Below, piece after piece: positions 1 to 64,000 of a DNA stretch of 64,000 bases. The notes under the pieces are model-generated. The model did not search any database, was not told the origin of the DNA, and saw only the letters and a list, made by a program, of their open reading frames with translations. Positions within the stretch are counted from its first letter, which is position 1, and every line of letters starts with the position of its first letter. The DNA comes from Clostridia bacterium (GTDB lineage: Bacteria > Bacillota > Clostridia > Oscillospirales > CAG-272), in assembly GCA_017463125.1 (NCBI GenBank), contig JAFTPV010000018.1:62001-126000 (forward strand), given 5' to 3'. The position numbers and the translations under genes are program-made.

Positions 1-818
1 AGGGCTGTAAGGCTGCAATGCCCAAAACTCCCGAGGTGCTCGTTTTTGATACCGCATTCCATCAGACGATGCCGAAGGAAGCGTTTATGTACGGTATATC
101 ATACGATATGTACGAGGATTATCAGATCCGCCGCTACGGCGCGCACGGCACCTCTCACAGATACGTCAGCGGTGAGATGATAAAACTTATGGGCGGGGTA
201 GCAGAGGGAACAAAGATTGTTACCTGTCATATCGGCAACGGCTCGTCTATTAGCGCTGTTAAGGATGGTAAATGCATTGATACGTCAATGGGCTTCACAC
301 CCCTTGACGGCGTGCTTATGGGTACGAGATGCGGCTCTATAGATCCCGCTATCGTTCCGTTCATAATGGAGAAGAAGGGATACACGCCTGCTGAGATGGA
401 CAACTATATGAATAAGAAGTGCGGCTTTGCGGGTATCAGTGGCGTTGGCTCAGACTCCCGTGACGTTGAGCGCGCTATGGACGAGGGCAACGAGAGAGCA
501 AAGCTTGCGCTCGATATGCTATGCTACCAGATAAAAAAATATATCGGCTCTTACTCTGCGGCTATGGGCGGCGTTAACACAATAGTATTTACTGCGGGAA
601 TAGGTGAGCACGTTTCTTATATCAGAAAAAATGCACTGTCAGGCCTTGAGTATCTCGGAATCAAGCTCGACGATGAGAGAAATACTTTCGGTCATTCAAA
701 CACGCCGGTAAAGCTGTCAAGCGACGACTCCAAGGTGCTTGTGTATATGATACCCACCAACGAGGAGCTGGTAATAGCAAAGGATACCGAAAAAATCGTA
801 AACGACCTTAATAATTAA
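1..818 (+). CDS. ackA: Acetate kinase, C-terminal two thirds (5' end outside window)
   Basis: Acetate kinase makes ATP and acetate from acetyl phosphate, the last step of mixed-acid fermentation in the cytoplasm. The frame is open from the first bases (codons G-C-K-A-A precede the ATG at 18), so that ATG is internal and the gene starts upstream. Visible family motifs are DTAFHQTMP, RYGAHGTSHRYV (catalytic His), HIGNGSS, DTSMGFTPLDG, GTRCGSIDP (catalytic Arg) and the nucleotide-binding FTAGIGEH. The 271 residues present compare with about 400 for the family. A GC-rich hairpin with a T tract follows at 830-861, so this is the end of its transcript. Identification is secure from motifs; only the N-terminus is unseen. 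Confidence 0.96.
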   Translation, partial: GCKAAMPKTPEVLVFDTAFHQTMPKEAFMYGISYDMYEDYQIRRYGAHGTSHRYVSGEMIKLMGGVAEGTKIVTCHIGNGSSISAVKDGKCIDTSMGFTPLDGVLMGTRCGSIDPAIVPFIMEKKGYTPAEMDNYMNKKCGFAGISGVGSDSRDVERAMDEGNERAKLALDMLCYQIKKYIGSYSAAMGGVNTIVFTAGIGEHVSYIRKNALSGLEYLGIKLDDERNTFGHSNTPVKLSSDDSKVLVYMIPTNEELVIAKDTEKIVNDLNN

Positions 819-829
819 TTATTTTAATA

Positions 830-861
830 GGGCGCGCGCCGAGTAGGCGTGCGCTCTTTTA
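830..861 (+). terminator. Rho-independent terminator after ackA
   Basis: A GC-rich stem (830-840 pairing with 846-856, one G-U pair) with a five-base loop is followed by TTTTATTAT. It lies 12 bases past the ackA stop. Confidence 0.8.
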
Positions 862-931
862 TTATACACTATATGATAACATAAATAACAAAATAAGTCA
901 AGAAAAGAAGAGAAAAAAACGGAATTTTGTT

Positions 932-1981
932 TTATAATCCGAGAATTTCGGATAGTACCTTACTTTTTTCTTTTATAATTTTATCATTCTCTTCAAAATT
1001 CATGCTGGTCTGATATATTTCCTCAAGCCTAAAATGCATGTCTGAGGCTATGGAGAACCAGCGCGCAGAATTTTCTAAGCTTATGCTTTCAATCTCCCGC
1101 ATCGCCTTGATTTTTTCACTCACAGTTTTATCTTTTTCTGTTACCATAGACTCTACGTCTATAATATTACCGCCCTCTGATGTACTAATAAGAATATCTT
1201 CGCCGGGTAAAAATATTGCCTCGGTCGCCGTCTTGTCAAGGGGAGATGGGGCTACTGTCATATCAGCGCATCTCTCGTACAATTCTTCTTTCAAATAATT
1301 CAAAAAATCATGAACGAATGTTATGTCGCCTTTGACGGAGTATTTTTGTCTTGCAGATAAATTAAAGGTATCAAGTCCGTGTCTTCCAAGCTTGCCGAAA
1401 GAAGAAATAAGTCTTGTTTTGACGTTGCCGCCGTTTTTCGTTTTCAGACTGTCTGCCAAGGATTTTGCGCCCTTTTTTAGTTTATTTGCATCATAACCAC
1501 AGTATAAATGCCGCTTTGCCTGACGGCTTGCCTCTCCTGCAATCTTAAGGTAAGAGTAGGCTGTCAGGTAGGCGTTTTTCTTTTCTTTACATAGATCAAG
1601 TACTTCTTCACGCTTTGACGTAAGCCAGTCAGGGCTCCAGTTTTCTCCAAGATTTATAATCTCGTCTATCGCACCGGGTATAACGGCATCGCGCTCGTGA
1701 GGGGAGGTACCGTCGATTATAGCGACGCGCTTGTCTTCCTTCTCACATATTATACCGTCTAAAGATGCAGGATCCGATGAGCAATATATCCTCTCGCACA
1801 TAGCCCCCTTGTTCTCAAGATTTGTGCAGATTGCCTTCATAAGACTGCTTTTACCGGTTCCGGGACCGCCCTTTAACACAAAGATTCTTGTGTAATCATC
1901 TGAGTTAAATACCTCGCCGAAATAGCTTTTGAACCCGTCGTACCCGTTTGCTGCGGCGAAATAACTTTTATTTGAATTCAT
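932..1981 (-). CDS. P-loop ATPase of unknown role (PRK06851-like)
   Basis: A 349-residue protein with a clear Walker A motif GGPGTGKSS at about residues 38-46, following an aromatic N-terminus (SYFAAANGYDGFKSYF). A Walker-B-like hydrophobic stretch RVAIIDGTSPHE lies near residue 86. It resembles an uncharacterised Firmicutes ATPase family in which an AAA-like domain is duplicated; here only the first copy keeps a P-loop. The C-terminal half (about 180-349) has no motif I can name. The gene stands alone, opposite to coaE, with its own short 5' region. It faces ackA tail to tail. It may bind and hydrolyse ATP; substrate and pathway are unknown. No frameshift or odd codon use is apparent. Confidence 0.72.
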   Translation of the reverse strand: MNSNKSYFAAANGYDGFKSYFGEVFNSDDYTRIFVLKGGPGTGKSSLMKAICTNLENKGAMCERIYCSSDPASLDGIICEKEDKRVAIIDGTSPHERDAVIPGAIDEIINLGENWSPDWLTSKREEVLDLCKEKKNAYLTAYSYLKIAGEASRQAKRHLYCGYDANKLKKGAKSLADSLKTKNGGNVKTRLISSFGKLGRHGLDTFNLSARQKYSVKGDITFVHDFLNYLKEELYERCADMTVAPSPLDKTATEAIFLPGEDILISTSEGGNIIDVESMVTEKDKTVSEKIKAMREIESISLENSARWFSIASDMHFRLEEIYQTSMNFEENDKIIKEKSKVLSEILGL

Positions 1982-2072
1982 ACCTTTTCCTCACTTTACA
2001 TATTTGCTATAATATTAATATTCCGATTTTTCCGCATTTGTTACGAAATGCAAAAACAGCCGGTGTAAAAAC

Positions 2073-2101
2073 TTGACAATTATATATTTTTATAGTATAA
2101 T
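2073..2101 (+). promoter_or_regulatory. Consensus sigma-A promoter for coaE
   Basis: TTGACA at 2073-2078, a 17-base spacer, and TATAAT at 2096-2101: a perfect match to the housekeeping consensus, 27 bases before the coaE start. Confidence 0.85.
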
Positions 2102-2128
2102 ATACATTTAGAGGAGTGTTTATACTGT

Positions 2129-2734
2129 ATGAAGGTTATCGGATTATGCGGAGGAAGCGGAAGCGGAAAGGGAACGGTTTCCTCTTTCTTTTCGGAGGCG
2201 GGAATACCCGTTATAGATACTGACGCGATTTATCACGAGCTTACGTCCCATAGCAGCGATTGCCTTTCCGAGCTCGTAGCGGAATTCGGGGAGGAAATCA
2301 TTAAGGACGGCGCACTTGACAGGGGTGCGCTTGCCTCTATCGTTTTCTCGTCGTCCGACTCTGATGAGCGGCGTCTGCGCCTTAATAGGATTACGCACCG
2401 CTATATTTTAGACGAGGCAGAGAAGCGTCTCTCGGTGCTTGCGAAGCAAGGCTCTTCTATTGCTGTAGTAGATGCACCGCTGCTTTTCGAGTCTGGGTTT
2501 GATAAAAGATGCGACGTTACCGTAGCGGTAATTGCCGATAATGAAAAGCGCGTTGAGCGCATCGTTATGCGTGACGGTATTTCAAGAGAGCGAGCGCTTG
2601 AGCGCATCTCATCTCAAATACAAAATGCCGATCTTGTATCCTTAACCGATTATCAAATATATAATTCCACCTCTCTTTCTGTTCTTCGTGAAAGCGTTCT
2701 GGATTTAATAGAAAAAATAACTAAATGTAACTAA
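2129..2734 (+). CDS. coaE: Dephospho-CoA kinase
   Basis: Phosphorylates the 3'-hydroxyl of dephospho-CoA with ATP, the last step of coenzyme A synthesis. The 201-residue length is typical. A P-loop GGSGSGKG sits at residues 8-15, followed by the CoaE signature of an Asp-containing VIDTDAIYHEL (about 29-39). A DAPLLFESG motif at about 114-122 is the usual CoaE substrate-site segment. The ATG at 2129 lies 27 bases downstream of a consensus promoter, with GAGGAG-like ribosome binding sequence at about 2110. The gene runs into the aminopeptidase after 22 bases, so the two are probably co-transcribed. Confidence 0.95.
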   Translation: MKVIGLCGGSGSGKGTVSSFFSEAGIPVIDTDAIYHELTSHSSDCLSELVAEFGEEIIKDGALDRGALASIVFSSSDSDERRLRLNRITHRYILDEAEKRLSVLAKQGSSIAVVDAPLLFESGFDKRCDVTVAVIADNEKRVERIVMRDGISRERALERISSQIQNADLVSLTDYQIYNSTSLSVLRESVLDLIEKITKCN

Positions 2735-2756
2735 TCAAGAAAGGAATTATTATAAA

Positions 2757-4157
2757 ATGAGTGAAAAATCAGTTGGACAGCAGATGTTTGATAAGCTTTC
2801 CTACAAAAAGAAAAACATCTATGAGGAAGCCTCCAGCGAAAAGATAAAGGCTATCTTTGATTATTCTAAGGGATATATGAAATATCTTGATGATTCTAAA
2901 ACCGAGCGCGAGGCAGTTTGTGCAGCAATCGAGCTTGCAAAGCAGAAGGGATATACCGAGTATAAGATAGGCGATAAGATTTCTGTCGGTGATAAGAAAT
3001 ATCTCAACCATCACGACAAGAGCCTCGTTCTCTTTAGCGTTGGTGATAATGATATTGAACGTGACGGTATAAGGATCCTTGCGGCGCACGTTGACTCTCC
3101 CCGCCTTGATCTTAAGCAGGTTCCGATGTATGAGGACGCTGGAATGGCGTTCCTTAAGACGCACTATTACGGCGGTGTTAAAAAGTATCAGTGGACGGCT
3201 ATACCACTTGCTCTTCACGGTGTTATGGTTAAGGCGGACGGCGAGGCCGTTGAGGTGAAAATCGGCGAGGAGGAGGGCGACCCCATCTTTTATATTAACG
3301 ATCTTCTGCCTCACCTTGGTCAGAAGCAGTCTGCGGAAACTCTCGGTAACGCAATATCAGGTGAAACTCTCAATATCCTTATCGGAGGACTTCCTTACGA
3401 TGATAAGGAGGTAAGTGATAAAATAAAGCTCACAGCCCTTTCTCTTCTTAACGAAAAGTACGGCGTTACGGAGGAGGATTTCCTCAGCGCAGAGCTTTCT
3501 CTCGTGCCTGCTTATAAGGCTCGTGATATAGGCTTTGACAGAGCGCTCGTTGCCGCGTACGGACATGATGATAAGGTTTGCTCTTATCCTGCCGTAACCG
3601 CCCTTCTTGACAATCCCGATACAAAGCGTACCGTTATGGTTGTTCTTGCTGATAAGGAGGAGATAGGCTCCGTCGGTATTACGGGTATGCAGTGTGAGGT
3701 CTTTATGGACGTTATAGATGAAATCTCTGCATCACTCGGTAAGAATTCAAGAGTTGTAAGAAACAACAGTAAGTGCCTCAGCGCTGACGTTACCGCTTGC
3801 TACGATCCTAATTTCCCCGACGTTTACGAGAAACGTAACAGCGCTATGATCTCTTGCGGAACTACTATGAGCAAGTATACCGGCGCCAGAGGAAAATCCT
3901 CGACAAACGATGCAAGCGCGGAGTTTGTCGGATATATAAGAAAGCTCTTTGCGGATAACGGCGTTATCTGGCAGACCGCCGAGCTTGGTAAGGTTGATGC
4001 AGGAGGTGGCGGAACCGTTGCTATGTATATCGCAAATCACAATATTGAAACGGTTGATCTCGGCGTTCCGGTTATTTCTATGCACGCACCCTACGAGGTC
4101 GTTTCAAAAGCAGACGTATATTCTACCTATGAGGCATTTGTTGCTTTTGTAAAATAG
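2757..4157 (+). CDS. M18-family zinc aminopeptidase
   Basis: A 466-residue cytoplasmic metallo-aminopeptidase of family M18 (aminopeptidase I/aspartyl aminopeptidase), which removes N-terminal residues from peptides. The dinuclear metal site is visible: AAHVDSPRLD with His111, the DKEEIGS motif near residues 299-305 (general base and metal-binding Glu), and the C-terminal MHAPYEV with a metal-binding His. GTTMSK and the GGGGT loop (near 414) also match the family. An AAGGAA ribosome binding site precedes the ATG. It follows coaE by 22 bases and precedes prfA by about 40. It ends in TAG, which shows that amber codons act as normal stops in this genome. The substrate preference cannot be read from sequence. 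Confidence 0.9.
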   Translation: MSEKSVGQQMFDKLSYKKKNIYEEASSEKIKAIFDYSKGYMKYLDDSKTEREAVCAAIELAKQKGYTEYKIGDKISVGDKKYLNHHDKSLVLFSVGDNDIERDGIRILAAHVDSPRLDLKQVPMYEDAGMAFLKTHYYGGVKKYQWTAIPLALHGVMVKADGEAVEVKIGEEEGDPIFYINDLLPHLGQKQSAETLGNAISGETLNILIGGLPYDDKEVSDKIKLTALSLLNEKYGVTEEDFLSAELSLVPAYKARDIGFDRALVAAYGHDDKVCSYPAVTALLDNPDTKRTVMVVLADKEEIGSVGITGMQCEVFMDVIDEISASLGKNSRVVRNNSKCLSADVTACYDPNFPDVYEKRNSAMISCGTTMSKYTGARGKSSTNDASAEFVGYIRKLFADNGVIWQTAELGKVDAGGGGTVAMYIANHNIETVDLGVPVISMHAPYEVVSKADVYSTYEAFVAFVK

Positions 4158-4199
4158 TTTGTTCCATATCTCGAAATTTTTATAATATTGAGGTTGGAT

Positions 4200-5282
4200 A
4201 TGATAATAAAAAAACTGTTACAAGCAGAGGACAGGTTCAGAGAAATAGAGCAATCTCTGACCTTGCCCGAAATAATTTCTAATAATAAGGAATACTCCGC
4301 ATTGATGAAGGAGTATAGGTATCTTGAACCTATAATTGAAAAATTTAGGGAATATAAGACGGCAGAAAAGAATATGCAGGACTCTGATGAGATGATGCGC
4401 GACTCTTCTCTTGAGGCGGAGCTTCGCGATCTTGCAGAGGAGGAGTTCAAGAGTTATCGTGATGAGCGCGACGCGCTTCTTGATGAGCTTAAGGTTCTTC
4501 TTATGCCTAGGGACCCAAACGATTCGCGCAACGTCGTGCTTGAGATAAGGCAGGGGGCGGGCGGCGAGGAGGCGGCGCTCTTCGGCGCAGATCTTTACCG
4601 TATGTACTCTATGTACGCTACAGCAAAGCGCTTTAAGCTTGAGATTGTCAACATTAACGAAACCGAGCTTGGCGGTATAAAGGAAATTACCGTTAATATT
4701 ATAGGTGACGGCGCTTACTCTAAATTCAAGTTTGAAAGCGGTGTTCACCGAGTTCAGCGCATACCGGTTACCGAGTCTAACGGAAGGATTCAGACCTCCA
4801 CTGTAACCGTTGCGGTATTGCCGGAGGCTGAAGAAGTTGAGGTTGAGGTTAATCCTGCGGACATTAAGTTTGAGTCGTGCAAATCCAGCGGTGCCGGCGG
4901 TCAGCATATTAACAAGACCGAGTCTGCGGTTCGTCTGACGCATAGACCAAGTGGAATAGTTATAGAATGCGATCAGGAGCGAAGTCAGCTTCAGAATAAA
5001 GAAAAGGCAATGAAGCTTCTTTACACCAAGCTCTATAACATTAAATTACGAGAGCAGGAGGAGGCAATTGCCTCTGCGCGCAAGAGTCAGGTTGGAAGCG
5101 GTGACAGGAGCGAGAAGATAAGAACCTATAATTTCCCACAGTCAAGAGTCACCGACCATCGTATAAATAAAACAATTTATTCTCTCGACGCTTTTCTGGA
5201 CGGTGATATTGACTGTATCGTTGATGAACTGATAGCCGCCGATACTGCAGAGAGGCTTAAGGGGGAGCAGAATGAAAACTGA
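4200..5282 (+). CDS. prfA: Peptide chain release factor 1
   Basis: Recognises UAA and UAG at the ribosomal A site and triggers peptide release. The GGQ motif is at residues 233-235 in a canonical GAGGQHINKTESAVRLTH context. The PxT codon-recognition tripeptide is in HRVQRIPVTESNGR, which marks RF1 rather than RF2. I place the start at the ATG at 4200, giving 360 residues, close to the family length. The TTG at 4188 would add only four residues and has no better ribosome binding site. The stop overlaps the start of sua5 by 11 bases, so the two are translationally coupled; prfA is often linked to prmC and/or sua5 in Firmicutes (prmC is absent here). Confidence 0.96.
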   Translation: MIIKKLLQAEDRFREIEQSLTLPEIISNNKEYSALMKEYRYLEPIIEKFREYKTAEKNMQDSDEMMRDSSLEAELRDLAEEEFKSYRDERDALLDELKVLLMPRDPNDSRNVVLEIRQGAGGEEAALFGADLYRMYSMYATAKRFKLEIVNINETELGGIKEITVNIIGDGAYSKFKFESGVHRVQRIPVTESNGRIQTSTVTVAVLPEAEEVEVEVNPADIKFESCKSSGAGGQHINKTESAVRLTHRPSGIVIECDQERSQLQNKEKAMKLLYTKLYNIKLREQEEAIASARKSQVGSGDRSEKIRTYNFPQSRVTDHRINKTIYSLDAFLDGDIDCIVDELIAADTAERLKGEQNEN

Positions 5283-6336
5283 AATAATTAAAATCGACCC
5301 AGATAATATTACTCCCTCCCTCTCTGACATCAAGCGTGCGGCAGAGATTCTTAAGAGCGGCGGACTCGTGGTTTTTCCAACCGAAACGGTGTACGGTCTT
5401 GGGGGAGATGCAACGAATCCTGCATCTGCTGAAAAGATCTTTTCAGCAAAGGGGCGCCCAAAGGACAACCCCTTAATCATTCATATAGAAAATGCCGAAG
5501 ACGCAGCCCTTTATGCAAAAACAACTCCATTATACTACCGCCTGGCAGAGAAATTTATGCCGGGGCCACTGACGGTTATTCTTGAATCTAAGGACACGGT
5601 TCCGTATCAGACGCGAGGGGGACTTGAAACCGTTGCGGTTCGTTGCCCTGAGAATCCCGTTGCCCGTGCCTTTATTTCTCTGGCAGGGGTTGCCGTTGCG
5701 GCGCCGTCGGCAAATCTCTCGGGCTCTCCGTCGCCAACGAATGCTTCTCACGTAATAGACGATATGTACGGCAGAGTGGACGTTATAATTGACGGCGGCG
5801 AGTGTGATTTCGGTCTTGAGTCAACAATCGTCAAAATCGAGAACGAAAATACCGTAACGCTCCTGCGTCCCGGAAAAATTACGCTGGACGAGCTCTCCCT
5901 TGTATGCAACGTTAACGTTGCTTCGGCTGTGGTTTCGGAGCTTAAAGCGGGCGAGATAGCACTCTCCCCGGGTATGAAATACCGCCATTATGCTCCTGCC
6001 TCGCCCGTCCGCTTACTTGACGGAGAGCGTGACGATGTGCTTAAGTACGTAAAAGAGCAGGGAAATAATAAATTTGCCATTCTCGTATACAGTGAGGATA
6101 AGGATTATTTTGCAAAGCAGCTTCCTTCGGCAAGCCTTTACGAGCTTGGCAGTATAAAAAATGAAAGCGCGCAGGCTCACGAGCTTTTCAAAATTCTTCG
6201 TGATGCGGATAAGGAGAGCTTTGACGTAATATACGCACCTCTTCCCAAAGCAGAGGGAATAGGTCTTGCTCTTTACAACAGGCTGATACGCGCTGCGGCA
6301 CATACAATAGTAAATTTAAGAGCGGCAAATACATAG
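5272..6336 (+). CDS. sua5: L-threonylcarbamoyladenylate synthase, Sua5 type
   Basis: Condenses threonine, bicarbonate and ATP to threonylcarbamoyl-AMP for the t6A37 modification of ANN-decoding tRNAs. At 354 residues it is the long Sua5 form, with a YrdC/TsaC domain (about 1-205) and a C-terminal Sua5 domain joined by a linker. Visible motifs are the KSGGLVVFPTETVYGLG segment, SAKGRPKDNPLIIH, VAAPSANLSGSPSPT and STIVKIE, followed by PGMKYRHYAP at the linker, which is the Sua5 hallmark. It overlaps prfA by 11 bases. The stop is a TAG at 6334-6336, and the downstream topoisomerase happens to lie in the same frame. Confidence 0.95.
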   Translation: MKTEIIKIDPDNITPSLSDIKRAAEILKSGGLVVFPTETVYGLGGDATNPASAEKIFSAKGRPKDNPLIIHIENAEDAALYAKTTPLYYRLAEKFMPGPLTVILESKDTVPYQTRGGLETVAVRCPENPVARAFISLAGVAVAAPSANLSGSPSPTNASHVIDDMYGRVDVIIDGGECDFGLESTIVKIENENTVTLLRPGKITLDELSLVCNVNVASAVVSELKAGEIALSPGMKYRHYAPASPVRLLDGERDDVLKYVKEQGNNKFAILVYSEDKDYFAKQLPSASLYELGSIKNESAQAHELFKILRDADKESFDVIYAPLPKAEGIGLALYNRLIRAAAHTIVNLRAANT

Positions 6337-6366
6337 TGTTTGTGCTTTGAAAGGAACGGTCATAAA

Positions 6367-8586
6367 ATGGCTAAAAAGAAAAAGGTAATAGAAAACCCGA
6401 TGGAAAATGAGGCGGCTCCAACCCTGCAGCCGATAACCGAAACCCTTGAGAAGAATTATATGCCTTACGCTATGAGCGTCATTGTATCAAGAGCGATACC
6501 GGAGATCGACGGCTTTAAGCCCTCTCACCGAAAGCTTTTGTATACGATGTATAAAATGGGGCTCATCAATGGCCAAAGAACAAAAAGCGCAAATATTGTA
6601 GGGCAGACTATGCGTTTGAACCCTCACGGCGACGCTTCTATATACGAAACTATGGTAAGACTTACGAGAGGCCATGAGGCTCTTCTTCACCCATTTGTTG
6701 ATTCGAAGGGCTCATTTGGTAAGCATTACTCTAGAGATATGGCGTACGCTGCGTCCCGTTACACAGAAGCAAAGCTTGATACGTTTTGTCACGAGCTATT
6801 TTCGGGTATTGACAAGGACTCGGTTGACTTTGTACCTAACTATGATAATACGATGCAGGAGCCAACTCTTTTGCCTACCACCTTCCCGAATATACTCGTT
6901 TCCCCAAATTTGGGTATTGCTGTTGGTATGGCGTGCTCGATTTGCTCCTTCAATCTTTCCGAAATATGCGACGGAACTATCGCTCTTCTAAAAAATCCAA
7001 AGACATCTATTGATCGAATGCTCGATATAGTGAAGGCGCCCGATTTTTCCGGTGGCGCACAGATAATTTACGACCGCGATCAGATGAAAAAGATATATGA
7101 AACCGGTCTGGGCAGCTTCAAGATGAGAGCAAAATGGGAGTATTCAAAGAAGGATAATTGTATTGACGTTCTTGAGATTCCTTATTCTTCATCTATCGAG
7201 GCTATAATGAAAAAGACTGCCGAGATGATAAAGAACGGAAAGCTTCGCGAGGTAAACGACGTAAGAGATGCAATTGACTTAAACGGCTTTAAGCTTACCT
7301 TCGATCTTAAGAAGGACGCGAATCCCGATCTCGTTATGCAAAAGCTCTTCTCTGTAACCGAGCTTGAAAATAATTTTGACTGTAATTTCAATATTTTGGT
7401 TGAGGGAACGCCAAAGCAGCTTGGTATCAGAGAGATACTCCTTGAATGGATCAATTTCCGAGTTAAGTGCGTGACCCGCGAGCTTAATTTCGAGCTTGGT
7501 AAGAAGGATGAAAAGCTTCATCTTCTCGAAGGTCTTGCAGCTATCCTTCTTGATATTGATAAGGCTATCAGAATAATACGCAATACCGAAAAGGAGGAGG
7601 ACGTTGTTCCCAACCTTGCCGCCGGATTCAATCTTACTAAAACACAGGCTGAGTACATTGCGGAGATAAAGCTTCGTAATCTTAACCGTCAGTATATTAT
7701 AAACAGAGTTCAGGAGATCGAGAGCTTACGTAATGAAATAGCCGAAATTAAAGAAACTCTTAAAGACGACCTTAAGCTAAAGGCAAAAATAATCGCAACT
7801 CTTACAGAGGTTAAAAAGAAATACGGTAAACCCAGAAAGACCGAAATCATTGAAAAGGAAGAGGTCAAGGCTCCTGAAAAGGATATATTCTTTGAAAACT
7901 ACAATTGCCGACTGATACTTACACGAGGCGGTTATTTCAAGAAGCTTTCTGTGCAGGCGGTAAGGTCTGCAGACGAGCAGAAGCTAAAGGAAGGCGATTA
8001 TATCGTTTACCAAGAGGATACTGACAACAGGGGGGACGTTCTCTTCTTTACCGACAAGGGACAGATTTACAGAGCGCGCGTTGACGACTTTGATCTTACC
8101 AAGGCAAGTCAGATGGGTGATTATATTCCCTCAAAGCTCTCTATGGATGACGACGAGCATGTCGTAGGCTGCAAGATGATCTATGAGCTTAATCCTAATC
8201 ATCATCTCGTTTACGTATTTGAAAACGGCAAGGGCCTTCGCGTAAATATGAGTGCTTATGAGGCGAAATCAAGGCGTAAGAAAATATCCGGTGCGTATTC
8301 TTCGGAGTCACCCCTTGTTGGTGTAGTTTACGAGGAAGAAAAGCCGGCCAACGTCTTTATCAGAACGGACGCGGGCAGGGGAATGCTGATTAAAAGCTCC
8401 CTCATACCCGTAAAGGCAACCAGAACCGCCTCGGGTGTTCAGATAATGAAGTTGCCGAAGAAGGGCGTCAAGGTCGACCTCGTTACCGACAGAATAGATG
8501 AGCTTGGACAGGATGCTCTCAAATGCAAAAAGCTGGCTTTGCCTTCAACCGGCTCGCCTCTCGGACAGCTTTCGTTTAATTTCTAA
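6367..8586 (+). CDS. Type IIA DNA topoisomerase subunit A (GyrA/ParC-like)
   Basis: Breakage-reunion subunit of a type IIA topoisomerase. The start is the ATG at 6367, preceded by AAAGGAACGG; an in-frame TTG at 6340 has no better support. The protein has 739 residues. The active-site Tyr is residue 132 in AASRYTEAKL, after KPSHRKLLYTMYKMG and NPHGDASIYETMVRL. The C-terminal third (about 500-739) is a beta-pinwheel-like region (GGYFKKL, FTDKGQIYR, VFENGKGLRVNM, RTDAGRGMLIK blades). A GyrA-box of the classic QRRGG kind is not seen, so it is closer to ParC or to the divergent second subunit A found in Clostridia than to true gyrase A. No subunit B gene is in the window, which is unusual because these pairs are commonly adjacent. 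Confidence 0.9.
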   Translation: MAKKKKVIENPMENEAAPTLQPITETLEKNYMPYAMSVIVSRAIPEIDGFKPSHRKLLYTMYKMGLINGQRTKSANIVGQTMRLNPHGDASIYETMVRLTRGHEALLHPFVDSKGSFGKHYSRDMAYAASRYTEAKLDTFCHELFSGIDKDSVDFVPNYDNTMQEPTLLPTTFPNILVSPNLGIAVGMACSICSFNLSEICDGTIALLKNPKTSIDRMLDIVKAPDFSGGAQIIYDRDQMKKIYETGLGSFKMRAKWEYSKKDNCIDVLEIPYSSSIEAIMKKTAEMIKNGKLREVNDVRDAIDLNGFKLTFDLKKDANPDLVMQKLFSVTELENNFDCNFNILVEGTPKQLGIREILLEWINFRVKCVTRELNFELGKKDEKLHLLEGLAAILLDIDKAIRIIRNTEKEEDVVPNLAAGFNLTKTQAEYIAEIKLRNLNRQYIINRVQEIESLRNEIAEIKETLKDDLKLKAKIIATLTEVKKKYGKPRKTEIIEKEEVKAPEKDIFFENYNCRLILTRGGYFKKLSVQAVRSADEQKLKEGDYIVYQEDTDNRGDVLFFTDKGQIYRARVDDFDLTKASQMGDYIPSKLSMDDDEHVVGCKMIYELNPNHHLVYVFENGKGLRVNMSAYEAKSRRKKISGAYSSESPLVGVVYEEEKPANVFIRTDAGRGMLIKSSLIPVKATRTASGVQIMKLPKKGVKVDLVTDRIDELGQDALKCKKLALPSTGSPLGQLSFNF

Positions 8587-8589
8587 AAT

Positions 8590-8617
8590 TAAAAAGGGGT
8601 TTGCGTAAGCAAACCCC
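8590..8617 (-). terminator. Terminator for the response regulator gene
   Basis: A perfect 9-bp stem (8596-8604 with 8609-8617) and a GTAA loop. On the minus strand it is followed by TTTTTAATTTT. It lies 8 bases past the response regulator stop and may also limit read-through from the topoisomerase gene. Confidence 0.85.
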
Positions 8618-8625
8618 AAAAGAGA

Positions 8626-9315
8626 TTAAATTAAAGTTTCAAATTTGTAACCAACGCCCCAAACGGTCTTGAGCGTCCACTTGTCAGATGCACCCTCGAG
8701 TTTTTCGCGCAGGCGCTTAACGTGAACGTCAACTGTTCTTGAGTCGCCGAGATAGTCGAAGCCCCATACCTTGTCAAGAAGCTGATCACGGGTAAATACT
8801 CTGTTGCAGTTTGAAGCGAGAAAATAGAGAAGCTCAAGCTCCTTGGGAGGAATATCGATAACCTTGTCACACAGCTTAAGCTCGTATTTCTGAAGGCTTA
8901 TCTCGATATTTTCAAACTTAACAACCTCGTCGTCATTTGTCTTGGTATGTGCGTTATAGCGGCGGAGAACGGCCTTGATTCTTGCGGAAAGTTCCTTCAT
9001 ATCAAAGGGCTTTACGATAAAGTCGTCAGCGCCAAGCTCGAGGCCGAGAACCTTATCAAAGACCTCGTTTTTTGCAGTAATCATAATTACCGGCTTTGAA
9101 GAAAGCTCGCGAATCTCGCGGCACACCTGCCAACCGTCTTTTTTAGGCATCATTATGTCAAGAAGAACGAGATCAGGCTCATAGATTTTGAAATAATTGA
9201 CACCTTCAATTCCGTCGTTTGCTGTTTTTACCTTGTAGCCCTCGCTTTCAAAATAGAGCTTCAGCATATCACAGATGTTGTGGTCATCATCAACTATAAG
9301 AAGTTTAGTATCCAT
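8626..9315 (-). CDS. OmpR/PhoB-family response regulator, no kinase neighbour
   Basis: DNA-binding response regulator of a two-component system. The receiver domain (about 1-120) has the acidic pocket Asp9-Asp10, the phosphoacceptor Asp53, Thr80 and Lys102, all intact. A winged-helix DNA-binding domain follows (about 130-229), ending in SRTVDVHVKRLREKLE and WGVGYKF, typical of the OmpR/PhoB class. The usual histidine kinase is not next to it, so it is an orphan here. It has its own strong promoter at 9386-9414, and TTGTTAA repeats lie between the -10 box and the start codon, which suggests autoregulation. The signal it responds to cannot be inferred from the neighbours (a topoisomerase and ychF). 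Confidence 0.94.
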   Translation of the reverse strand: MDTKLLIVDDDHNICDMLKLYFESEGYKVKTANDGIEGVNYFKIYEPDLVLLDIMMPKKDGWQVCREIRELSSKPVIMITAKNEVFDKVLGLELGADDFIVKPFDMKELSARIKAVLRRYNAHTKTNDDEVVKFENIEISLQKYELKLCDKVIDIPPKELELLYFLASNCNRVFTRDQLLDKVWGFDYLGDSRTVDVHVKRLREKLEGASDKWTLKTVWGVGYKFETLI

Positions 9316-9346
9316 TTTTGTTCCTCTCTTTTTTGTTTCCTTAAAA

Positions 9347-9381
9347 TTGTTAACTTTGTTAAAAACATTAAAATCTTAACA
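9347..9381. promoter_or_regulatory. TTGTTAA direct and inverted repeats in the response-regulator leader
   Basis: TTGTTAA occurs at 9347-9353 and 9356-9362 (9-base period), with the inverse TTAACAA at 9375-9381. The cluster covers the expected transcription start of the response regulator gene, where a bound protein would repress. I infer an autoregulatory site; no binding data exist here. Confidence 0.45.
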
Positions 9382-9385
9382 ATTT

Positions 9386-9414
9386 AATTATACAACATAT
9401 TTAGACCATAGTCA
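9386..9414 (-). promoter_or_regulatory. Sigma-A promoter of the response regulator gene
   Basis: On the minus strand, TTGACT (9414-9409), 17-base spacer, TATAAT (9391-9386). The start codon is about 70 bases downstream. Confidence 0.8.
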
Positions 9415-9498
9415 AGAACAATTTATTAATTTTTCACATACAAAAGAAAAATTTTCCATAAATATTAATTTAACTACCATTCAGATCGGAGTATTTTT

Positions 9499-10593
9499 AT
9501 GAAATTAGGTATTGTAGGACTTCCCAACGTGGGAAAAAGCACACTTTTTAACGCCTTGACAAATGCAGGGGCTGAGTCGGCGAACTATCCATTTTGCACA
9601 ATAGACCCTAACGTTGGCGTCGTTGCCGTTCCGGATAAGCGTCTTGACAGATTGGCCGAGATGTACAAGCCCGAGAAATACACTCCCGCAATTATCGAAT
9701 TTGTTGATATTGCAGGTCTTGTTAAGGGTGCGTCGCAGGGCGAGGGCCTCGGAAACAAGTTCCTTGGTAATATCAGAGAGGTTGACGCTGTAGTTCACGT
9801 TGTACGTTGCTTTGAGAACGGAGATATTATCCACGTTGAAGGCTCTGTTGATCCTCTTCGTGACGTTGAAACCATAAATCTTGAGCTTATCCTCTCCGAC
9901 CTTGAGGTTGTTGAGCGTGCGATAGACAGAACGACCAAGGCTGCTAAGGCTGATAAAAAGCTTCTTGAAAAGCTAGCCGTTCTCGAAAAGGTAAAGGTAG
10001 CTCTTGAGGCAGGCAAGTGTGCGCGCACTGTCACGCTTGATGCGGATGAAATAGCGTGGATAGAAGAGTCAAGGCTCCTGACACTTAAGCCTACTATATA
10101 CGTTGCAAATATTGCAGAGGATGAGGTTTCCGGCACTTATGAGAGCAACGAGGGTTATCAGCAGCTTAAGGCGCACGCCGATTCCGAGGGTAGCGAGATT
10201 ATAGCGGTAAGCGCACAGATTGAGGCAGAGCTTGCGGCTCTTGACGGTGAGGAAAAGGAGATGTTCCTCTCCGACCTTGGAATTGAGGAATCGGGTCTTG
10301 ACAAGCTTATTAAGTCCAGCTACTCACTTCTCGGACTTATCAGCTTTTTGACAGCCGGTCCCAAAGAGGTTCGCGCTTGGACGATTAAAAAGGGCACGAA
10401 GGCTCCCGGTGCTGCCGGTAAGATACATACCGACTTTGAGCGCGGATTCATTCGTGCCGAGGTAGTGGCGTTTGATGACCTTGTAAGAGAAGGTGATAGA
10501 AACAAGGTTAAGGAAAAAGGACTTCTTCGCAGTGAGGGCAAGGAATACGTAATGAAGGACGGCGACGTTGTAGAATTCCTCTTCAACGTTTAA
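9499..10593 (+). CDS. ychF: YchF/OLA1-type ATPase (Obg-related)
   Basis: A universally conserved ribosome-associated P-loop NTPase that prefers ATP to GTP. At 364 residues it has the expected length. The G1 motif GLPNVGKST is at residues 6-14, the G3 segment [19 protein letters not shown] follows, and the C-terminal TGS-like domain ends in [15 protein letters not shown]. The ATG at 9499 is preceded by GGAG about 8 bases upstream. The stop overlaps the convergent comEC stop by 11 bases, leaving no room for a terminator between them. The gene is monocistronic as far as I can see. The precise cellular role of the family is unsettled (translation and oxidative stress links). Confidence 0.96.
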
Positions 10594-12829
10594 TTTTAAA
10601 TTCAACATAATTCGGGTGTGAGTATATCTTGCACCCGTTTTTTTCATAGCTGATATAGTCCTCTTGGGTGAGAAAGAGATTTTCACTGTTTATGATTATA
10701 TATTCTGCCCAGTAAAGCTCTGCCTCTAAATAAATTCCGGATTTGTACTTTTTACCGTGAGATCCGAAAATAACGCCGTCTGATTGTGTGATGATTTCTT
10801 TGGTAAGTACGCGCGTATCCTTGTCGAGCATTCCCGATGAAATATAAGCGTACGTTTTCTTGTGATCGTAAAAATACAAGGCACATCTTGCGCTTCCTTC
10901 GCCGTACGGCTCGTGGTAGGCAGTAACGATATTGAATCCGCCTACTGTTACTCCGTTATCCACGTGAATAATAATTTTTGTTCTGAATTTATCCTCTAGC
11001 TTAATAATTCTGTCATAGATGGAGCGTTCTTCTTCATTTTTTGGAGTCGGGAGGTATATCTCTTGTATGGGAATACTTGAGAGTAGAACGGACAAATGCT
11101 CGTATGCCTTATAAGAGTAATGGGTAATAATATATTTATCCAATTTATATCGATCGTGCTTTTCTATATAAGCAATATTGTCGTATGCGTTGCTTTTAGA
11201 GTACTGTGATGAGTTGATAAGACAGCTCTCGTGCTCTGATTCTATTAAAATCATATCCTGTTTTTCTTCACCGGAGTAGGCTATCCTATCGCTTTCTGCA
11301 TAGGTCTTGTTGAGCACTGATGCCAGTATAAAGAGGAAGCATAACATTCCGGTAAGCGTCGCAACGGCTCGCTTTTTCTTCTTTATGTCAAGAATGATGA
11401 AGAGAAAGAAGCAAGCTATAAGTATGTATGCAAATATAATGAATAACGGGTGCTTGTTTGACACGTAGACGTCAAGGGAAGAAAGCTCACCTGCCATAGC
11501 GGTAACGAACTGTACTACCGGCCTTAATATTATACCGATGGGGACTATATTACCTAATATCAGCATCAGCATACCGAGATACATAACGATTTCAATAGGT
11601 ATCGTAAATAGCGTTGTGCTGATAGGAGAAATCGTTGAAATACCGTTAAACGCGGTGATAGTAAGCCCGAGGGTTGCAATTATAGCGAACACGGATACGA
11701 GAATTGATGCGCCAATATCCTTAAGCACTCTGAGGAGCGGTCGCTTTTCATAGGTTTTATCCCGATAGTCACTATATACTATCACACCTAAAGTAGCGAA
11801 GGCGGAAAGCCATAGGGAAAGATCGTATATAGCGTAGGGCGTCGTAAAGCATATTATTGAAACGGAAACAAAAAGTGACGTGATAGGGTCTTGTTCTCTA
11901 GAGAACAAAAACAGCACGGAGGAAAGTATTAGCATATATCCCGCTCGTAATATAGAGGATGGAAAACCGGTTAATGCCATATAGAGAACACAAAAGACGA
12001 TAGTAGTAACGACTCTTGCGTTTTTCGGACACCTGAAGGCACGCAACAGTCTTTCCAGTCCTGCCGAAAGGATAGCAAGGTGCATACCGCTCAGAGCCAG
12101 CATGTGCGTTATTCCAATGCGTTTGAAATCCAGATTCAACTGATCTGAAAGTAACTCTCTCTCCCCGAGAAGAAGTGCTGATACAAAGGAGCCGGTTTCA
12201 TAGTCCGATTGCATTATTGCGTGACGCGATATATTTTCTCTCATGTGCGAAAAATAGCTCTCGATAGGAATTTCACCGTTACCGAGTACCACGAAATCCT
12301 TGATATCATCGCATGAAGCGGAAATCCCTTTAGCATACCGGTAAATTTTATAATTTTTATCAAGATAATTAAAGTCTGTCAGTGTACATTTGAAAGAAAT
12401 TTTTGTGCCAACGGTGATGCCTGACGCGGTATCAAGGTCAATAAGCGCCGATAATTTATAATTCGTTAAGGGCTCACCGCCAATACTGTCAGTTTTAATA
12501 ATATAGGAACCAGAATAAGATGACTGAGAGCTTATTTCGACAACTGTACCGCTGACACTAACCTCGCCATCAAATCGCTTGTCCGCATAGAACCAAAGAT
12601 CAAAATAAACGTGGGATATAAGCATGGATGATATGAGCGCAAGAGCTGATATCAGAATCACTGTTTTTGATTTTTTTAGAGCTAAAAAAATAAAATATAT
12701 CAATAGAAGGGAAACTGCCGCGATAACGCAAGCCGATTTTATAAAATAGTCCCCTCTGGTAAAAAAGACAAGACCCCCCAGCATAATACACAGTATTAAG
12801 CTGAGCGGTCTTTTGTCAAAAAGTTTCAT
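10583..12829 (-). CDS. comEC: ComEC/Rec2-family DNA uptake channel, C-terminal domain degenerate
   Basis: A 748-residue polytopic membrane protein of the competence channel family. N-terminal helices (about 1-70) are followed by an OB-fold-like DUF4131 region (about 70-180). The Competence core then carries the LLGERELL and MLALSGMHLAILSAGLERLLR signature (about 225-260) and many membrane helices to about residue 510. The C-terminal metallo-beta-lactamase-like domain is present in outline but lacks the HxHxDH metal motif: the equivalent ITHYSYKAYEHL keeps only scattered His. It therefore may not have nuclease activity. It is the second gene of a dagK-comEC operon (15-base gap) and overlaps ychF tail to tail. 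No comEA is beside it. Confidence 0.88.
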   Translation of the reverse strand: MKLFDKRPLSLILCIMLGGLVFFTRGDYFIKSACVIAAVSLLLIYFIFLALKKSKTVILISALALISSMLISHVYFDLWFYADKRFDGEVSVSGTVVEISSQSSYSGSYIIKTDSIGGEPLTNYKLSALIDLDTASGITVGTKISFKCTLTDFNYLDKNYKIYRYAKGISASCDDIKDFVVLGNGEIPIESYFSHMRENISRHAIMQSDYETGSFVSALLLGERELLSDQLNLDFKRIGITHMLALSGMHLAILSAGLERLLRAFRCPKNARVVTTIVFCVLYMALTGFPSSILRAGYMLILSSVLFLFSREQDPITSLFVSVSIICFTTPYAIYDLSLWLSAFATLGVIVYSDYRDKTYEKRPLLRVLKDIGASILVSVFAIIATLGLTITAFNGISTISPISTTLFTIPIEIVMYLGMLMLILGNIVPIGIILRPVVQFVTAMAGELSSLDVYVSNKHPLFIIFAYILIACFFLFIILDIKKKKRAVATLTGMLCFLFILASVLNKTYAESDRIAYSGEEKQDMILIESEHESCLINSSQYSKSNAYDNIAYIEKHDRYKLDKYIITHYSYKAYEHLSVLLSSIPIQEIYLPTPKNEEERSIYDRIIKLEDKFRTKIIIHVDNGVTVGGFNIVTAYHEPYGEGSARCALYFYDHKKTYAYISSGMLDKDTRVLTKEIITQSDGVIFGSHGKKYKSGIYLEAELYWAEYIIINSENLFLTQEDYISYEKNGCKIYSHPNYVEFKIKR

Positions 12830-12844
12830 ATCACACCATAAAAA

Positions 12845-13774
12845 TCAGTTTTTGTTACGGTATTCGCACCCCTTGGGTATTACAAAATTAAACGCGCCGG
12901 GAATAACGGAAAAATCAATATTTTTCGCGCCCTTTATTTCACCGTCAATGCAGATGGGAATGGGAGCGTCAAACTCCATTCTAAAATGCGGCACCTGCCT
13001 GTGATGGAACACCTTAGCTGCTGCCTTTGATTCAAGATAAGTACCGTTCTTGTAAGAACCGACAAGAGAAATAAACGTTAATCTTGACACCTTATCTATT
13101 GCGGTAACGTCGAGAAGCCCGTCCTGTAGATTTGCTCTGGGAGCAGCCTTAAATCCGCCTCCGCAGAATTTTCCGTTACCGATTGCGGTGAGGGTAAATT
13201 CCTTTTCCAAGACCATGCCGTCGTCAAAAATTATACGCATTTTAGTGCCGAATTTCTTAAACAGAACAACGACGACACCAAGAATGTAAGACAGACCTGG
13301 GGTTACGAGCTTTTTTCTCTTAAGCTTTTCCGCCTCCTTAACTACAGCGCAGTCAAAGCCTATGTTTACCATATTTACACAATACGCGTCGTTATATTTT
13401 ATCAGATCGAGAGGTATGGTTTCACCGTCGATCTGGGCATTAATATCAGAGAAAAGACGCGTGTTTGTAAAGTTTCTTACAAAATCGTTGCCGGAGCCGT
13501 TGGGAATAACGCCAAATTCAACGTTGGGGTTAGAGGGGGCACTGTTAGCAATTTCGTTAATAGTACCGTCGCCTCCTATGCAGATAAATCTCTGACGCTC
13601 GCTGGATATACGAACCATAGATTTTACATACTCGAGGGCATCACCGGAGCAGGTGGTGTAATAAATATGATAATTCAACTGCCTATTTGCACAAACCTCT
13701 TTAATAATCGGTTCAAGCTTTTTTTGCTTCGGGCTGCTTCCTGATTTTGGATTTAATATAAAATGGTAAATCAT
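12845..13774 (-). CDS. Diacylglycerol/lipid kinase family protein (DagK/YegS type)
   Basis: A 309-residue soluble lipid kinase of the DagK_cat fold, probably phosphorylating diacylglycerol or a related lipid so that it re-enters phospholipid synthesis. The N-terminus has the family NPKSGS motif at about 8-13. The nucleotide and active-site signatures are GGDGTINEI (about 67-75) and PNGSGNDFVRN (about 91-101). A C-terminal beta-sandwich with GGFKAAPRANLQDGLLDV follows. Transcription starts from a consensus promoter at 13824-13852 that lies just past the end of rarA. It leads comEC by 15 bases. DagK function in this genome is inferred by homology; sphingoid or other lipid substrates are possible. 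Confidence 0.9.
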   Translation of the reverse strand: MIYHFILNPKSGSSPKQKKLEPIIKEVCANRQLNYHIYYTTCSGDALEYVKSMVRISSERQRFICIGGDGTINEIANSAPSNPNVEFGVIPNGSGNDFVRNFTNTRLFSDINAQIDGETIPLDLIKYNDAYCVNMVNIGFDCAVVKEAEKLKRKKLVTPGLSYILGVVVVLFKKFGTKMRIIFDDGMVLEKEFTLTAIGNGKFCGGGFKAAPRANLQDGLLDVTAIDKVSRLTFISLVGSYKNGTYLESKAAAKVFHHRQVPHFRMEFDAPIPICIDGEIKGAKNIDFSVIPGAFNFVIPKGCEYRNKN

Positions 13775-13823
13775 TGGAAAAAATCCTCCGAAAAAGCATC
13801 AAAATTAATTGTTTAATGTTCCT

Positions 13824-13852
13824 ATTATAACAGAGAATGTGTAATTTGTCAA
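13824..13852 (-). promoter_or_regulatory. Sigma-A promoter of dagK-comEC
   Basis: On the minus strand, TTGACA (13852-13847), 17-base spacer, TATAAT (13829-13824), an exact consensus, 50 bases before the dagK start. Confidence 0.85.
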
Positions 13853-13899
13853 GTTTTGACGAAAAATTGATGTGAAAGTGGGTAATGCGGGATGATATT

Positions 13900-15147
13900 T
13901 TAATGCTTTTTTATATTTTTTGACGAGTTAATGATAAAATCATGGTACGCCTTTGCTGCTTGCTCGGTTTTGTTTTGACCGAATTCGTAGTATTTTTTAC
14001 CTATAAGATCCGACGGGAGATAGGTCTGAGTTACGTAATCGTTCTCGTAATCGTGTGGGTAAAGGTATCCGTTAAACAGAGGACTTCTTAAATGCTCCGG
14101 CACCGTTACGCCAAGACCGCGTGCTATGTCCTCCGAAGCCCTGTGATATGCCATATACGCCGTGTTGGATTTAGGGGCGGTGGCGAGTATTGTGACAATG
14201 TTTGCCAATGGGATTGCTGCCTCGGGCAGTCCTACCACCTTTGCACTTTCAGTACATGCATAGGCAAGTGACGCTGCCATAGGATACGCACAGCCTATAT
14301 CCTCGTTTGCTATTACGAGAATTCGTCTGCAAGCAGAGAGAAGATCTCCCGATGCCAAAATTTTTGCAAGATAGAAAATTGCCGCATCGGGATCAGAGCC
14401 TCTGATTGATTTTTGCAGACAGGAGAGCAGGTCGTAATGTACGTCACCATCCCTGTCGTAATGGCCTACAACGGAGGGAAGAAGGGAAGAAACTGCTTCC
14501 TCTGTAATCTCCTTATCGGTTATGTAAAAGGCGTTTTCTAAAACGCCAATGCTCATTCTTACGTCACCGCCACAGGCGTAGGCGATTGAAAGAAGCACGT
14601 CGTCGCCGGCTTTCTTAGTGACACTGAAATCTTCGCACAAAATTTCCATCGCACGTCTTAAGGATGGAAGGCAGTCCTTTGCCGTAACCGACTTAAATTC
14701 AAATACCGACGAGCGAGATAGCAGAGCGTTATAAACGCAGTAATAAGGGTTTTCGGTGGTGGAAGCTATAAGAGTCAGCTTTCCGTTTTCCATAAATTCA
14801 AGAAGAGATTGCTGCTGCTTTTTATTGAAGTACTGTATCTCGTCAAGATAAAGAAGGGTGCCGCTTTCCGAAAAAATATTATCGGTAGATGAAATTACGT
14901 CCTTAATGTCGGAAAGGGAAGCTGTTGTTGCGTTAAGCTTGTATAACTGCATTCCGGAGGCAAGAGCTATTATATTAGCTACTGTGGTCTTACCCGTTCC
15001 GGGAGGACCGAAAAATATCATATTCGGAATTCGTTTGTTTTCAACGAGACGACGTAAAATTCCTTTTTCTCCAACTAGATGTACCTGACCTGCAACCTGA
15101 TCAAAGGTCGTGGGCCTCATTCTGTCAGCCAGAGGTTTAATTGCCAT
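13900..15147 (-). CDS. rarA: Replication-associated recombination protein A (clamp-loader-like AAA+ ATPase)
   Basis: RarA/MgsA acts at stalled replication forks and binds SSB and single-strand ends. The 415-residue length is usual. The N-terminal PLADRMRPTTFDQVAGQ motif, Walker [10 protein letters not shown] (about 47-55), Walker B LLYLDEIQYF and the SSVFEFK arginine-finger region are present. The C-terminal tetramerisation part carries FYLAKILASGD and the NEDIGCAYP motif, hallmark of this family. It follows recG by 12 bases, and an AGAAAGG ribosome binding site lies within that gap, so recG-rarA is a DNA-repair operon transcribed leftward. Confidence 0.95.
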   Translation of the reverse strand: MAIKPLADRMRPTTFDQVAGQVHLVGEKGILRRLVENKRIPNMIFFGPPGTGKTTVANIIALASGMQLYKLNATTASLSDIKDVISSTDNIFSESGTLLYLDEIQYFNKKQQQSLLEFMENGKLTLIASTTENPYYCVYNALLSRSSVFEFKSVTAKDCLPSLRRAMEILCEDFSVTKKAGDDVLLSIAYACGGDVRMSIGVLENAFYITDKEITEEAVSSLLPSVVGHYDRDGDVHYDLLSCLQKSIRGSDPDAAIFYLAKILASGDLLSACRRILVIANEDIGCAYPMAASLAYACTESAKVVGLPEAAIPLANIVTILATAPKSNTAYMAYHRASEDIARGLGVTVPEHLRSPLFNGYLYPHDYENDYVTQTYLPSDLIGKKYYEFGQNKTEQAAKAYHDFIINSSKNIKKH

Positions 15148-15159
15148 ATCATTACCTTT

Positions 15160-17304
15160 CTACGATAGATTATCTAAATTGATATAAACGTGTTCTTCAA
15201 TCTGCTCACGTAGGAGCTTGTTTTCTTCTTTACATAGTCCGGGGTCGTCCTCGACGACGGCCTTTGCCGTAGAGAAGGCAAGCTCAAAGAGCTTGTGGTC
15301 GTCGCATTTTGTAGCAAACTTGAACTCAAATCCGCCACTCTGCCTGATATTATTAGTGTTATTTGCAGAAAAGAAATCTCCCGGACCTCGCAGAATCAAA
15401 TCCTTTTCCGCAATTTCAAAGCCGTCATACGTGCTTTTCATTATATCAAGCCTTGCTGATGATTTTTCACCGGCCGCATCGGATACCAAAACGCAGTATG
15501 ACTTACGCATTCCGCGTCCAACACGGCCTCTTAGCTGATGGAGCTGGGAAAGACCGAATCTCTCGGAATTTTCAACTATCATCAGGGAGGCGTTAGGTAC
15601 GTTTACTCCTACCTCGATTACCGTAGTAGATACTAAAACATCGATATTACCGCTAGAAAATTCTCCCATAATAGCATCTTTTTCGGCAGGCTTCATTTTA
15701 CCGTGTAAAACCGAGATGCGAAGATGAGGCAGAGCTTTTTTTAATTCCTCGGAAAAATCAACCGCATTTTTTAGGTTAAGTGTGCCTGTGTTTACAAGAC
15801 CTGCATTGATTTTATCTGTAACCATTATTTCGTCATACTCTTCGTCGGACTCGATTGAGGGACATACTATGTAGCATTGACCGCCGAGGGATACCTGTTT
15901 TGATATAAAGTCATTCAGCCTTTTTCTGTAGCTCTCGTCAACTACGTAGGTTTCTACGCGTGTGCGTCCTTTGGGCATATCAACTATTCTTGAAACGTCA
16001 AGATCTCCGTATATAGCAAGCGCGAGCGTTCTGGGAATAGGTGTTGCACTCATTACAAGAAGATGGGCGTTTTCAGATTTCTTTTTTAGCTTTGCACGTT
16101 GGTTGACACCGAACCGGTGCTGCTCGTCTGTGATTACAAGACCTAAATTGTTAAAATTCAACTTGTCCGATATCAATGCGTGCGTGCCGATAACAATATT
16201 TGTATCGCCCGAATTTATCTGCTCGTAAATCCTCTTTTTCTCCTTTTGCGAGGTTGAGCCGAGCAGAAGCTCTACCCTTATACCTAAAGGCGAGAGCAGT
16301 TCCTTTACGTCCTGGTAGTGCTGACGCGCAAGAATCTCCGTAGGTACCATAAGAGCCGCTTGATATCCGGATTTTACTGCTATATACATAGCCGTAATAG
16401 CGCACACTGTTTTTCCGCAGCCAACGTCACCAACGATTATACGTGCCATTGGTGCAACGACGCCGGATTTTCCAATGACCGTGTCGGAGTAAATGTCGTT
16501 TATCGCTCTTTTCTGCGATGGGGTGAGCTCGTATGGTAAAAGTGCGGTCAAGGGGTCGATAGAGCAGGGCGAGAAGCGAATTCCGTCGCAGTGCTTTTTT
16601 TGTGATGCAGAGAGAGAAATACTGATTCCAAAAATGAGCATTTCGTCAAACGAAAGACGCGTAAGCGCACGCCTTAAGCTATCCTCGTCTTTTGGGGAAT
16701 GTGCGTTTTTGATAGCGTAGGAAAGGGTGCATAACGAATTTTTTAGTCTTATTTTTTCGGGAATCGGGTCGATAATTCGAGGCAGAACTATATTAAGCGT
16801 GCTTTTTATTAATTTATCCAGTTGCTTCGAGGATAGCCCTTGCGTCGATGGATAAACAGGAACGTAATCTTCAAGCGGAACGTCTTCAATAATTGGCTCG
16901 TATTTCGGATTTACAAGCTGTAGCCGTCCTTTTGAAACCGATGTTTTGCCGTAAAATCTAAATTCAAGACCGGTATGGAAAATATCCTTCACAAAAGGAG
17001 AGTTGAAGAATACGATTTCAACGGAGCCGCTGCTGTCAAACGCCCTAAATTTTGAAATTGTAAATCCACGCTTGACGTTGGCAGAGCGAACTTCGGTCGC
17101 TACCGTTAGCACATAGGACTGCGAGATTTCTTCGTTAAACTGTGAGAGAAGCCTTACGTTACCGCGTGCTTCGTATGCGCGAGGGAAAAAATATACAAGA
17201 TCTTTTACGGTGGTTATACCAAGACGCTCGAGCTTTTCGGCTCTCGCCTTTCCGACACCGGAAAGCTTTTCAACCGAGTCGTATAGAGAAAAAGACTGCA
17301 CCAT
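15160..17304 (-). CDS. recG: ATP-dependent DNA helicase RecG
   Basis: Branch-migrating helicase that regresses stalled forks and processes Holliday junctions. The start is the ATG at 17304, which has AAGGAGGG five bases upstream; a TTG at 17319 is in frame but lies inside that ribosome binding site. The 714-residue protein has an N-terminal helix-hairpin-helix-like segment (LSGVGKARAEKLERLG) and an OB/wedge domain (about 60-150). The superfamily 2 core follows: Walker A GDVGCGKT, the DEQH box in ITDEQHRFGV, motif III SATPIPRTLAL, and motifs V and VI in VGVNVPNASLMIVEN and QLRGRVGRG. It is divergent from the yybS operon. Confidence 0.96.
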   Translation of the reverse strand: MVQSFSLYDSVEKLSGVGKARAEKLERLGITTVKDLVYFFPRAYEARGNVRLLSQFNEEISQSYVLTVATEVRSANVKRGFTISKFRAFDSSGSVEIVFFNSPFVKDIFHTGLEFRFYGKTSVSKGRLQLVNPKYEPIIEDVPLEDYVPVYPSTQGLSSKQLDKLIKSTLNIVLPRIIDPIPEKIRLKNSLCTLSYAIKNAHSPKDEDSLRRALTRLSFDEMLIFGISISLSASQKKHCDGIRFSPCSIDPLTALLPYELTPSQKRAINDIYSDTVIGKSGVVAPMARIIVGDVGCGKTVCAITAMYIAVKSGYQAALMVPTEILARQHYQDVKELLSPLGIRVELLLGSTSQKEKKRIYEQINSGDTNIVIGTHALISDKLNFNNLGLVITDEQHRFGVNQRAKLKKKSENAHLLVMSATPIPRTLALAIYGDLDVSRIVDMPKGRTRVETYVVDESYRKRLNDFISKQVSLGGQCYIVCPSIESDEEYDEIMVTDKINAGLVNTGTLNLKNAVDFSEELKKALPHLRISVLHGKMKPAEKDAIMGEFSSGNIDVLVSTTVIEVGVNVPNASLMIVENSERFGLSQLHQLRGRVGRGMRKSYCVLVSDAAGEKSSARLDIMKSTYDGFEIAEKDLILRGPGDFFSANNTNNIRQSGGFEFKFATKCDDHKLFELAFSTAKAVVEDDPGLCKEENKLLREQIEEHVYINLDNLS

Positions 17305-17432
17305 TCGTCCCTCCTTCAAATTTCATATATAACATTTTACTATACTTTTCGTATTATTGCAATAAAAAAGCAGAAAAAACTTAAAAAAATTACCAAGTTC
17401 ACATTTAATTAATAAAAAAATAAAGATTTTTA

Positions 17433-17461
17433 TTTACAAAAATATTATAATGTGTTATAAT
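17433..17461 (+). promoter_or_regulatory. Promoter of the yybS-gdpP-rplI-dnaB-tilS operon
   Basis: TTTACA at 17433-17438, 17-base spacer, TATAAT at 17456-17461, 30 bases before the yybS start. Confidence 0.75.
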
Positions 17462-17491
17462 AATATGAATACTTATCTATTTGGAGAAAAA

Positions 17492-18487
17492 ATGAAATTT
17501 GAACTGAAGAATAATAAATCATATCAAAAGACAGTTTTATTTTCCTTTTTGATGGCGCTTTTATTTTCCACGCTGACAATATTATTCGGCGAGATATTTT
17601 TGCCGTTTTCGTCGGCTTTTCTTGCCGTGCTTCTTACGGTGGAGGGGGATAAGCGTAAATTTTCACTAATAGCGGCATCAGTAACCGTCGTCTTGTCCTT
17701 CATACCCGGCAGTTTCCCAAGTACGCTGGGCATTGCAACTGTTATAATCGCTTTTGCGCTTTCCCTTATGTATAGAGCAGAGTTTGCAAAATGTGATATT
17801 GCAATGCTGCTGACGCTCATTTTCTCCGCTTCTATTATTCTGTCCGTCTTCTTTATGGTATTCAAGATAACGGATGAATATTCTTTTGAGTACGCTTTTA
17901 ACTATATGAAGGAGCTGTACACCACATTTAGAGATGCGCTTGCAAAACAAATGGTTGTTTCCTATTCCGCTATCCCTGAAATGAGCGAGCTCGGCTTTAC
18001 CGAGCAGATTATATCTGATGCTATTGACAGCCTTGCAAATTATTTGATTTCCTTTATACTGATAGTTGCCTTCTTGCTTACAGGTATTACCCTTAAACTC
18101 TTCGGCTTCGTTTTATCTAGACTTCATTCCGAGCCTGAGCAGATTCGGGGGTGGCGATTCGTTACGCCCTCTGCCTTTGCATACTTTTATATTGTGCTAT
18201 TCCTTGTTTCTACTTTTATGATGGGAAACAGCGTTATCGAGGTTGCGGTTTTGAACCTTTCTAACCTATTTGCTGTTATATACGCTTACATAGGTCTTAA
18301 GAGTGCATACTCGATGTTAAGAAGCAAAAGAAGCGCGGTATTTTCTTCGGTAATTTTAACGCTGGCACTATTCGTCTTTTCCGGCTTTGCAATTAACGTT
18401 CTTTCCGTTTTGGGAGTTGTATTCACTATTCGTTACAACGCACAGGGGAGCAAGGGCAACTCTGACGGAAACTTTATGAATCTTTAA
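17492..18487 (+). CDS. DUF2232 (YybS-like) integral membrane protein
   Basis: A hydrophobic protein of 331 residues with about eight membrane segments, matching the DUF2232/YybS family that sits upstream of gdpP in Bacillus and many Clostridia. The ATG at 17492 has GGAG at 17483-17486; an ATG-less extension to 17450 (TGT-rich, M-C-Y-N-N) lies within the promoter region and is not credible. A soluble loop between about residues 120 and 190 contains YSFEYAFNYMKELYTTF. The gene leads a conserved run with gdpP (15-base gap), rplI and dnaB. Molecular function is unknown; the conserved linkage suggests a tie to c-di-AMP turnover or envelope physiology, which is inference. Confidence 0.86.
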   Translation: MKFELKNNKSYQKTVLFSFLMALLFSTLTILFGEIFLPFSSAFLAVLLTVEGDKRKFSLIAASVTVVLSFIPGSFPSTLGIATVIIAFALSLMYRAEFAKCDIAMLLTLIFSASIILSVFFMVFKITDEYSFEYAFNYMKELYTTFRDALAKQMVVSYSAIPEMSELGFTEQIISDAIDSLANYLISFILIVAFLLTGITLKLFGFVLSRLHSEPEQIRGWRFVTPSAFAYFYIVLFLVSTFMMGNSVIEVAVLNLSNLFAVIYAYIGLKSAYSMLRSKRSAVFSSVILTLALFVFSGFAINVLSVLGVVFTIRYNAQGSKGNSDGNFMNL

Positions 18488-18502
18488 GGAGATTGGACAA
18501 TA

Positions 18503-20500
18503 ATGAAAAACGAAAACAAAAACAGTTTACTGAATATTCCTTATGCATCGCGGTTTGAGGTGGTTTTATATATAGCTTTAGCCTGCTTCAATATCGTGCT
18601 TGTTGCTGCTTTGATGAATGCCTTTGATATTCCTGCTGTTTTACCTGCGGTGTTCGTCGCTCTCGTATATCTTGCGGAGGTAGCCCTGATAGGCTATAAG
18701 AGGGCAACTAAGCTGCGCTCACTGCCTAAAAAGAATATTCACGAGCTTCTTTCGGAGGAGGGAAGCGTGGTGTTCAAAAACACTACTTCACCCGTTGTGG
18801 CATTTGATTCCTTCGGTACTATTCTTTGGTACAACGATGCTATGCGCGAGGCGCTTGACTCTTACGAAAACTACGTTTCTCGTAATATTTCATCTCTTTT
18901 CGGAATTTCGCCGGAGAACGTTGCGGCAGGCGAAGTTACGGTCAATATAGAATCGTCCATTTATCGTGTTGAGGGATTTGCGGTATCCGAGAAAAACGAC
19001 GGTCTTTATATCGCGGTTCTGAACGATATTACAAAGCTCACCGAAACCGAGCGCAAGTATATGGACGAGCGCGTTGCAGTAGCATATATAGCTATTGATA
19101 ACGTAGAGGACGTCTTGCAGTACGTTCATGATAAATTTGCCGATGCCGTAACCCGTATTGACGAGAAGCTTAAGGCTTGGGCGGCGTCAATGAACGGTAT
19201 AATTAAGTCCTACGATAACGATAAGTATATAATGCTCTTTGATTCGGTATACCTTGATAAATGTATTGAAAGCCGCTTTTCAATTCTTGATGAAATAAGA
19301 GATTCGAGAGTAGGGGACGGTGTTTCGATAACGGTATCCATCGGTGTATCAAGAAGCCGCGACACGCTTAAGGAAAGAGAGCTTGATGCAAGGGACGCTA
19401 TTGATATGGCGCTTCAGCGCGGAGGTGACCAGGCGGTTTACAAGTCGGAGGACGGAACCGAATATTACGGCGGACGTACAAAGACTATTTATAAGCGCTC
19501 AAACGTGCGCTCCAGAGCCTTCGCTACACAGCTCACCTCACTTATGGTTCGATCTGATAACGTTATTATTATGGGACATAGATACGGTGACTTCGACTCC
19601 TTCGGCGCGTCTGTCGGCGTTGCAAGGCTTGCTATGCTTTGCGGAGTTAAGGCTAATATCGCCGTTGACGTCCGTGACAGAAACCTTCGTCCGTGTATTG
19701 AGATGATGCAGCGTACGGCTTTGTATTCCGAGTTATTCGTCGATAATGCTGATGCGCTCGATCTTCTTGGCCCCGACACGCTCGTTATTTTGGTCGATCA
19801 CGGTACCGTTGCCAGAGCGCAGTTCGCAGACATTGCGGCAAAGGCTGGGGCGATAGCGATAGTTGACCATCACAGACAGGCAGACAATATTTCCGATAAG
19901 GTAAAGCTTTCTTATATCGAGCCCTCGGCATCGTCTACGTGTGAGCTCGTTTCGGAGATGCTTGAGAGTGCTGTCAGCTCGCAAAACCTGCTTAAAGAAG
20001 AGGCTGATATTCTTCTTTCGGGTATCATTCTTGATACCAAGCAGTTTACAAGAAACACCGGAACCAGAACCTTCGGTGCGGCACAGTACCTGCGTGGCGC
20101 GGGTGCTAACCCAACTGACGTATATAACCTATTTAAGACAGTTCCCGAGGATCTTTCAAAAGAAGCAAGATTCCACACCGCCATCACTATGTATAGGGAT
20201 TCTGTGGCAATTTCCTCCTGTGACGGTGAAACAGACGAGTCCTACCGTATCATTGCATCAAAGGCGGCGGATAAGATGCTGACGCTTCGGGGTGTTGACG
20301 CAGCGTTCACACTTGTCAGAATCGGTGAGCAGATTCATATCTCGGCACGCTCGTCGGGAAAGATAAATGTTCAGCTTATACTTAAGAGGCTTGGCGGAGG
20401 AGGTCATTTTGACGTTGCAGGTGCGCAGATAACGTCCGATTCCATACTTGCCGTTCTTGCTGATCTTAAGAATAGTATTGACAAGCATTTTGAAGAATAA
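18503..20500 (+). CDS. gdpP: Cyclic-di-AMP phosphodiesterase GdpP
   Basis: Membrane phosphodiesterase that hydrolyses c-di-AMP to pApA, so setting the level of this essential messenger. The 665 residues follow the family layout: two N-terminal helices (about 15-65), a PAS-like sensor (about 85-175), a degenerate GGDEF domain (about 180-320, with VSITVSIGVSRSRD but no GGDEF motif), then the DHH-DHHA1 catalytic module. The module shows MGHRYGDFDSFGAS and the DHH motif in VDHHRQADN. GGGGHFDVAGAQ near the C-terminus is the DHHA1 signature. It lies between yybS and rplI as in other Firmicutes, which supports the call strongly. Confidence 0.95.
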   Translation: MKNENKNSLLNIPYASRFEVVLYIALACFNIVLVAALMNAFDIPAVLPAVFVALVYLAEVALIGYKRATKLRSLPKKNIHELLSEEGSVVFKNTTSPVVAFDSFGTILWYNDAMREALDSYENYVSRNISSLFGISPENVAAGEVTVNIESSIYRVEGFAVSEKNDGLYIAVLNDITKLTETERKYMDERVAVAYIAIDNVEDVLQYVHDKFADAVTRIDEKLKAWAASMNGIIKSYDNDKYIMLFDSVYLDKCIESRFSILDEIRDSRVGDGVSITVSIGVSRSRDTLKERELDARDAIDMALQRGGDQAVYKSEDGTEYYGGRTKTIYKRSNVRSRAFATQLTSLMVRSDNVIIMGHRYGDFDSFGASVGVARLAMLCGVKANIAVDVRDRNLRPCIEMMQRTALYSELFVDNADALDLLGPDTLVILVDHGTVARAQFADIAAKAGAIAIVDHHRQADNISDKVKLSYIEPSASSTCELVSEMLESAVSSQNLLKEEADILLSGIILDTKQFTRNTGTRTFGAAQYLRGAGANPTDVYNLFKTVPEDLSKEARFHTAITMYRDSVAISSCDGETDESYRIIASKAADKMLTLRGVDAAFTLVRIGEQIHISARSSGKINVQLILKRLGGGGHFDVAGAQITSDSILAVLADLKNSIDKHFEE

Positions 20501-20543
20501 TTTTTATAACCATATTAGGTATTAGTTAGATAAGGAGAATATT

Positions 20544-20987
20544 ATGAAGGTAATTTTACTTTGTGACGTAAAGGGGCAGGGAAAGAAGGATCAGATAGTT
20601 GAGGTATCCGACGGATACGCGAGAAATTTCCTTCTCCCGCAGAAGAAGGCGGTGCCCGCTGATGCTAAAGCGACGAGTGAGCTTAAAAGCAAGGAGGAGG
20701 CAAAGCAGTTCAGAATAAGCGAGGACAGAAAGGCTGCTGCCGCTCTCGCTGAAAAAATAAAGGACACCGAGATCGAGATAGTTATGGATCACGGTGCTGA
20801 CGGCAGGCTTTACGGCTCCGTAACCGCAAAGGATATAGCTGAGGAGCTGAAAAAGAAGCTTTCCATAGACGTTGATAAGCGTAAGATAGTATTAAAGGAA
20901 AATATCAAGGCCTACGGAAAGTATTCCGTAGAACTTAAAATTCTTGCGGATATAAGCGCGAAATTCGTAGTCTACGTTCATCAATAA
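20544..20987 (+). CDS. rplI: 50S ribosomal protein L9
   Basis: L9 binds 23S rRNA domain V and projects from the large subunit. The 147-residue protein has the L9 N-domain start [24 protein letters not shown] followed by GYARNFLLP (about 24-32). A long connecting helix rich in Lys/Glu/Ala (about 45-78) leads to the C-terminal RNA-binding domain with [13 protein letters not shown] (about 90-102). AAGGAG precedes the ATG by 7 bases. It lies 43 bases after gdpP and 37 before dnaB. Confidence 0.97.
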
Positions 20988-21006
20988 GCTTGAAATATTA
21001 AGCTTA
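20985..21006 (+). other. Intercistronic inverted repeat, rplI-dnaB
   Basis: TAAGCTT (20985-20991, beginning with the rplI stop) and AAGCTTA (21000-21006) form a 7-bp stem with an 8-base loop. There is no T tract. It may adjust relative expression or mRNA decay of rplI and dnaB. Confidence 0.4.
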
Positions 21007-21024
21007 CGAAAGGAATGATCCGAT

Positions 21025-22398
21025 ATGGACAGTACAAGCAATCTCATAAGGCAAATGCCCGTTTCGATAGAAGCGGAGCAAGCCTTGCTCGGCTCGATAA
21101 TCGTCAGCCCCGATGCATTTGATAAGGTCAGCGGTCTTATCACGGCTGAGGATTTTTACGTTGCGGAGCATAAGCATATATATTCAACTCTTCTCAGTAT
21201 GTATGCGAAGAGCAAGACGATAGATGTTGTAACTCTTGTCAACGCTCTCGTGGAGGAGGGCTATCGCGACGAGGCTGGCGGAATACAGTACGTTACGCTT
21301 ATTGCCGAGTCGGTTCCCTCTGCCACTAACGTAAAGGATTATGCAAGAATAGTAAAGGACAAGTCTATTCTTCGCCGTCTTATCGGCGTTTGCGATGAAA
21401 TAAGCAACGATGCATACAGCGAGGCAGAAGAGGTTAGAATGATAATTGACAGTGCCGAGCAGAAAATATTTGATATTTCTCATAACAACGATTCAAAGGA
21501 GCTTCGTCATATTCGCGACGTTTTGCAGAACGTTTATCAGGATATAGAGGCCCTTTCCGAAACCAAAGGCGCTGTTACCGGTACAAAAACCGGATTTTCC
21601 GGTCTTGATAAAATGCTGATACAGATGGGTAAGGGCGATCTTGTTATCGTTGGTGCCCGTCCCGGTATGGGAAAAACCTCGTTTGCCCTGAATATTGCGA
21701 CCAACGTGGCAAAGTCTACTAAAAAGACCGTTGCGATATTTTCCCTCGAGATGTCGGCAGAGCAGCTCGTTACCCGTATTATCTCAAGTGAGGCGCTTGT
21801 GGACTCAAGGAGTCTTAGAACGGGTGAGCTTAAAAACGAGGATTGGGAAAATATAGCAGAGGTGGTAACCTCTCTTTCCGGTGCTGATATATATATCGAC
21901 GACACCTCTGCAATCACTACGGCGGAGATGAAGTCGAAGCTCAGAAGACTTCCCAATCTCGGTCTTGTGGTTATCGACTATATCGGTCTTATGCAAACTA
22001 CTGCAAATACGGATAACCGTGCACAGCAGGTGGGAGAAATTTCGAGAAACCTGAAGATTATGGCAAAGGATTTCGGTATCCCGATAGTTTGCTGCGCCCA
22101 GCTTAACCGAGGAACAGAATCACGTCCCGGTGCGGGAAAGCGACCGACACTTGCCGACCTTCGTGATTCGGGCTCTATCGAGCAGGACGCTGATATAGTG
22201 CTCTTCCTATATAGAGATGAATATTATAAGGATATAAGCGGAGCGCAGGGGGATGACGCCGCGTCTGCTGAAAGTGCGAACACCGCAGAGGTAATCGTTG
22301 CCAAGAACCGTCACGGCTCTGTCGGTAATGTAAAGATGGGTTGGATCGGTCAGTTTACCAAATTCAGAACCCTTGAAGACGACTACAATAATGGATAA
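21025..22398 (+). CDS. dnaB: Replicative DNA helicase DnaB
   Basis: Hexameric 5'-3' helicase of the replication fork. A 457-residue protein with the N-terminal domain beginning MPVSIEAEQALLGSII, a linker (about 150-185), and a RecA-like domain with Walker A GARPGMGKTS (about 210-219). Walker B is LGLVVIDYIGLM, followed by a RADLRDSGSIEQDADIVLFLYRDEYY-type motif H4 and the C-terminal NRHGSVG arginine-finger region. This is the gene often called dnaC in Bacillus subtilis. The GAAAGGAATGATCC leader gives a good ribosome binding site. The stop overlaps the start of tilS by eight bases. Confidence 0.97.
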   Translation: MDSTSNLIRQMPVSIEAEQALLGSIIVSPDAFDKVSGLITAEDFYVAEHKHIYSTLLSMYAKSKTIDVVTLVNALVEEGYRDEAGGIQYVTLIAESVPSATNVKDYARIVKDKSILRRLIGVCDEISNDAYSEAEEVRMIIDSAEQKIFDISHNNDSKELRHIRDVLQNVYQDIEALSETKGAVTGTKTGFSGLDKMLIQMGKGDLVIVGARPGMGKTSFALNIATNVAKSTKKTVAIFSLEMSAEQLVTRIISSEALVDSRSLRTGELKNEDWENIAEVVTSLSGADIYIDDTSAITTAEMKSKLRRLPNLGLVVIDYIGLMQTTANTDNRAQQVGEISRNLKIMAKDFGIPIVCCAQLNRGTESRPGAGKRPTLADLRDSGSIEQDADIVLFLYRDEYYKDISGAQGDDAASAESANTAEVIVAKNRHGSVGNVKMGWIGQFTKFRTLEDDYNNG

Positions 22399-23836
22399 GA
22401 TTGAAAAGCTTTTTTCAACTGAGCAGGGTAAGAAGATATATTTAGATGCGCTTCGCGCAATCTCTGAATATAAAATGCAGCCGATGATTGAGAAAGGTGT
22501 TCTCGTAGGTCTATCGGGCGGTGCTGATTCCGTGATGCTTCTTTGCTTTTTAATTGAGCTACGCAGAAAAAACGGTTATTTTCCGATAGCTGCCGTTCAT
22601 ATAAACCATATGATACGAAAAGGTGCCGCTGATAAGGACGAGGAGTATTCTCGCACCCTTTGCGAGAGCTTGAATATCGAGTTTACGTCGAAAAGTGTTG
22701 ACGTTCCTACGCTTGCTAAATGCAGGGGCCAAGGACTTGAGGAATGTGCGAGGAATGTAAGATATTCCGAATTTTCGAGCATAATCTCCGGCAGAAGTGA
22801 CATTTCTACACTGTCCGTTGCTCATAATTCAAATGACAATCTGGAAACAGTACTTCTCAATATATTAAGAGGTGCCGGCGCAAAAGGTGCTGCGGGTATT
22901 CCTCCCGTAAGGGATAATATCATTCGTCCTCTTATCTATACAAAGAAGGCGGATATTCTTCAAGCACTTGACGAAGCAGGGATTTATTACGTTACTGACG
23001 CAACAAATTTTGAGAATGATTATAGGCGTAATTTTTTACGCAACGAAATAGTTACAAGACTGCAAGACGTCTTTGATTATCCCGAGTATATGGCGGCAAG
23101 GCTTTCGGCAAATTTAAGGTGTGATGACGAATATATAACGCTTAAGGCTTACGAATTTGTTAATAGCAATAACCCGCTTACCATTTCCGCCTTGCGTAAG
23201 CTGCACAAGGCAGTTTTCATAAGAGTGATATCAATTCTTTCATCGGGAGTTGCAGACACCGTTTCCGCTTCAGTGTTAGAAGATCTTTACAATCTTGTAT
23301 TGAAAAAGGATAAATTTTCCTATTCGCTTCCCGGAAATGCTAAATTTATTGCTGAAGGCGGCTTATGCAAAATAGTAAAGGCTGACGATATACGCGAATA
23401 TGATTATTTGTTTAATGTGGCAAACGGTAAGACCGAGCTTTGCGGATTTGACGCGGATTTTTTCGTATTCGGCGAAAAATTAGATAAAGCTTCGTTAAAT
23501 GTTTACAATTTTTCAATACACGCTGATATTTCTTCTGCTATAATAGAAGGGAATTTGTATTTAAGACCTAGAAAAGACGGTGACGCTCTTTTCTTCGGCG
23601 GTATGACACGTAAGGTAAAGAAGCTATTTTCTGACCGTAAAATACCGGAGAGCTTGAGGGGGAGTATTCCTCTTCTTTGTGACGGCAGGGGCGTTGTGTG
23701 GGTTCCTGGGTGCGGTGTGCGCGATGACGTGCGTGATAAGAGCTCTCGTGTCCCCTGTTACGTAGCGTTGGCTATCGGTAAGGGAGATGAGCTTCACGAA
23801 TACAGAATGCGCTCGGCTTCCGAATACAAGTCATAA
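22391..23836 (+). CDS. tilS: tRNA(Ile)-lysidine synthase
   Basis: Ligates lysine to C34 of the tRNA(Ile) CAU anticodon with ATP, an essential reading-code step. The PP-loop SGGADSVML is at about residues 42-50, with HINHMIRKGAADKDEEYS (about 70-87) and the AHNSNDNLETVLLNILRGAG motif. I take the ATG at 22391, which overlaps the dnaB stop as ATGGATAA and implies translational coupling; a TTG six codons upstream is in frame but has no ribosome binding site of its own. The protein is 481 residues, and its C-terminal domain (about 375-460) contains LRPRKDGD and the KVKKLFSDRKIP motif typical of the long TilS form. ftsH follows after 69 bases, but hpt, often between them, is absent. Confidence 0.94.
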   Translation: MDKIEKLFSTEQGKKIYLDALRAISEYKMQPMIEKGVLVGLSGGADSVMLLCFLIELRRKNGYFPIAAVHINHMIRKGAADKDEEYSRTLCESLNIEFTSKSVDVPTLAKCRGQGLEECARNVRYSEFSSIISGRSDISTLSVAHNSNDNLETVLLNILRGAGAKGAAGIPPVRDNIIRPLIYTKKADILQALDEAGIYYVTDATNFENDYRRNFLRNEIVTRLQDVFDYPEYMAARLSANLRCDDEYITLKAYEFVNSNNPLTISALRKLHKAVFIRVISILSSGVADTVSASVLEDLYNLVLKKDKFSYSLPGNAKFIAEGGLCKIVKADDIREYDYLFNVANGKTELCGFDADFFVFGEKLDKASLNVYNFSIHADISSAIIEGNLYLRPRKDGDALFFGGMTRKVKKLFSDRKIPESLRGSIPLLCDGRGVVWVPGCGVRDDVRDKSSRVPCYVALAIGKGDELHEYRMRSASEYKS

Positions 23837-23905
23837 AATGCTGTTTATATGAAATAATATATTAAAAGCAGTTAGGTTTTTTAGAGAAAGGCATGGCAAT
23901 ACTTA

Positions 23906-26098
23906 ATGAAGGCAAATTTTAAGAGCATTATAATGCTCATTTTAATGGTTGGAGCTGTAATTCTCGCGGTTTCGGTATTTTCTACCGCAAATCAGGAGGA
24001 TGAGTTTATTTACAGCGACATCATCGAGATGTTTGACGAGGATCTTGTTACCTCATTCGTAGTGGATGAAAACAGCGTGATTACGTTGAAGGTTATGGAA
24101 TACGCAACCGATAAGGATGGCAATTACATTCTTGACGGAGCAGGAAACCGTATTTACAAGCTTGATAGCAAGGGCAACCCAGCCGTTACCGAGCATTCTT
24201 ACAAGTTCAGTTATAATACACAAATAGAAGAGATAAATGAAATTGCCGCAACCAAGCTTAAGGATGCAAATTCCAACCTTAAGGAATACGACTATCAGGC
24301 AGCAGAGGAAACTCCTTGGTTCCTTATGTATCTTCCTTATATTATAACAGCTGTTGTATTTATTGCGTTCTTCTATTTTATTATGAGGCAAACAACAGGC
24401 GGCGGTGCCGGCAAGATAGGCTCCTTCTCGAAGTCGAAGGCAAAGGTTGCCATAAATGATAAAAATTCTGTTAAGTTTGCAGACGTTGCCGGTGCTGACG
24501 AGGAAAAGGCAGAGCTTGAGGAGGTTGTTGAATTCCTTAAGGATCCCGAAAAGTTCGTTAAGCTTGGCGCAAGGATTCCGAGAGGCGTGCTTCTTGTAGG
24601 CCCTCCCGGTACGGGTAAAACCTTGCTTGCAAAAGCAGTAGCAGGTGAGGCAGGCGTTCCGTTCTTCTCAATTTCCGGCTCTGATTTTGTAGAAATGTAT
24701 GTCGGTGTAGGTGCATCGCGTGTAAGAGATCTCTTTGATAATGCAAGAAAAACACCTGCGAGCATTATATTTATTGATGAAATTGACGCAGTAGGACGCC
24801 ACAGAGGAGCAGGCCTTGGTGGTGGTCACGACGAGAGAGAACAAACGCTCAACCAGCTTCTCGTTGAAATGGATGGCTTCGGAACAAACTCGGGTGTTAT
24901 CGTTATGGCGGCAACAAACCGTCCTGACATTCTCGATCCCGCGCTTCTTCGTCCCGGACGCTTTGACAGACGCGTTACCGTAAATTACCCCGACATTAAG
25001 GGGCGTGAGGAAATTCTAAAGGTTCATTGCCGTAACAAACCCCTTGAGGAAACCGTTGATTTGAGGAAAATCGCACAGACGACAATCGGATTTACAGGTG
25101 CCGAGCTTGCCAACCTTATGAATGAAGCAGCGCTTCGCGCAGCAAAGCAAAACAAGGCGCTTATCGGCATGGTTGACATTGAGGAATCCTATATGAAGCT
25201 CCTTCTCGGTCCTCAAAAGAAGACTAAGGTAAGAACAGAGGCGGACAATAAGCTTTGTGCCTATCACGAGGCAGGTCATGCCGTTGCATCATATTACTGT
25301 GAAAATACCGATCCCGTAAAGGCAATAACCATCATTCCCGCAGGAAATGCAGGCGGTGTTACACTCAGTGTTCCCACCGAGGATCGAATGACTACCTCAA
25401 AGAATGCGATGATAGATCATATAATTCTCAGCCTTGGCGGCAGAGTTGCCGAGCAGATTATTCTTGACGATATTTCGACGGGAGCTGCCAGCGATATTCA
25501 GAAAGCTACCTCAATAGCTCGCAACATGGTAACGAGATACGGTATGAGTGAAAAACTCGGAACCGTTCTTTACGGCTCGGAGCATTCGTCTGACGAGGTA
25601 TTCCTCGGCAGAGATTTTTCGTCGGGTAAGAACTATTCCGAGAAAACTGCGGCCGATATCGACGAGGAGATCCGTTCTATTATCTCTTCCTGCTACGATA
25701 AGTGTAAGAGTATCCTGACCGAGCATGTAGATAAGCTTCATTTCATAGCTGAGTTCCTTCTTAAGAACGAGTCTATGGACGAGGAGCAGTTCCGCGCGGC
25801 TATGGAAATGCAGAATCCGACTATTGAATCAATAGAGGACATTGCATTCAGAAAGCAGCAGAAGAGCGAGGAAGAGAACAAAACCGCTCACGAAAATAAT
25901 GCAAAAGCTGAGGAAGAGGAGCGCATCCGCCGAGAAGAGCTTGCCAAGAGAATGGAAAACGGCGAGGAGCTTACCAACGAGGTTCTTGACGATATTTTCG
26001 GGAAGAGTCACATCGACCCCGCATCTGATAAAAATGAGGATAATTTATCTTCATCAAAAGATGAATCAAACACGCCAGATAATAGCAAAGATAACTAA
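23906..26098 (+). CDS. ftsH: ATP-dependent zinc metalloprotease FtsH
   Basis: Membrane-anchored AAA+ protease that degrades misplaced or short-lived membrane and cytoplasmic proteins. 730 residues: a first membrane helix (about 7-27), an extracytoplasmic domain (about 28-135) and a second helix (about 140-158). The AAA domain follows, with Walker A GPPGTGKT at 232-239, Walker [12 protein letters not shown], and the pore loop in [10 protein letters not shown]. The protease domain has HEAGH at 454-458. The C-terminal 85 residues are a charged Lys/Glu-rich tail ending in a low-complexity Ser/Asp/Asn segment. The nearest AGAAAGG is 14 bases before the ATG, longer than ideal, so the initiation signal is weak. 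A strong terminator follows. Confidence 0.96.
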
Positions 26099-26104
26099 TT
26101 AACA

Positions 26105-26137
26105 AAAACTGCCACGAATTTTGTGGCAGTTTTTTAT
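26105..26137 (+). terminator. Rho-independent terminator after ftsH
   Basis: ACTGCCAC (26108-26115) pairs with GTGGCAGT (26123-26130), extended by A-T pairs, followed by TTTTT. It lies 7 bases past the stop. Confidence 0.9.
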
Positions 26138-26208
26138 TTGAAAGATGTTAGAAGAAAAAGTATTTATTTATATCGACAATAATCTTATTCGTGATACTGG
26201 AAATAATT

Positions 26209-26961
26209 TTACTTATTTTGTGCTTTTAATTCTTTTGGATTTTTTCCTGTAATGGACTTGAAAACTTTTCTAAAATATGATGATGTATTAAATCCAAGCT
26301 CACTGCTTATTTCTTCAATGCTTTTTTCTGTATTAGTCAGCATGTCCAAAGCCTTTTGAATGGTCAAATTGTTTTTATATTCTATCGGTGTGCACCCAAT
26401 AGCATTTTTGAATTTTGTGTAGAATCGTGATTCACTTAAATTGCAAATTTCGGCAAGTAGGCTTATTGGAATTTTTTCGGTATAATGCTCGCTGATGTAA
26501 ACAAGTGCAGGCATAAGGGTTTCTGTACTTTTGTACGTTCTACCGGGAAGCAGCTTTTTATGAAAATCGTTCAAAAACAGATAAAATAGACCCAAACTTT
26601 CAAGAGGAGTGCTCTCGTAGCTGTTCATAACCTTATCAAGAATTTCACGGTCAACGCCTTTCACTATTTGAAAAGGATAATTATCCGAATCAGCAGGCGA
26701 TGTGAAACTATAATTGATAGAATAAAAATGAATTTCGGGATTCCCCTCCCAAACAGAGTAATACCGCGATCCTCTGGCTATATAAATCACGTCGCCGGAA
26801 TCAGCATGATAGGTCTTGCCTTCGTATAGAAATTCTCCGCGCCCTTTGATAAGGTAACCGATGCACGGATGCTTGAAAATTACCAACGAGCCTGCAGTAA
26901 AATGATTATTATATCGATAATCAATGCATTTGAAATAATTAATAAAATTTGGTTCGGACAT
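26209..26961 (-). CDS. AraC-family transcriptional regulator
   Basis: A 250-residue regulator with an N-terminal cupin-like sensor domain (about 10-130; IKGRGEFLYEGKTYHADSGDVIYIARGSRYYS is its core) and two C-terminal helix-turn-helix motifs (about 155-250), the second ending FRKVFKSITGKNPKEL. The start is the ATG at 26961, with AAGGAG seven bases upstream; a longer reading to 27066 would run through the promoter. It is divergent from a dehydrogenase/oxidoreductase/GH127-like operon and has its own consensus promoter. It most likely activates that operon in response to a sugar or sugar derivative, an inference from position. The two promoters are close, so one bound protein could influence both. 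Confidence 0.92.
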   Translation of the reverse strand: MSEPNFINYFKCIDYRYNNHFTAGSLVIFKHPCIGYLIKGRGEFLYEGKTYHADSGDVIYIARGSRYYSVWEGNPEIHFYSINYSFTSPADSDNYPFQIVKGVDREILDKVMNSYESTPLESLGLFYLFLNDFHKKLLPGRTYKSTETLMPALVYISEHYTEKIPISLLAEICNLSESRFYTKFKNAIGCTPIEYKNNLTIQKALDMLTNTEKSIEEISSELGFNTSSYFRKVFKSITGKNPKELKAQNK

Positions 26962-26980
26962 TTTTTTCTCCTTTATATCA

Positions 26981-27009
26981 ATTATATCATTAATACTTAT
27001 CGCTGTCAA
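26981..27009 (-). promoter_or_regulatory. Sigma-A promoter of the AraC-family regulator
   Basis: On the minus strand, TTGACA (27009-27004), 17-base spacer, TATAAT (26986-26981), an exact consensus. Confidence 0.85.
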
Positions 27010-27052
27010 GAAAAAACAGTAGAATAGTAGTTTTTTATAGTGGAATTGACTG

Positions 27053-27081
27053 TTGAATTTGATCAATTATAGTATTATAAT
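27053..27081 (+). promoter_or_regulatory. Promoter of the 27-31 kb carbohydrate operon
   Basis: TTGAAT at 27053-27058, 17-base spacer, TATAAT at 27076-27081. AATTGA (27044-27049) and TCAATT (27063-27068) form an inverted repeat over the -35 box, a candidate binding site. The divergent AraC-gene -35 is 43 bases away. Confidence 0.65.
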
Positions 27082-27114
27082 TATTTTGGTATAAAATGTT
27101 AAAGGAGATTTGTT

Positions 27115-28137
27115 ATGACAATTAAACAAATTATTTTTACCGAACCAAACGTTGCAAAGCTTCTTGACAGAGAGCTTAACGAGCTTGCGGATAACGAGGT
27201 GCTTGTGAAAACGGCTTATTCAACAATAAGCGCGGGTACAGAGCGCGCAAATCTTGTGGGAGACCTCAATATCGACCCAACATCGAAGCACACCGTAGCA
27301 AAATTCCCTAGAACCGTTGGATATTGCTCGTCGGGTATTGTCGTAAGCGTTGGAAAGAACGTTACAGCTTTCAAGCCTGGTGACAGGGTAATCGGTGCTT
27401 GGAGCAAGCACGCAAGTTACAATATTTTCCCCGAAAAAAAGATTGCAAAAATAGATGATTCTATCTCTCTTTCCGAAGCGGCAACCTGCTTTATTTCTAC
27501 GTTCTCTCTTGCAGGACTTACAAAGACAAATCCCGAGTTTGGCGAATCTGCACTTATCTGTGGTCTTGGCATACTCGGCATTTTTGCCGTTCAGCTTGCA
27601 AGAGCTATGGGACTTAGCCCCGTTATTGCGGTTGATCCCAATCCTGCAAGAAGAGAACTGGCAGAAAAAATGGGTGCTGATTATACCTTTGATCCTTATG
27701 ATGAGGATTTTGTTAAAAATGTAAAGCAACTTACAAACGGAGGCGCGAACATTGCGGTTGAAGTAACGGGCAGAGGTGAAGCATTAAACCAAGTGCTTGA
27801 CTGTATGGCGAGATTTGGACGTGTATCTCTTCTCGGATGTACCAGAGACTCTGATTTTACCGTTGACTATTACAGAAAGGTGCATTACCCGGGTATAACC
27901 CTTGTCGGCGCTCACACAAATGCAAGGCCTGAGAATGAATCCCGCCCGGGATTCCATACAGAAATGGATGACTTAAGGAGAATACTAAAACTACTTGCAT
28001 CAGGACGTCTTGACTTTAAGCCAATAATATCCGAGTGCTACTCTCCGAAAGAGTGTGAGGAGGTATTCTCCAGACTTGCGTTTGATAAGAATTTCCCGAT
28101 AGGAGTACAGTTTGATTGGAGTCTATTAGATGAATAA
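27115..28137 (+). CDS. MDR-family (zinc-binding type) dehydrogenase
   Basis: A 340-residue medium-chain dehydrogenase/reductase. The N-terminal catalytic domain has YSTISAGTE and GYCSSGIVVSVGKNV in place of the classical Cys/His zinc ligands, so the catalytic zinc may be missing. The Rossmann motif GLGILG lies near 147-152, and AVDPNPARRELAEKMGAD follows. The SAGTE motif resembles the dehydrogenase half of bi-domain oxidoreductases in which an MDR domain is fused to a Gfo/Idh/MocA domain. Here the two parts are separate genes overlapping by eight bases, which supports a joint role. Ribosome binding site AAAGGAG precedes the ATG. The substrate is probably a sugar, cyclitol or sugar acid; not decidable from sequence. 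Confidence 0.85.
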   Translation: MTIKQIIFTEPNVAKLLDRELNELADNEVLVKTAYSTISAGTERANLVGDLNIDPTSKHTVAKFPRTVGYCSSGIVVSVGKNVTAFKPGDRVIGAWSKHASYNIFPEKKIAKIDDSISLSEAATCFISTFSLAGLTKTNPEFGESALICGLGILGIFAVQLARAMGLSPVIAVDPNPARRELAEKMGADYTFDPYDEDFVKNVKQLTNGGANIAVEVTGRGEALNQVLDCMARFGRVSLLGCTRDSDFTVDYYRKVHYPGITLVGAHTNARPENESRPGFHTEMDDLRRILKLLASGRLDFKPIISECYSPKECEEVFSRLAFDKNFPIGVQFDWSLLDE

Positions 28138-29152
28138 AAAAATAAGAGTTGTCCATTACGGTATAGGTCACGACCATAGTCCACAGTTTTTAGCATGTAT
28201 ATTACAGTATCCCGAAATTTTTGAGGTTATTGGCGTCTGTGAGCCTAACGAAAAAATGTGGGACAAATTCTCGGAGTTTGACGTTTATAACAAGGTTCCA
28301 AGGCTTACCGAGGAGGAAATGTTTGCACTTGAAGATATAGATGCGGCAATTATTGAGGCTTATGACCTTGACCTTGTAGGCTATGCACAGAAATGCGCCG
28401 ATAGAGGCTGGCACGTGCATATGGATAAAGCGGCAGGCGCGGATATAGTTGATTACAAAAAGCTCCTTTCCACCTTGAAAGAGAAAAATCTCACCTTCCA
28501 AATGGGTTATATGTACAGATATAATTATATGGTAAAGAAGGCTCTGGAGTTAAAGAAGCGGGGGGATTTAGGTGAAATTTTAGCAGTTGATGCTTTTATG
28601 AATACCTGTCACCCGGCAGATAAGCGTGAATGGATGTCTCATCTTCCGGGCGGAGACATGCTTTATCTTGGCTGCCATATGGTTGACCTTGTATATCTCT
28701 TTATGGGTGTGCCGAACAAGATACATTCTTTCAGCAAAAACACCGGACTTGACGGTGTGGATTTTCCCGATAATGCTTGTGCCGTTTTTGAATATGATAA
28801 GGGCACAGCTCTCGTGCGTGCAAGCGCTGTCGAGGTCAACGGCTTTGGCAGACGTCAGCTCGTTGTTTCGGGCAGTAAGGGAAGCGTTGAAATTAAGCCT
28901 CTTGAAAATCCAACTATCGGCAGATTTTGCTCAATAGACGAGCATTACACCTATGGAGATAAAGCCAGAGAAGAAAAAGCTCCCGTCGGAGGTCCTTGGG
29001 AGCGATATGACGAGATGATGCTCGATTTTGCAGCCTATGTAAGGGGTGAAAAAGCAAATCCCTTTACCTATGAATACGAATATCAGCTTCAAAAAATGAT
29101 ACTTGCGGCCTGCGGTCAGGATATCGATTATAGAAAGGTAGAAAAGCTATGA
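28130..29152 (+). CDS. Gfo/Idh/MocA-family oxidoreductase
   Basis: A 340-residue NAD(P)-dependent oxidoreductase. The N-terminal Rossmann start is VVHYGIGHDH (GxGxxH rather than GxGxxG). The usual EKP motif is replaced by MDKAAG (about 99-104). The C-terminal domain shows the GGDMLYLGCHMVDLVY signature with the conserved D and H, about residues 174-190. It overlaps the MDR gene by eight bases and the next gene by four (ATGA), so the three are translationally coupled. It likely oxidises or epimerises a sugar or sugar acid, passing the product on to or from the GH127-like protein. Substrate unknown. Confidence 0.88.
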   Translation: MNKKIRVVHYGIGHDHSPQFLACILQYPEIFEVIGVCEPNEKMWDKFSEFDVYNKVPRLTEEEMFALEDIDAAIIEAYDLDLVGYAQKCADRGWHVHMDKAAGADIVDYKKLLSTLKEKNLTFQMGYMYRYNYMVKKALELKKRGDLGEILAVDAFMNTCHPADKREWMSHLPGGDMLYLGCHMVDLVYLFMGVPNKIHSFSKNTGLDGVDFPDNACAVFEYDKGTALVRASAVEVNGFGRRQLVVSGSKGSVEIKPLENPTIGRFCSIDEHYTYGDKAREEKAPVGGPWERYDEMMLDFAAYVRGEKANPFTYEYEYQLQKMILAACGQDIDYRKVEKL

Positions 29153-30867
29153 TGAAAAGGATAGAAATTTCATACAACGGACTTATAGATGAAGCGGCGC
29201 GATTTGTAGAAAAAATCCAGCTACTTGATAACGACCTTTGGGAAAAGGTAACTGCGGTATTCGATTACGGTAAATATAAAGAGGGCTGGCACGGCGAGTA
29301 TTGGGGCAAGCTTATGCGCGGCGGGTGCATTGTATATAAATATACAAAAAGCAAGGAACTTTATTCTACGCTTACAAAGGCAGTAAGAAATTTGCTCGAC
29401 TGTCAGGATAAAAAAGGTAGAATTAGCACGTATGACGTAGACTATGAGCTTTACGACTGGGACGTGTGGTGCAGAAAATACGTAATGTACGGACTAATGT
29501 ACTATTACGATATTTGCAAGGATGAAGTATTCAAGAAAGAAATTCTTGCAGCTCTTATTTCTCATGCCGATTACATAGTAGAGCGTCTTGGTAGGGAAGA
29601 TGCGGGCAAGCGCGAGATAGTTACAACCAGCACATTCTGGCTAGGTGTTAATTCTGCATCAATTCTTCGCCCGTACGTTCTCCTCTATAAGCTGACAGAT
29701 AACAAAAAGTACCTTGAATTTGCAGAATACATCATCAGCACGGGCGGTATTCAAGGCGGAAACCTTATCGACCTTGCGATAGAGGATAAGCTTGCACCCT
29801 ATCAGTATCCCGAGGTCAAGGCCTATGAAACAATTTCGTTCTTTGAAGGAGTTTTTGAATACGCCACAATGATGAAAAACGACAGGCTTATTTCTGCCTG
29901 TATGAAATTCTCACAAAAAATTCTTGAAACCGATATAACCCTTATCGGAGCAGTTGGATGCTACGACGAGTTGTTTGACAACTGTAGAAAAAAACAGGTA
30001 AGCTGCTCCCCTGATGATCGTATGCAGGAAACCTGTGTTACGGTTACTCTTATGGAATATATGTGCCGTATGCTTGAATACACGGGCGACTCAAAATACG
30101 CCGATGCTATCGAGATTTCCTTCTACAACGCATTCCTCGGCGCAATTAATAGAAATTACGGAAAAAACGAAGGTCTGCACTTCGATAGCTACTCACCTAT
30201 ACTGAACGGTAAGAGGGGAATTTCCGTAGGCGGAAAGCAAACACTCCTTGACGGTAGCTATTACGGCTGCTGCGCAGCTATCGGTGCCGCAGGATTTGGT
30301 GCCCTAACCTCCAGATCCGCCACACTGGAAGATGATATTCTGAAGATAACATTTTACGAAAACGGTAAGATAAAGTTTGGCAGTAACGTAGTTTCCGTAA
30401 AAACTGACTATCCCTTTGACGGTAAAATTGAGTTTTCGCTTGACTCTAAATCCGATGAACTCAGCCTCGCTTTGCGTATTCCCGGATGGTGTGAGAAATA
30501 CACACTTACAGTAAACGGTGAATTTGTCACGGGCACTTTGGATAAAGGATATCTTGCGTTAGATAAAAAAATATCGACAAATGACAAGATTATCTTGGAT
30601 TTGGATATGCCGTTCAGAGCATACGATTCCGTCGACTATGACGAGGCCGTTGATACATTCTTTGCGGTTAGCAAAGGTCCCCTGGTATTTGCTGCAATCG
30701 ATTATGTCGGTCACATATTTACTAAAGATTTTTCTTCTTACAGGTTTGATGGAAGAGAGTCCTCGTTGATTGTTACCACCGCTTCGGGTGAGGAGCTTGT
30801 GCTTCGCAACTACGCAGCGTGTGGTATTGACTGGAATGAAAAAATGACGGTTTGGCTTGAAAAGTAA
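29149..30867 (+). CDS. GH127/DUF1680-like glycoside hydrolase (putative beta-L-arabinofuranosidase family)
   Basis: A 572-residue protein without a signal peptide, so cytoplasmic. It matches the GH127 family: an (alpha/alpha)6 barrel (about 1-380) with IVTTSTFWLGVNSASILRPYVLLYK, the E-T-C motif of MQETCVTVTLMEYMCRML (near residue 295) and the YGCCAA pair (near 367), then a beta-sandwich domain (about 385-572). In characterised members the E-x-C and C-C residues bind zinc and one Cys is the nucleophile; all are present, so it should be active. Several DUF1680 branches act on other sugars, so L-arabinofuranose is only the default guess. It closes the AraC-linked operon and ends at a shared terminator. 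Confidence 0.8.
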   Translation: MMKRIEISYNGLIDEAARFVEKIQLLDNDLWEKVTAVFDYGKYKEGWHGEYWGKLMRGGCIVYKYTKSKELYSTLTKAVRNLLDCQDKKGRISTYDVDYELYDWDVWCRKYVMYGLMYYYDICKDEVFKKEILAALISHADYIVERLGREDAGKREIVTTSTFWLGVNSASILRPYVLLYKLTDNKKYLEFAEYIISTGGIQGGNLIDLAIEDKLAPYQYPEVKAYETISFFEGVFEYATMMKNDRLISACMKFSQKILETDITLIGAVGCYDELFDNCRKKQVSCSPDDRMQETCVTVTLMEYMCRMLEYTGDSKYADAIEISFYNAFLGAINRNYGKNEGLHFDSYSPILNGKRGISVGGKQTLLDGSYYGCCAAIGAAGFGALTSRSATLEDDILKITFYENGKIKFGSNVVSVKTDYPFDGKIEFSLDSKSDELSLALRIPGWCEKYTLTVNGEFVTGTLDKGYLALDKKISTNDKIILDLDMPFRAYDSVDYDEAVDTFFAVSKGPLVFAAIDYVGHIFTKDFSSYRFDGRESSLIVTTASGEELVLRNYAACGIDWNEKMTVWLEK

Positions 30868-30900
30868 AAAAATGGGCTGTTGCGTTTTGCAACAGCCCAT
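30866..30900 (-). terminator. Terminator between convergent transcripts
   Basis: A 12-bp stem (30872-30883 with 30889-30900) with a 5-base loop. On the minus strand TTTTTTTAC follows, so it ends the decarboxylase operon; it may also stop the GH127-like transcript. Confidence 0.85.
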
Positions 30901-30905
30901 AAATA

Positions 30906-32306
30906 TTATACGGAGTGAACGCCGTTCTTAGCATCCGCATTTGCGTCAAGGTTGTACTTTTGCTGTTTTCTCCAGTCGAAGAACTTGATAGCAACCTGCT
31001 CGAACAGAGCGAGGGAGAGAAGGTCCTCGTCCTGCTCCTTGTAGGGAGCAACTCTCTGACGGAGAGAATCAATCTCGGGAGCAATCTTGTCAGCGGGTCT
31101 GTAATCAATAATTTCCTCGTCGCCGATTATCTTCTTTCTGAAGTCCTCGGAAACAGGAGCGGGGCATCTGCCGTACTCACCGCGAACAAGGCCCTTAAAT
31201 TCCTTGGTAACTCTTGCGTATCTGCCCTCGTTAGCAAAGAGAACGTTGTTTACAGCCTGAGTACCAACGATCTGCGAGGTAGGAGTAACAAGAGGAGGGA
31301 AGCCTGCGTCCTCGCGCACGTTTGCAACCTCTTCAAGAACCTCGTCAAGCTTATCGGACTTACCTGCCATCTTGAGCTGGCTGATAAGGTTAGAGAGCAT
31401 ACCGCCGGGAACCTGATAACGAAGAGCGTTAACGTCAACTTTAAGTACCTTGGGGTCGATAAGACCGGATGCAAGGTAATCTTCTCTTATCTTGTTGAAG
31501 TGCTTTGCAACGACGTCGAGCTTTGCAAGATCAAGACCTGTATCGTAGGGTGTGCCCTGAAGGGTAGCTACGATAGACTCTGTGGGAGAATGGGAGGTAC
31601 CCATTGCAAGTGGAGAAATAGCAGTATCAACAATGTCAACACCTGCCTCGATTGCCTTAAGAAGAGTCATTGAACCGAGACCTGCGGTGTAGTGGCAGTG
31701 AAGGTTCACAGGGATAGAAACGGTGCTCTTTATAGTCTTAACGAGCTGATATGCTTCATAAGGCTTAAGAAGACCGGACATATCCTTGATACAGATGGAG
31801 TTTGCACCCATCTCCTCAAGCTGCTTTGCATACTGCGCAAAGCCTTCGTTGGTGTGGAATGGAGAGGTGGTGTAGGAGATAGCCGCCTGAACGTGTCCCT
31901 TTTCCTTGATTGCTGCCTTTATTGCGGTTTCAAGGTTTCTCGGATCATTGAGAGCGTCGAATATACGGATAATATCAATACCGTTAGCGATAGATTTCTG
32001 AACGAAGTACTCAACAACGTCGTCAGCGTAGTGACGGTAGCCGAGAATGTTCTGACCTCTGAAGAGCATCTGGAGCTTTGTATTCTTCACATGATCTCTG
32101 ATCGTGCGAAGTCTTGCCCAGGGGTCTTCGTGAAGGAAGCGGAGGCAGGAGTCAAATGTTGCGCCGCCCCAAGCTTCAAGAGAATAATAACCAACTTTAT
32201 CCATATCCTCGAGGACGGGGATCATTTCTTCGGTGGTCATTCTAGTTGCCGCCAAGGACTGATGCGCGTCTCTGAGGACTGTTTCTGTAATTAAAACTTT
32301 AGACAT
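30906..32306 (-). CDS. oadA: Oxaloacetate decarboxylase alpha / pyruvate carboxylase B-type carboxyltransferase (5S type)
   Basis: Transfers the carboxyl group of oxaloacetate to carrier biotin, releasing pyruvate (or the reverse). The 466-residue chain has the carboxyltransferase TIM barrel with LRDAHQSLAATRM (metal-binding Asp, residue about 13), FRGQNILGYRHY, the lysine of CIKDMSGLLKP (carboxylated in homologues), and the LHCHYTAGLGS metal-binding His pair. A PYC_OADA domain follows (about 300-440). No biotinyl domain is attached; the carrier is a separate gene upstream, so this is the 5S form. It is last in an operon with the beta pump, biotin carrier, gamma subunit and a second carboxyltransferase. 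An AAAGGAT ribosome binding site precedes the ATG. Confidence 0.92.
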   Translation of the reverse strand: MSKVLITETVLRDAHQSLAATRMTTEEMIPVLEDMDKVGYYSLEAWGGATFDSCLRFLHEDPWARLRTIRDHVKNTKLQMLFRGQNILGYRHYADDVVEYFVQKSIANGIDIIRIFDALNDPRNLETAIKAAIKEKGHVQAAISYTTSPFHTNEGFAQYAKQLEEMGANSICIKDMSGLLKPYEAYQLVKTIKSTVSIPVNLHCHYTAGLGSMTLLKAIEAGVDIVDTAISPLAMGTSHSPTESIVATLQGTPYDTGLDLAKLDVVAKHFNKIREDYLASGLIDPKVLKVDVNALRYQVPGGMLSNLISQLKMAGKSDKLDEVLEEVANVREDAGFPPLVTPTSQIVGTQAVNNVLFANEGRYARVTKEFKGLVRGEYGRCPAPVSEDFRKKIIGDEEIIDYRPADKIAPEIDSLRQRVAPYKEQDEDLLSLALFEQVAIKFFDWRKQQKYNLDANADAKNGVHSV

Positions 32307-32339
32307 TTTTAATATCCTTTCTATAAAATTTCCTCGGGC

Positions 32340-33749
32340 TTAAGCAAAGAAGCTGAGGAATACACCTGCCGCAACGGCAGAACCGATAACACCGGCAACA
32401 TTGGGACCCATAGCGTGCATAAGGAGGAAGTTGGAGGGGTCAGCCTTTCGTCCCTCGTCCTGTGCAACTCTTGCCGCCATAGGAACGGCAGAAACGCCTG
32501 CGGAACCGATAAGAGGATTGATCTTACCGCCTGTGAGCTTGCACATAATCTTACCGGTAAGAAGTCCGCCGACAGTGGAAATGCAGAATGCGCAAAGACC
32601 GAGTATGATAATGAATATGGTCTGAGGCTTTAAGAAGTTTTCTGCATTTGCGGTAGCACCTACGGATACGCCAAGGAAGATAGTAACGATGTTGATAAGC
32701 TCGTTCTGCGCGGTCTTGGAAAGTCTGTCGGCAACTCCCGAAACGTTAAAGAGATTACCGAGCATAAGGAAACCTACGAGAGGCGCTGCATCGGGAATGA
32801 TAAGACAAACGATAGCGGTAACGACGATGGGGAAGACAATCTTCTCAACCTTTGAAACGGTACGGAGGTTACCCATCTTAATTTCTCTTTCCTTTTTAGT
32901 CGTGAGCAATCTCATAAATGGAGGTTGGATAATAGGAATAAGAGCCATATAGGAGTATGCCGCAATAGCAATTGCACCGAGAAGCTCGGGAGCGAGTATC
33001 TTGGTTATAAGAATTGCGGTAGGACCGTCAGCACCGCCTATGATACCGATAGCGCCGGACTGCATGGGGCTGAATCCCATAAGCAGAGCAAAGAAGAACG
33101 CTGCAAATACGCCGAACTGTGCGCCCGCGCCCATGAGAAGCGACTTAGGGTTAGCGATGAGAGGCGTGAAGTCGGTCATAGCACCGACGCCCATGAAGAT
33201 AAGCGAGGGATAAACGCCAAGCTTAACACCGAGATACAGAACGTCAAGCAGACCGCCGTTGTTAACAACCTCTTTGATAATGTGAGACATTCTAATGTGA
33301 ACGAGTCCTTCGGAGACGTAAGCTGCATCACCAAGATAAAAATCAAAGAGTGAGTTGAAATACTCAATATCAGCCTCGGCAAGAGATTCGAGATTGAAGG
33401 TTATGGAGTCCTCACCGATGGTATAAAGCATTGGATTAAGGTTTGAGATGAAATTCTCGAAATGCACAGCGAGTGTTCCTGTTAGCTCACCGTCGACAAC
33501 GGAGAGATAATAATCGTCAAAGAAATACTCGAGGTGGATAAGGTTTGCACCGGGGAGGTTGGCAAGCAACATACCAAATGCAATGGGCATCAAAAGCAGG
33601 GGCTCGAACTTCTTAACAATTGCCAGATAGAAGAGCACGCCTACTATAACGTACATTACAAGGTACTGCCACCAGTTAGACTCGGCAAACATTTTAGCAA
33701 TGCCTGTCGTGCCTAGAAAGTCTGTGATAGCATTAATAATTTCTGACAT
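32340..33749 (-). CDS. Na+-translocating decarboxylase beta subunit
   Basis: The integral membrane subunit (OadB/GcdB/MmdB family) that decarboxylates carboxybiotin and couples this to export of Na+. 469 residues and about nine to eleven helices. Signature segments are IVKKFEPLLLMPIAFGMLLANLPG (about 43-66), the IFMGVGAMTDFTPLIANP motif, GIIGGADGPTAILITK with the essential Asp region, SYMALIPIIQPP, and SAGVSAVPMAARVAQ near the end. The loop between the LPG motif and the LLDVLYLGVK helix is somewhat longer and more acidic than in Klebsiella OadB. It sits between the biotin carrier (27-base gap) and the 5S subunit (33-base gap). Which substrate it serves depends on the partner carboxyltransferase. 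Confidence 0.94.
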   Translation of the reverse strand: MSEIINAITDFLGTTGIAKMFAESNWWQYLVMYVIVGVLFYLAIVKKFEPLLLMPIAFGMLLANLPGANLIHLEYFFDDYYLSVVDGELTGTLAVHFENFISNLNPMLYTIGEDSITFNLESLAEADIEYFNSLFDFYLGDAAYVSEGLVHIRMSHIIKEVVNNGGLLDVLYLGVKLGVYPSLIFMGVGAMTDFTPLIANPKSLLMGAGAQFGVFAAFFFALLMGFSPMQSGAIGIIGGADGPTAILITKILAPELLGAIAIAAYSYMALIPIIQPPFMRLLTTKKEREIKMGNLRTVSKVEKIVFPIVVTAIVCLIIPDAAPLVGFLMLGNLFNVSGVADRLSKTAQNELINIVTIFLGVSVGATANAENFLKPQTIFIIILGLCAFCISTVGGLLTGKIMCKLTGGKINPLIGSAGVSAVPMAARVAQDEGRKADPSNFLLMHAMGPNVAGVIGSAVAAGVFLSFFA

Positions 33750-33776
33750 TAATAAGTACCTTTAGCTTTCTGAAAA

Positions 33777-34196
33777 TTAGTTAAGAGTAGCAAGAACGTC
33801 ATTAGCAGCAACAGACGCGCCCTTCTGAACGTTTACGGAAGCAACAACACCGTCGCAGGGAGCGGGAATGTCGTTTTCCATTTTCATAGCCTCAAGAACG
33901 CAGATAACGTCGCCCTTCTTAACAGACTGACCAACAGAAACCTTAACGTCAAGGATCGTGCCGGGCATAGGAGAGATAACCTTGTTTGCACCGGTGGCAC
34001 CGGCAGGAGCTGCTGCCTTGGGAGCTGCAGGTGCTGCAGCGGGCGCTACTGCGGGAGCGGGAGTAGCAACAGGAGCGGGTGCTACGGGAGCTGTAAATAC
34101 AGGAGCTGTGTAAACGGGAGCTGCTGCTACACCTCCAACCTCTTCAACTACAACCTCGTAGGTTGTACCGTTAACTGTAATGTTATATTTTTTCAT
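33777..34196 (-). CDS. Biotin carboxyl carrier protein of the decarboxylase
   Basis: A 139-residue carrier that swings carboxybiotin between the carboxyltransferase and the membrane pump. A short N-terminal beta segment (MKKYNITVNGTTYEVVVEE) is joined by a long Ala/Pro/Val-rich flexible linker (about 25-65) to a biotinyl domain (about 68-139). The biotinylation site is the lysine of VLEAMKMEND. The linker is built of AP, PVA and APA repeats, which makes the DNA locally repetitive. It corresponds to the 1.3S subunit of propionibacterial transcarboxylase and to the MmdC/GcdC subunits. Spacing to neighbours is 21-27 bases. Confidence 0.94.
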   Translation of the reverse strand: MKKYNITVNGTTYEVVVEEVGGVAAAPVYTAPVFTAPVAPAPVATPAPAVAPAAAPAAPKAAAPAGATGANKVISPMPGTILDVKVSVGQSVKKGDVICVLEAMKMENDIPAPCDGVVASVNVQKGASVAANDVLATLN

Positions 34197-34217
34197 TTTT
34201 ATATTCCTTCCTGAAAA

Positions 34218-34580
34218 TTATATTCTTTTGAAAGATACGACTTTGAATTTTGCGCCATAAGACTCAGATTCAGCCATTGCAACGGCTGCCGCAAGAACTG
34301 CAACGATCTCTGCATCTGTGGCAACGCGAGTGACCTCTTGCTTGGCGGGGGTGCTGGCAGCTTCTTTTACAGGAGCTTTACCGGAGCGCTTTCCGGGCAG
34401 ATCGTGGAAGAAGAGCTTGAATACAGCGAGGCAAAGCCAAAGTAGACAGAGTACCGCGAAGACCGTCAACATACCGATAAGCAGTATTGAACCGCCAAAA
34501 ACAAGTGCACTTGTTACTTGAGACGCATCAAAATTTGCCCAATCAACGATGACTTTAGAATAATCTGTGATACCAAACAT
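34218..34580 (-). CDS. Na+-pump decarboxylase gamma subunit (OadG-like)
   Basis: A 120-residue subunit that assembles the membrane complex. A single membrane helix (about residues 26-55, LVFGGSILLIGMLTVFAVLCLLWLC region) is followed by a basic/proline segment (PGKRSGKAPVKEAASTPAK) and a C-terminal part VATDAEIVAVLAAAVAMAE ending KFKVVSFKR, which is the conserved end of clostridial OadG-like proteins. It lies between the acyl-CoA-type carboxyltransferase (19-base gap) and the biotin carrier. The family is poorly conserved, so the position in the operon contributes to the call. Confidence 0.85.
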   Translation of the reverse strand: MFGITDYSKVIVDWANFDASQVTSALVFGGSILLIGMLTVFAVLCLLWLCLAVFKLFFHDLPGKRSGKAPVKEAASTPAKQEVTRVATDAEIVAVLAAAVAMAESESYGAKFKVVSFKRI

Positions 34581-34599
34581 TTAATGTTCCTCCTTGAAA

Positions 34600-36068
34600 T
34601 TAAAGGGGAAGAACCTTGCGGCGAGCTACGTCAGAGAAATTACCCTTTGCCGCAAGCATAAGCAGAGCAGAGCAGATTCTTGCTCTCATCTCGTTTACGT
34701 TGATAATGTCGTCAATCTCACCGCTTGATGCCGCAGCTGCGGGAGAGGAAACAGATGCCTTCCAATCAGCAATAAGAGATTCTCTCGTAACCTCTTCGGT
34801 AATGTACTTGTCCCATGCAAAAGCAACGCCGCTCTCAGCAACGAGAGCACCTATTTCAGACGATGCAGTTGCGTAAACGAGATCAGCACCGAGAGCCTTG
34901 GAGCCGAGAAGAACAAAGGCTGCGCCAATTGCGTGACCGATAATAACAGTTACCTTTGGGCAATTAGAAGCCGCGTAAGCCATAGCAAGTTTTGCAAGCT
35001 CGGGGGCGAAGCGAATTTCGTTTTCCTTATCAATTGCAAGACCGTAGGAATCAACGAGAGTTACAACAGGAATGGAGAAGCTGTCGCAAAGGTTTACAAA
35101 CTTTGCAATCTTTCTTGCCGCGTCTGCGGTAATTCTACCCTCATCCTTTGCAAATGAGGTCGCAACGATACCGCACTTTACGCCTCCGATGCTTGTAAAC
35201 ACCGTAGCAGCAACGGGAGCGTAGCCGTTACCAAGCTCGTAGAACATACCGTTATCAGCAATAACCGAAACAGCGGCGAGCCCTTCACCTGCAAAATCAA
35301 GATTTCCAAGCATTCTGTTAAGGTTATCCGTACAGATGTCGGAGCACTGAAGCTTGATAGAAGAGTTAGAGGGAAGGAATGCGATAAGGCTCTTAATGTA
35401 AGAAGCGCACATCTCGATTCCGGCAGAATAAGATACGATAGCGTCCTGCGCTCCAACGTTGTCAGTAAGAGAAGGGGAAGAAACGTAAAGCTCTGCGCCC
35501 TAGGCCTTAACAACTATGTCAAACATAGAAGCAATAGCGGCTGACGTACCTATGCACTTACCGGTCACGAAGGAAATCTGAGGTATAACGCCTGATGCAC
35601 GGGTTACAGCGGACATAATTCTTCCGTAAGCGGCAAGAGCCGTCGTACCCTGGAAAATATCAGTTCCGTTAGAGTTGAAGATACCGATAACTGGTGCTCC
35701 GTTTGAGAGAGCGAGATTGTAAAGCTCGGTTATCTTTTTAGCGTGGCGGTCGTCAATTGCACCGCCCATTCTCGAAGCATCCTCGGCAAAGGCAAAGACG
35801 AGTTTACCGTCAATTGCACCGTAACCGGTGATTACTCCTTCAAATTCATTAGACTTTTCAGTATTGATAAAGTCTGAATATCCACGCTTTGTGAACGCGC
35901 CGGTCTCAACGAAGGTATTTTCATCGAAGAGCAGTGCGATCTGCGCTCTGACGTCAGAGCCTTGACTGTTTGCCAGCTCGGAACGCAGTTCTGCGGCGGT
36001 GGGTAGACCGCAGAAGGTAGGTTTTGTGTATTTGTCCAAAACGAATTCCCGATTTGCTTTTTCAGCAA
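34600..36068 (-). pseudogene. Acyl-CoA-type carboxyltransferase (MmdA-like) interrupted by an in-frame amber codon
   Basis: The reading frame encodes a carboxyltransferase of the MmdA/12S type (methylmalonyl-CoA or related acyl-CoA to biotin). Crotonase-like motifs are FAFAEDASRMGGAIDDRHAKK, NGAPVIGIFNSNGTDI and TGKCIGTSAAIASMFDIVV in the N half, and GVKCGIVATSF, VTLVDSYGLAIDKE and VTVIIGHAIGAAFVLLGSKALGADLVYA in the C half. A TAG at 35500-35502 splits it; reading continues in the same frame (GAELYVSSPSLTDN) to a normal end at 34600. The 5' end is also odd. An AAGGAG ribosome binding site (about 36074-36079) precedes a TTG at 36068 that is out of frame. One extra A in the A5 run at 36058-36062 would join that TTG to the conserved frame (M-L-K-K-A-N-R-E-F). 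Either two lesions, sequence error, or recoding. It leads the decarboxylase operon. Confidence 0.75.
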
Positions 36069-36146
36069 ATCTCTCCTTCCTAAAAAATAACAAATTTTGG
36101 TAAAAATTAAACAAAAATACCAAATAGTCCAATCTTCACCTAATAT

Positions 36147-36175
36147 AATATACCACCAAATTTATAATAAGTCAA
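36147..36175 (-). promoter_or_regulatory. Sigma-A promoter of the decarboxylase operon
   Basis: On the minus strand, TTGACT (36175-36170), 17-base spacer, TATATT (36152-36147). It is about 80 bases before the presumed start of the first gene. Confidence 0.75.
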
Positions 36176-36205
36176 GAGAAAACGCAAAATTTGCCGATTT
36201 TTAAT

Positions 36206-36236
36206 TAAAAAACCCTGTGCACATAGGTACACAGGG
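36206..36236 (-). terminator. Terminator after the XRE regulator gene
   Basis: CCCTGTG (36213-36219) pairs with CACAGGG (36230-36236). On the minus strand the stem is followed by TTTTTTAATT. It lies just past the regulator stop. Confidence 0.8.
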
Positions 36237-36242
36237 TAAGCC

Positions 36243-37085
36243 TTAGGTCTTGAATCTGTCGATAAGAGCCAAACGCTTTGTGGAATATTTGTATGCATTT
36301 TCAAAATCGGCAAGCTGCTTGTAGCAAAGCTCTATATCTGCATAAAGGTTAAGGTAGAAATATGCGTTATAAGCGTCGGTGTGCCGCTCCCCCTCAATCT
36401 CCTTCATTAGAGAAAGCGCCTCCTCATAGCGCCGCTCCTTCAAAAATGCCTTTGCTCTAATGTGCTTTTCAAAAGCAGGAGTGCGAGGAACGTGAGTTTT
36501 ATCCTGCAAAATATATCTGTATAGCTCCAGATCCATTACGTTATCGCTTTTTTTCTCAAAAAGACGCGTATCAAGCTCCAAAACAGGAGCGGTAATGTTC
36601 TTTGCTATCGCCATATACATTATCCCGAGAGCTTCTATGCGCGACGTATCGTATACGGTTTTTGAGGCGTATTTTGTAGCTAAAGCGAGAAAATCCTTAC
36701 CGCTGGCGAGTGAGCCGTAAAGCACGGCCTCCTTTCCAAGCTCGAAATAACAGCACGCTAGTATGTACGACAGCTCATCGTCGTATTCTGAAATGCTCTC
36801 GATTAAGGATATGCATTTTTTATACTGCTTTTCTCCAAGATATGTGCGGATAGTCCGTATCTTTTCATTTTTTTGATAAACACACAGATTCTCATCATCA
36901 GAAAGAAGATAAGAAATCGGCAGCTCAAGTCTCATAGCCAAATATCTGACGGTGTCGAGGGAAGGGGTAGCCCTTCCTCTCTCGATAGCGCTGAGCATAT
37001 TTCTTGTAATTTTGTTTTCGCATATAGCTGCCTGTGTCAGCTTTTTCTGCTTTCTTGCAGCCTTTATTTTTTCACCTAAAGTCAT
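36243..37085 (-). CDS. XRE-family regulator with a helical repeat domain
   Basis: A 280-residue regulator with an N-terminal lambda-repressor-type helix-turn-helix (about 5-60; KLTQAAICENKITRNMLSAIERGRA is its core) and a long helical region (about 75-280) that looks like degenerate TPR repeats, as in RRNPP-type or related sensors. The ATG at 37085 has GGGTGA five bases before it; the GTG at 37094 lies inside that ribosome binding site. It is downstream of the recombinase gene (50-base gap), and its 3' terminator separates it from the decarboxylase operon promoter. It could sense a peptide or protein partner, but no small peptide gene is visible beside it. Target genes are unknown. Confidence 0.85.
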   Translation of the reverse strand: MTLGEKIKAARKQKKLTQAAICENKITRNMLSAIERGRATPSLDTVRYLAMRLELPISYLLSDDENLCVYQKNEKIRTIRTYLGEKQYKKCISLIESISEYDDELSYILACCYFELGKEAVLYGSLASGKDFLALATKYASKTVYDTSRIEALGIMYMAIAKNITAPVLELDTRLFEKKSDNVMDLELYRYILQDKTHVPRTPAFEKHIRAKAFLKERRYEEALSLMKEIEGERHTDAYNAYFYLNLYADIELCYKQLADFENAYKYSTKRLALIDRFKT

Positions 37086-37135
37086 TTGTTTCACCCAAAA
37101 ACGAAAATTTGTGGTTTATTTTGGAGCAGAGTTCA

Positions 37136-38155
37136 CTATTTGTCATTTATAATTAGATCGGACAGAGGGTTTGCGTCCATTGCCTGTTCCATATTTGCAC
37201 TCGTGATATGCGTGTATATCTGTGTTGTGTTTAACTGCTCGTGGCCTAAAATATCCTTAAGAACTCTTATATCCACTTTGCCGCTCTGATACATCAGTGT
37301 TGCGGCGGTATGGCGTAATTTATGTACCGAAAGCCCCTTTTCACCAAGTCCTGCAATGTCAAGATATTTATATATCATCCATTGCACCGTCTTTGCGGAA
37401 ATACGTTGTTGCCTCGTACTCAAAAAGAGGGCGTTATCCGACGTGCGAACAAATCGCGGATCAAGTCTGCTTTTTAAGTAGGTGGCAAGAGCCGCACGAG
37501 CTGCGGAATTAAGATAAATTATTCTCTCTTTATTTCCTTTTCCCAGAACCTTCATCGACTGAAGCTCTGAATCAAGACTTTGTAAATTTAGTCCGACCAG
37601 CTCGGATAGACGCATACCCGTATTAAGAAACAGGAGGATTATCGTGTAGTCGCGCAGCATAGTCTTTGATTCTTTGTCGGAGCGCACGGCTTCGAGGAGC
37701 CTTACTGATTCCTCGAGTGATAAGTATTTAGGCAGGGTAGATGCCTTTTTAGGCGAATCGATCTCCGCTACGGGATTTTTATCCACGTAATGCTTTTTAT
37801 CATAAACGTATTTATAAAGCGAGCGAAGTGCGGAGAGCTTTCGCATTCTCGTTGTGGTTGAGTTTCTGCGCTCGTAGCCGGTATACATAAGAAATTCGTA
37901 TATCGTTTCCGGGATTATCTCGGCTATTGTGCTGATTGTAACGTCGGTAATGCTTATTTTTTCAAACTCCTCCTTCGAGGGCACATCGGGCATATCCTTG
38001 GATTTTATGTATCTGAAAAAGGTACGGAGATCTAAAAGATATTCGCAAACAGTTTTTTCGCTGTTGCCCTTGATGTTAACCGTATGCGAGGCGTATTCTC
38101 TCAAAATAGGAGGGAAGGTCTTGAACTCGCTGCTTTTGAAGGTTAAAACTGACAT
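37136..38155 (-). CDS. Tyrosine recombinase, XerC/XerD type
   Basis: A 339-residue site-specific recombinase. The core-binding N domain (about 1-120) is longer than in Xer proteins of Proteobacteria. The catalytic domain has the full set: Arg in NTGMRLSELVGL, Lys in VLGKGNKERII, HKLRHTAATLMYQSG (His-x-x-Arg), LGHEQLNTTQIYTH (second His) and the Tyr in that segment. The start is the ATG at 38155 with GAAGGAGG six bases upstream. It could be the chromosome dimer resolvase or a recombinase of a lost element. No attachment-site repeats, phage genes or transposon ends are visible, so I favour a resident Xer-like role. Confidence 0.9.
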   Translation of the reverse strand: MSVLTFKSSEFKTFPPILREYASHTVNIKGNSEKTVCEYLLDLRTFFRYIKSKDMPDVPSKEEFEKISITDVTISTIAEIIPETIYEFLMYTGYERRNSTTTRMRKLSALRSLYKYVYDKKHYVDKNPVAEIDSPKKASTLPKYLSLEESVRLLEAVRSDKESKTMLRDYTIILLFLNTGMRLSELVGLNLQSLDSELQSMKVLGKGNKERIIYLNSAARAALATYLKSRLDPRFVRTSDNALFLSTRQQRISAKTVQWMIYKYLDIAGLGEKGLSVHKLRHTAATLMYQSGKVDIRVLKDILGHEQLNTTQIYTHITSANMEQAMDANPLSDLIINDK

Positions 38156-38245
38156 ATTTTCCTCCTTCGTAAACGTTTTCACCTTATATTATACAAAATT
38201 TTTCGCGGATTTAGTGGATAAACTGTAAACATTTTGAAAGTAGGG

Positions 38246-38273
38246 TTGCTTTTTTTCTATTTTGTGATAGAAT
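38246..38273 (+). promoter_or_regulatory. Possible promoter of the 38.3 kb membrane protein gene
   Basis: TTGCTT at 38246-38251, 16-base spacer, TAGAAT at 38268-38273. A weaker match than the other promoters here. Confidence 0.4.
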
Positions 38274-38306
38274 ATAAATGCAAAAAAATATTTTTGGAGT
38301 GATTTT

Positions 38307-38894
38307 GTGAAAGTATTCAAGTCCCATTCGTACGATGTTGTACGCCTCATAATAAACCAAATAGGTATTTCTATATTTGCTCTCGTTCTTTATACGTCTA
38401 TGGGATTTATCGGTGAAAACAATGCGGAGATTGCGTCCATGCTGCAAATAGCCTTTTCTGCGTTCTCTGTTGTTTTTTATTATGCGCTGATTTACAATGT
38501 TGTTTGGGAGATAGGCGCAAAGGATTCTGTTCAGATAGAGAACGGCAAGGAAGCTCTTGTGTATTCTAAGGGAATACAGCTTGCTCTTTACGCAAATATA
38601 CCTAATATAGTAATATCTCTTCTTGCAACTCTTACCAAGGTGGTTTACATCTTCACTGGAATTGAAGGGTTAAATACGGCGTTCTTCTTATTTAATCTTT
38701 TTATGCGCTTTATTCTTTCTATGTATATCGGCGTCATCAGTGCTATAACCGCCCCCTTTGCAGACCTTGTTGATATATATCTTCTTCAAAGTATTGCTTA
38801 CGTTATAATTCCTCTGCTTTCTCTTCTTGTTTGTCACGCAGCTTACACTCTCGGTAGAAAAAATTTCAGAGTTTTTAATAAAGCATCTAACTGA
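38307..38894 (+). CDS. Integral membrane protein of unknown function
   Basis: A 195-residue hydrophobic protein, starting at a GTG at 38307 with GGAG eight bases before it. About five membrane helices are visible: residues about 14-35, 48-68, 90-115, 120-150 and 155-180. Between helices 2 and 3 lies a short charged segment (EIGAKDSVQIENGKEALVYSKG). No enzyme motif or known domain stands out. It is followed by a hairpin with a T tract that also covers the ribosome binding site of the next gene. Its short distance to cwlD hints at an envelope role, but nothing in the sequence settles it. Confidence 0.75.
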   Translation: MKVFKSHSYDVVRLIINQIGISIFALVLYTSMGFIGENNAEIASMLQIAFSAFSVVFYYALIYNVVWEIGAKDSVQIENGKEALVYSKGIQLALYANIPNIVISLLATLTKVVYIFTGIEGLNTAFFLFNLFMRFILSMYIGVISAITAPFADLVDIYLLQSIAYVIIPLLSLLVCHAAYTLGRKNFRVFNKASN

Positions 38895-38921
38895 TTTGCA
38901 AAAAAATGTAATACTTATAAT

Positions 38922-38960
38922 AAAACCTCCATATAGTTTCTTAAAGCTGTGGAGGTTTTT
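38922..38960 (+). terminator. Terminator-like hairpin that includes the cwlD ribosome binding site
   Basis: AAAACCTCCA (38922-38931) pairs with TGGAGGTTTT (38950-38959), then T and ATATG. The 3' arm contains GGAGG at 38951-38955, seven bases before the cwlD ATG at 38963. It can therefore end the upstream transcript and hide the cwlD start in any read-through mRNA. Confidence 0.7.
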
Positions 38961-38962
38961 AT

Positions 38963-39706
38963 ATGTTTTTTTATACTGTAAATTTGAAAAAGCACAGATT
39001 TTCGCTTTCGTTGGCGGCAATTGCGCTTATACTTATTGTATCTATGCTGATTTCCTCGTTTATCGTCACAGAGGTGTACGGTGAGGAGCTTTTTATCGAG
39101 GCTTCCAAGGAAATCAATAACTCAAAAATCGTAATTGTAGATGCGGGACACGGCGGCGAGGACGGCGGTGCCTCCGGTGCTGACGGTACGCTCGAAAAGG
39201 ATCTTAATCTTCAGCTTGCGCTGGAGGTTGGCGCTCGATTTGAGGAAGCGGGATATGCCGTCGTATACACGAGAACCGACGACAGACTTCTTTATCTTCC
39301 GGAGGAGGACGTAAAGGGAATCAGAAAAATATCAGATCTTAAAAATCGCTGTAAGGTTGCCGAGATGTATCCAGACTCCGTTTTCGTGAGTATACATATG
39401 AACTCGTTTGGTGATTCCAAGTATTCGGGACTTCAGGTGTATTATTCAATCGAGAATGAAGCCAGCGAGAGAATTGCCAGAGCTGTACAGGAACAGGTAA
39501 GGGCAGACGTTCAGCCGGATAATAACCGTAAGATAAAGGCGGGCAAAGGAATATATTTGCTCGAAAATATTTCCAATCCTGCTGTGCTTGTTGAGTGTGG
39601 TTTTTTGACTAACGCCGAGGAATGTAAAAAACTTTCTGAAAAAGAATATCAAAAACAATTGAGTTTTTCAATAGTTTGTGGTATTATTAATAGTATAGAA
39701 AATTAA
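38963..39706 (+). CDS. N-acetylmuramoyl-L-alanine amidase, CwlD-like (Amidase_3)
   Basis: A zinc amidase that cuts the bond between N-acetylmuramic acid and the stem peptide outside the membrane. An N-terminal signal anchor (about residues 12-38) precedes an Amidase_3 domain (about 55-240). Metal and catalytic residues are visible: VDAGHGGEDGG (His), TLEKDLNL (Glu), VSIHMNS (His) and VLVECGFLTN (catalytic Glu). At 247 residues with one anchor and no extra binding repeats it matches CwlD, which in spore formers makes cortex muramic delta-lactam. That would hint at sporulation ancestry but is not proof. The GGAGG ribosome binding site is embedded in a hairpin. radA follows after 21 bases. Confidence 0.88.
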   Translation: MFFYTVNLKKHRFSLSLAAIALILIVSMLISSFIVTEVYGEELFIEASKEINNSKIVIVDAGHGGEDGGASGADGTLEKDLNLQLALEVGARFEEAGYAVVYTRTDDRLLYLPEEDVKGIRKISDLKNRCKVAEMYPDSVFVSIHMNSFGDSKYSGLQVYYSIENEASERIARAVQEQVRADVQPDNNRKIKAGKGIYLLENISNPAVLVECGFLTNAEECKKLSEKEYQKQLSFSIVCGIINSIEN

Positions 39707-39727
39707 ATCGTAAGAAGGACGTACAAA

Positions 39728-41110
39728 ATGAAGGGACCGAAGATAGTATTCGTTTGCAGGGAGTGTGGAAAGACCAGCCCCAAGTGGCTTGGTAAATGCA
39801 CCGACTGCGGCGCTTGGAACAGCTTCGATGAAGAAGAAATCAGAGAAAATCCTAAAATTACGAGCATAAACAGAGGCAGAAGCACAAACAAGGCGGAAAA
39901 ATTCTCCGAGCTAGCTCTTCCTACGTATATGAGAACCAAGACGGGAATGGGTGAGCTTGACAGAGTTCTCGGGGGAGGTCTTGTTGACAGCTCCGTCGTG
40001 CTGCTCTCCGGTGAGCCGGGTATCGGTAAATCGACTCTTCTTTTGCAGATTTGCTCCGAGCTTGGTAAGACGAGGAAGGTGCTTTACGTTTCCGGAGAGG
40101 AATCTAAGGGGCAGCTAAAATTAAGAGCAGAGCGGCTCGGCATACTTGGGGATTCGATATATTTACTTACCGAAACCGACATTGACGCTGTGCTTGATGA
40201 GTGTGCAGACCTTAAGCCTGATGTGGTTATTATAGACTCTGTGCAGACTCTTTCCACGATGCGTCTTTCTTCTGTGCCGGGAAGCATTACACAGGTGCGT
40301 GAGGGCGCTATGGCATTCATAAATTATGCTAAAAATAACGGGGCTGCCGTCTTTCTCGTAGGACACGTCAACAAAGAGGGCGGAATTTCAGGCCCCAAGG
40401 TTCTGGAACACATGGTTGACGCGGTTCTGTATTTTGAGGGTGAGAGAACGAACTCCTACCGAATTATCCGCGCTATCAAGAACCGCTTTGGTTCGACTAA
40501 TGAGATCGGCGTTTTCGAGATGGGGGACAGAGGCCTTATTGAAATACCGAATCCAAGCGAGGTCGTTATAGCAGAAAGACCGAAAAACACCAGCGGCTCC
40601 TGTGCTGGCTGCGTTATGCAGGGAACGCGCCCGATAATTTCTGAGATACAGTCACTTGTAGCAAAGAGCGTTTACGCAACGGGTAAGCGCACCTCTGACG
40701 GCTTCGATTATAACAGAATGTGTCTGCTTATAGCGGTGCTTGAAAAGAGAATGGGACTCAAATTCTACGAAAACGACGTGTACTTAAACGTTGCGGGCGG
40801 TATTCGCCTTGACGAGCCTAGTGCCGACCTCTCGATTGCTATGGCGCTCATCAGTGGAATCACAGACAGAGTTATTCCCGATAATCTTATAGCCTTTGGT
40901 GAGATAGGACTTTCCGGTGAGGTAAGAGCCGTATCACATATTGATTACAGAGTAAAAGAGGCAGTAAGACTTGGATTTACCAAAATTATCCTTCCTAATA
41001 AGAACATTACCAAGACATTAAAGGTGCCAGAAGGTGTTGAGCTTTGCGGTGTCAGCAACATATATCAGGTTCTTGTATATATGATAAGTAAAAGCGATGA
41101 GCAGGTATAA
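39728..41110 (+). CDS. radA: DNA repair protein RadA
   Basis: RecA-related ATPase that promotes branch migration during recombination. Domains in order: the N-terminal zinc finger CRECGKTSPKWLGKCTDCG (about 10-28), Walker A GEPGIGKST (about 96-104), Walker B VVIIDSVQTL, the RadA-specific AIKNRFGSTNEIGVFEM motif (about 250-266), and a C-terminal Lon-protease-like domain (about 300-455) without the catalytic dyad in an obvious form. The 460-residue length is standard. It lies 21 bases after cwlD, so probably in the same transcript, and a hairpin terminator follows at 41139-41186. Confidence 0.95.
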   Translation: MKGPKIVFVCRECGKTSPKWLGKCTDCGAWNSFDEEEIRENPKITSINRGRSTNKAEKFSELALPTYMRTKTGMGELDRVLGGGLVDSSVVLLSGEPGIGKSTLLLQICSELGKTRKVLYVSGEESKGQLKLRAERLGILGDSIYLLTETDIDAVLDECADLKPDVVIIDSVQTLSTMRLSSVPGSITQVREGAMAFINYAKNNGAAVFLVGHVNKEGGISGPKVLEHMVDAVLYFEGERTNSYRIIRAIKNRFGSTNEIGVFEMGDRGLIEIPNPSEVVIAERPKNTSGSCAGCVMQGTRPIISEIQSLVAKSVYATGKRTSDGFDYNRMCLLIAVLEKRMGLKFYENDVYLNVAGGIRLDEPSADLSIAMALISGITDRVIPDNLIAFGEIGLSGEVRAVSHIDYRVKEAVRLGFTKIILPNKNITKTLKVPEGVELCGVSNIYQVLVYMISKSDEQV

Positions 41111-41138
41111 AACGGCATAAATACGATATTTTTAACAT

Positions 41139-41186
41139 AAACGCGGTCTAAATTGTGCAATTATCACAAATGAAAGCCGCGTTTTT
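41139..41186 (+). terminator. Probable terminator after radA
   Basis: AACGCGG (41140-41146) pairs with CCGCGTT (41177-41183), then TTT. The 30-base loop contains a smaller stem (TTGTG with CACAA). Confidence 0.65.
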
Positions 41187-41211
41187 CTACATTCTGAGGC
41201 TCGGTTTCTTC

Positions 41212-41240
41212 TTGAAATATATGGAAAAATAGTGTATAAT
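41212..41240 (+). promoter_or_regulatory. Sigma-A promoter of the EF-G-like gene
   Basis: TTGAAA at 41212-41217, 17-base spacer, TATAAT at 41235-41240, 66 bases before the start codon. Confidence 0.75.
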
Positions 41241-41306
41241 TTAATTAGATGTTTTTGCGAGGTCATTCGCATTTGCACATAATTTATCACAAGGAGTTAT
41301 CTTCTC

Positions 41307-43391
41307 ATGGAACAGGTTTACACCAAAAGTATTCGTAACGTAGCCCTCCTCGGCCACAGCGGAGGTGGAAAGACTTCACTGGCAGAGTCAATGCTTTATA
41401 TTTCAAGACTCACCGACCGTCTTGGTAATGTTACCGACGGTAATACAATATGCGACTACGATCCGGAGGAGATCAAGAGAGGTTATTCTATTTCAGCGGC
41501 ATGTGCGCCGCTTCTTTGGAACGGAGCTAAAATTAACATACTTGATACCCCCGGCTTCTTTGATTTTGAAGGTGAGGCAAGACAGTGTGTCAGAGCCGCT
41601 GACGCTGCTATTATAGTCGTTGACGGTAAGGCAGGCATTGAGGTCGGCACCGAGCTTGCATGGAAGCTTGCATCTGATGCGGGTATCCCGAAGGCATTCT
41701 TCATTAACCGCTTTGACGACGGCGAGGCACGTTTTTATAAGGTGTTTGGCGCTATAAGAGAAAAGTACGGTCTTAACGTTTGTCCCGTACAGATTCCGAT
41801 TATAGACGGCGATACAGTTATTGGATTTGCAAACCTCGTTGAAATGTGTGTTTACACGTTTGAAAAGACGACGGGTGAATATATCCGCAGTGCAATTCCC
41901 GATAAGTTCAAGGACGTTTGTGATGAGTATCATGCGATTCTTCTTGAGGCTATCGCGCAGACGAGCGACGAGCTTATGGACAAATTCTTTAATGAAGAGC
42001 CTATTTCTCGAGATGAGGCTCTCGAGGCTATCCACCAAGGCATCATCACGGGTGATATAGTTCCCGTATTCTGCGGTGCTGCTATTAAAAACTGGGGTAT
42101 AAAGACATTCCTTGATACTATTTCCGAGTCCTTCCCAAGACCTACAGCCCGTAAGGTTGAGCATCTTGTTGATGCGGAAGGCAATCTCGCCGAAGTTGGT
42201 ATTGACCCGGATAGCGCCGACACATCTCTCTTCGTATTTAAGACCGTTGCCGATCCCTTTGTTGGTAAGATGTCGTTCTTTAAGGTTATGAACGGTACTC
42301 TTAAAAAGGATATGGTGCTTCGCAATACAACAAGCGGAGCAAACGAGAAGCTTAATAAAATATTTATCCTTCGCGGTAAAAAGCAGATAGATGTTGACGC
42401 TCTCTCGTGCGGTGATATAGGCGTTGTTGCAAAGCTTTCTGCAACGAATACTAATGATACTCTGACAACAGGCTCTGCTGATATTAAGTATGCGCCTATC
42501 AAGTATCCGAGACCCTATCTCACGATGGCTATCAAGCCTATGGCAAAGGGCGATGAGGATAGAATCTCCTCCGGTATTGCAAGACTTCTTGAGGAGGATC
42601 TTACTATCAAGTACGTGAACAATTCCGAGACGAAGCAGCTTACGGTTTCGGGTCTTGGTGACATTCACCTTGACATCGTTGTTTCCAAGCTTAAGAACCG
42701 CTTTGGCGCAAACGTTGAGCTCACGACTCCGAAGATCGCATACCGAGAAACGATAAAGAAGAAGGTTGACGTTGAAGGAAAGCATAAGAAGCAGTCCGGC
42801 GGCTCTGGTCAGTACGGTCACGTTAAGATCACGTTCTCTCCCGGTGAGGCAGAGGGGCTTACGTTCACCGAGTCCGTCTTCGGTGGCGCTGTTCCTAAGA
42901 ATTTCTTCCCGGCTGTTGAGCAGGGTATTAAAGAGGCTATGCAGAAGGGCGTTCTTGCGGGCTATCCCGTAGTTCATCTCGCGGCTAACCTTTACGACGG
43001 CTCTTATCACGACGTTGACTCTAACGAAATTTCCTTCAAGCTTGCTGCTAATATCGCGTACCGCGACGGTCTTCCTCAGGCAAATCCCGTGCTTCTTGAG
43101 CCGGTTGGCGAGCTTAAGGTTTATGTTCCTGATAACTACGTGGGTGACGTTATGGGTGATCTTAACAAGCGTCGCGGTAGGGTAATGGGCATTGAGCCGG
43201 CAGAAGACGGCTCTGATACGCAGACTGTTCTTGCAGAGGTTCCTTTCTCCGAGATGACTGATTACGTTATCGCTCTTCGTGCATCAACACAGGGACGCGG
43301 CAGATTTGACTTTGATTTCATCAGATACGATGAGGTACCCGCTTCTATTACAGAGAAGGTTATTGCGGAAGCAAAGCGCGAGCAGGCATAA
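41307..43391 (+). CDS. Elongation factor G paralogue (EF-G-like GTPase)
   Basis: A 694-residue translational GTPase with the five-domain EF-G layout. The P-loop is GHSGGGKTS (residues 16-24) instead of AHIDAGKTT, the G3 motif is DTPGFFDF, and the G4 motif is INRFD in place of NKMD, where Lys is replaced by Arg. Domain IV has GGSGQYGHVKITFSP and the C-terminal domain V has VMGDLNKRRGRVMGIEP, both canonical. This is the second EF-G type seen in many Bacteria, usually encoded away from the rpsL-rpsG-tuf operon, as here. Its role (translocation under special conditions, ribosome recycling, or other) is not settled for the family. It has its own promoter and a GC-rich terminator. Confidence 0.88.
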   Translation: MEQVYTKSIRNVALLGHSGGGKTSLAESMLYISRLTDRLGNVTDGNTICDYDPEEIKRGYSISAACAPLLWNGAKINILDTPGFFDFEGEARQCVRAADAAIIVVDGKAGIEVGTELAWKLASDAGIPKAFFINRFDDGEARFYKVFGAIREKYGLNVCPVQIPIIDGDTVIGFANLVEMCVYTFEKTTGEYIRSAIPDKFKDVCDEYHAILLEAIAQTSDELMDKFFNEEPISRDEALEAIHQGIITGDIVPVFCGAAIKNWGIKTFLDTISESFPRPTARKVEHLVDAEGNLAEVGIDPDSADTSLFVFKTVADPFVGKMSFFKVMNGTLKKDMVLRNTTSGANEKLNKIFILRGKKQIDVDALSCGDIGVVAKLSATNTNDTLTTGSADIKYAPIKYPRPYLTMAIKPMAKGDEDRISSGIARLLEEDLTIKYVNNSETKQLTVSGLGDIHLDIVVSKLKNRFGANVELTTPKIAYRETIKKKVDVEGKHKKQSGGSGQYGHVKITFSPGEAEGLTFTESVFGGAVPKNFFPAVEQGIKEAMQKGVLAGYPVVHLAANLYDGSYHDVDSNEISFKLAANIAYRDGLPQANPVLLEPVGELKVYVPDNYVGDVMGDLNKRRGRVMGIEPAEDGSDTQTVLAEVPFSEMTDYVIALRASTQGRGRFDFDFIRYDEVPASITEKVIAEAKREQA

Positions 43392-43409
43392 TTTGTATAT
43401 TTGATTTTT

Positions 43410-43441
43410 GCGAGGCTGACTAGAATCAGCCTCGCTCTTCG
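43410..43441 (+). terminator. Terminator after the EF-G-like gene
   Basis: A perfect 10-bp stem (43410-43419 with 43426-43435) with a 6-base loop, followed by TCTTCGTTTT; the T tract is imperfect. Confidence 0.7.
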
Positions 43442-43561
43442 TTTTGACAAAATAAAAGATTTTTTCTAAAACCTATTGAAAAAAAAGAACGTAAGTGCTA
43501 TAATATTATATGTATAACTATTTGTGCGCATTTTCTGCACTTTTTTGTGAAAGGATTGTTT

Positions 43562-45016
43562 ATGAAGGCATATTTATCACTATTGCGTATAGTGTCTTTT
43601 ATCCTCATTTTTGTTATAGGCATGTTGGCCGGTATGGCGGCACTTGTCGGAATAGGTGCTTACGGAGCTATGAATTTGTCATTAAACGACTTGGCTTCAT
43701 TTGGCTTTGCTGTGGATACGGGTCTTTTCCGCGATGATGCGAATCAGGATATAAGAGATTTCTCCATAGTAGATATGGTAACTGAAATTATCGCGATTGG
43801 TGCTCTTGGCGATGAGGGAACACTTAATTACATATCGGAGGAATACGGCCTCGTCCTTCCCGATGAGGGTGAGCAGCCTCTGCTTGATGCGATGCGCGAC
43901 GTTTCTCTGTCTATCATCTTTACTCCCGAGGGACTTGACATAGCTCTTAATTCTGTTTTTATCGGTGACGTTTTCGGATATACAAGAGTGGACCCTGATG
44001 ATAGCGCAGAAAATCCAGACGGTGGAGCTTCTGATGGCGATACCGGTACAGAGAACAGCGGCGAGGAAAATTCCGATCAAAGCACTGTAAATCCCGTTAA
44101 TTCTACGGAAATTTCCGGAGATAATGCAACTAATGCCGATACAACCACACCGGATAACGACACAACTACACCGAACCCTGATACAACAGAACCTGACACC
44201 GAAAGCACAGTACCGAATTATACATGGAAGACTGAAGACGGAGAGATTGTTGTAGGTGTTCAAGCAAAGCTCGCTAATTACACGGTTTATCAGCTTCTTA
44301 ATAACGAGGTGAACCTTACCGGACTAGTTGGTGACACCCCGATTGGCGAAATTGCAGGATACACGTATGATGAATTTAGCGGCAAGTGGATCAGGGAAGT
44401 TGAGGGCGAAGAGGATAAATACGAGGAGCTTACCGGCTTCATTGGCGTTATAGCGGACAGAAAGCTTGATAATCTTGACGGTGTACTTGACGGCGCTCTT
44501 ATGGGCGATATTCTTGATTATACAAAGAAAACGACCGAAAACGACGAGTATGTTGTATTAAGGCAAGAAGATGACGGTACTCTCATATATCAGTGGCAGA
44601 TGAAGGGAGAAAGCGGTGAGCTACAGGATGTTGACTCTCTTATGAACGTCGTTGCAAATACGACCTTTGACGAGATAGGCAATCTTACGAGCAAGCTTAC
44701 TCTCGGCGATGTCGTTGGCGAAACCTCTTGTAAGTATGTAAATCTTATAGGACCGGAAACCAAGATTACTAACCTTTCAGAGAAGGCAGATGCAGTGTTT
44801 ACCGATTCTACGATGGCGATGTTTGTTGACGCGGGTCTTATAAACTTTGAAGATCCGGCGGACGAAGAGAAATTCAAGGATGCTTTTGGTATGTATACAA
44901 TGAATGGGTTTATTGAAAAGGTTATGAACCCTACAATCGATGATACAACAAACGATACGACGCAAGATACCTCTTCGGATAATATAGCTGAAGATACTGC
45001 GAACACAACAGAGTAA
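43562..45016 (+). CDS. Membrane-anchored acidic extracellular protein with a Thr/Asp linker and GD-x-x-GYT repeats
   Basis: I do not recognise a family. The ATG at 43562 has AAAGGA seven bases upstream and gives 484 residues. A single membrane helix (about 8-38) is followed by an acidic exported region. Residues about 148-222 are low complexity, rich in Thr, Asp, Asn, Ser and Glu, as in wall-spanning linkers. A short motif recurs: FIGDVFGYT, PIGEIAGYT, LMGDILDYT and TLGDVVGET, each after a hydrophobic segment, which suggests four related units of a repeat domain. The C-terminus is another Thr/Asp-rich tail. No LPXTG or catalytic motif is seen. It probably sits on the cell surface; no function can be given. 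Confidence 0.75.
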   Translation: MKAYLSLLRIVSFILIFVIGMLAGMAALVGIGAYGAMNLSLNDLASFGFAVDTGLFRDDANQDIRDFSIVDMVTEIIAIGALGDEGTLNYISEEYGLVLPDEGEQPLLDAMRDVSLSIIFTPEGLDIALNSVFIGDVFGYTRVDPDDSAENPDGGASDGDTGTENSGEENSDQSTVNPVNSTEISGDNATNADTTTPDNDTTTPNPDTTEPDTESTVPNYTWKTEDGEIVVGVQAKLANYTVYQLLNNEVNLTGLVGDTPIGEIAGYTYDEFSGKWIREVEGEEDKYEELTGFIGVIADRKLDNLDGVLDGALMGDILDYTKKTTENDEYVVLRQEDDGTLIYQWQMKGESGELQDVDSLMNVVANTTFDEIGNLTSKLTLGDVVGETSCKYVNLIGPETKITNLSEKADAVFTDSTMAMFVDAGLINFEDPADEEKFKDAFGMYTMNGFIEKVMNPTIDDTTNDTTQDTSSDNIAEDTANTTE

Positions 45017-45025
45017 TAAAATTTT

Positions 45026-45060
45026 AGGACTGCGAATTGTTTTTTTGCAGTCCTTTTTTC
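45026..45060 (+). terminator. Terminator after the 43.6 kb surface protein gene
   Basis: AGGACTGC (45026-45033) pairs with GCAGTCCT (45047-45054), followed by TTTTTC. Confidence 0.85.
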
Positions 45061-45073
45061 TGAAATTTGGCAA

Positions 45074-45099
45074 TAAAAAAAGAGGCAGAAGCCTCTTTT
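45074..45099 (-). terminator. Terminator after the NagB-like gene
   Basis: AGAGGC (45081-45086) pairs with GCCTCT (45091-45096). On the minus strand it is followed by TTTTTT (45080-45075). Confidence 0.75.
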
Positions 45100-45118
45100 C
45101 TTGTTTGTGTAGTGAGGA

Positions 45119-46090
45119 TTAATATCCAACCTTTTCCCAGCACTCGAAGGGAGCGGCAAGCTCCTCGGAGATGTAAACCTGAGTCTTCTTGGTCTGAAGC
45201 ATAGAAGAAGGAAGGTAAGGAGTGATAGGACCGTGTGTGCAAAGACGGCTGGTCATTCTCTGCCAGGAGGAGAAGGTGCCGCAGGTTGCAAGTGCGTGAA
45301 CCTCAATTCTCTCTTTAGCGCGCATTACGTCAAGAGGACCGATAGTTGCAGCGCAGGGAGGAACGTTAGCGATATCACCGGACTGACCGAAGGTACCGTT
45401 GAGGGAGTTCTGCATAATGGTCATAGGGTGAAGCTTAACGATCTGCGCGGGCTGGTTGAGCCACTCGTCAATGTTGCCGCTTCCGATGAACTCGGGAATC
45501 GGGTCAACGAATGCCATGTGTCCTGCCCATCCGGGAGAGGTAGATGCGATGTCAGCACCGGTACCCTCGGTGATGTCATCAATTATCTTGGAGTAATCCT
45601 TGATATTAGCGTTAGTTGGGAAGTGAACGTTCTCCATAGGCATACGAAGCTTCTCGTCGATCTGATAGTAGAGATACTTGATCATAGAGTGAGCAAATCC
45701 TGCCTCGTAGGTGATGGGAGCGATGTTGCCGTTCTCGTCAGCCCATTCATCCTCTGCAACAAGGTGAACCTTTGAGCAGTCAACCTTGAAATAGTTAATA
45801 AGCTGTGCAAGAGGAATGTAAGTATCGGGCTCGGGGTTGCCGAGGATCATGGTGAAGGACTTTCCTGCCTCGGAAGCTGCCTTAAGTCTTGTGAAGAGGG
45901 TGGAGATGAGAACGGGGTGAGGGTTCATCATAACCTTTACTTCAAATTCGGGGTGCCACCAAGCCTCTCTCTTCTCAAGCTCCTTGCCGCTAAGGCTGCG
46001 AACATACTCGCAAACCTTCTTGTCCTTAAAGGGAACAAAGTCAGCAGGCTGGAAGTCAAACTTGGTTGCGGGATCAGTAATGAAATTCAT
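45119..46090 (-). CDS. NagB-like sugar-phosphate isomerase/deaminase, divergent
   Basis: A 323-residue protein of the glucosamine-6-phosphate isomerase/6-phosphogluconolactonase fold, longer than the roughly 240-270 of true NagB. The phosphate loop is MILGNPEPDTYIPLAQL instead of GLATGSTP, the DEY motif is EDEWADENG, and the DGHIAFNEP active-site segment reads SPGWAGHMAFVDP, so the general-base Asp and the Glu are changed while the His is kept. It should bind a phosphosugar but may not act on glucosamine 6-phosphate. It is the last gene of a leftward DeoR-nagA-like-nagB-like run (37-base gap to nagA-like). The substrate is therefore probably the same unusual sugar as the operon on the other strand. 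Confidence 0.78.
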   Translation of the reverse strand: MNFITDPATKFDFQPADFVPFKDKKVCEYVRSLSGKELEKREAWWHPEFEVKVMMNPHPVLISTLFTRLKAASEAGKSFTMILGNPEPDTYIPLAQLINYFKVDCSKVHLVAEDEWADENGNIAPITYEAGFAHSMIKYLYYQIDEKLRMPMENVHFPTNANIKDYSKIIDDITEGTGADIASTSPGWAGHMAFVDPIPEFIGSGNIDEWLNQPAQIVKLHPMTIMQNSLNGTFGQSGDIANVPPCAATIGPLDVMRAKERIEVHALATCGTFSSWQRMTSRLCTHGPITPYLPSSMLQTKKTQVYISEELAAPFECWEKVGY

Positions 46091-46127
46091 TTCTTTTTCT
46101 CCTTATTTATGTATTTTATTGGATTTC

Positions 46128-47270
46128 TTAATTGACCTTATCACCGTTAAGGTAAACGGATTTTACGTTAAACTCCGCATCAACTGTCAGCAGGTTTGCA
46201 ACGTTACCGCACTTGATAACGCCTCTGTCCTTAAGACCGAGCATTGTAGCGGGGTTAGTGGACGCATACTTAAATACTTGGCAAAGAGATGCGCCTGTAT
46301 GTATCATCATATTACGGCAGGATCCGTCCAGTATCATCTTGCTTCCCGCAATCTCGCCGGAGAAGTCAAAGTTGATATCGTCAGCACCCTCGTAGAGATC
46401 ACCCTCGGGAATAGGTCCGTGATCTACGTAAGCATCGGAGATAAGTATTATTCTGTCATCGCCCTTGATCTTCTTAACAAGACGGAGAAGATATGGCGAC
46501 ACGTGAATACCAACCTTATCACAGATAAGCTCTGTGTAAATAGAGTTGTTGTAAAGCGCTGCTTCATCAACGCAGGCTGTGCGGCACTCGGGATACTTTT
46601 GAAGAGTTCCGGTAGCATTCATGTGATGTGTCGCAAGGCAAAGACCGTAGGGCATAAGAGCCTCAATCTGCTCGGGAGCAGCCTCGCTATGACCGACAGA
46701 GAATCTGACCTTGGGGTCAACAGCCTTCGCGTCCTTGACAAATTCCTCGATTCCGTCGCGCTCAGGAGCAACGACCCAAACCTTAACGAAATCCTTACCC
46801 GCCTCAAGAACAGGCATATAATCTTCCTTTTTAATATCAAATCTCCAAGGATTATTTTCTCTGTTACAGCCGAACTTTGGATTCATATAAGGAGCTTCCA
46901 TATAAAGACCTATTATATTTGGAGCCTCACCGGATTCCTTTGCTTTCTTCAAGAGAGCCATCTGGGCGACAAGCTCGTCGGCAGTAGCGCTGAAATAAAG
47001 TGCGGGCATAACGTCGGTTATACCGTGAGAGAGAATTTTGTTTGCCGCCTTTACGGGATCGTCGGTAAAGAAGGTATCTCCGTCAGCGTGAGTATGTATA
47101 TCGATAAGACCGGGACCTGTGTAGCCGCCATTGGCGTTGATGATTTCCATACCGGCAGTATCTATCTTTTTGCCGAAATCAACGATAATACCGTCCTCGA
47201 TTACGATAGTGCCGCCGGGAATTATATAATCCGGCATTACTATATTTGTATTAATAATCGCCTTTTTCAT
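46128..47270 (-). CDS. NagA-like amidohydrolase, divergent
   Basis: A 380-residue amidohydrolase of the N-acetylglucosamine-6-phosphate deacetylase family. The start is the ATG at 47270 with AAAGGAAG upstream; an in-frame TTG 18 bases earlier lies in that ribosome binding site. Family landmarks are present but altered: GPGLIDIHTHADGD (for DxHxHG), IIGLYMEAPYMNPKFGCNR (for HLEGPF), VGHSEA, ATHHMNATG (for THLFNAM) and ILISDAY (catalytic Asp). The metal and catalytic residues are kept; the substrate-facing ones differ from classical NagA, so the acyl-sugar substrate may be different. It lies downstream of the DeoR gene with a palindrome-rich gap of about 100 bases. Confidence 0.8.
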   Translation of the reverse strand: MKKAIINTNIVMPDYIIPGGTIVIEDGIIVDFGKKIDTAGMEIINANGGYTGPGLIDIHTHADGDTFFTDDPVKAANKILSHGITDVMPALYFSATADELVAQMALLKKAKESGEAPNIIGLYMEAPYMNPKFGCNRENNPWRFDIKKEDYMPVLEAGKDFVKVWVVAPERDGIEEFVKDAKAVDPKVRFSVGHSEAAPEQIEALMPYGLCLATHHMNATGTLQKYPECRTACVDEAALYNNSIYTELICDKVGIHVSPYLLRLVKKIKGDDRIILISDAYVDHGPIPEGDLYEGADDINFDFSGEIAGSKMILDGSCRNMMIHTGASLCQVFKYASTNPATMLGLKDRGVIKCGNVANLLTVDAEFNVKSVYLNGDKVN

Positions 47271-47332
47271 TTTTGCTTCCTTTCGCAAATTTAGTTACAA
47301 AACTATTATAATATATTCCGTGTCGTATTGTG

Positions 47333-47370
47333 TACAAAATCAATCACGTTTTGTATAAAAAACGTTTTTT
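47333..47370. promoter_or_regulatory. Palindromes upstream of the nagA-like gene
   Basis: TACAAAA (47333-47339) and TTTTGTA (47349-47355) form an inverted repeat. Next to it, AAAAAACGTTTTTT at 47357-47370 is a perfect 14-base palindrome ending in the DeoR stop. A TATAAT box for the nagA-like gene lies at 47310-47305 on the minus strand. The repeats sit where an operator upstream of that promoter would be. Confidence 0.5.
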
Positions 47371-48142
47371 AATCCTCTGTTGTATAAATTTTTACACCCA
47401 TTTTTTCGAGAATTGCGAGTTCTTTGGTATTGTCAGTAGGATTTGTGATTAGAATATCCGTTTTTGACGCGTCGGTAATTCTTGCAAAAACACCCTTTCC
47501 GATCTTCGTACTGTCGGCAACAACGATAGTCTTTGATGATGACTCGATCATCTTCCTCGCAAGAGGAGCTTCGTTTGCATAGTAGAGTGTCAGACCTGCA
47601 TCGGAGGATATGCCGTCTACCGAGAGTATGCATTTTGCAGCGTGGTAATTTTCGAGCTGACGCTCGGCATCCGTGCCGTGAGTAAATTGATACTTTGAAT
47701 CAAGCTCGCCTCCTAGCAAAATGACGTTAAATGAAGGGTAGAGAGCGGCCTCCGTAGCGTTTTGGACGGAGTTGGTTACAAGATTTATGTTTTTCTTATG
47801 CCTTATGGCGCGAAGGACGTAGGTGAGGGTTGTTCCCGCGTTCATAAATATCGTGTCGTTATCCTCCACAAAATCCGCTGCGTAATCGGCAAGAGTTTTC
47901 TTAGCACCCGAGTTTGTCATATACCTCTCGCTAAGGTCCATATCGATATATAACTTGTTTAGGCCAACCGCGCCTCCGTGCACGCGCTTAAGCTGTCCCT
48001 GTGCCTCAAGAGCCTCAAGGTCTTTTCTTATCGTAACCTCGGATATACCGTATTCCTCGCTGAGATCGGAAACTCTTATTTTGCCGTTTTTATGAATATC
48101 TGCGGCAATTCGCTCGCGGCGCTCCTCTGTTGTAAGCTGCAT
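47369..48142 (-). CDS. DeoR/GlpR-family transcriptional repressor
   Basis: A 257-residue regulator with an N-terminal DeoR helix-turn-helix (about 5-57; GKIRVSDLSEEYGISEVTIRKDLEALE) followed by GQLKRVHGGAV, the usual link to a C-terminal phosphosugar-sensing domain (about 75-250) with DTIFMNAGTTLTYVL and VVADSTKIGKG. Members of this family release DNA on binding a phosphorylated sugar intermediate. It is divergent from the FGGY-kinase operon and upstream of the NagA/NagB-like genes. Direct repeats AAACGAAACC just past the kinase promoter are its likely operator. It has its own promoter with TATAAT at 48189-48184. Confidence 0.92.
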   Translation of the reverse strand: MQLTTEERRERIAADIHKNGKIRVSDLSEEYGISEVTIRKDLEALEAQGQLKRVHGGAVGLNKLYIDMDLSERYMTNSGAKKTLADYAADFVEDNDTIFMNAGTTLTYVLRAIRHKKNINLVTNSVQNATEAALYPSFNVILLGGELDSKYQFTHGTDAERQLENYHAAKCILSVDGISSDAGLTLYYANEAPLARKMIESSSKTIVVADSTKIGKGVFARITDASKTDILITNPTDNTKELAILEKMGVKIYTTED

Positions 48143-48183
48143 TTTCTTATACCTTTCGAATGTATTTTGTAGCTCTTATGAAT

Positions 48184-48212
48184 ATTATAACATACATTTT
48201 TGAAAAAGGCAA
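48184..48212 (-). promoter_or_regulatory. Promoter of the DeoR-family gene
   Basis: On the minus strand, TTGCCT (48212-48207), 17-base spacer, TATAAT (48189-48184), about 40 bases before the start codon. Confidence 0.7.
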
Positions 48213-48256
48213 TAGTAAAAACTCGCAAAAATATTGCTATATATTATAAATATATC

Positions 48257-48285
48257 TTGACAAACGGCTTAAAATATGGTATGAT
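48257..48285 (+). promoter_or_regulatory. Promoter of the FGGY-kinase/2-oxoacid dehydrogenase operon
   Basis: TTGACA at 48257-48262, 17-base spacer, TATGAT at 48280-48285, about 80 bases before the kinase start. Confidence 0.8.
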
Positions 48286-48292
48286 ATTTTAT

Positions 48293-48329
48293 AACGGAAA
48301 CAAATGTCAAACGAAACCAAAACGAAACC
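48293..48329 (+). promoter_or_regulatory. Probable DeoR operator: AAACGAAACC direct repeats
   Basis: AAACGAAACC occurs at 48309-48318 and again at 48320-48329, an 11-base period (one helical turn). A weaker copy AACGGAAACA is at 48293-48302. They lie just past the expected transcription start, a repressing position. Direct repeats of this kind are typical DeoR-family operators. Confidence 0.65.
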
Positions 48330-48363
48330 TATAATGTTTTTTGAGTAGGTTGCTTGGAGGAAT

Positions 48364-49788
48364 ATGGAAAATAGTAAAAAATACCTCGGTATTGATATAG
48401 GTACGACGTCGATGAAGGCTGCCGTGTTTGACAAGGACGGAAACAGACTTGCTCTGCGTAACGTTGATTACACACTTGATACCGACTCTGTAACCGGTTA
48501 CATAGAATTCCCCGCTGAAAAATACGTTGAGATGTGCAAGACTGTAATAGACGAGCTTGTTGCCGAGTGCGGACCTATTGATGCGCTCTCTGTTGACACA
48601 CAGGGCGAAACTATTATTTTTACGGACGAGGCAGGTACACCGCTCTGTCCGGCTATCGTATGGCTTGATAACAGAGCAGGTGATGAGGCTGACGAGATAA
48701 AGGCTAAATTCGGTAATGAGCTGGTTTATAACGTGACGGGGCAGCCGGAAATTACTGCGGGTTGGCCTGCGTCAAAGGTGCTTTGGCTCAAGAAAAATGC
48801 CCCCGAGGTGTTCGCAAGGGTAAAGAAGATATTTATGCTTGAGGACTATATTCTCTATGGCCTTACCGGTAATTTTGTTACCGAGCCCACTATCCAGTCC
48901 TCTACTATTTATTATGATGTTGTAAACGGTAAGTGGTGGCAGGATATGCTCGACTTTATCGGTATTGACAAGGCGCAGCTTCCCAAGGTAGTTAAATCCG
49001 CATCGGATGTTGGTGAATACAAGGGAATTAAGGTCGTCAGCGGTATGCTTGACCAGATTGCCGGAACGCTTGGTGCGGGAGTTACCGACGAGAGCCGCAT
49101 CAGCGAGATGACGGGTACTATTATGGCTATCTGTGTTATGACAGATAAAATGCCGAAATATAATCCCGACAGTATAATTCCGTGTCATCTCCACGCAGTT
49201 GACGGTAAATATTGCTTGATACTTTGGTCGTCTACCGCAGGTATGGCGCTCAAGTGGTTTAAGAATAATTTTGCGGAGAATATGTCCTTTAGAGAGCTTG
49301 ACGAGCTTGCTGAAAAAATCGCTCCCGGATCTGACGGACTGACAATGTTACCTTATTTCACAGGCTCCACGATGCCTAAATACAATCCTGATGCAAGAGC
49401 CGCATTTGCAGGACTCAATCTTTCCCACACCCGCGCTCATTTCGCAAGAGCTATAATGGAAGCTATCGCGTTTACCTTAAAGCAGAATCTTGAGTACGTC
49501 GGTGAGGACGCTATAAAGGAAATAAGAATTACTGGCGGCGGTGCCTCCAGCCCTCTTTGGTCAACTATTAAGTCCGACGTTACCGGAAAGGTTCTCAAGA
49601 CTCTTTCGGAAAGTGAAACGGCATGTCTCGGTACGGCGCTTGCGGCGGCTGTTGGCATTGGCGATTTCGCCTCTTTAAAGGAAGCGGTTGACTCTGTCGT
49701 TAAGATTAAAAAGGTATACGAGCCAACAGGCGCAGATTATACCGAGGCCTATAACGCTTATAACAATCTTGACAAAATCCTGAATTAA
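48364..49788 (+). CDS. FGGY-family carbohydrate kinase (xylulokinase-like)
   Basis: A 474-residue cytoplasmic sugar kinase. The N-terminal phosphate-1 motif is LGIDIGTTSMKAAVFD (about 8-23). VDTQGETIIF and IVWLDNRAGDEA match the sugar-contact region. The C-terminal adenosine motif is ITGGGASSPLWSTIKSDV (about 385-402). GMLDQIAGTLGAG holds the catalytic Asp. Overall it is closest in pattern to xylulokinases, but FGGY members also phosphorylate ribulose, erythritol, erythrulose or glycerol, so the substrate is open. The GGAGG ribosome binding site is at 48356-48360. It is first in a nine-gene run and has the DeoR repeats in its leader. It would trap the incoming sugar or ketose as a phosphate ester. 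Confidence 0.88.
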   Translation: MENSKKYLGIDIGTTSMKAAVFDKDGNRLALRNVDYTLDTDSVTGYIEFPAEKYVEMCKTVIDELVAECGPIDALSVDTQGETIIFTDEAGTPLCPAIVWLDNRAGDEADEIKAKFGNELVYNVTGQPEITAGWPASKVLWLKKNAPEVFARVKKIFMLEDYILYGLTGNFVTEPTIQSSTIYYDVVNGKWWQDMLDFIGIDKAQLPKVVKSASDVGEYKGIKVVSGMLDQIAGTLGAGVTDESRISEMTGTIMAICVMTDKMPKYNPDSIIPCHLHAVDGKYCLILWSSTAGMALKWFKNNFAENMSFRELDELAEKIAPGSDGLTMLPYFTGSTMPKYNPDARAAFAGLNLSHTRAHFARAIMEAIAFTLKQNLEYVGEDAIKEIRITGGGASSPLWSTIKSDVTGKVLKTLSESETACLGTALAAAVGIGDFASLKEAVDSVVKIKKVYEPTGADYTEAYNAYNNLDKILN

Positions 49789-49839
49789 TTCGGGGCAGAA
49801 TGGTTTTTATTAAATTCATATAGAGAAAGGCAAAAAAAG

Positions 49840-50544
49840 ATGTTAAAGAATTACAAAATTTCGGCACCTTATTTCGAGATTGGCCCCAAGTGCTTTATGT
49901 GGGGCGAGAGAATGCTAAAGCTCGCAAAAGCGGTTGACAAGATCGCAATGAAGTACGACCTTGACGTTATTCTCACACCTCAGTACACCGACATCAGACT
50001 CCTTGCAGAGAACACCGAGCGTGTACATATTTACGCACAGCACATGGATTCTCTCGTTCCCGGACGCGGACTTGGCTCGGTTCTTCCCGAGGCAGTTAAG
50101 GAAGCTGGCGCTGTCGGCGTTATGCTTAACCATGCCGAAAAGAAGCTCACGCTTGATGAGATTAAGGCTACTATCGCGAGAGCTGACGAGGTTGGTCTTG
50201 CAACCATCGTTTGCGCTGACTCTGTCGAGGAAATTAAGCAGGTAGCACTCCTTGCTCCCAATCTCATCGTTGCAGAGCCCACCGAGCTTATCGGCACGGG
50301 TGTTGCCAGCGATATGGGATACGTAAGAGATACCATTGCGGCAGTTCGCGCAATTAACCCTGATATAATGGTTCTTCAGGGCGCGGGTATTTCCGGACCC
50401 GACGACGTTGCAAACGTTATCAGAGCGGGCGCACAGGCTACAGGATGCACCAGCGGCGTTATGAAGGCTGCTGATCCCGAGGCTGCGGCAGAGGAGATGC
50501 TCTACACGCTTCGTAAAACTTGGGACGAGGTGAACGGTAAGTAA
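49840..50544 (+). CDS. Triosephosphate-isomerase-family protein (archaeal-like short form)
   Basis: A 234-residue (beta/alpha)8 barrel similar to the short archaeal triosephosphate isomerases. Recognisable parts are YAQHMDSLVPGRGLGSVLPEAVKEAGAVGVMLNHAEKK with the electrophilic His region, VAEPTELIGTG with the catalytic Glu, and the phosphate loop VLQGAGISGPDDV plus GCTSGVMKA. The N-terminal N-x-K motif of true enzymes is altered (FEIGPKCF): the Lys is kept, the Asn is not. The core tpiA gene should be elsewhere. TIM-family paralogues of this kind isomerise tetrulose phosphates in erythritol pathways, so a C4 or other small ketose phosphate is a reasonable guess. The stop overlaps the SIS gene start by one base. 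Confidence 0.8.
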   Translation: MLKNYKISAPYFEIGPKCFMWGERMLKLAKAVDKIAMKYDLDVILTPQYTDIRLLAENTERVHIYAQHMDSLVPGRGLGSVLPEAVKEAGAVGVMLNHAEKKLTLDEIKATIARADEVGLATIVCADSVEEIKQVALLAPNLIVAEPTELIGTGVASDMGYVRDTIAAVRAINPDIMVLQGAGISGPDDVANVIRAGAQATGCTSGVMKAADPEAAAEEMLYTLRKTWDEVNGK

Positions 50545-51137
50545 TGGAAAACAGCTTGAATTACGCATTTGACACCTTCCGTATTGAAGCCGAATCTCTT
50601 GCCGAGACCGCAAAGGTTCTTGACAGAGAAGAGGTAAGACGCGCAGTTGAGGTGCTTGCGAAGGCGGAGAGAATTGCGGCTGCAGGCTGCGGTCACTCCG
50701 GAATTGCCTGCCGTCATTTTGCACACCTTATGTGCTGTGCGGAGCGTCCTGCGAGATTTCTCTCGCCTGCGGAGGCGGTTCACGGCGGTCTTGGCTGTAT
50801 GAAAAAGGGTGACGTTATGGTTCTTGCTTCCAGAGGAGGTAAGACCGACGAGCTTATGACTATCATAGATGTTTGTAAGACCAAGGGCGTTACTATCATC
50901 GGCGTTACCGAAAACCTTTCCTCACCTCTTGCAACCGAGGCTGATATAGTCCTTGCAATGAAGGTTACGAAGGAATGTGATAAATATAACTGCCAGGGAA
51001 CTACCAGCTTTGCGGTAACCTCGGCAATATTTGATGCGCTTCAGGCAGCTCTTATCGAATATACCGGATATCAGAAGATGGACTTTGCTCTTATTCATCC
51101 GGGCGGAGCCGTTGGCAAGCGTCTTAACAACAAGTAA
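50544..51137 (+). CDS. SIS-domain sugar-phosphate isomerase
   Basis: A 197-residue single SIS domain without CBS repeats. The fold core has AAAGCGHSGIACRHFAHLM (about 46-64), RFLSPAEAVHGGLGCMKKGDVMVLASRGGKTDEL (about 70-104) with the conserved SPAEAVHG, IIGVTENLSSPLATEADIVL, and the C-terminal IHPGGAVGKRL. This pattern is that of KdsD/GutQ-type arabinose-5-phosphate isomerases, which interconvert ketose and aldose phosphates; the missing CBS domains point to a catabolic rather than an LPS role. The start codon overlaps the preceding stop by one base (TAATG), so it is translationally coupled to the TIM-family gene. The actual sugar is unknown. Confidence 0.86.
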   Translation: MENSLNYAFDTFRIEAESLAETAKVLDREEVRRAVEVLAKAERIAAAGCGHSGIACRHFAHLMCCAERPARFLSPAEAVHGGLGCMKKGDVMVLASRGGKTDELMTIIDVCKTKGVTIIGVTENLSSPLATEADIVLAMKVTKECDKYNCQGTTSFAVTSAIFDALQAALIEYTGYQKMDFALIHPGGAVGKRLNNK

Positions 51138-51173
51138 TCAAAAAAATTTTTACATAAAAGGAGAACAAAAAAC

Positions 51174-51800
51174 ATGGAATTTAAGGTTTATCAGAAAGAA
51201 ATTGAGCTTCAGTCAAGAGGTTGGATCCCCACCTTCCACGACGTAACAAGCGACATTCTTCACATTGTGGAGGCATCCGGCATCAAGAACGGTACCGTTT
51301 GCATCGCATCTCACCACACCACCTGCTCGGTAATGGTTCAGGAGTGCTCTCACGACATTGACTCCTTCGATCTCGAGTACCTTCAGCACGACCTTCTCGA
51401 CATAATGAGAAAGCTTATCCCCGATTTTGCGGAAGAGCATCAGTACCGTCATCCCGGTCCTATCCACTCTCAGTTCGGCAGATATGTAAACGAGCCCGGT
51501 GACTATACATCTATGAATACTGACGGTCACCTTCGTTCCTGCTTCTTCGGCAGAAGCGAAACTATGACTATCAAGGACGGCGTTCTTGACGGCGGTGAGT
51601 TCGCTCACGTTTATTTCATCGACTGGGACCACGTAAGAGCTCGCAGAAGACAGCTTAACGTTACCGTTATGGGTACTGCTGATGCTGTCGAGGATAGAAA
51701 GTATAATAACGGCGAGGTTGTAAACACCCTTCGTAAGTACACCGATGAGGAGAAGGCTTACGACGTACACTACGAGCTTAACTGGAAGACCGGCAGATAA
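51174..51800 (+). CDS. YjbQ/UPF0047-family protein, extended form
   Basis: A 208-residue protein of the YjbQ family, longer than the usual 130-140. Conserved parts are IASHHTTCSVMVQE (about 41-54; HTT motif), NTDGHLRSCFFGRSETMTIKDG (about 112-133) and the C-terminal RARRRQLNVTVMG. Extra sequence lies between the two motifs and after residue 170. Family members show weak thiamine-phosphate synthase activity in E. coli suppressor work, but the true function is unknown. Its place between a sugar-phosphate isomerase and an aldolase suggests it takes part in the same pathway. GGAGAA precedes the ATG; a gap of 36 bases separates it from the SIS gene. Confidence 0.84.
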   Translation: MEFKVYQKEIELQSRGWIPTFHDVTSDILHIVEASGIKNGTVCIASHHTTCSVMVQECSHDIDSFDLEYLQHDLLDIMRKLIPDFAEEHQYRHPGPIHSQFGRYVNEPGDYTSMNTDGHLRSCFFGRSETMTIKDGVLDGGEFAHVYFIDWDHVRARRRQLNVTVMGTADAVEDRKYNNGEVVNTLRKYTDEEKAYDVHYELNWKTGR

Positions 51801-51809
51801 TATAAGAAA

Positions 51810-52496
51810 ATGAGAATTTTACTTGATACGGCAAATCTTGACGACATTCGTTATTTCAATACCTATTATCCCATCGAGGGCGTTACCACGAACCCCACCA
51901 TTCTTTCAAAGGAGGGCGGTGACCCGATAGTACAGCTTAAGGCTATCCGTCAGATAATCGGAGAGGATAAGGAGCTGCACGTTCAGGTTACCGAAACCGA
52001 ATTTGAAAAAATAATAGAGGAGGCAAGACTTCTTGTTGACTGCCTCGGTATCAACACATTCGTCAAGATCCCCGTAACAGACGTGGGTCTTCGTGTTACT
52101 AAATATCTGTCCGATAGAAATATAGGCGTTACCGTTACGGCGGTTCTTACGGCTGCACAGGCGATGCTTGCGTCAAATGCGGGCGCATCTTACGTTGCCC
52201 CCTACATCAGCCGTTCTGAGAATCTGTGCGCGGACGGTGTGGGTACGGTTTCCGATATCGCAAAGATATTTAACGTATCGGGAACCGATACGCAGATTTT
52301 AGCCGCCAGCTTCAAGACCGCAAAGGAGGTTCTTGACGTTGCGGTTGAAGGGTGTCATTCAGCTACTATCGGCTCCGGTATAATGAAAATGCTTCTTTCA
52401 CATACCACGACAGATACCTCTATCCTTGGCTTCGAGCGTGATTGGAAGGAAGCCTTCGGAGATACCACTTTACTGAAACTGCTTAAAAATAAATAA
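51810..52496 (+). CDS. Transaldolase-family aldolase, fructose-6-phosphate aldolase type
   Basis: A 228-residue class I aldolase of the small transaldolase family. The Schiff-base lysine is Lys86 in FVKIPVT, with Asp6 (LLDTANL) and EGVTTNPTILSKEG (about 23-36). The two residues that tell fructose-6-phosphate aldolase from transaldolase, Gln59 and Tyr131 in E. coli FSA, are matched by Gln59 and Tyr132 here (APYISR), where transaldolases have Glu and Phe. It should therefore cleave a ketose phosphate to glyceraldehyde 3-phosphate and a dihydroxyacetone-like product, or do the reverse. It begins 9 bases after the YjbQ-family stop. Confidence 0.88.
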   Translation: MRILLDTANLDDIRYFNTYYPIEGVTTNPTILSKEGGDPIVQLKAIRQIIGEDKELHVQVTETEFEKIIEEARLLVDCLGINTFVKIPVTDVGLRVTKYLSDRNIGVTVTAVLTAAQAMLASNAGASYVAPYISRSENLCADGVGTVSDIAKIFNVSGTDTQILAASFKTAKEVLDVAVEGCHSATIGSGIMKMLLSHTTTDTSILGFERDWKEAFGDTTLLKLLKNK

Positions 52497-52524
52497 CCAA
52501 AATACTAAAAAAGGAGCTATTTTA

Positions 52525-53856
52525 ATGGCAACATTGGTAATTATGCCCCGTCAGGGACAAAGCGTTGAAAGCTGCATTATTACCGCTTTTAACAAAAAGG
52601 TTGGCGACACCGTTGAGGCAGGCGAGGTTCTTTTCTCCTACGAAACGGATAAGTCATCCTTTGACGAGCCCGCACCTGTAGCGGGTAAGATCCTTGCCAT
52701 CTTCAGAGAAGAGGGCGACGACGTCCCTTGTCTTGAAAACGTACTTGTAATCGGTAACGATGGAGAGGATTTCTCTGAATTCATACCTAAATCAGAGGCA
52801 GAAGCCACTCCTGCCGCGCCTGTGGCAGAATCGGTACCCGAGGCGCCTATGGCAGAGGCTGCTCCCGTAGCAGAGGCTATCGCTACTACAAGCGCAGGCG
52901 GAGATTTTGCTATCTCCCCGAGAGCAAGACTCCTTGCTGAAAAGACTCACGCTGATCTTCTTAAGGCTGTTCCCACAGGTCCTAACGGCAGAATAATCGA
53001 AAGAGATGTTCAAAGATTAGTTGATATGGGTCTTACCGTATCTCCTGCGGCGAAGGATGCTTATTCCTCTGCGGTTGAGGGCTCCGGCATTAGCGGAAAG
53101 GTAGTTCTTGCTGATCTTAACGCGCCTGCGGCGCAGGAGGCGGCTCCCGCAGCACCTGCTACAGAGTATGAGGACGTTAAGCTTCCCAATATCCGTAAGG
53201 TTATTGCAAAGTCTATGCACCAGTCCCTTTCTACTATGGCACAGCTCACTCTAAACACCTCCTTCGATGCTACAAAGCTTATGGCTCTCAGAGCATCGCT
53301 TAAGGCGGGGGCAGAGAAAATGGGCATCGGAAACATCACCCTTAACGATATGGTGCTCTTCGCAGTATCTCGCGTGCTTCTTAATCACAAGGACCTTAAT
53401 GCGCACTATCTCGACGACACTATGAGATATTTCACAAACGTAAATCTCGGTGTTGCGGTTGATACGCCCAGAGGACTTATGGTTCCTACCGTATTTGCGG
53501 CTAACAAGATGACTCTTAACGAGCTTTCAAAGTCCGCAAAGGTGGTTATCAGCGCGGCGCAGGAGGGAACTATCAACCCCGATCTTCTTAAGGGTGGCTC
53601 GTTCACTGTAACAAATCTCGGTTCTCTTGGTATCGAGAGCTTCACTCCCGTTATCAATCCTCCCCAGACCGGTATTCTCGGCGTTGGCACTATCACCAAG
53701 AGAATTAAGGAAGTAAACGGTGAGGACGTAACCTATCCCGCAATGGGTCTTTCTCTCACGTTTGACCACAGAGCTCTTGACGGTGCTCCTGCGGCAAAAT
53801 TCCTCAAGGAGCTTGTAGCAGCACTTGAGAACTTCGACCTTCTTCTCACAAAGTAA
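52525..53856 (+). CDS. 2-oxoacid dehydrogenase E2 (dihydrolipoamide acyltransferase)
   Basis: A 443-residue E2 core of a pyruvate-dehydrogenase-type complex. One lipoyl domain (about 1-80) has its lipoylated Lys43 in YETDKSS. An Ala/Pro/Glu-rich linker (about 90-125) leads to a peripheral-subunit-binding domain (about 131-172; ISPRARLLAEKT and GPNGRIIERDVQRL). A second, weaker copy follows (about 176-207; SPAAKDAYSSAVEGSGISGKVVLADL). After another linker comes the catalytic domain (about 225-443) with the FDHRALDGAPAAKFL active site (His and Asp). It lies 28 bases after the aldolase gene with an AAAAGGAG ribosome binding site. Confidence 0.93.
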   Translation: MATLVIMPRQGQSVESCIITAFNKKVGDTVEAGEVLFSYETDKSSFDEPAPVAGKILAIFREEGDDVPCLENVLVIGNDGEDFSEFIPKSEAEATPAAPVAESVPEAPMAEAAPVAEAIATTSAGGDFAISPRARLLAEKTHADLLKAVPTGPNGRIIERDVQRLVDMGLTVSPAAKDAYSSAVEGSGISGKVVLADLNAPAAQEAAPAAPATEYEDVKLPNIRKVIAKSMHQSLSTMAQLTLNTSFDATKLMALRASLKAGAEKMGIGNITLNDMVLFAVSRVLLNHKDLNAHYLDDTMRYFTNVNLGVAVDTPRGLMVPTVFAANKMTLNELSKSAKVVISAAQEGTINPDLLKGGSFTVTNLGSLGIESFTPVINPPQTGILGVGTITKRIKEVNGEDVTYPAMGLSLTFDHRALDGAPAAKFLKELVAALENFDLLLTK

Positions 53857-53874
53857 ACAGGAGGTCGGAAAGCA

Positions 53875-55233
53875 ATGTATGATTTAATAATTCTCGGCGG
53901 CGGTCCTGCCGGTTATAACGCGGCTGAAAGAGCGGCTCACGGCGGACTCAAAACCCTTGTAATTGAAGAAAGAGCACTCGGTGGTGTTTGCTTAAACGAG
54001 GGCTGTATTCCTACAAAAACTCTTCTTTATTCCGCAAAAATCTACGATTATGCAAAGCACAGCGCTGATTACGGTGTAACCTTCGGTTCAGCGTCTATCG
54101 ACCATAATTTCGTCGTTGAGCGTAAGAACAAGGTTGTAAAGCAGCTCGTTTCGGGAATCGGCGCAAAGCTTAAAAAGGCAGGCGTTGAGGTTGTAAACGC
54201 TACAGCTGCTATTAAAGAGAGAAACGCAGACGGCTTTGTAGTAACTGCGGCTGATAAGGAGTACGTTGGTAAGCAGCTTCTTATCTGCACAGGCTCTTCT
54301 GCCGCAATTCCTCCTATCGACGGACTTAAGGACTCTCTTGCATCAGGCTTCGCTCTTACAAACCGCGAGGTTCTTGATCTCAAAGAGATTCCCAAGACCA
54401 TCGTTGTAGTAGGTGGCGGTGTTATCGGTCTTGAGATGGCGTCCTATTTTAACTCCGTAGGCTCTAAGGTCTACGTTCTTGAGATGCTTGACCATATCGC
54501 AGGTGCTACCGACGGTGAGATTTCCAAGATGCTCCAGAAGGAGTACGCATCTCGCGGTGTTGAGTTTATCCTTGGTGCAAAGGTTACCTCTATTAAGGAT
54601 AAGGCCGTTTCTTATGAGAAGGACGGCAAGGTATCAAAGCTTGATGCCGACTACGCTCTCGTTTCTATCGGACGCCGTCCGAGAACGCAGGGAATAGGCT
54701 GTGAGAACATCGGTCTTAAGCTTGAGAGAGGCGCTATCGTTACCAACGAGTACGGTAAGACAAACGTTCCGGGTGTTTGGGCGGCAGGTGACGTAAACGG
54801 CAAGTCTATGCTTGCTCATACCGCTTATCGCGAGGGCGAGGTTTGTATAAATAATATCCTCGGCAAGAAGGACAGAATCAATTATAATTCCATTCCTTCG
54901 GTTATTTACACCAATCCCGAGGTTGCTTCTGTTGGCGAGACATCCGAGTCCTGCAAGGCGAAGGGAATCGACGCAAAGATCGATACCGTTACCCTTAAGT
55001 ACAGCGGCCGTTACGTTGCCGAGAACGAGCATGGAAACGGAGTTGTTAAAATCATCACCGACAAGGCCCATAATAACATCATAGGCGTACATATATACGG
55101 CACCTACGCGTCTGAGATCATCTACGGCGCAGCTATGATGGTCGAAACCGAGATGCGTGTTGCCGACGTTCAGAAGCTCGTATTCCCGCACCCCACCGTT
55201 TGTGAGGTTATCAGGGAAGCAATGTTTATGTAA
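53875..55233 (+). CDS. lpdA: Dihydrolipoyl dehydrogenase (E3)
   Basis: Flavoprotein that reoxidises the lipoyl group of E2 and reduces NAD+. The 452-residue chain starts with the FAD motif LIILGGGPAGYNAA (about 4-17). The redox disulfide is GGVCLNEGC with Cys39 and Cys44. The NAD motif VVVGGGVIGLEMAS lies near 181-194, GVWAAGDVNG is the second FAD segment, and the catalytic His is in FPHPTVCEV near the C-terminus. There is no N-terminal lipoyl domain. It follows E2 by 18 bases with GGAGG before its ATG, and is followed by a hairpin and the fused E1 gene. Confidence 0.96.
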   Translation: MYDLIILGGGPAGYNAAERAAHGGLKTLVIEERALGGVCLNEGCIPTKTLLYSAKIYDYAKHSADYGVTFGSASIDHNFVVERKNKVVKQLVSGIGAKLKKAGVEVVNATAAIKERNADGFVVTAADKEYVGKQLLICTGSSAAIPPIDGLKDSLASGFALTNREVLDLKEIPKTIVVVGGGVIGLEMASYFNSVGSKVYVLEMLDHIAGATDGEISKMLQKEYASRGVEFILGAKVTSIKDKAVSYEKDGKVSKLDADYALVSIGRRPRTQGIGCENIGLKLERGAIVTNEYGKTNVPGVWAAGDVNGKSMLAHTAYREGEVCINNILGKKDRINYNSIPSVIYTNPEVASVGETSESCKAKGIDAKIDTVTLKYSGRYVAENEHGNGVVKIITDKAHNNIIGVHIYGTYASEIIYGAAMMVETEMRVADVQKLVFPHPTVCEVIREAMFM

Positions 55234-55242
55234 TATAACCGC

Positions 55243-55268
55243 AGGGGACGCCGCCCCCGACGTCCCCT
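55243..55268 (+). other. Intercistronic hairpin between E3 and E1
   Basis: AGGGGACG (55243-55250) pairs with CGTCCCCT (55261-55268), with a C-rich 10-base loop. No T tract follows. It may stabilise the mRNA or reduce read-through. Confidence 0.5.
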
Positions 55269-55301
55269 TAAAATGCAAATAAAATAAGGAGTAAATAAAT
55301 T

Positions 55302-57788
55302 ATGCCTAAGAGTCAATATGTTGACCCCGGTAAAGCCTTTGAGGCAGGCTATATCCATTTTGAAGATATTCCCGTTTGCCAATATAATAAGACTCTCGCC
55401 GAGGAAAAGAAAATCTATACGAAGGACGATTTCCTCCGTATCTATCGTGACATGGCTATCATTCGTGAGTTTGAAACCATGCTTAACGATGTTAAAACCA
55501 AGTCTAACTACAACGGAGTAGAGTATAACAACCCCGGTCCCGCGCACCTTTCCATAGGTCAGGAGGCGTCTGCTGTCGGTGAGGCTTACAGCCTTGATAT
55601 CAACGACTTCTCCTTCGGTTCTCACAGAAGTCACGGTGAAATTCTTGCTAAGGGTCTTTCCTCCATTCATAAGCTTACTGACGAAGAGGTTTATGATATA
55701 ATGAAGGAGTTCCTCGGCGGCGCCGTTCTCTCTGTCGTTGAGAAGCACATGAACGCAGGCGGCAACGTTAAGGAGCTTGCTATAAACTTCCTTCTTTACG
55801 GCGCACTTGCTGAGATATTCGCCCGTAAGACCGGCTTTAACAGGGGTCTTGGCGGTTCTATGCACGCATTCTTCATCCCCTTCGGACTTATGCCCAACAA
55901 CGCAATAGTTGGCGCATCTGCTCCTATCGCACTTGGTGCAGCTCTTTATAAGAGATCTAACAACAAGCCCGGTATCATCATCTCCAACTGCGGCGACGGT
56001 GCAACCGGACGTGGTCCTGTTCTCGAGTCCTTTAACTTCGCTTCTATGGACCAGATTACAAAGCTCTGGGGCATGGACGGCAAGTATTCGGACGCAGGCC
56101 TTCCCATTCTCTTTAACGTATTTAACAATCATTACGGTATGGGCGGTCAGACTCGCGGAGAGACTATGGGCTTTGATATGGTTGCACGTCTTGGCGCAGG
56201 CTTCAACCCCTCGCAGATGCATGCAGAGCGTGTAAACGGCTACGATCCTCTCGCAGTTATCGACGCAGTATCTCGTAAGAAGGAGCTTCTCCTTGCAGGT
56301 AAGGGTCCTGCGCTTCTTGACGTTGTTACATACCGTGTATCCGGTCACTCTCCCTCCGACTCTTCCACCTACCGTACCGCAGAGGAGATCGAGGCTTGGA
56401 AGGCAGCAGATCCTATCCTCGCGTTCAAGAATAAGCTCGGAGGCGGCAAGATCGCTACCGAGAACGAGATTGCAAAGATGCACGAGGATATCACCGCTCG
56501 CATGACCGAGGTTATGAAGCTTGCTATTAACGACGATATCTCTCCCAGAATGGATCTTAACAAGGAGCCCGACGCTATTTCATCCATCATGTTCTCCAAC
56601 CAGAAGGTTGTATCTATGGAGCCCGAGCGCAAGGCAGAGATGATTATGCCCAAGGAGGAGTGCCCCAGAGTTAAGGAAATCAAGGGCAAGGTTCGTACAG
56701 CAACAGACGCAAACGGCAAGCCTGTTTCCAAGATGAAGATGTACAACGTTTGCGACGCGCTCTTCGAGCCGATAATCGACAAGTTCTACGATGACCCCAC
56801 CCTTATCGCATACGGTGAGGATAATCGTGACTGGGGCGGAGCATTCGGTGTTTATAAGAAGATGACCGAGGCTGTTCCTTATCATAGATTCTTCAACTCT
56901 CCTATTTCCGAGTCTGCAATCGTTGGCTCTGCAGTAGGTTACGCAATGTGCGGTGGTCGCGCTATCGTTGAGCTTATGTACGCTGACTTCATCGGCTGTG
57001 CAGGTGACGAGATATTCAACCAGATGGCTAAGTGGCAGGCAATGAGCGCAGGTATCCTTAAGATGCCCATCACTCTTCGTGTTTCCGTTGGTTCTAAGTA
57101 CGGCGCACAGCATTCTCAGGACTGGACAGCACTCTGTGCTCATATCCCAGGTCTTAAGGTCGTATTCCCCGCAACTCCCACTGATGCGAAGGGACTTATG
57201 ACATCAGCTCTTGACGGCACCGACCCTGTTGTATTCTTCGAGAGCCAGAGAATTTACGGATTTGGCGAGCAGTTCAATAAGGACGGCGTTCCCGAGGGTC
57301 ACTTCGAGATACCCTTCGGCGAGCCTGACATCAAGCGCGAGGGTAAGGACGTTACTATTCTTACTATCGGTGCGGTTCTTTACAGAGCTCTTGAGGCTGC
57401 AAAGATTCTTGAGGAGAAGTACGGTGTATCGGCTGAAATTATCGACGCTCGTTCTATCGTACCCTTCAACTATGAGAAGGTTATCGAGTCTGTTAAGAAG
57501 ACGGGTAAGATTATTCTCGTTGGTGACGCTTGCGAGAGAAACTCTGTAATGAGAGATATGGCTTCCAACATTACCGAAATGTGCTTCGATTACCTCGACG
57601 GCCCTGCGGTTGTTGTTGGTTCTCGTAACTGGATAACTCCCGCCTTCGAGCTTGAGAAGTCCTTCTTCCCCCAGGCAGATTGGATTATCGACGCTCTTCA
57701 CGAGAAGATTATGCCTCTTCCCGGACACGTTCCGACCAACAACTTTACCGATATTGAAAAGGTAGAGAGAGCAAAGCTCGGTCTTTAA
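55302..57788 (+). CDS. 2-oxoacid dehydrogenase E1 with alpha and beta parts fused
   Basis: An 828-residue thiamine-diphosphate-dependent decarboxylase. The alpha part (about 1-430) has [28 protein letters not shown], the GGSMHAFF segment, and the TPP motif beginning [14 protein letters not shown] and ending [11 protein letters not shown] linker (about 430-480) joins it to the beta part (about 485-828) with [49 protein letters not shown] and [11 protein letters not shown]. In most bacteria alpha and beta are separate genes or, in the unrelated AceE type, a single chain of another family; this fused alpha-beta type is less common. It lacks a marker that settles pyruvate versus branched-chain or acetoin substrates. 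GGAG is 10 bases before the ATG. Confidence 0.9.
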
Positions 57789-57802
57789 TCTATAAAAACT
57801 TG

Positions 57803-57832
57803 TGGCACATCGGGCAAATACCCGATGTGCCA
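57803..57832 (+). other. 12-bp perfect hairpin upstream of lipoate ligase
   Basis: 57803-57814 pairs without mismatch to 57821-57832 (6-base loop). Only TTATAGG follows, so termination would be poor. It may be a 3' mRNA stabiliser for E1 or a leaky attenuator that lowers expression of lplA. Confidence 0.6.
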
Positions 57833-57851
57833 TTATAGGAATAAGGGGTTT

Positions 57852-58823
57852 ATGAAATTTTTATTATTACACTCAACCGACCCATATCACAACTTGGCTG
57901 TCGAAGAATACATGTTCCGAAAAACGCAGGATAATATATTTATTCTTTGGCAGAACGACAAAACTGTCGTTATCGGCAAAAATCAAAATATAAATTGTGA
58001 GCTTAATTTTGATTTTGTGAATAAGAACGGAATCAAGGTTGCAAGGCGTATTACAGGCGGCGGCGCAGTCTACCATGACTTTGGTAATCTTAATTACAGC
58101 TTCATTTCATCGACAGAAAAAGAGGGCATAGATTTTGCCTATTTTACAAAGCCCATAATTGAGGCACTCAATGCCCTCGGAGTTGATGCAAGACTGACCG
58201 GCAGGAACGATATTGAGGTTGAAGGGAAGAAAATTTCCGGAAATGCCCAGTATTCAAAAAACGGCAGAACTCTTCATCACGGAACACTGCTTTTTGATAC
58301 CGATTTATCTGTACTTTCATCAGCGCTTCACGTTGATGAGGAAAAAATCAAATCAAAAGCAATAAAATCCACAAGATCAAGAGTCACAAACCTTAAATCT
58401 CTTATTCCTATAAAGAATATTAACGAATTTATAGATTATCTTTGCTGCTATGTTATTAATAAATATTCTCCGGAGATAATTTCCGAGCCGTCTGATTTGT
58501 ATATTACGGAATTAGAAGAGAGAAATAAGTCAGAGGAATGGCTTTTCCCGAAAAACTCCTATCTTTCTACCTTCACGGTGAGAAAAAAGAAAAAATACGA
58601 CTTTGGAATAGTTGATATTGAACTTTCCATGAACGGTGATATAATCTCGGATATCAAAATTTACGGTGATTTCTTTGGTACAAAGGATGTAAGTGAGCTT
58701 TCGGAAAAAATATCAGGTAATAGCCTTGATTTAATCGATGAAATTCTAGAAAGCATTAACCTTTCAGACTATATACTTGGAATGACTGTTAATGAATTTT
58801 CCGAGCTTATAAAAAGAGGATGA
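57852..58823 (+). CDS. Lipoate-protein ligase
   Basis: A 323-residue LplA-type ligase that activates lipoate with ATP and attaches it to the E2 lysine. N-terminal FLLLHSTDPYHNLAVEEYMF and FILWQNDKTVVIGKNQN are followed by the RRITGGGAVYHDFGNLNYSFI signature (about 70-90) and a KISGNAQYSKNGRTLHHGTLLFDTDL segment (about 131-156). The C-terminal accessory domain (about 245-323) marks a full-length ligase. The start is the ATG at 57852 with AAGGGG before it; an ATG inside the upstream hairpin at 57825 is in frame but unlikely. Its place behind the E2-E3-E1 genes supports lipoylation of that complex. The gene is more AT-rich than the operon before it. Confidence 0.93.
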   Translation: MKFLLLHSTDPYHNLAVEEYMFRKTQDNIFILWQNDKTVVIGKNQNINCELNFDFVNKNGIKVARRITGGGAVYHDFGNLNYSFISSTEKEGIDFAYFTKPIIEALNALGVDARLTGRNDIEVEGKKISGNAQYSKNGRTLHHGTLLFDTDLSVLSSALHVDEEKIKSKAIKSTRSRVTNLKSLIPIKNINEFIDYLCCYVINKYSPEIISEPSDLYITELEERNKSEEWLFPKNSYLSTFTVRKKKKYDFGIVDIELSMNGDIISDIKIYGDFFGTKDVSELSEKISGNSLDLIDEILESINLSDYILGMTVNEFSELIKRG

Positions 58824-58841
58824 CAAAAATCATCCTCTTTT
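58812..58841 (+). terminator. Bidirectional terminator between lplA and the glycyl-radical operon
   Basis: AAAAGAGGATGA (58812-58823) pairs with TCATCCTCTTTT (58830-58841) with a 6-base loop. T tracts follow on both strands (TGTTTTAT rightward, TTTTTATAAG leftward), so it serves both convergent transcripts. Confidence 0.85.
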
Positions 58842-58844
58842 GTT

Positions 58845-60566
58845 TTATATAACCGTATGTCCCGATTTTCTCAAAAGCTCTTTAGCGTGTGCAATTTCCT
58901 CGTCTGTCGGAAGCTTTTCGGGCATTTTAGATGCGATGCCTAGGGACTTATATTTCGATTCCGAGTAATTGTGATACGGCAAAAGTCTTATCTTGGTAAT
59001 ATTCTTGATATTTTTTAAAAAATCCGCCATTTTTTCAATCTGCTCGGAATTATGTTCAGGAATATAAGGAATCCGTATTTCAATTTGCTTGCCGATGCTG
59101 TCAAGATACTTGAGATTTTCTATAATCAGCTTGTTTGATTTTCCCGTGCATCTGATATGTACGTCCTCGTCATACGCCTTAAAATCATAGAGAAAAACAT
59201 CGGTATAGGGAATCACTTTGTCAAGACTTTCACTAGGCACATAACCGCAGGTGTCAACTGCCGTATGAACGCCGTTTGCTTTTAACTCCTTTAATAGTTC
59301 GGCGCAAAAGTCAGCCCACATTAAGCATTCACCGCCCGAAAGGGTAACACCGCCGTCGGAATTATCAAAGAATTCCTTATCTTCAAGCAGGATTGGCAAA
59401 AGCTCGGAAACACTTACTTCCTTGCCATATTCCACACGCGCACCGCCAAGACAATCCGAAACACTAAAACCATTCTTTTGGCACTCACCGCAGCCTATGC
59501 ACTTATGCTCGTAAAATCCAACCTCATACTTTGCCGAAAGTCCCTCAGGATTATGACACCAAAGGCACCTAAGAGGGCAACCCTTAAAGAATACAGTTGT
59601 CCTTATTCCGTCACCGTCGTGAACGGCAAAGCGCTTTATTTCAAAGATTTTAGACTTCATTTTATTATTCCTTACCTTTTTGTTTCCCAAAGTTATACCT
59701 GCTGAAATCAAAATAAATGCGATTAAATACTGCCATTTGAATATATTTTCTGAAAGTAGTATTGCGCCAAAAATGCAGGCAAAAAGCGGCTCGGCAAATT
59801 TTATAATAAACATATTTGAAAGCTCGCAGGTTTTTAATATGTTATTCCAAAGAAGATAAGCCACCATAGAAGCGGTGCAAATGTATGTAAAGACCAAAAG
59901 ACTATCTAAATTAAAACTCAGGAAATCAGCGCCCATAATCAAAGCAACAAAAAGTAAAACGATACCGCCCGAAAGCTGAGATATTCCGGTTATCCAAAAG
60001 GGTGAATTGTTTTCAAGCGTCTTTTTGCTTAAAATACTTGCAACAACGGTACAAACAGAAGCAAGAATAATAAGAATATCACCGAAAGAAAAGCTAATAC
60101 CGCCGGGATTAAAGTTAATAGCAATAATTCCGAAAAAGCCTATAATAGCGCCGATTATCTTCCAAATACTATATGTTTCATTCTTAAAAAACAGAAAGGC
60201 GAAGCATACATATATTAAAGAACCCAGCTGTTTTATAAGAGCGGTTTTAGAGCTATCTGTGGAGCTTAATCCTATGTAGGTAAAGGCATAATGAAGAATT
60301 ATCGAAAACAGACCTATCAAAAGAATCATGCCGAAAGTTTTGATTTTTGGAGCCTTAATTTTATCTTTTTTCAAAAAGGCCATGAAACAGACGATAGCAC
60401 CGCAAAGTGCAAATCTTGTTCCCGCAAACATTAAAATGCTAGGAATATCACTTCCGTTTATTTCAAAGACTTCGTAACCTATCTTTACCATTGGGAATAA
60501 CGAACCCCAAAGCGCCATTACGAGAAGCGATAAAAAAAGTGTTCTTAAATTTAGTGTGCTTTTCAT
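58845..60566 (-). CDS. EamA transporter fused in frame to a glycyl-radical-enzyme activase
   Basis: One 573-residue frame encodes two proteins. Residues 1-302 are a ten-helix drug/metabolite transporter with two EamA halves. Residues 303-573 are a radical SAM activase that puts the glycyl radical on its partner enzyme: RFAVHDGDGIRTTVFFKGCPLRCLWCHNPEG with the CxxxCxxC cluster, then one CxxCxxCx9C auxiliary cluster site, and GGVTLSGGECLMW. Canonical activases have two auxiliary cluster motifs. The activase part begins at an ATG (59660) preceded by AAGGA eight bases upstream, so a free activase may also be made by internal initiation. The start overlaps the lactonase stop by four bases. No stop or frameshift lies between the two domains. 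Confidence 0.88.
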   Translation of the reverse strand: MKSTLNLRTLFLSLLVMALWGSLFPMVKIGYEVFEINGSDIPSILMFAGTRFALCGAIVCFMAFLKKDKIKAPKIKTFGMILLIGLFSIILHYAFTYIGLSSTDSSKTALIKQLGSLIYVCFAFLFFKNETYSIWKIIGAIIGFFGIIAINFNPGGISFSFGDILIILASVCTVVASILSKKTLENNSPFWITGISQLSGGIVLLFVALIMGADFLSFNLDSLLVFTYICTASMVAYLLWNNILKTCELSNMFIIKFAEPLFACIFGAILLSENIFKWQYLIAFILISAGITLGNKKVRNNKMKSKIFEIKRFAVHDGDGIRTTVFFKGCPLRCLWCHNPEGLSAKYEVGFYEHKCIGCGECQKNGFSVSDCLGGARVEYGKEVSVSELLPILLEDKEFFDNSDGGVTLSGGECLMWADFCAELLKELKANGVHTAVDTCGYVPSESLDKVIPYTDVFLYDFKAYDEDVHIRCTGKSNKLIIENLKYLDSIGKQIEIRIPYIPEHNSEQIEKMADFLKNIKNITKIRLLPYHNYSESKYKSLGIASKMPEKLPTDEEIAHAKELLRKSGHTVI

Positions 60567-61420
60567 TTTATTTCTCCAAATAAATAAGGGAGTCTTCCTA
60601 CTGTTTTAGATTTTTTTACAATTGTAAATCCTGCGTTTTTGTCATCTTTAATATCTGCCCCAAAGCTAGCTGTTGTGATAGCTAATATATCCATATTTTC
60701 ACCGCAAAAAGAGCAGCTTGTGGGAATTTGTGTTGGTATATCTATGTAGTCACATATTTCAAGAGAAGATGTGTCAACCACAGCAATATGCCCGCCGCCC
60801 CAACATCCGACGTACAAACGTCCATCCTTACCAATAGTAAATCCGTCAACACCTAGAACCGCAATTTGTCTGCCCGAATATGTAATAGCTCCACTTGCTT
60901 TATCAAAACTATATTCCTTGATAATTTGCGTATCGCTATCGGTATGATAAAATTTGGTTTCATCTATGGACCACTCCATACCGTTTGATAAGAGTAGCCC
61001 GTCTAGCAACACTCTTACGCTTCCGTCAGAGGAAATTCGATATAATTTGCCGTCGATCTTATCGGATATTCCTTTTCGCTTTTCGCTTTGCGTGCCAACG
61101 TATATAGCACCGTCAGGACCAACCTTCATATCGTTAGCATGCTTTATCTCGAATTTTGTGTGGTCATAAATCTGTGATATGGAACCCGAGTCGTTCAGGA
61201 TATGAACACCGCCTTCGTGGGATATAATAAGACGATTATTAATATCAAAGGCAAATGATGAGATACCAAATGGAAGAGCACGAACACTCACTTTATCGGT
61301 TGTAAAATCGTAAGTGCAGATTTCATTTCCAAATCCATTGGTAAAATATAGCTTTTGCTCTTTTTCGCTCCATATCGGACCTTCGCCGATAATACAACGT
61401 TTGTCTGTCAAAATTTTCAT
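60563..61420 (-). CDS. SMP-30/gluconolactonase-family protein
   Basis: A 285-residue six-bladed beta-propeller lactonase without a signal peptide. The metal ligands of the family are present: Glu in IIGEGPIWSE (about residue 13), Asn in KHANDMKVGPDG, Asn in LLSNGMEWS and Asp in LGVDGFTIGKDG. It would hydrolyse a sugar-acid lactone or similar cyclic ester in the cytoplasm. It overlaps the upstream esterase gene and the downstream fusion gene by four bases each (ATGA), so translation is coupled throughout. In this context it probably opens a lactone made or needed by the glycyl radical enzyme pathway; the substrate is unknown. Confidence 0.88.
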   Translation of the reverse strand: MKILTDKRCIIGEGPIWSEKEQKLYFTNGFGNEICTYDFTTDKVSVRALPFGISSFAFDINNRLIISHEGGVHILNDSGSISQIYDHTKFEIKHANDMKVGPDGAIYVGTQSEKRKGISDKIDGKLYRISSDGSVRVLLDGLLLSNGMEWSIDETKFYHTDSDTQIIKEYSFDKASGAITYSGRQIAVLGVDGFTIGKDGRLYVGCWGGGHIAVVDTSSLEICDYIDIPTQIPTSCSFCGENMDILAITTASFGADIKDDKNAGFTIVKKSKTVGRLPYLFGEIK

Positions 61421-62115
61421 TTTTTTACTATTTGTAAGTACGCATTAAAGTAACGCTTACCAAACTCACGGTAGGATACGGAATTAAAATGAATACCGTC
61501 ATCCTTGCATTTAAGACCTTCGGCACTTACAAATGCTCCGTAGTCAGCTGCTAATTTTTCAAGAATCGTATTTATTTCCTCAAAATATCTGCATCTTCCG
61601 TCTTGATATTCACCTACAAAATCTCCTAAAGCACCGATTATTATGGGGATATCATCCGATAGATCAAGCTCTTTTTTCAAGGTATCTATTGTATTCTTGA
61701 AGCGTTCTGCGTATTTTTTTACGTCAGATAAGTCAATACTGTCATTTTCGCCTTGGTGCCAGAGAATACCGACAATTTCGGAGCTTCTTTGCGCAAGCCT
61801 TGCTTGATTTACCGCATTGTCAAACAGAATCTCGTCCGGCTGCCACTCGGAGATAGACGTTCCCCCATCGGCGCAGGGAATTAGCCCAACCTTCTCATTA
61901 AAGTATTTTGCGTACTCGTCGGCAAAGCTTGCCGCAAGACCGACACCGCTATGAAAATCACCCCATATCTTTCTGTCGGGATTTATCGGCTCTGACATAG
62001 GAATAAATCTACCGTTTCTGAGCATAAAGCAGTTGGGGTTTACAATTTCGGGTACTTCGCCAAAATCTCCGCGCCCCGCCATATTGGATTGCCCTATCAT
62101 AAGAAAAGATTTCAT
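61417..62115 (-). CDS. SGNH/SASA-family carbohydrate esterase
   Basis: A 232-residue hydrolase of the sialate O-acetylesterase-like (SASA/DUF303) group. The block I motif is MIGQSNMAGRG with nucleophile Ser10. GGTSISEWQPDE and ILWHQGEND follow, and the Asp-His pair is in CKDDGIHFNSVSYREF near residue 205. There is no signal peptide, so it should act in the cytoplasm on an imported acylated sugar. It is second in the operon: its start shares one base with the glycyl radical enzyme stop (TAATG), and it overlaps the lactonase by four bases. Deacetylation of the substrate before or after radical cleavage is an inference. Confidence 0.87.
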   Translation of the reverse strand: MKSFLMIGQSNMAGRGDFGEVPEIVNPNCFMLRNGRFIPMSEPINPDRKIWGDFHSGVGLAASFADEYAKYFNEKVGLIPCADGGTSISEWQPDEILFDNAVNQARLAQRSSEIVGILWHQGENDSIDLSDVKKYAERFKNTIDTLKKELDLSDDIPIIIGALGDFVGEYQDGRCRYFEEINTILEKLAADYGAFVSAEGLKCKDDGIHFNSVSYREFGKRYFNAYLQIVKK

Positions 62116-64000
62116 TATACAAGTCCCTCTGCCTGACGGATAAATCCGTCCTGTTCTTTCTTATTTATATTGTTCCAGAGTACGTTCCAGCCGCAAACAC
62201 GTATTTGCAGATCCTCGTATTTCTCAGGGTGCTTTTGTGCGTCTCGGAGTGTCTCGGCATCAAAAACGTTGATATGAATTGCATGACCGCCCCGCTTTCT
62301 GAATGTGGTGACAAGTCCGTACATAGCTTCAAGTCCGTCATCGCCTTGAACGGCAGAGGGCAGGAGTCCGAGATCCAGCGCCGCATCGCTTGTAAATTCG
62401 GTTGCATCAATTTTTGTAGCCGAGAGTATAGCCGCAGTTGCGCCATCGCGGTTTTGTCCCATAGATGCAGAAACGTTTTTGGAAAGCTCCTCTCCGATAA
62501 GTCTGCCATTTGCCGACGATGCGGTTTTATCTGCCATTGTGTAAGACATTCTTGCAACGTGGAAGCCGCAACCCCATTTTCCGCCTCTTTTGGGAGAGGT
62601 CGGTCTGCCCATAACATTCTTTGCGATAAAGGAAGTCAAATCTTTTGCAAAAGAGTCGGGAACTTCCTTGTTGTTTCCGTATTTTTCTTTGTCTGCAAGC
62701 AGTTTTTTGCGGAATATATCATGTCCCTCGTAGTTTTTATCAAGAATTTCGACAAACTCAGAGAGTGTAAGCTCTTTTTTGTCGTAAACGTACTTTTTAA
62801 GCATAGTCAGCGAGTCAACAATGTCAGCAAGGAAACCAAACTGTACAGATGATGCGGTTTTTGTACCGCCCTCCAGGACGTCTTTGCCGTTATCGACGGC
62901 TTTTTTTATTGTTCCCGAGAACATAGACAAAGGATTTATATACGAAAGATGATCCTCAAAGCTATTTACCGTTTCAATAACCTTATTTATATGATAAAGA
63001 AGAATTCTCTTGTATTCATCATATAATTTCTCAAACGTAGTGTAGTATTCAATGGAAGGAACACCGTCCATATATTTAATAGCGGTTACACCGTCGCATC
63101 CCTCGTGAAGAGCCTGTTCAAGAGGCTTCAAAAGGTTGAAATAGTTCATTCCGCCGCCAAAGGAGCCGGGTGTAGAATATTCGTAACAACCTTTTACTAC
63201 TGCGAGCCTTGCTTCCTCTTCGGTCGCACCTGCGTTCATAAGAGCTGCACGAATAGTTTCATCACAAACAAATACGATGCAGTTGTTTCCGCGACGTATC
63301 ATATCAAGCGCTTTGAAAACAAAATCCTTAGGAGTATTTTCCGCAAGCTTTATCTGAATTTTGGGATTGTAAATTCCCATCTTGTCATAAACGTCAAGGA
63401 ATAGGTAAGAAAGCTCGTTTATTTCGGTTGTACCGTCAGCCTTTGTGCCTCCGAGGTAAACAGGCTGGTTCCAGTAGTTTCCGATTGCGGTAAACTGCAA
63501 GAAGAAGTAGGCAAGGGTAGTGCGGATCTCCTCTTCGGTTACACCTCTTTCAAGATCGCTCTTATAAAGACCGTATAACTGCCTATCAATATTGGAAAGT
63601 GAACGCACCTGAAGGCAGTCAATATGCTCGCTTATCATAAAGTATATATAAACAAGTAGTAATGCCTCGTAAAAGCTACTTGGAGGGTTCTGCTTAAGAT
63701 TATTTAACGCTTTTGCAAGTTTTTCAGATCCCATAGTTTTGTGTGCCAAATTCTCAAGTCTTGACAAAAAGTCGATAAAAGCAGAGTAGCTGTATTTTAC
63801 AACATCGTAAAATTCTTGCTTTTCGGGGTATTTATTTGTTACCGCCTTTTCACTGACCTCTGCAAGAATTCCTGAAAATCCAAGGGTGAAGAGTCTATCA
63901 AAATCGGGAACGCTATGGTCAAAATCTGGCCAGATCGTACAAATAGAGGCATTTGTGTATTTATCCATTTCGTCAAGAACGTCGGGAATCTTCTCTCTGA
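62115..64000 (-). CDS. Glycyl radical enzyme, C-terminal part (5' end outside window)
   Basis: A pyruvate-formate-lyase-like enzyme using a protein-based glycyl radical. The frame is open to the window edge (R-E-K-I-P-D-V-L-D-E precedes the Met at 63968), so it begins upstream; about 628 residues of a typical 750-850 are seen. The radical Cys is in VVKGCYEYSTPG (codon near 63186-63188). One Cys followed by x-Glu marks dehydratases and decarboxylases, not pyruvate formate-lyase, which has two adjacent Cys. The glycyl loop near the C-terminus reads QIRVCGWNVLW (Gly codon near 62190), with Cys-Gly-Trp rather than the common x-Gly-Tyr. It leads a tightly coupled operon with an esterase, lactonase and transporter-activase fusion. 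The substrate class is not one I can name. Confidence 0.9.
   Translation of the reverse strand, partial: REKIPDVLDEMDKYTNASICTIWPDFDHSVPDFDRLFTLGFSGILAEVSEKAVTNKYPEKQEFYDVVKYSYSAFIDFLSRLENLAHKTMGSEKLAKALNNLKQNPPSSFYEALLLVYIYFMISEHIDCLQVRSLSNIDRQLYGLYKSDLERGVTEEEIRTTLAYFFLQFTAIGNYWNQPVYLGGTKADGTTEINELSYLFLDVYDKMGIYNPKIQIKLAENTPKDFVFKALDMIRRGNNCIVFVCDETIRAALMNAGATEEEARLAVVKGCYEYSTPGSFGGGMNYFNLLKPLEQALHEGCDGVTAIKYMDGVPSIEYYTTFEKLYDEYKRILLYHINKVIETVNSFEDHLSYINPLSMFSGTIKKAVDNGKDVLEGGTKTASSVQFGFLADIVDSLTMLKKYVYDKKELTLSEFVEILDKNYEGHDIFRKKLLADKEKYGNNKEVPDSFAKDLTSFIAKNVMGRPTSPKRGGKWGCGFHVARMSYTMADKTASSANGRLIGEELSKNVSASMGQNRDGATAAILSATKIDATEFTSDAALDLGLLPSAVQGDDGLEAMYGLVTTFRKRGGHAIHINVFDAETLRDAQKHPEKYEDLQIRVCGWNVLWNNINKKEQDGFIRQAEGLV

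Follow-up and report, generated by a model that had tools for sequence, protein, structure and literature searches.

A radical-enzyme cassette of a gut bacterium, absent from the corresponding site of a sister species, may degrade a sugar-like compound through a yet-undescribed route

Many abundant glycyl radical enzymes (GREs) of the gut have no known function, according to a review (PMC11574389). The superfamily is recognised by a C-terminal RVxG[FWY] motif (PMC11528403). According to PMC7077986, a CxE motif in the Cys loop marks the GRE eliminases, and the Glu and His of HypD that match E384 and H139 of the GRE described here are reported as essential. A precedent for cyclic sugars comes from YbiW and PflD, 1,5-anhydrohexitol-6-phosphate lyases that are GREs and open cyclic sugar phosphates (PMC12441222). 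Among the literature matches listed, no link of SMP-30 lactonase or SASA esterase operons with a GRE was found.

Such a link is present in our window, the whole stretch of 64,000 nucleotides that was analysed. Four minus-strand open reading frames (58845-60566, 60563-61420, 61417-62115 and 62115-63998, the last open at the window edge) overlap consecutively, in coordinate order, by 4, 4 and 1 bases. The features are as follows:

62115..64000, minus strand: GRE; the window holds the C-terminal 627 of 738 aa, and the full gene runs to window-scale 64331
61417..62115, minus strand: SASA-family (PF03629) esterase, 232 aa
60563..61420, minus strand: SMP-30/gluconolactonase-type lactonase (PF08450, SGL), 285 aa
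59661..60566, minus strand: EamA (drug/metabolite transporter) part of a 573-aa ORF, 302 aa
58845..59660, minus strand: radical-SAM GRE-activase part of that ORF, 271 aa, with its own ATG at 59660
58814..58839, no strand: hairpin carrying T runs, flanked by the convergent ends of lplA and the activase; left cassette edge
58829..64000, no strand: window portion of a 6.4-kb cassette missing from sister genome G085, extending beyond the window to about window-scale 65223-65228
L004:5958-6746 (contig coordinates), divergent from the GRE: AraC gene, part of the unit

The preliminary description had named four leftward, overlapping genes for a GRE, an esterase, a lactonase and a transporter-activase; the coordinates bear this out, and the expected Pfam domains were all above cut-off (PF02901 and PF01228 for the GRE, PF03629, PF08450, and PF00892 with PF04055 for EamA and radical SAM). 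The motifs GCYE and RVCGW are both present. It had also considered the usual partners of known GRE systems absent; by eye, none of the surrounding ORFs was seen to be a shell-protein gene or a partner gene for choline, hydroxyproline, propanediol or isethionate. No kinase, dehydrogenase or aldolase lies within the cassette. The proposed transporter-activase fusion stands as a single 573-aa ORF at this locus, but in the four other loci where the two are adjacent (L039, L041, L047 and L051) they are separate ORFs. We have downgraded it as a functional feature, as it was seen only at the window locus and the activase has its own ATG, preceded by an AAGG..AGGA stretch.

The boundaries of the unit were provided by a sister genome of this gut bacterium. 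Specifically, the whole 6.4 kb is missing from G085 between the same flanks, and because this clean empty site bounds it, we treat the unit as a discrete cassette. Two further genomes of the genus also had no GRE match; G022 has other neighbours in its rplA region, and the contig of G129 is 3 kb long. We weighed assigning an upstream operon (FGGY kinase, TIM-like, SIS, YjbQ, fructose-6-phosphate-aldolase-like, E2/E3/E1 and lplA) to the pathway and decided against it, because G085 has the operon without the cassette and the aldolase is rarely matched in GRE-bearing genomes (E <= 1e-40; 3/11 searched, plus G085, which has no GRE; 4/14 overall).

The contig gives a complete GRE of 738 aa (L004:3616-5832, minus strand; window scale 62115-64331), so that the ATG at 63968 is internal; residue numbers below refer to this full protein. 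Membership of the superfamily is clear from the PFL-like domain PF02901 (289 bits), the Gly_radical domain PF01228 (76 bits), the mid-protein C382 and RVCGW. The GCYE motif and H139, which aligns to the HypD H160 column, point to an eliminase; the CxE motif alone is not decisive because the IAD decarboxylase row has it too, and the CutC row carries Asp at the His column. The GRE falls in a 58-row clade separate from HypD, CutC, YbiW, PflD, IAD and PFL in our tree. Within the clade alignment the catalytic positions are nearly invariant (Cys 58/58, Glu 55/58, His 56/58 with 2 gaps, Gly 57/58 with 1 gap), and R243 and K324 are present in 58/58 rows and absent from all six references (both HypD rows, CutC, YbiW, PflD and IAD).

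Profile scores and tree position support the earlier reading in that the enzyme did not cluster with the characterised classes tested. It scored 267 bits against the HypD profile NF043068 (cut-off 1100) and 181 bits against the CutC profile TIGR04394 (cut-off 1050), and fell below cut-off for PFL (62 bits), HPAD (187), IAD (179), HpsG/HpfG (202/213) and E. coli PflD (230). At the column of Asp447 (GDH numbering), an active-site residue of glycerol/propanediol dehydratase, the GDH alignment has a profile-consensus Gly, which sets the GRE apart from that class. When a model of the L037 GRE (66% identical, pLDDT 92.1) was searched with Foldseek, HypD and the glycerol and propanediol dehydratases ranked first. 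The TM-scores (dehydratases 0.83-0.87, YbiW 0.86, arylacetate decarboxylase 0.84) hardly separate GRE classes. Judged from sequence, elimination is favoured over C-C cleavage, and this preference rests on the CxE and His signature more than on fold because GRE folds all score alike.

The accessory proteins also resemble enzymes of known type. The lactonase scored 174 bits against PF08450 (cut-off 26.3); its nearest solved relative is regucalcin, with which it shares identical E, N and D positions in the alignment, presumably the metal ligands. For the esterase the nearest solved relative is 1zmb (acetylxylan-esterase-related); the residues aligned between them include the presumed Ser/Asp-His positions, and an export signal was not apparent by eye. 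The activase part contains CxxxCxxC, and its ferredoxin segment is shortened and has cysteines for a single auxiliary cluster.

Taken as a unit, the locus is somewhat more probably than otherwise a compact, inducible catabolic cassette under AraC control, with a radical eliminase whose substrate is a sugar or a compound of sugar-acid type. The activase would install the radical on Gly714, from where it would pass to Cys382, and the resulting thiyl radical could abstract hydrogen from a hydroxyl-bearing carbon of the substrate. Glu384, tuned by His139, would accept the hydroxyl proton while the adjacent C-O bond is eliminated, as in GRE dehydratases, and the invariant Arg243/Lys324 pair may bind either a carboxylate or multiple hydroxyls. 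The esterase would strip acyl groups, the lactonase would open a lactone, be it substrate or product, and EamA might serve for substrate uptake or product export. Uptake of an acylated lactone is one option among several.

Conservation of the neighbourhood was uneven. The commonest partners across the clade are the activase (32/52) and a divergent AraC gene (30/55). In the 19-row subclade, 16 members have 2.5 kb or more of downstream sequence, and for these BLAST labels gave activase 12/16, EamA 6/16, SGL 2/16 and SASA 2/16. Pfam places a further SASA domain 2 kb from another subclade GRE (G196:C12). The esterase and lactonase are missing from most relatives, which, like the lack of a kinase, dehydrogenase or aldolase in the cassette, counts against the proposed reading. 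The expectation that the same four partners would recur together was not borne out, as the complete set occurred only at the window locus among these 16 members. Linkage of the esterase, lactonase and transporter to the GRE, by contrast, was upheld in 25 genomes picked for carrying a GRE of this kind: SGL (4/10), SASA (4/42) and EamA genes (at least 10 of about 118, the total being an estimate; 9 downstream and co-directional) all lie near such GREs above chance. Partner genes can also resemble each other more than the GREs do: the SGLs of L004 and L081 share 61% identity, against 38-39% for their GREs.

Other neighbours of clade GREs were of carbohydrate type, including GH2 (L005, L044), GH3 (L037), GH51 (L042), a GH29-type fucosidase (L064) and Gfo/Idh/MocA (L005). 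Of 17 distinct neighbours chosen by eye from 478 nearby ORFs for Pfam scanning, four had no match at E <= 0.001. These included the L041 lipoprotein (L041:12060-13637), and the idea that the lipoproteins near several GREs bind sugars was dropped. Neither the 669-aa partner encoded in L046 nor its homologue of 663 aa in L073 matched a Pfam family over cut-off, and the L046 protein had no PDB match.

It is possible, if unlikely, that there is no joint pathway, and that the GRE has its own substrate with the esterase, lactonase and transporter as loosely attached, exchangeable passengers. This would fit the single occurrence of the full set and the 10/16 subclade members in which EamA, SGL and SASA are all missing by BLAST label. 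However, SGL and EamA remain adjacent to GREs above chance when the window locus is left out (P 7e-5 and 1.9e-5, respectively), the genes overlap by 1-4 bases, and the cassette is all-or-none between two genomes.

Quite unlikely, in our estimate, is that the GRE itself makes the lactone, dehydrating a cyclic aldose at C1/C2 (hydrogen from the hemiacetal C1; loss of the C2 hydroxyl or acyloxy group) to a 2-deoxy-aldonolactone that SMP-30 then hydrolyses, with no redox cofactor needed. In formal terms, a lactone would result if diol-dehydratase chemistry took place on a hemiacetal. The SGL gene is operonic in the window, L037 and L081, and the co-directional genes read there included no recognisable sugar dehydrogenase. 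In L037, L081 and L071 the SGLs linked to GREs show 54-61% identity to that of the window, although their GREs are 36-66% identical to the window GRE. Yet the window, L037 and L081 are the only three with an operonic SGL among the 52 clade members whose downstream sequence was long enough, and a dehydrogenase may be encoded elsewhere. A wider version, which we consider similarly improbable, would be a redox-neutral radical sugar route, in which the 6.4-kb cassette moves between anaerobes and its GRE clade (RxCGW loop, R243/K324), large and so far unexplored, specialises in carbohydrates.

We attach an equally low likelihood to a ring-opening lyase that, like YbiW and PflD, acts on an anhydro sugar, here unphosphorylated. 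The His, Cys and Glu columns are common to these enzymes and the window GRE, but identity is 20-22%, the clade is different and the cassette has no PTS or kinase; the aldolase-like gene lies outside it, with the sparse distribution given above. That a known class (decarboxylase, HypD, CutC, PFL) was overlooked through distance is highly improbable, since superfamily membership is all that favours it against scores of 62-267 bits (full-length NCBIfam equivalog cut-offs 994-1150) and a separate place in the tree.

The analysis places a GRE clade that has a distinct active-site signature next to sugar-type genes, and the cassette is small enough for testing as a whole unit. If the GRE does form a lactone, anaerobes would own a cofactor-free conversion of sugars to sugar acids.

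With regard to known systems, the window GRE shares with HypD and the GRE dehydratases the barrel fold, CxE motif, catalytic His and glycyl loop, but is 22-26% identical to them; HypD Asp278 is replaced by Gln241, RVAGY by RVCGW, and Arg243/Lys324 are new. No microcompartment or proline genes were seen here. YbiW and PflD differ in acting on PTS-delivered, phosphorylated substrates. The lactonase and esterase align along their length with SMP-30/regucalcin lactonases and SASA esterases (1zmb), from which they differ in being operonic with a GRE.

Re-reading the window's ORFs bore out the gene set, order and overlaps (1, 4 and 4 bases) of the preliminary description, in which genes for a glycyl radical enzyme (GRE), a SASA esterase, an SMP-30 lactonase (SGL) and an EamA/activase ORF share the minus strand. 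Each of these genes has a Pfam match above the cut-off. The window corresponds to G000:C20:62001-126000 on its contig, and the GRE gene, which runs past the window end, is complete on the contig (738 aa; L004:3616-5832, minus strand), with AAAGGAGA directly preceding its ATG; a divergent AraC gene and then ribosomal protein genes lie beyond it. For the SASA protein, 1zmb aligned from end to end; for the SGL protein, the alignment with regucalcin ran through putative metal-ligand residues. Because the EamA/activase ORF contains an internal ATG with a plausible ribosome site ahead of it, this ORF may yield one or two proteins. Among aligned activases, the ferredoxin segment was shortened in those of the window and of loci L038 and L074, where its cysteines would serve a single auxiliary cluster; the nine remaining sequences kept a longer segment.

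A FastTree phylogeny of 122 GREs placed the window enzyme in a clade of 58 rows, with a local SH-like support of 100. A separate cluster had been named as part of what would support a new system, and the tree set this clade apart from HypD, CutC, YbiW, PflD, IAD and PFL, with glycerol dehydratase, propanediol dehydratase, HpsG, IslA, HPAD and BSS compared by score or fold only; the tree's own checks flagged long branches elsewhere in it. A 19-row subclade was 57-67% identical to the window GRE, and 13 of its rows were named metagenome-assembled genomes (ruminant hosts named in 11/13 titles). The distribution of the GRE family is patchy, yet it is found beyond a single lineage: matches occurred in 30/146 genomes at the family level (E <= 1e-60) and, at the class level, in 15/291 genomes from eight family codes (E <= 1e-90; window's genome counted), and the three other genomes of the same genus gave no match at E <= 1e-60.

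The window's genome also has a second GRE of this clade (L005:324-6476), whose neighbours are AraC, a GH2 glycosidase and an activase that keeps the longer ferredoxin segment. Elsewhere in this genome, PFL is split: one ORF encodes the catalytic part (L006:7764-9929) and the next an 80-aa glycyl-radical domain (9953-10195; both plus strand); a separate 80-aa domain ORF was present in 9/9 other genomes selected for short PFL frames (L140-L148), and PFL was intact in the control (L149). A MAG labelled Lentisphaeria contained a GRE fragment (L054:2-931) sharing 42% identity with the window's, reflecting either transfer or a binning error. Three genomes (G056, G189, G107) each gave 21 to 27 first-look GRE candidates, only some of which were scored, suggesting GRE expansion.

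For each GRE, we counted neighbouring genes in the same direction between 1.5 kb upstream and 4.5 kb downstream. Labels came from BLAST against a set of 18 query proteins, and unlike homologues may therefore escape labelling. Among the 52 clade members whose downstream sequence extends for at least 2.5 kb (two L050 GREs in one operon being counted twice), an activase was found near 32, EamA near 9 (10 with the window's fused copy, labelled activase), SASA or SGNH near 8, and SGL near 3. A divergent AraC gene lay within 600 bases in 30/55 members with at least 0.9 kb upstream. For the 16 subclade members with enough downstream sequence, the counts were activase 12, EamA 6, SGL 2 and SASA 2, and all four occurred together in the window only. 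The strict test for the same four partners in relatives thus failed, as the full set was not repeated, but the same kinds of partner recurred in other combinations, namely GRE-EamA-SGL-activase (L037), GRE-SASA-EamA-activase (L039, with a 568-base gap behind the GRE), GRE-SGNH-EamA-GRE-activase (L050) and, more distantly, GRE-SGL-SGNH-activase (L081). At two loci (L046:10277-12286 and L073:10250-12241), a 663-669-aa protein without an over-cut-off Pfam match directly follows the GRE, and in L046 the activase comes after it.

Chance adjacency was assessed in 25 genomes selected for carrying a GRE (60.7 Mb, rounded sizes), with 63 GRE matches at E <= 1e-60, a few of them outside the 58-row clade. 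Approximately 0.95% of the DNA lay within 3.5 kb of a match. This interval held 4/10 SGL genes (one of them, in G051 at locus L071, upstream of the GRE and outside the operon), 4/42 SASA matches and at least 10 of ~118 EamA genes, of which 9 were downstream and co-directional with the GRE; the EamA total was taken as half of the 235 stretches matched. Binomial probabilities were 1.7e-6 for SGL, 7e-4 for SASA and 2.3e-6 for EamA (computed with 9), and 7e-5, 7e-3 and 1.9e-5, respectively, without the window's own locus.

In G085, a sister genome of the same genus, the GRE had no match at E <= 1e-60, and the lplA and rplA flanks (84% and 88% identical) follow one another without a break at the point where the window's genome has 6.4 kb between them. 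Similarity ends at 58828 and restarts at 65228, with an inverted match from 65223 at the rplA-side terminator. The insert carries AraC, GRE, SASA, SGL and EamA/activase with no further large ORF, and the final AraC codons (stop at 65245) extend into the shared terminator. Its G+C content was 39.9%, vs. 43.8 +/- 2.1% in 90 overlapping 6.4-kb windows of the sequence covered. With two genomes compared, the difference is a gain in one lineage or a loss in the other. The neighbouring operon (window 48364-58823), also in G085, encodes an FGGY kinase, a TIM-like protein, a SIS isomerase, YjbQ, a fructose-6-phosphate-aldolase-like protein, E2, E3, lipoate ligase and an 828-aa ORF with sub-threshold matches to the E1 alpha as well as the E1 beta model of PDH.

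We aligned the 58 clade rows with six references (two HypD, CutC, YbiW, PflD, IAD). Cys382 was present in 58/58 clade rows, Gly714 in 57/58 (1 gap), His139 in 56/58 (2 gaps) and Glu384 in 55/58 (2 Asn, 1 Asp). According to PMC7077986, HypD requires Glu436 and His160, the counterparts of Glu384 and His139, and CxE is a hallmark of GRE eliminases; CxE by itself is not decisive, since the IAD decarboxylase row carries it too. Arg243, Lys324 and Pro290 were each found in 58/58 clade rows and absent from all six references. Because Arg243 is positioned two residues past the HypD Asp278 column, it may face the pocket. Two clade GREs without the GCxE glutamate (L050:10455-12698, reading GCNN, and L091:8387-10642) adjoin another GRE or an SGNH/EamA pair, and possibly have a different chemistry.

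On balance, we favour a pathway in which the GRE would act as a radical eliminase whose substrate is of the sugar or sugar-acid type, the esterase and lactonase would perform the hydrolytic steps flanking this reaction, and the EamA protein would serve as the carrier. Neighbours of clade GREs point towards carbohydrates; they include GH2, GH3, GH51, a fucosidase, a DUF4838 protein, an amidohydrolase, Gfo/Idh/MocA and a xylose-isomerase-like barrel, and are a lead rather than a count because the 17 distinct proteins scanned were chosen by eye from 478 ORFs. An alternative route, in which the GRE itself produces the lactone from an aldose, would account for an operonic lactonase without a dehydrogenase, and we consider it unlikely.

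Measured against known systems, the window GRE scored 62 to 267 bits with the full-length NCBIfam equivalogs (cut-offs 994 to 1150) and 278 bits with the PFL2-3 subfamily (cut-off 678), and it also missed the cut-offs for the short GrcA models. Its best match among PDB sequences was HypD (220 bits). For the AlphaFold model (pLDDT 92.1) of the L037 GRE, which is 66% identical to the window's, the top-ranked Foldseek hits were HypD, glycerol dehydratase and propanediol dehydratase, at TM 0.83-0.87 and 22-26% identity; fold alone does not pick the class, since TM-scores were similar for YbiW (0.86) and a decarboxylase (0.84). The cluster was not named in the open-licence PubMed Central literature, among the matches listed. 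We regard the enzyme as representing a GRE subfamily that is eliminase-like and whose operon context did not appear in the open-licence PubMed Central listings searched.
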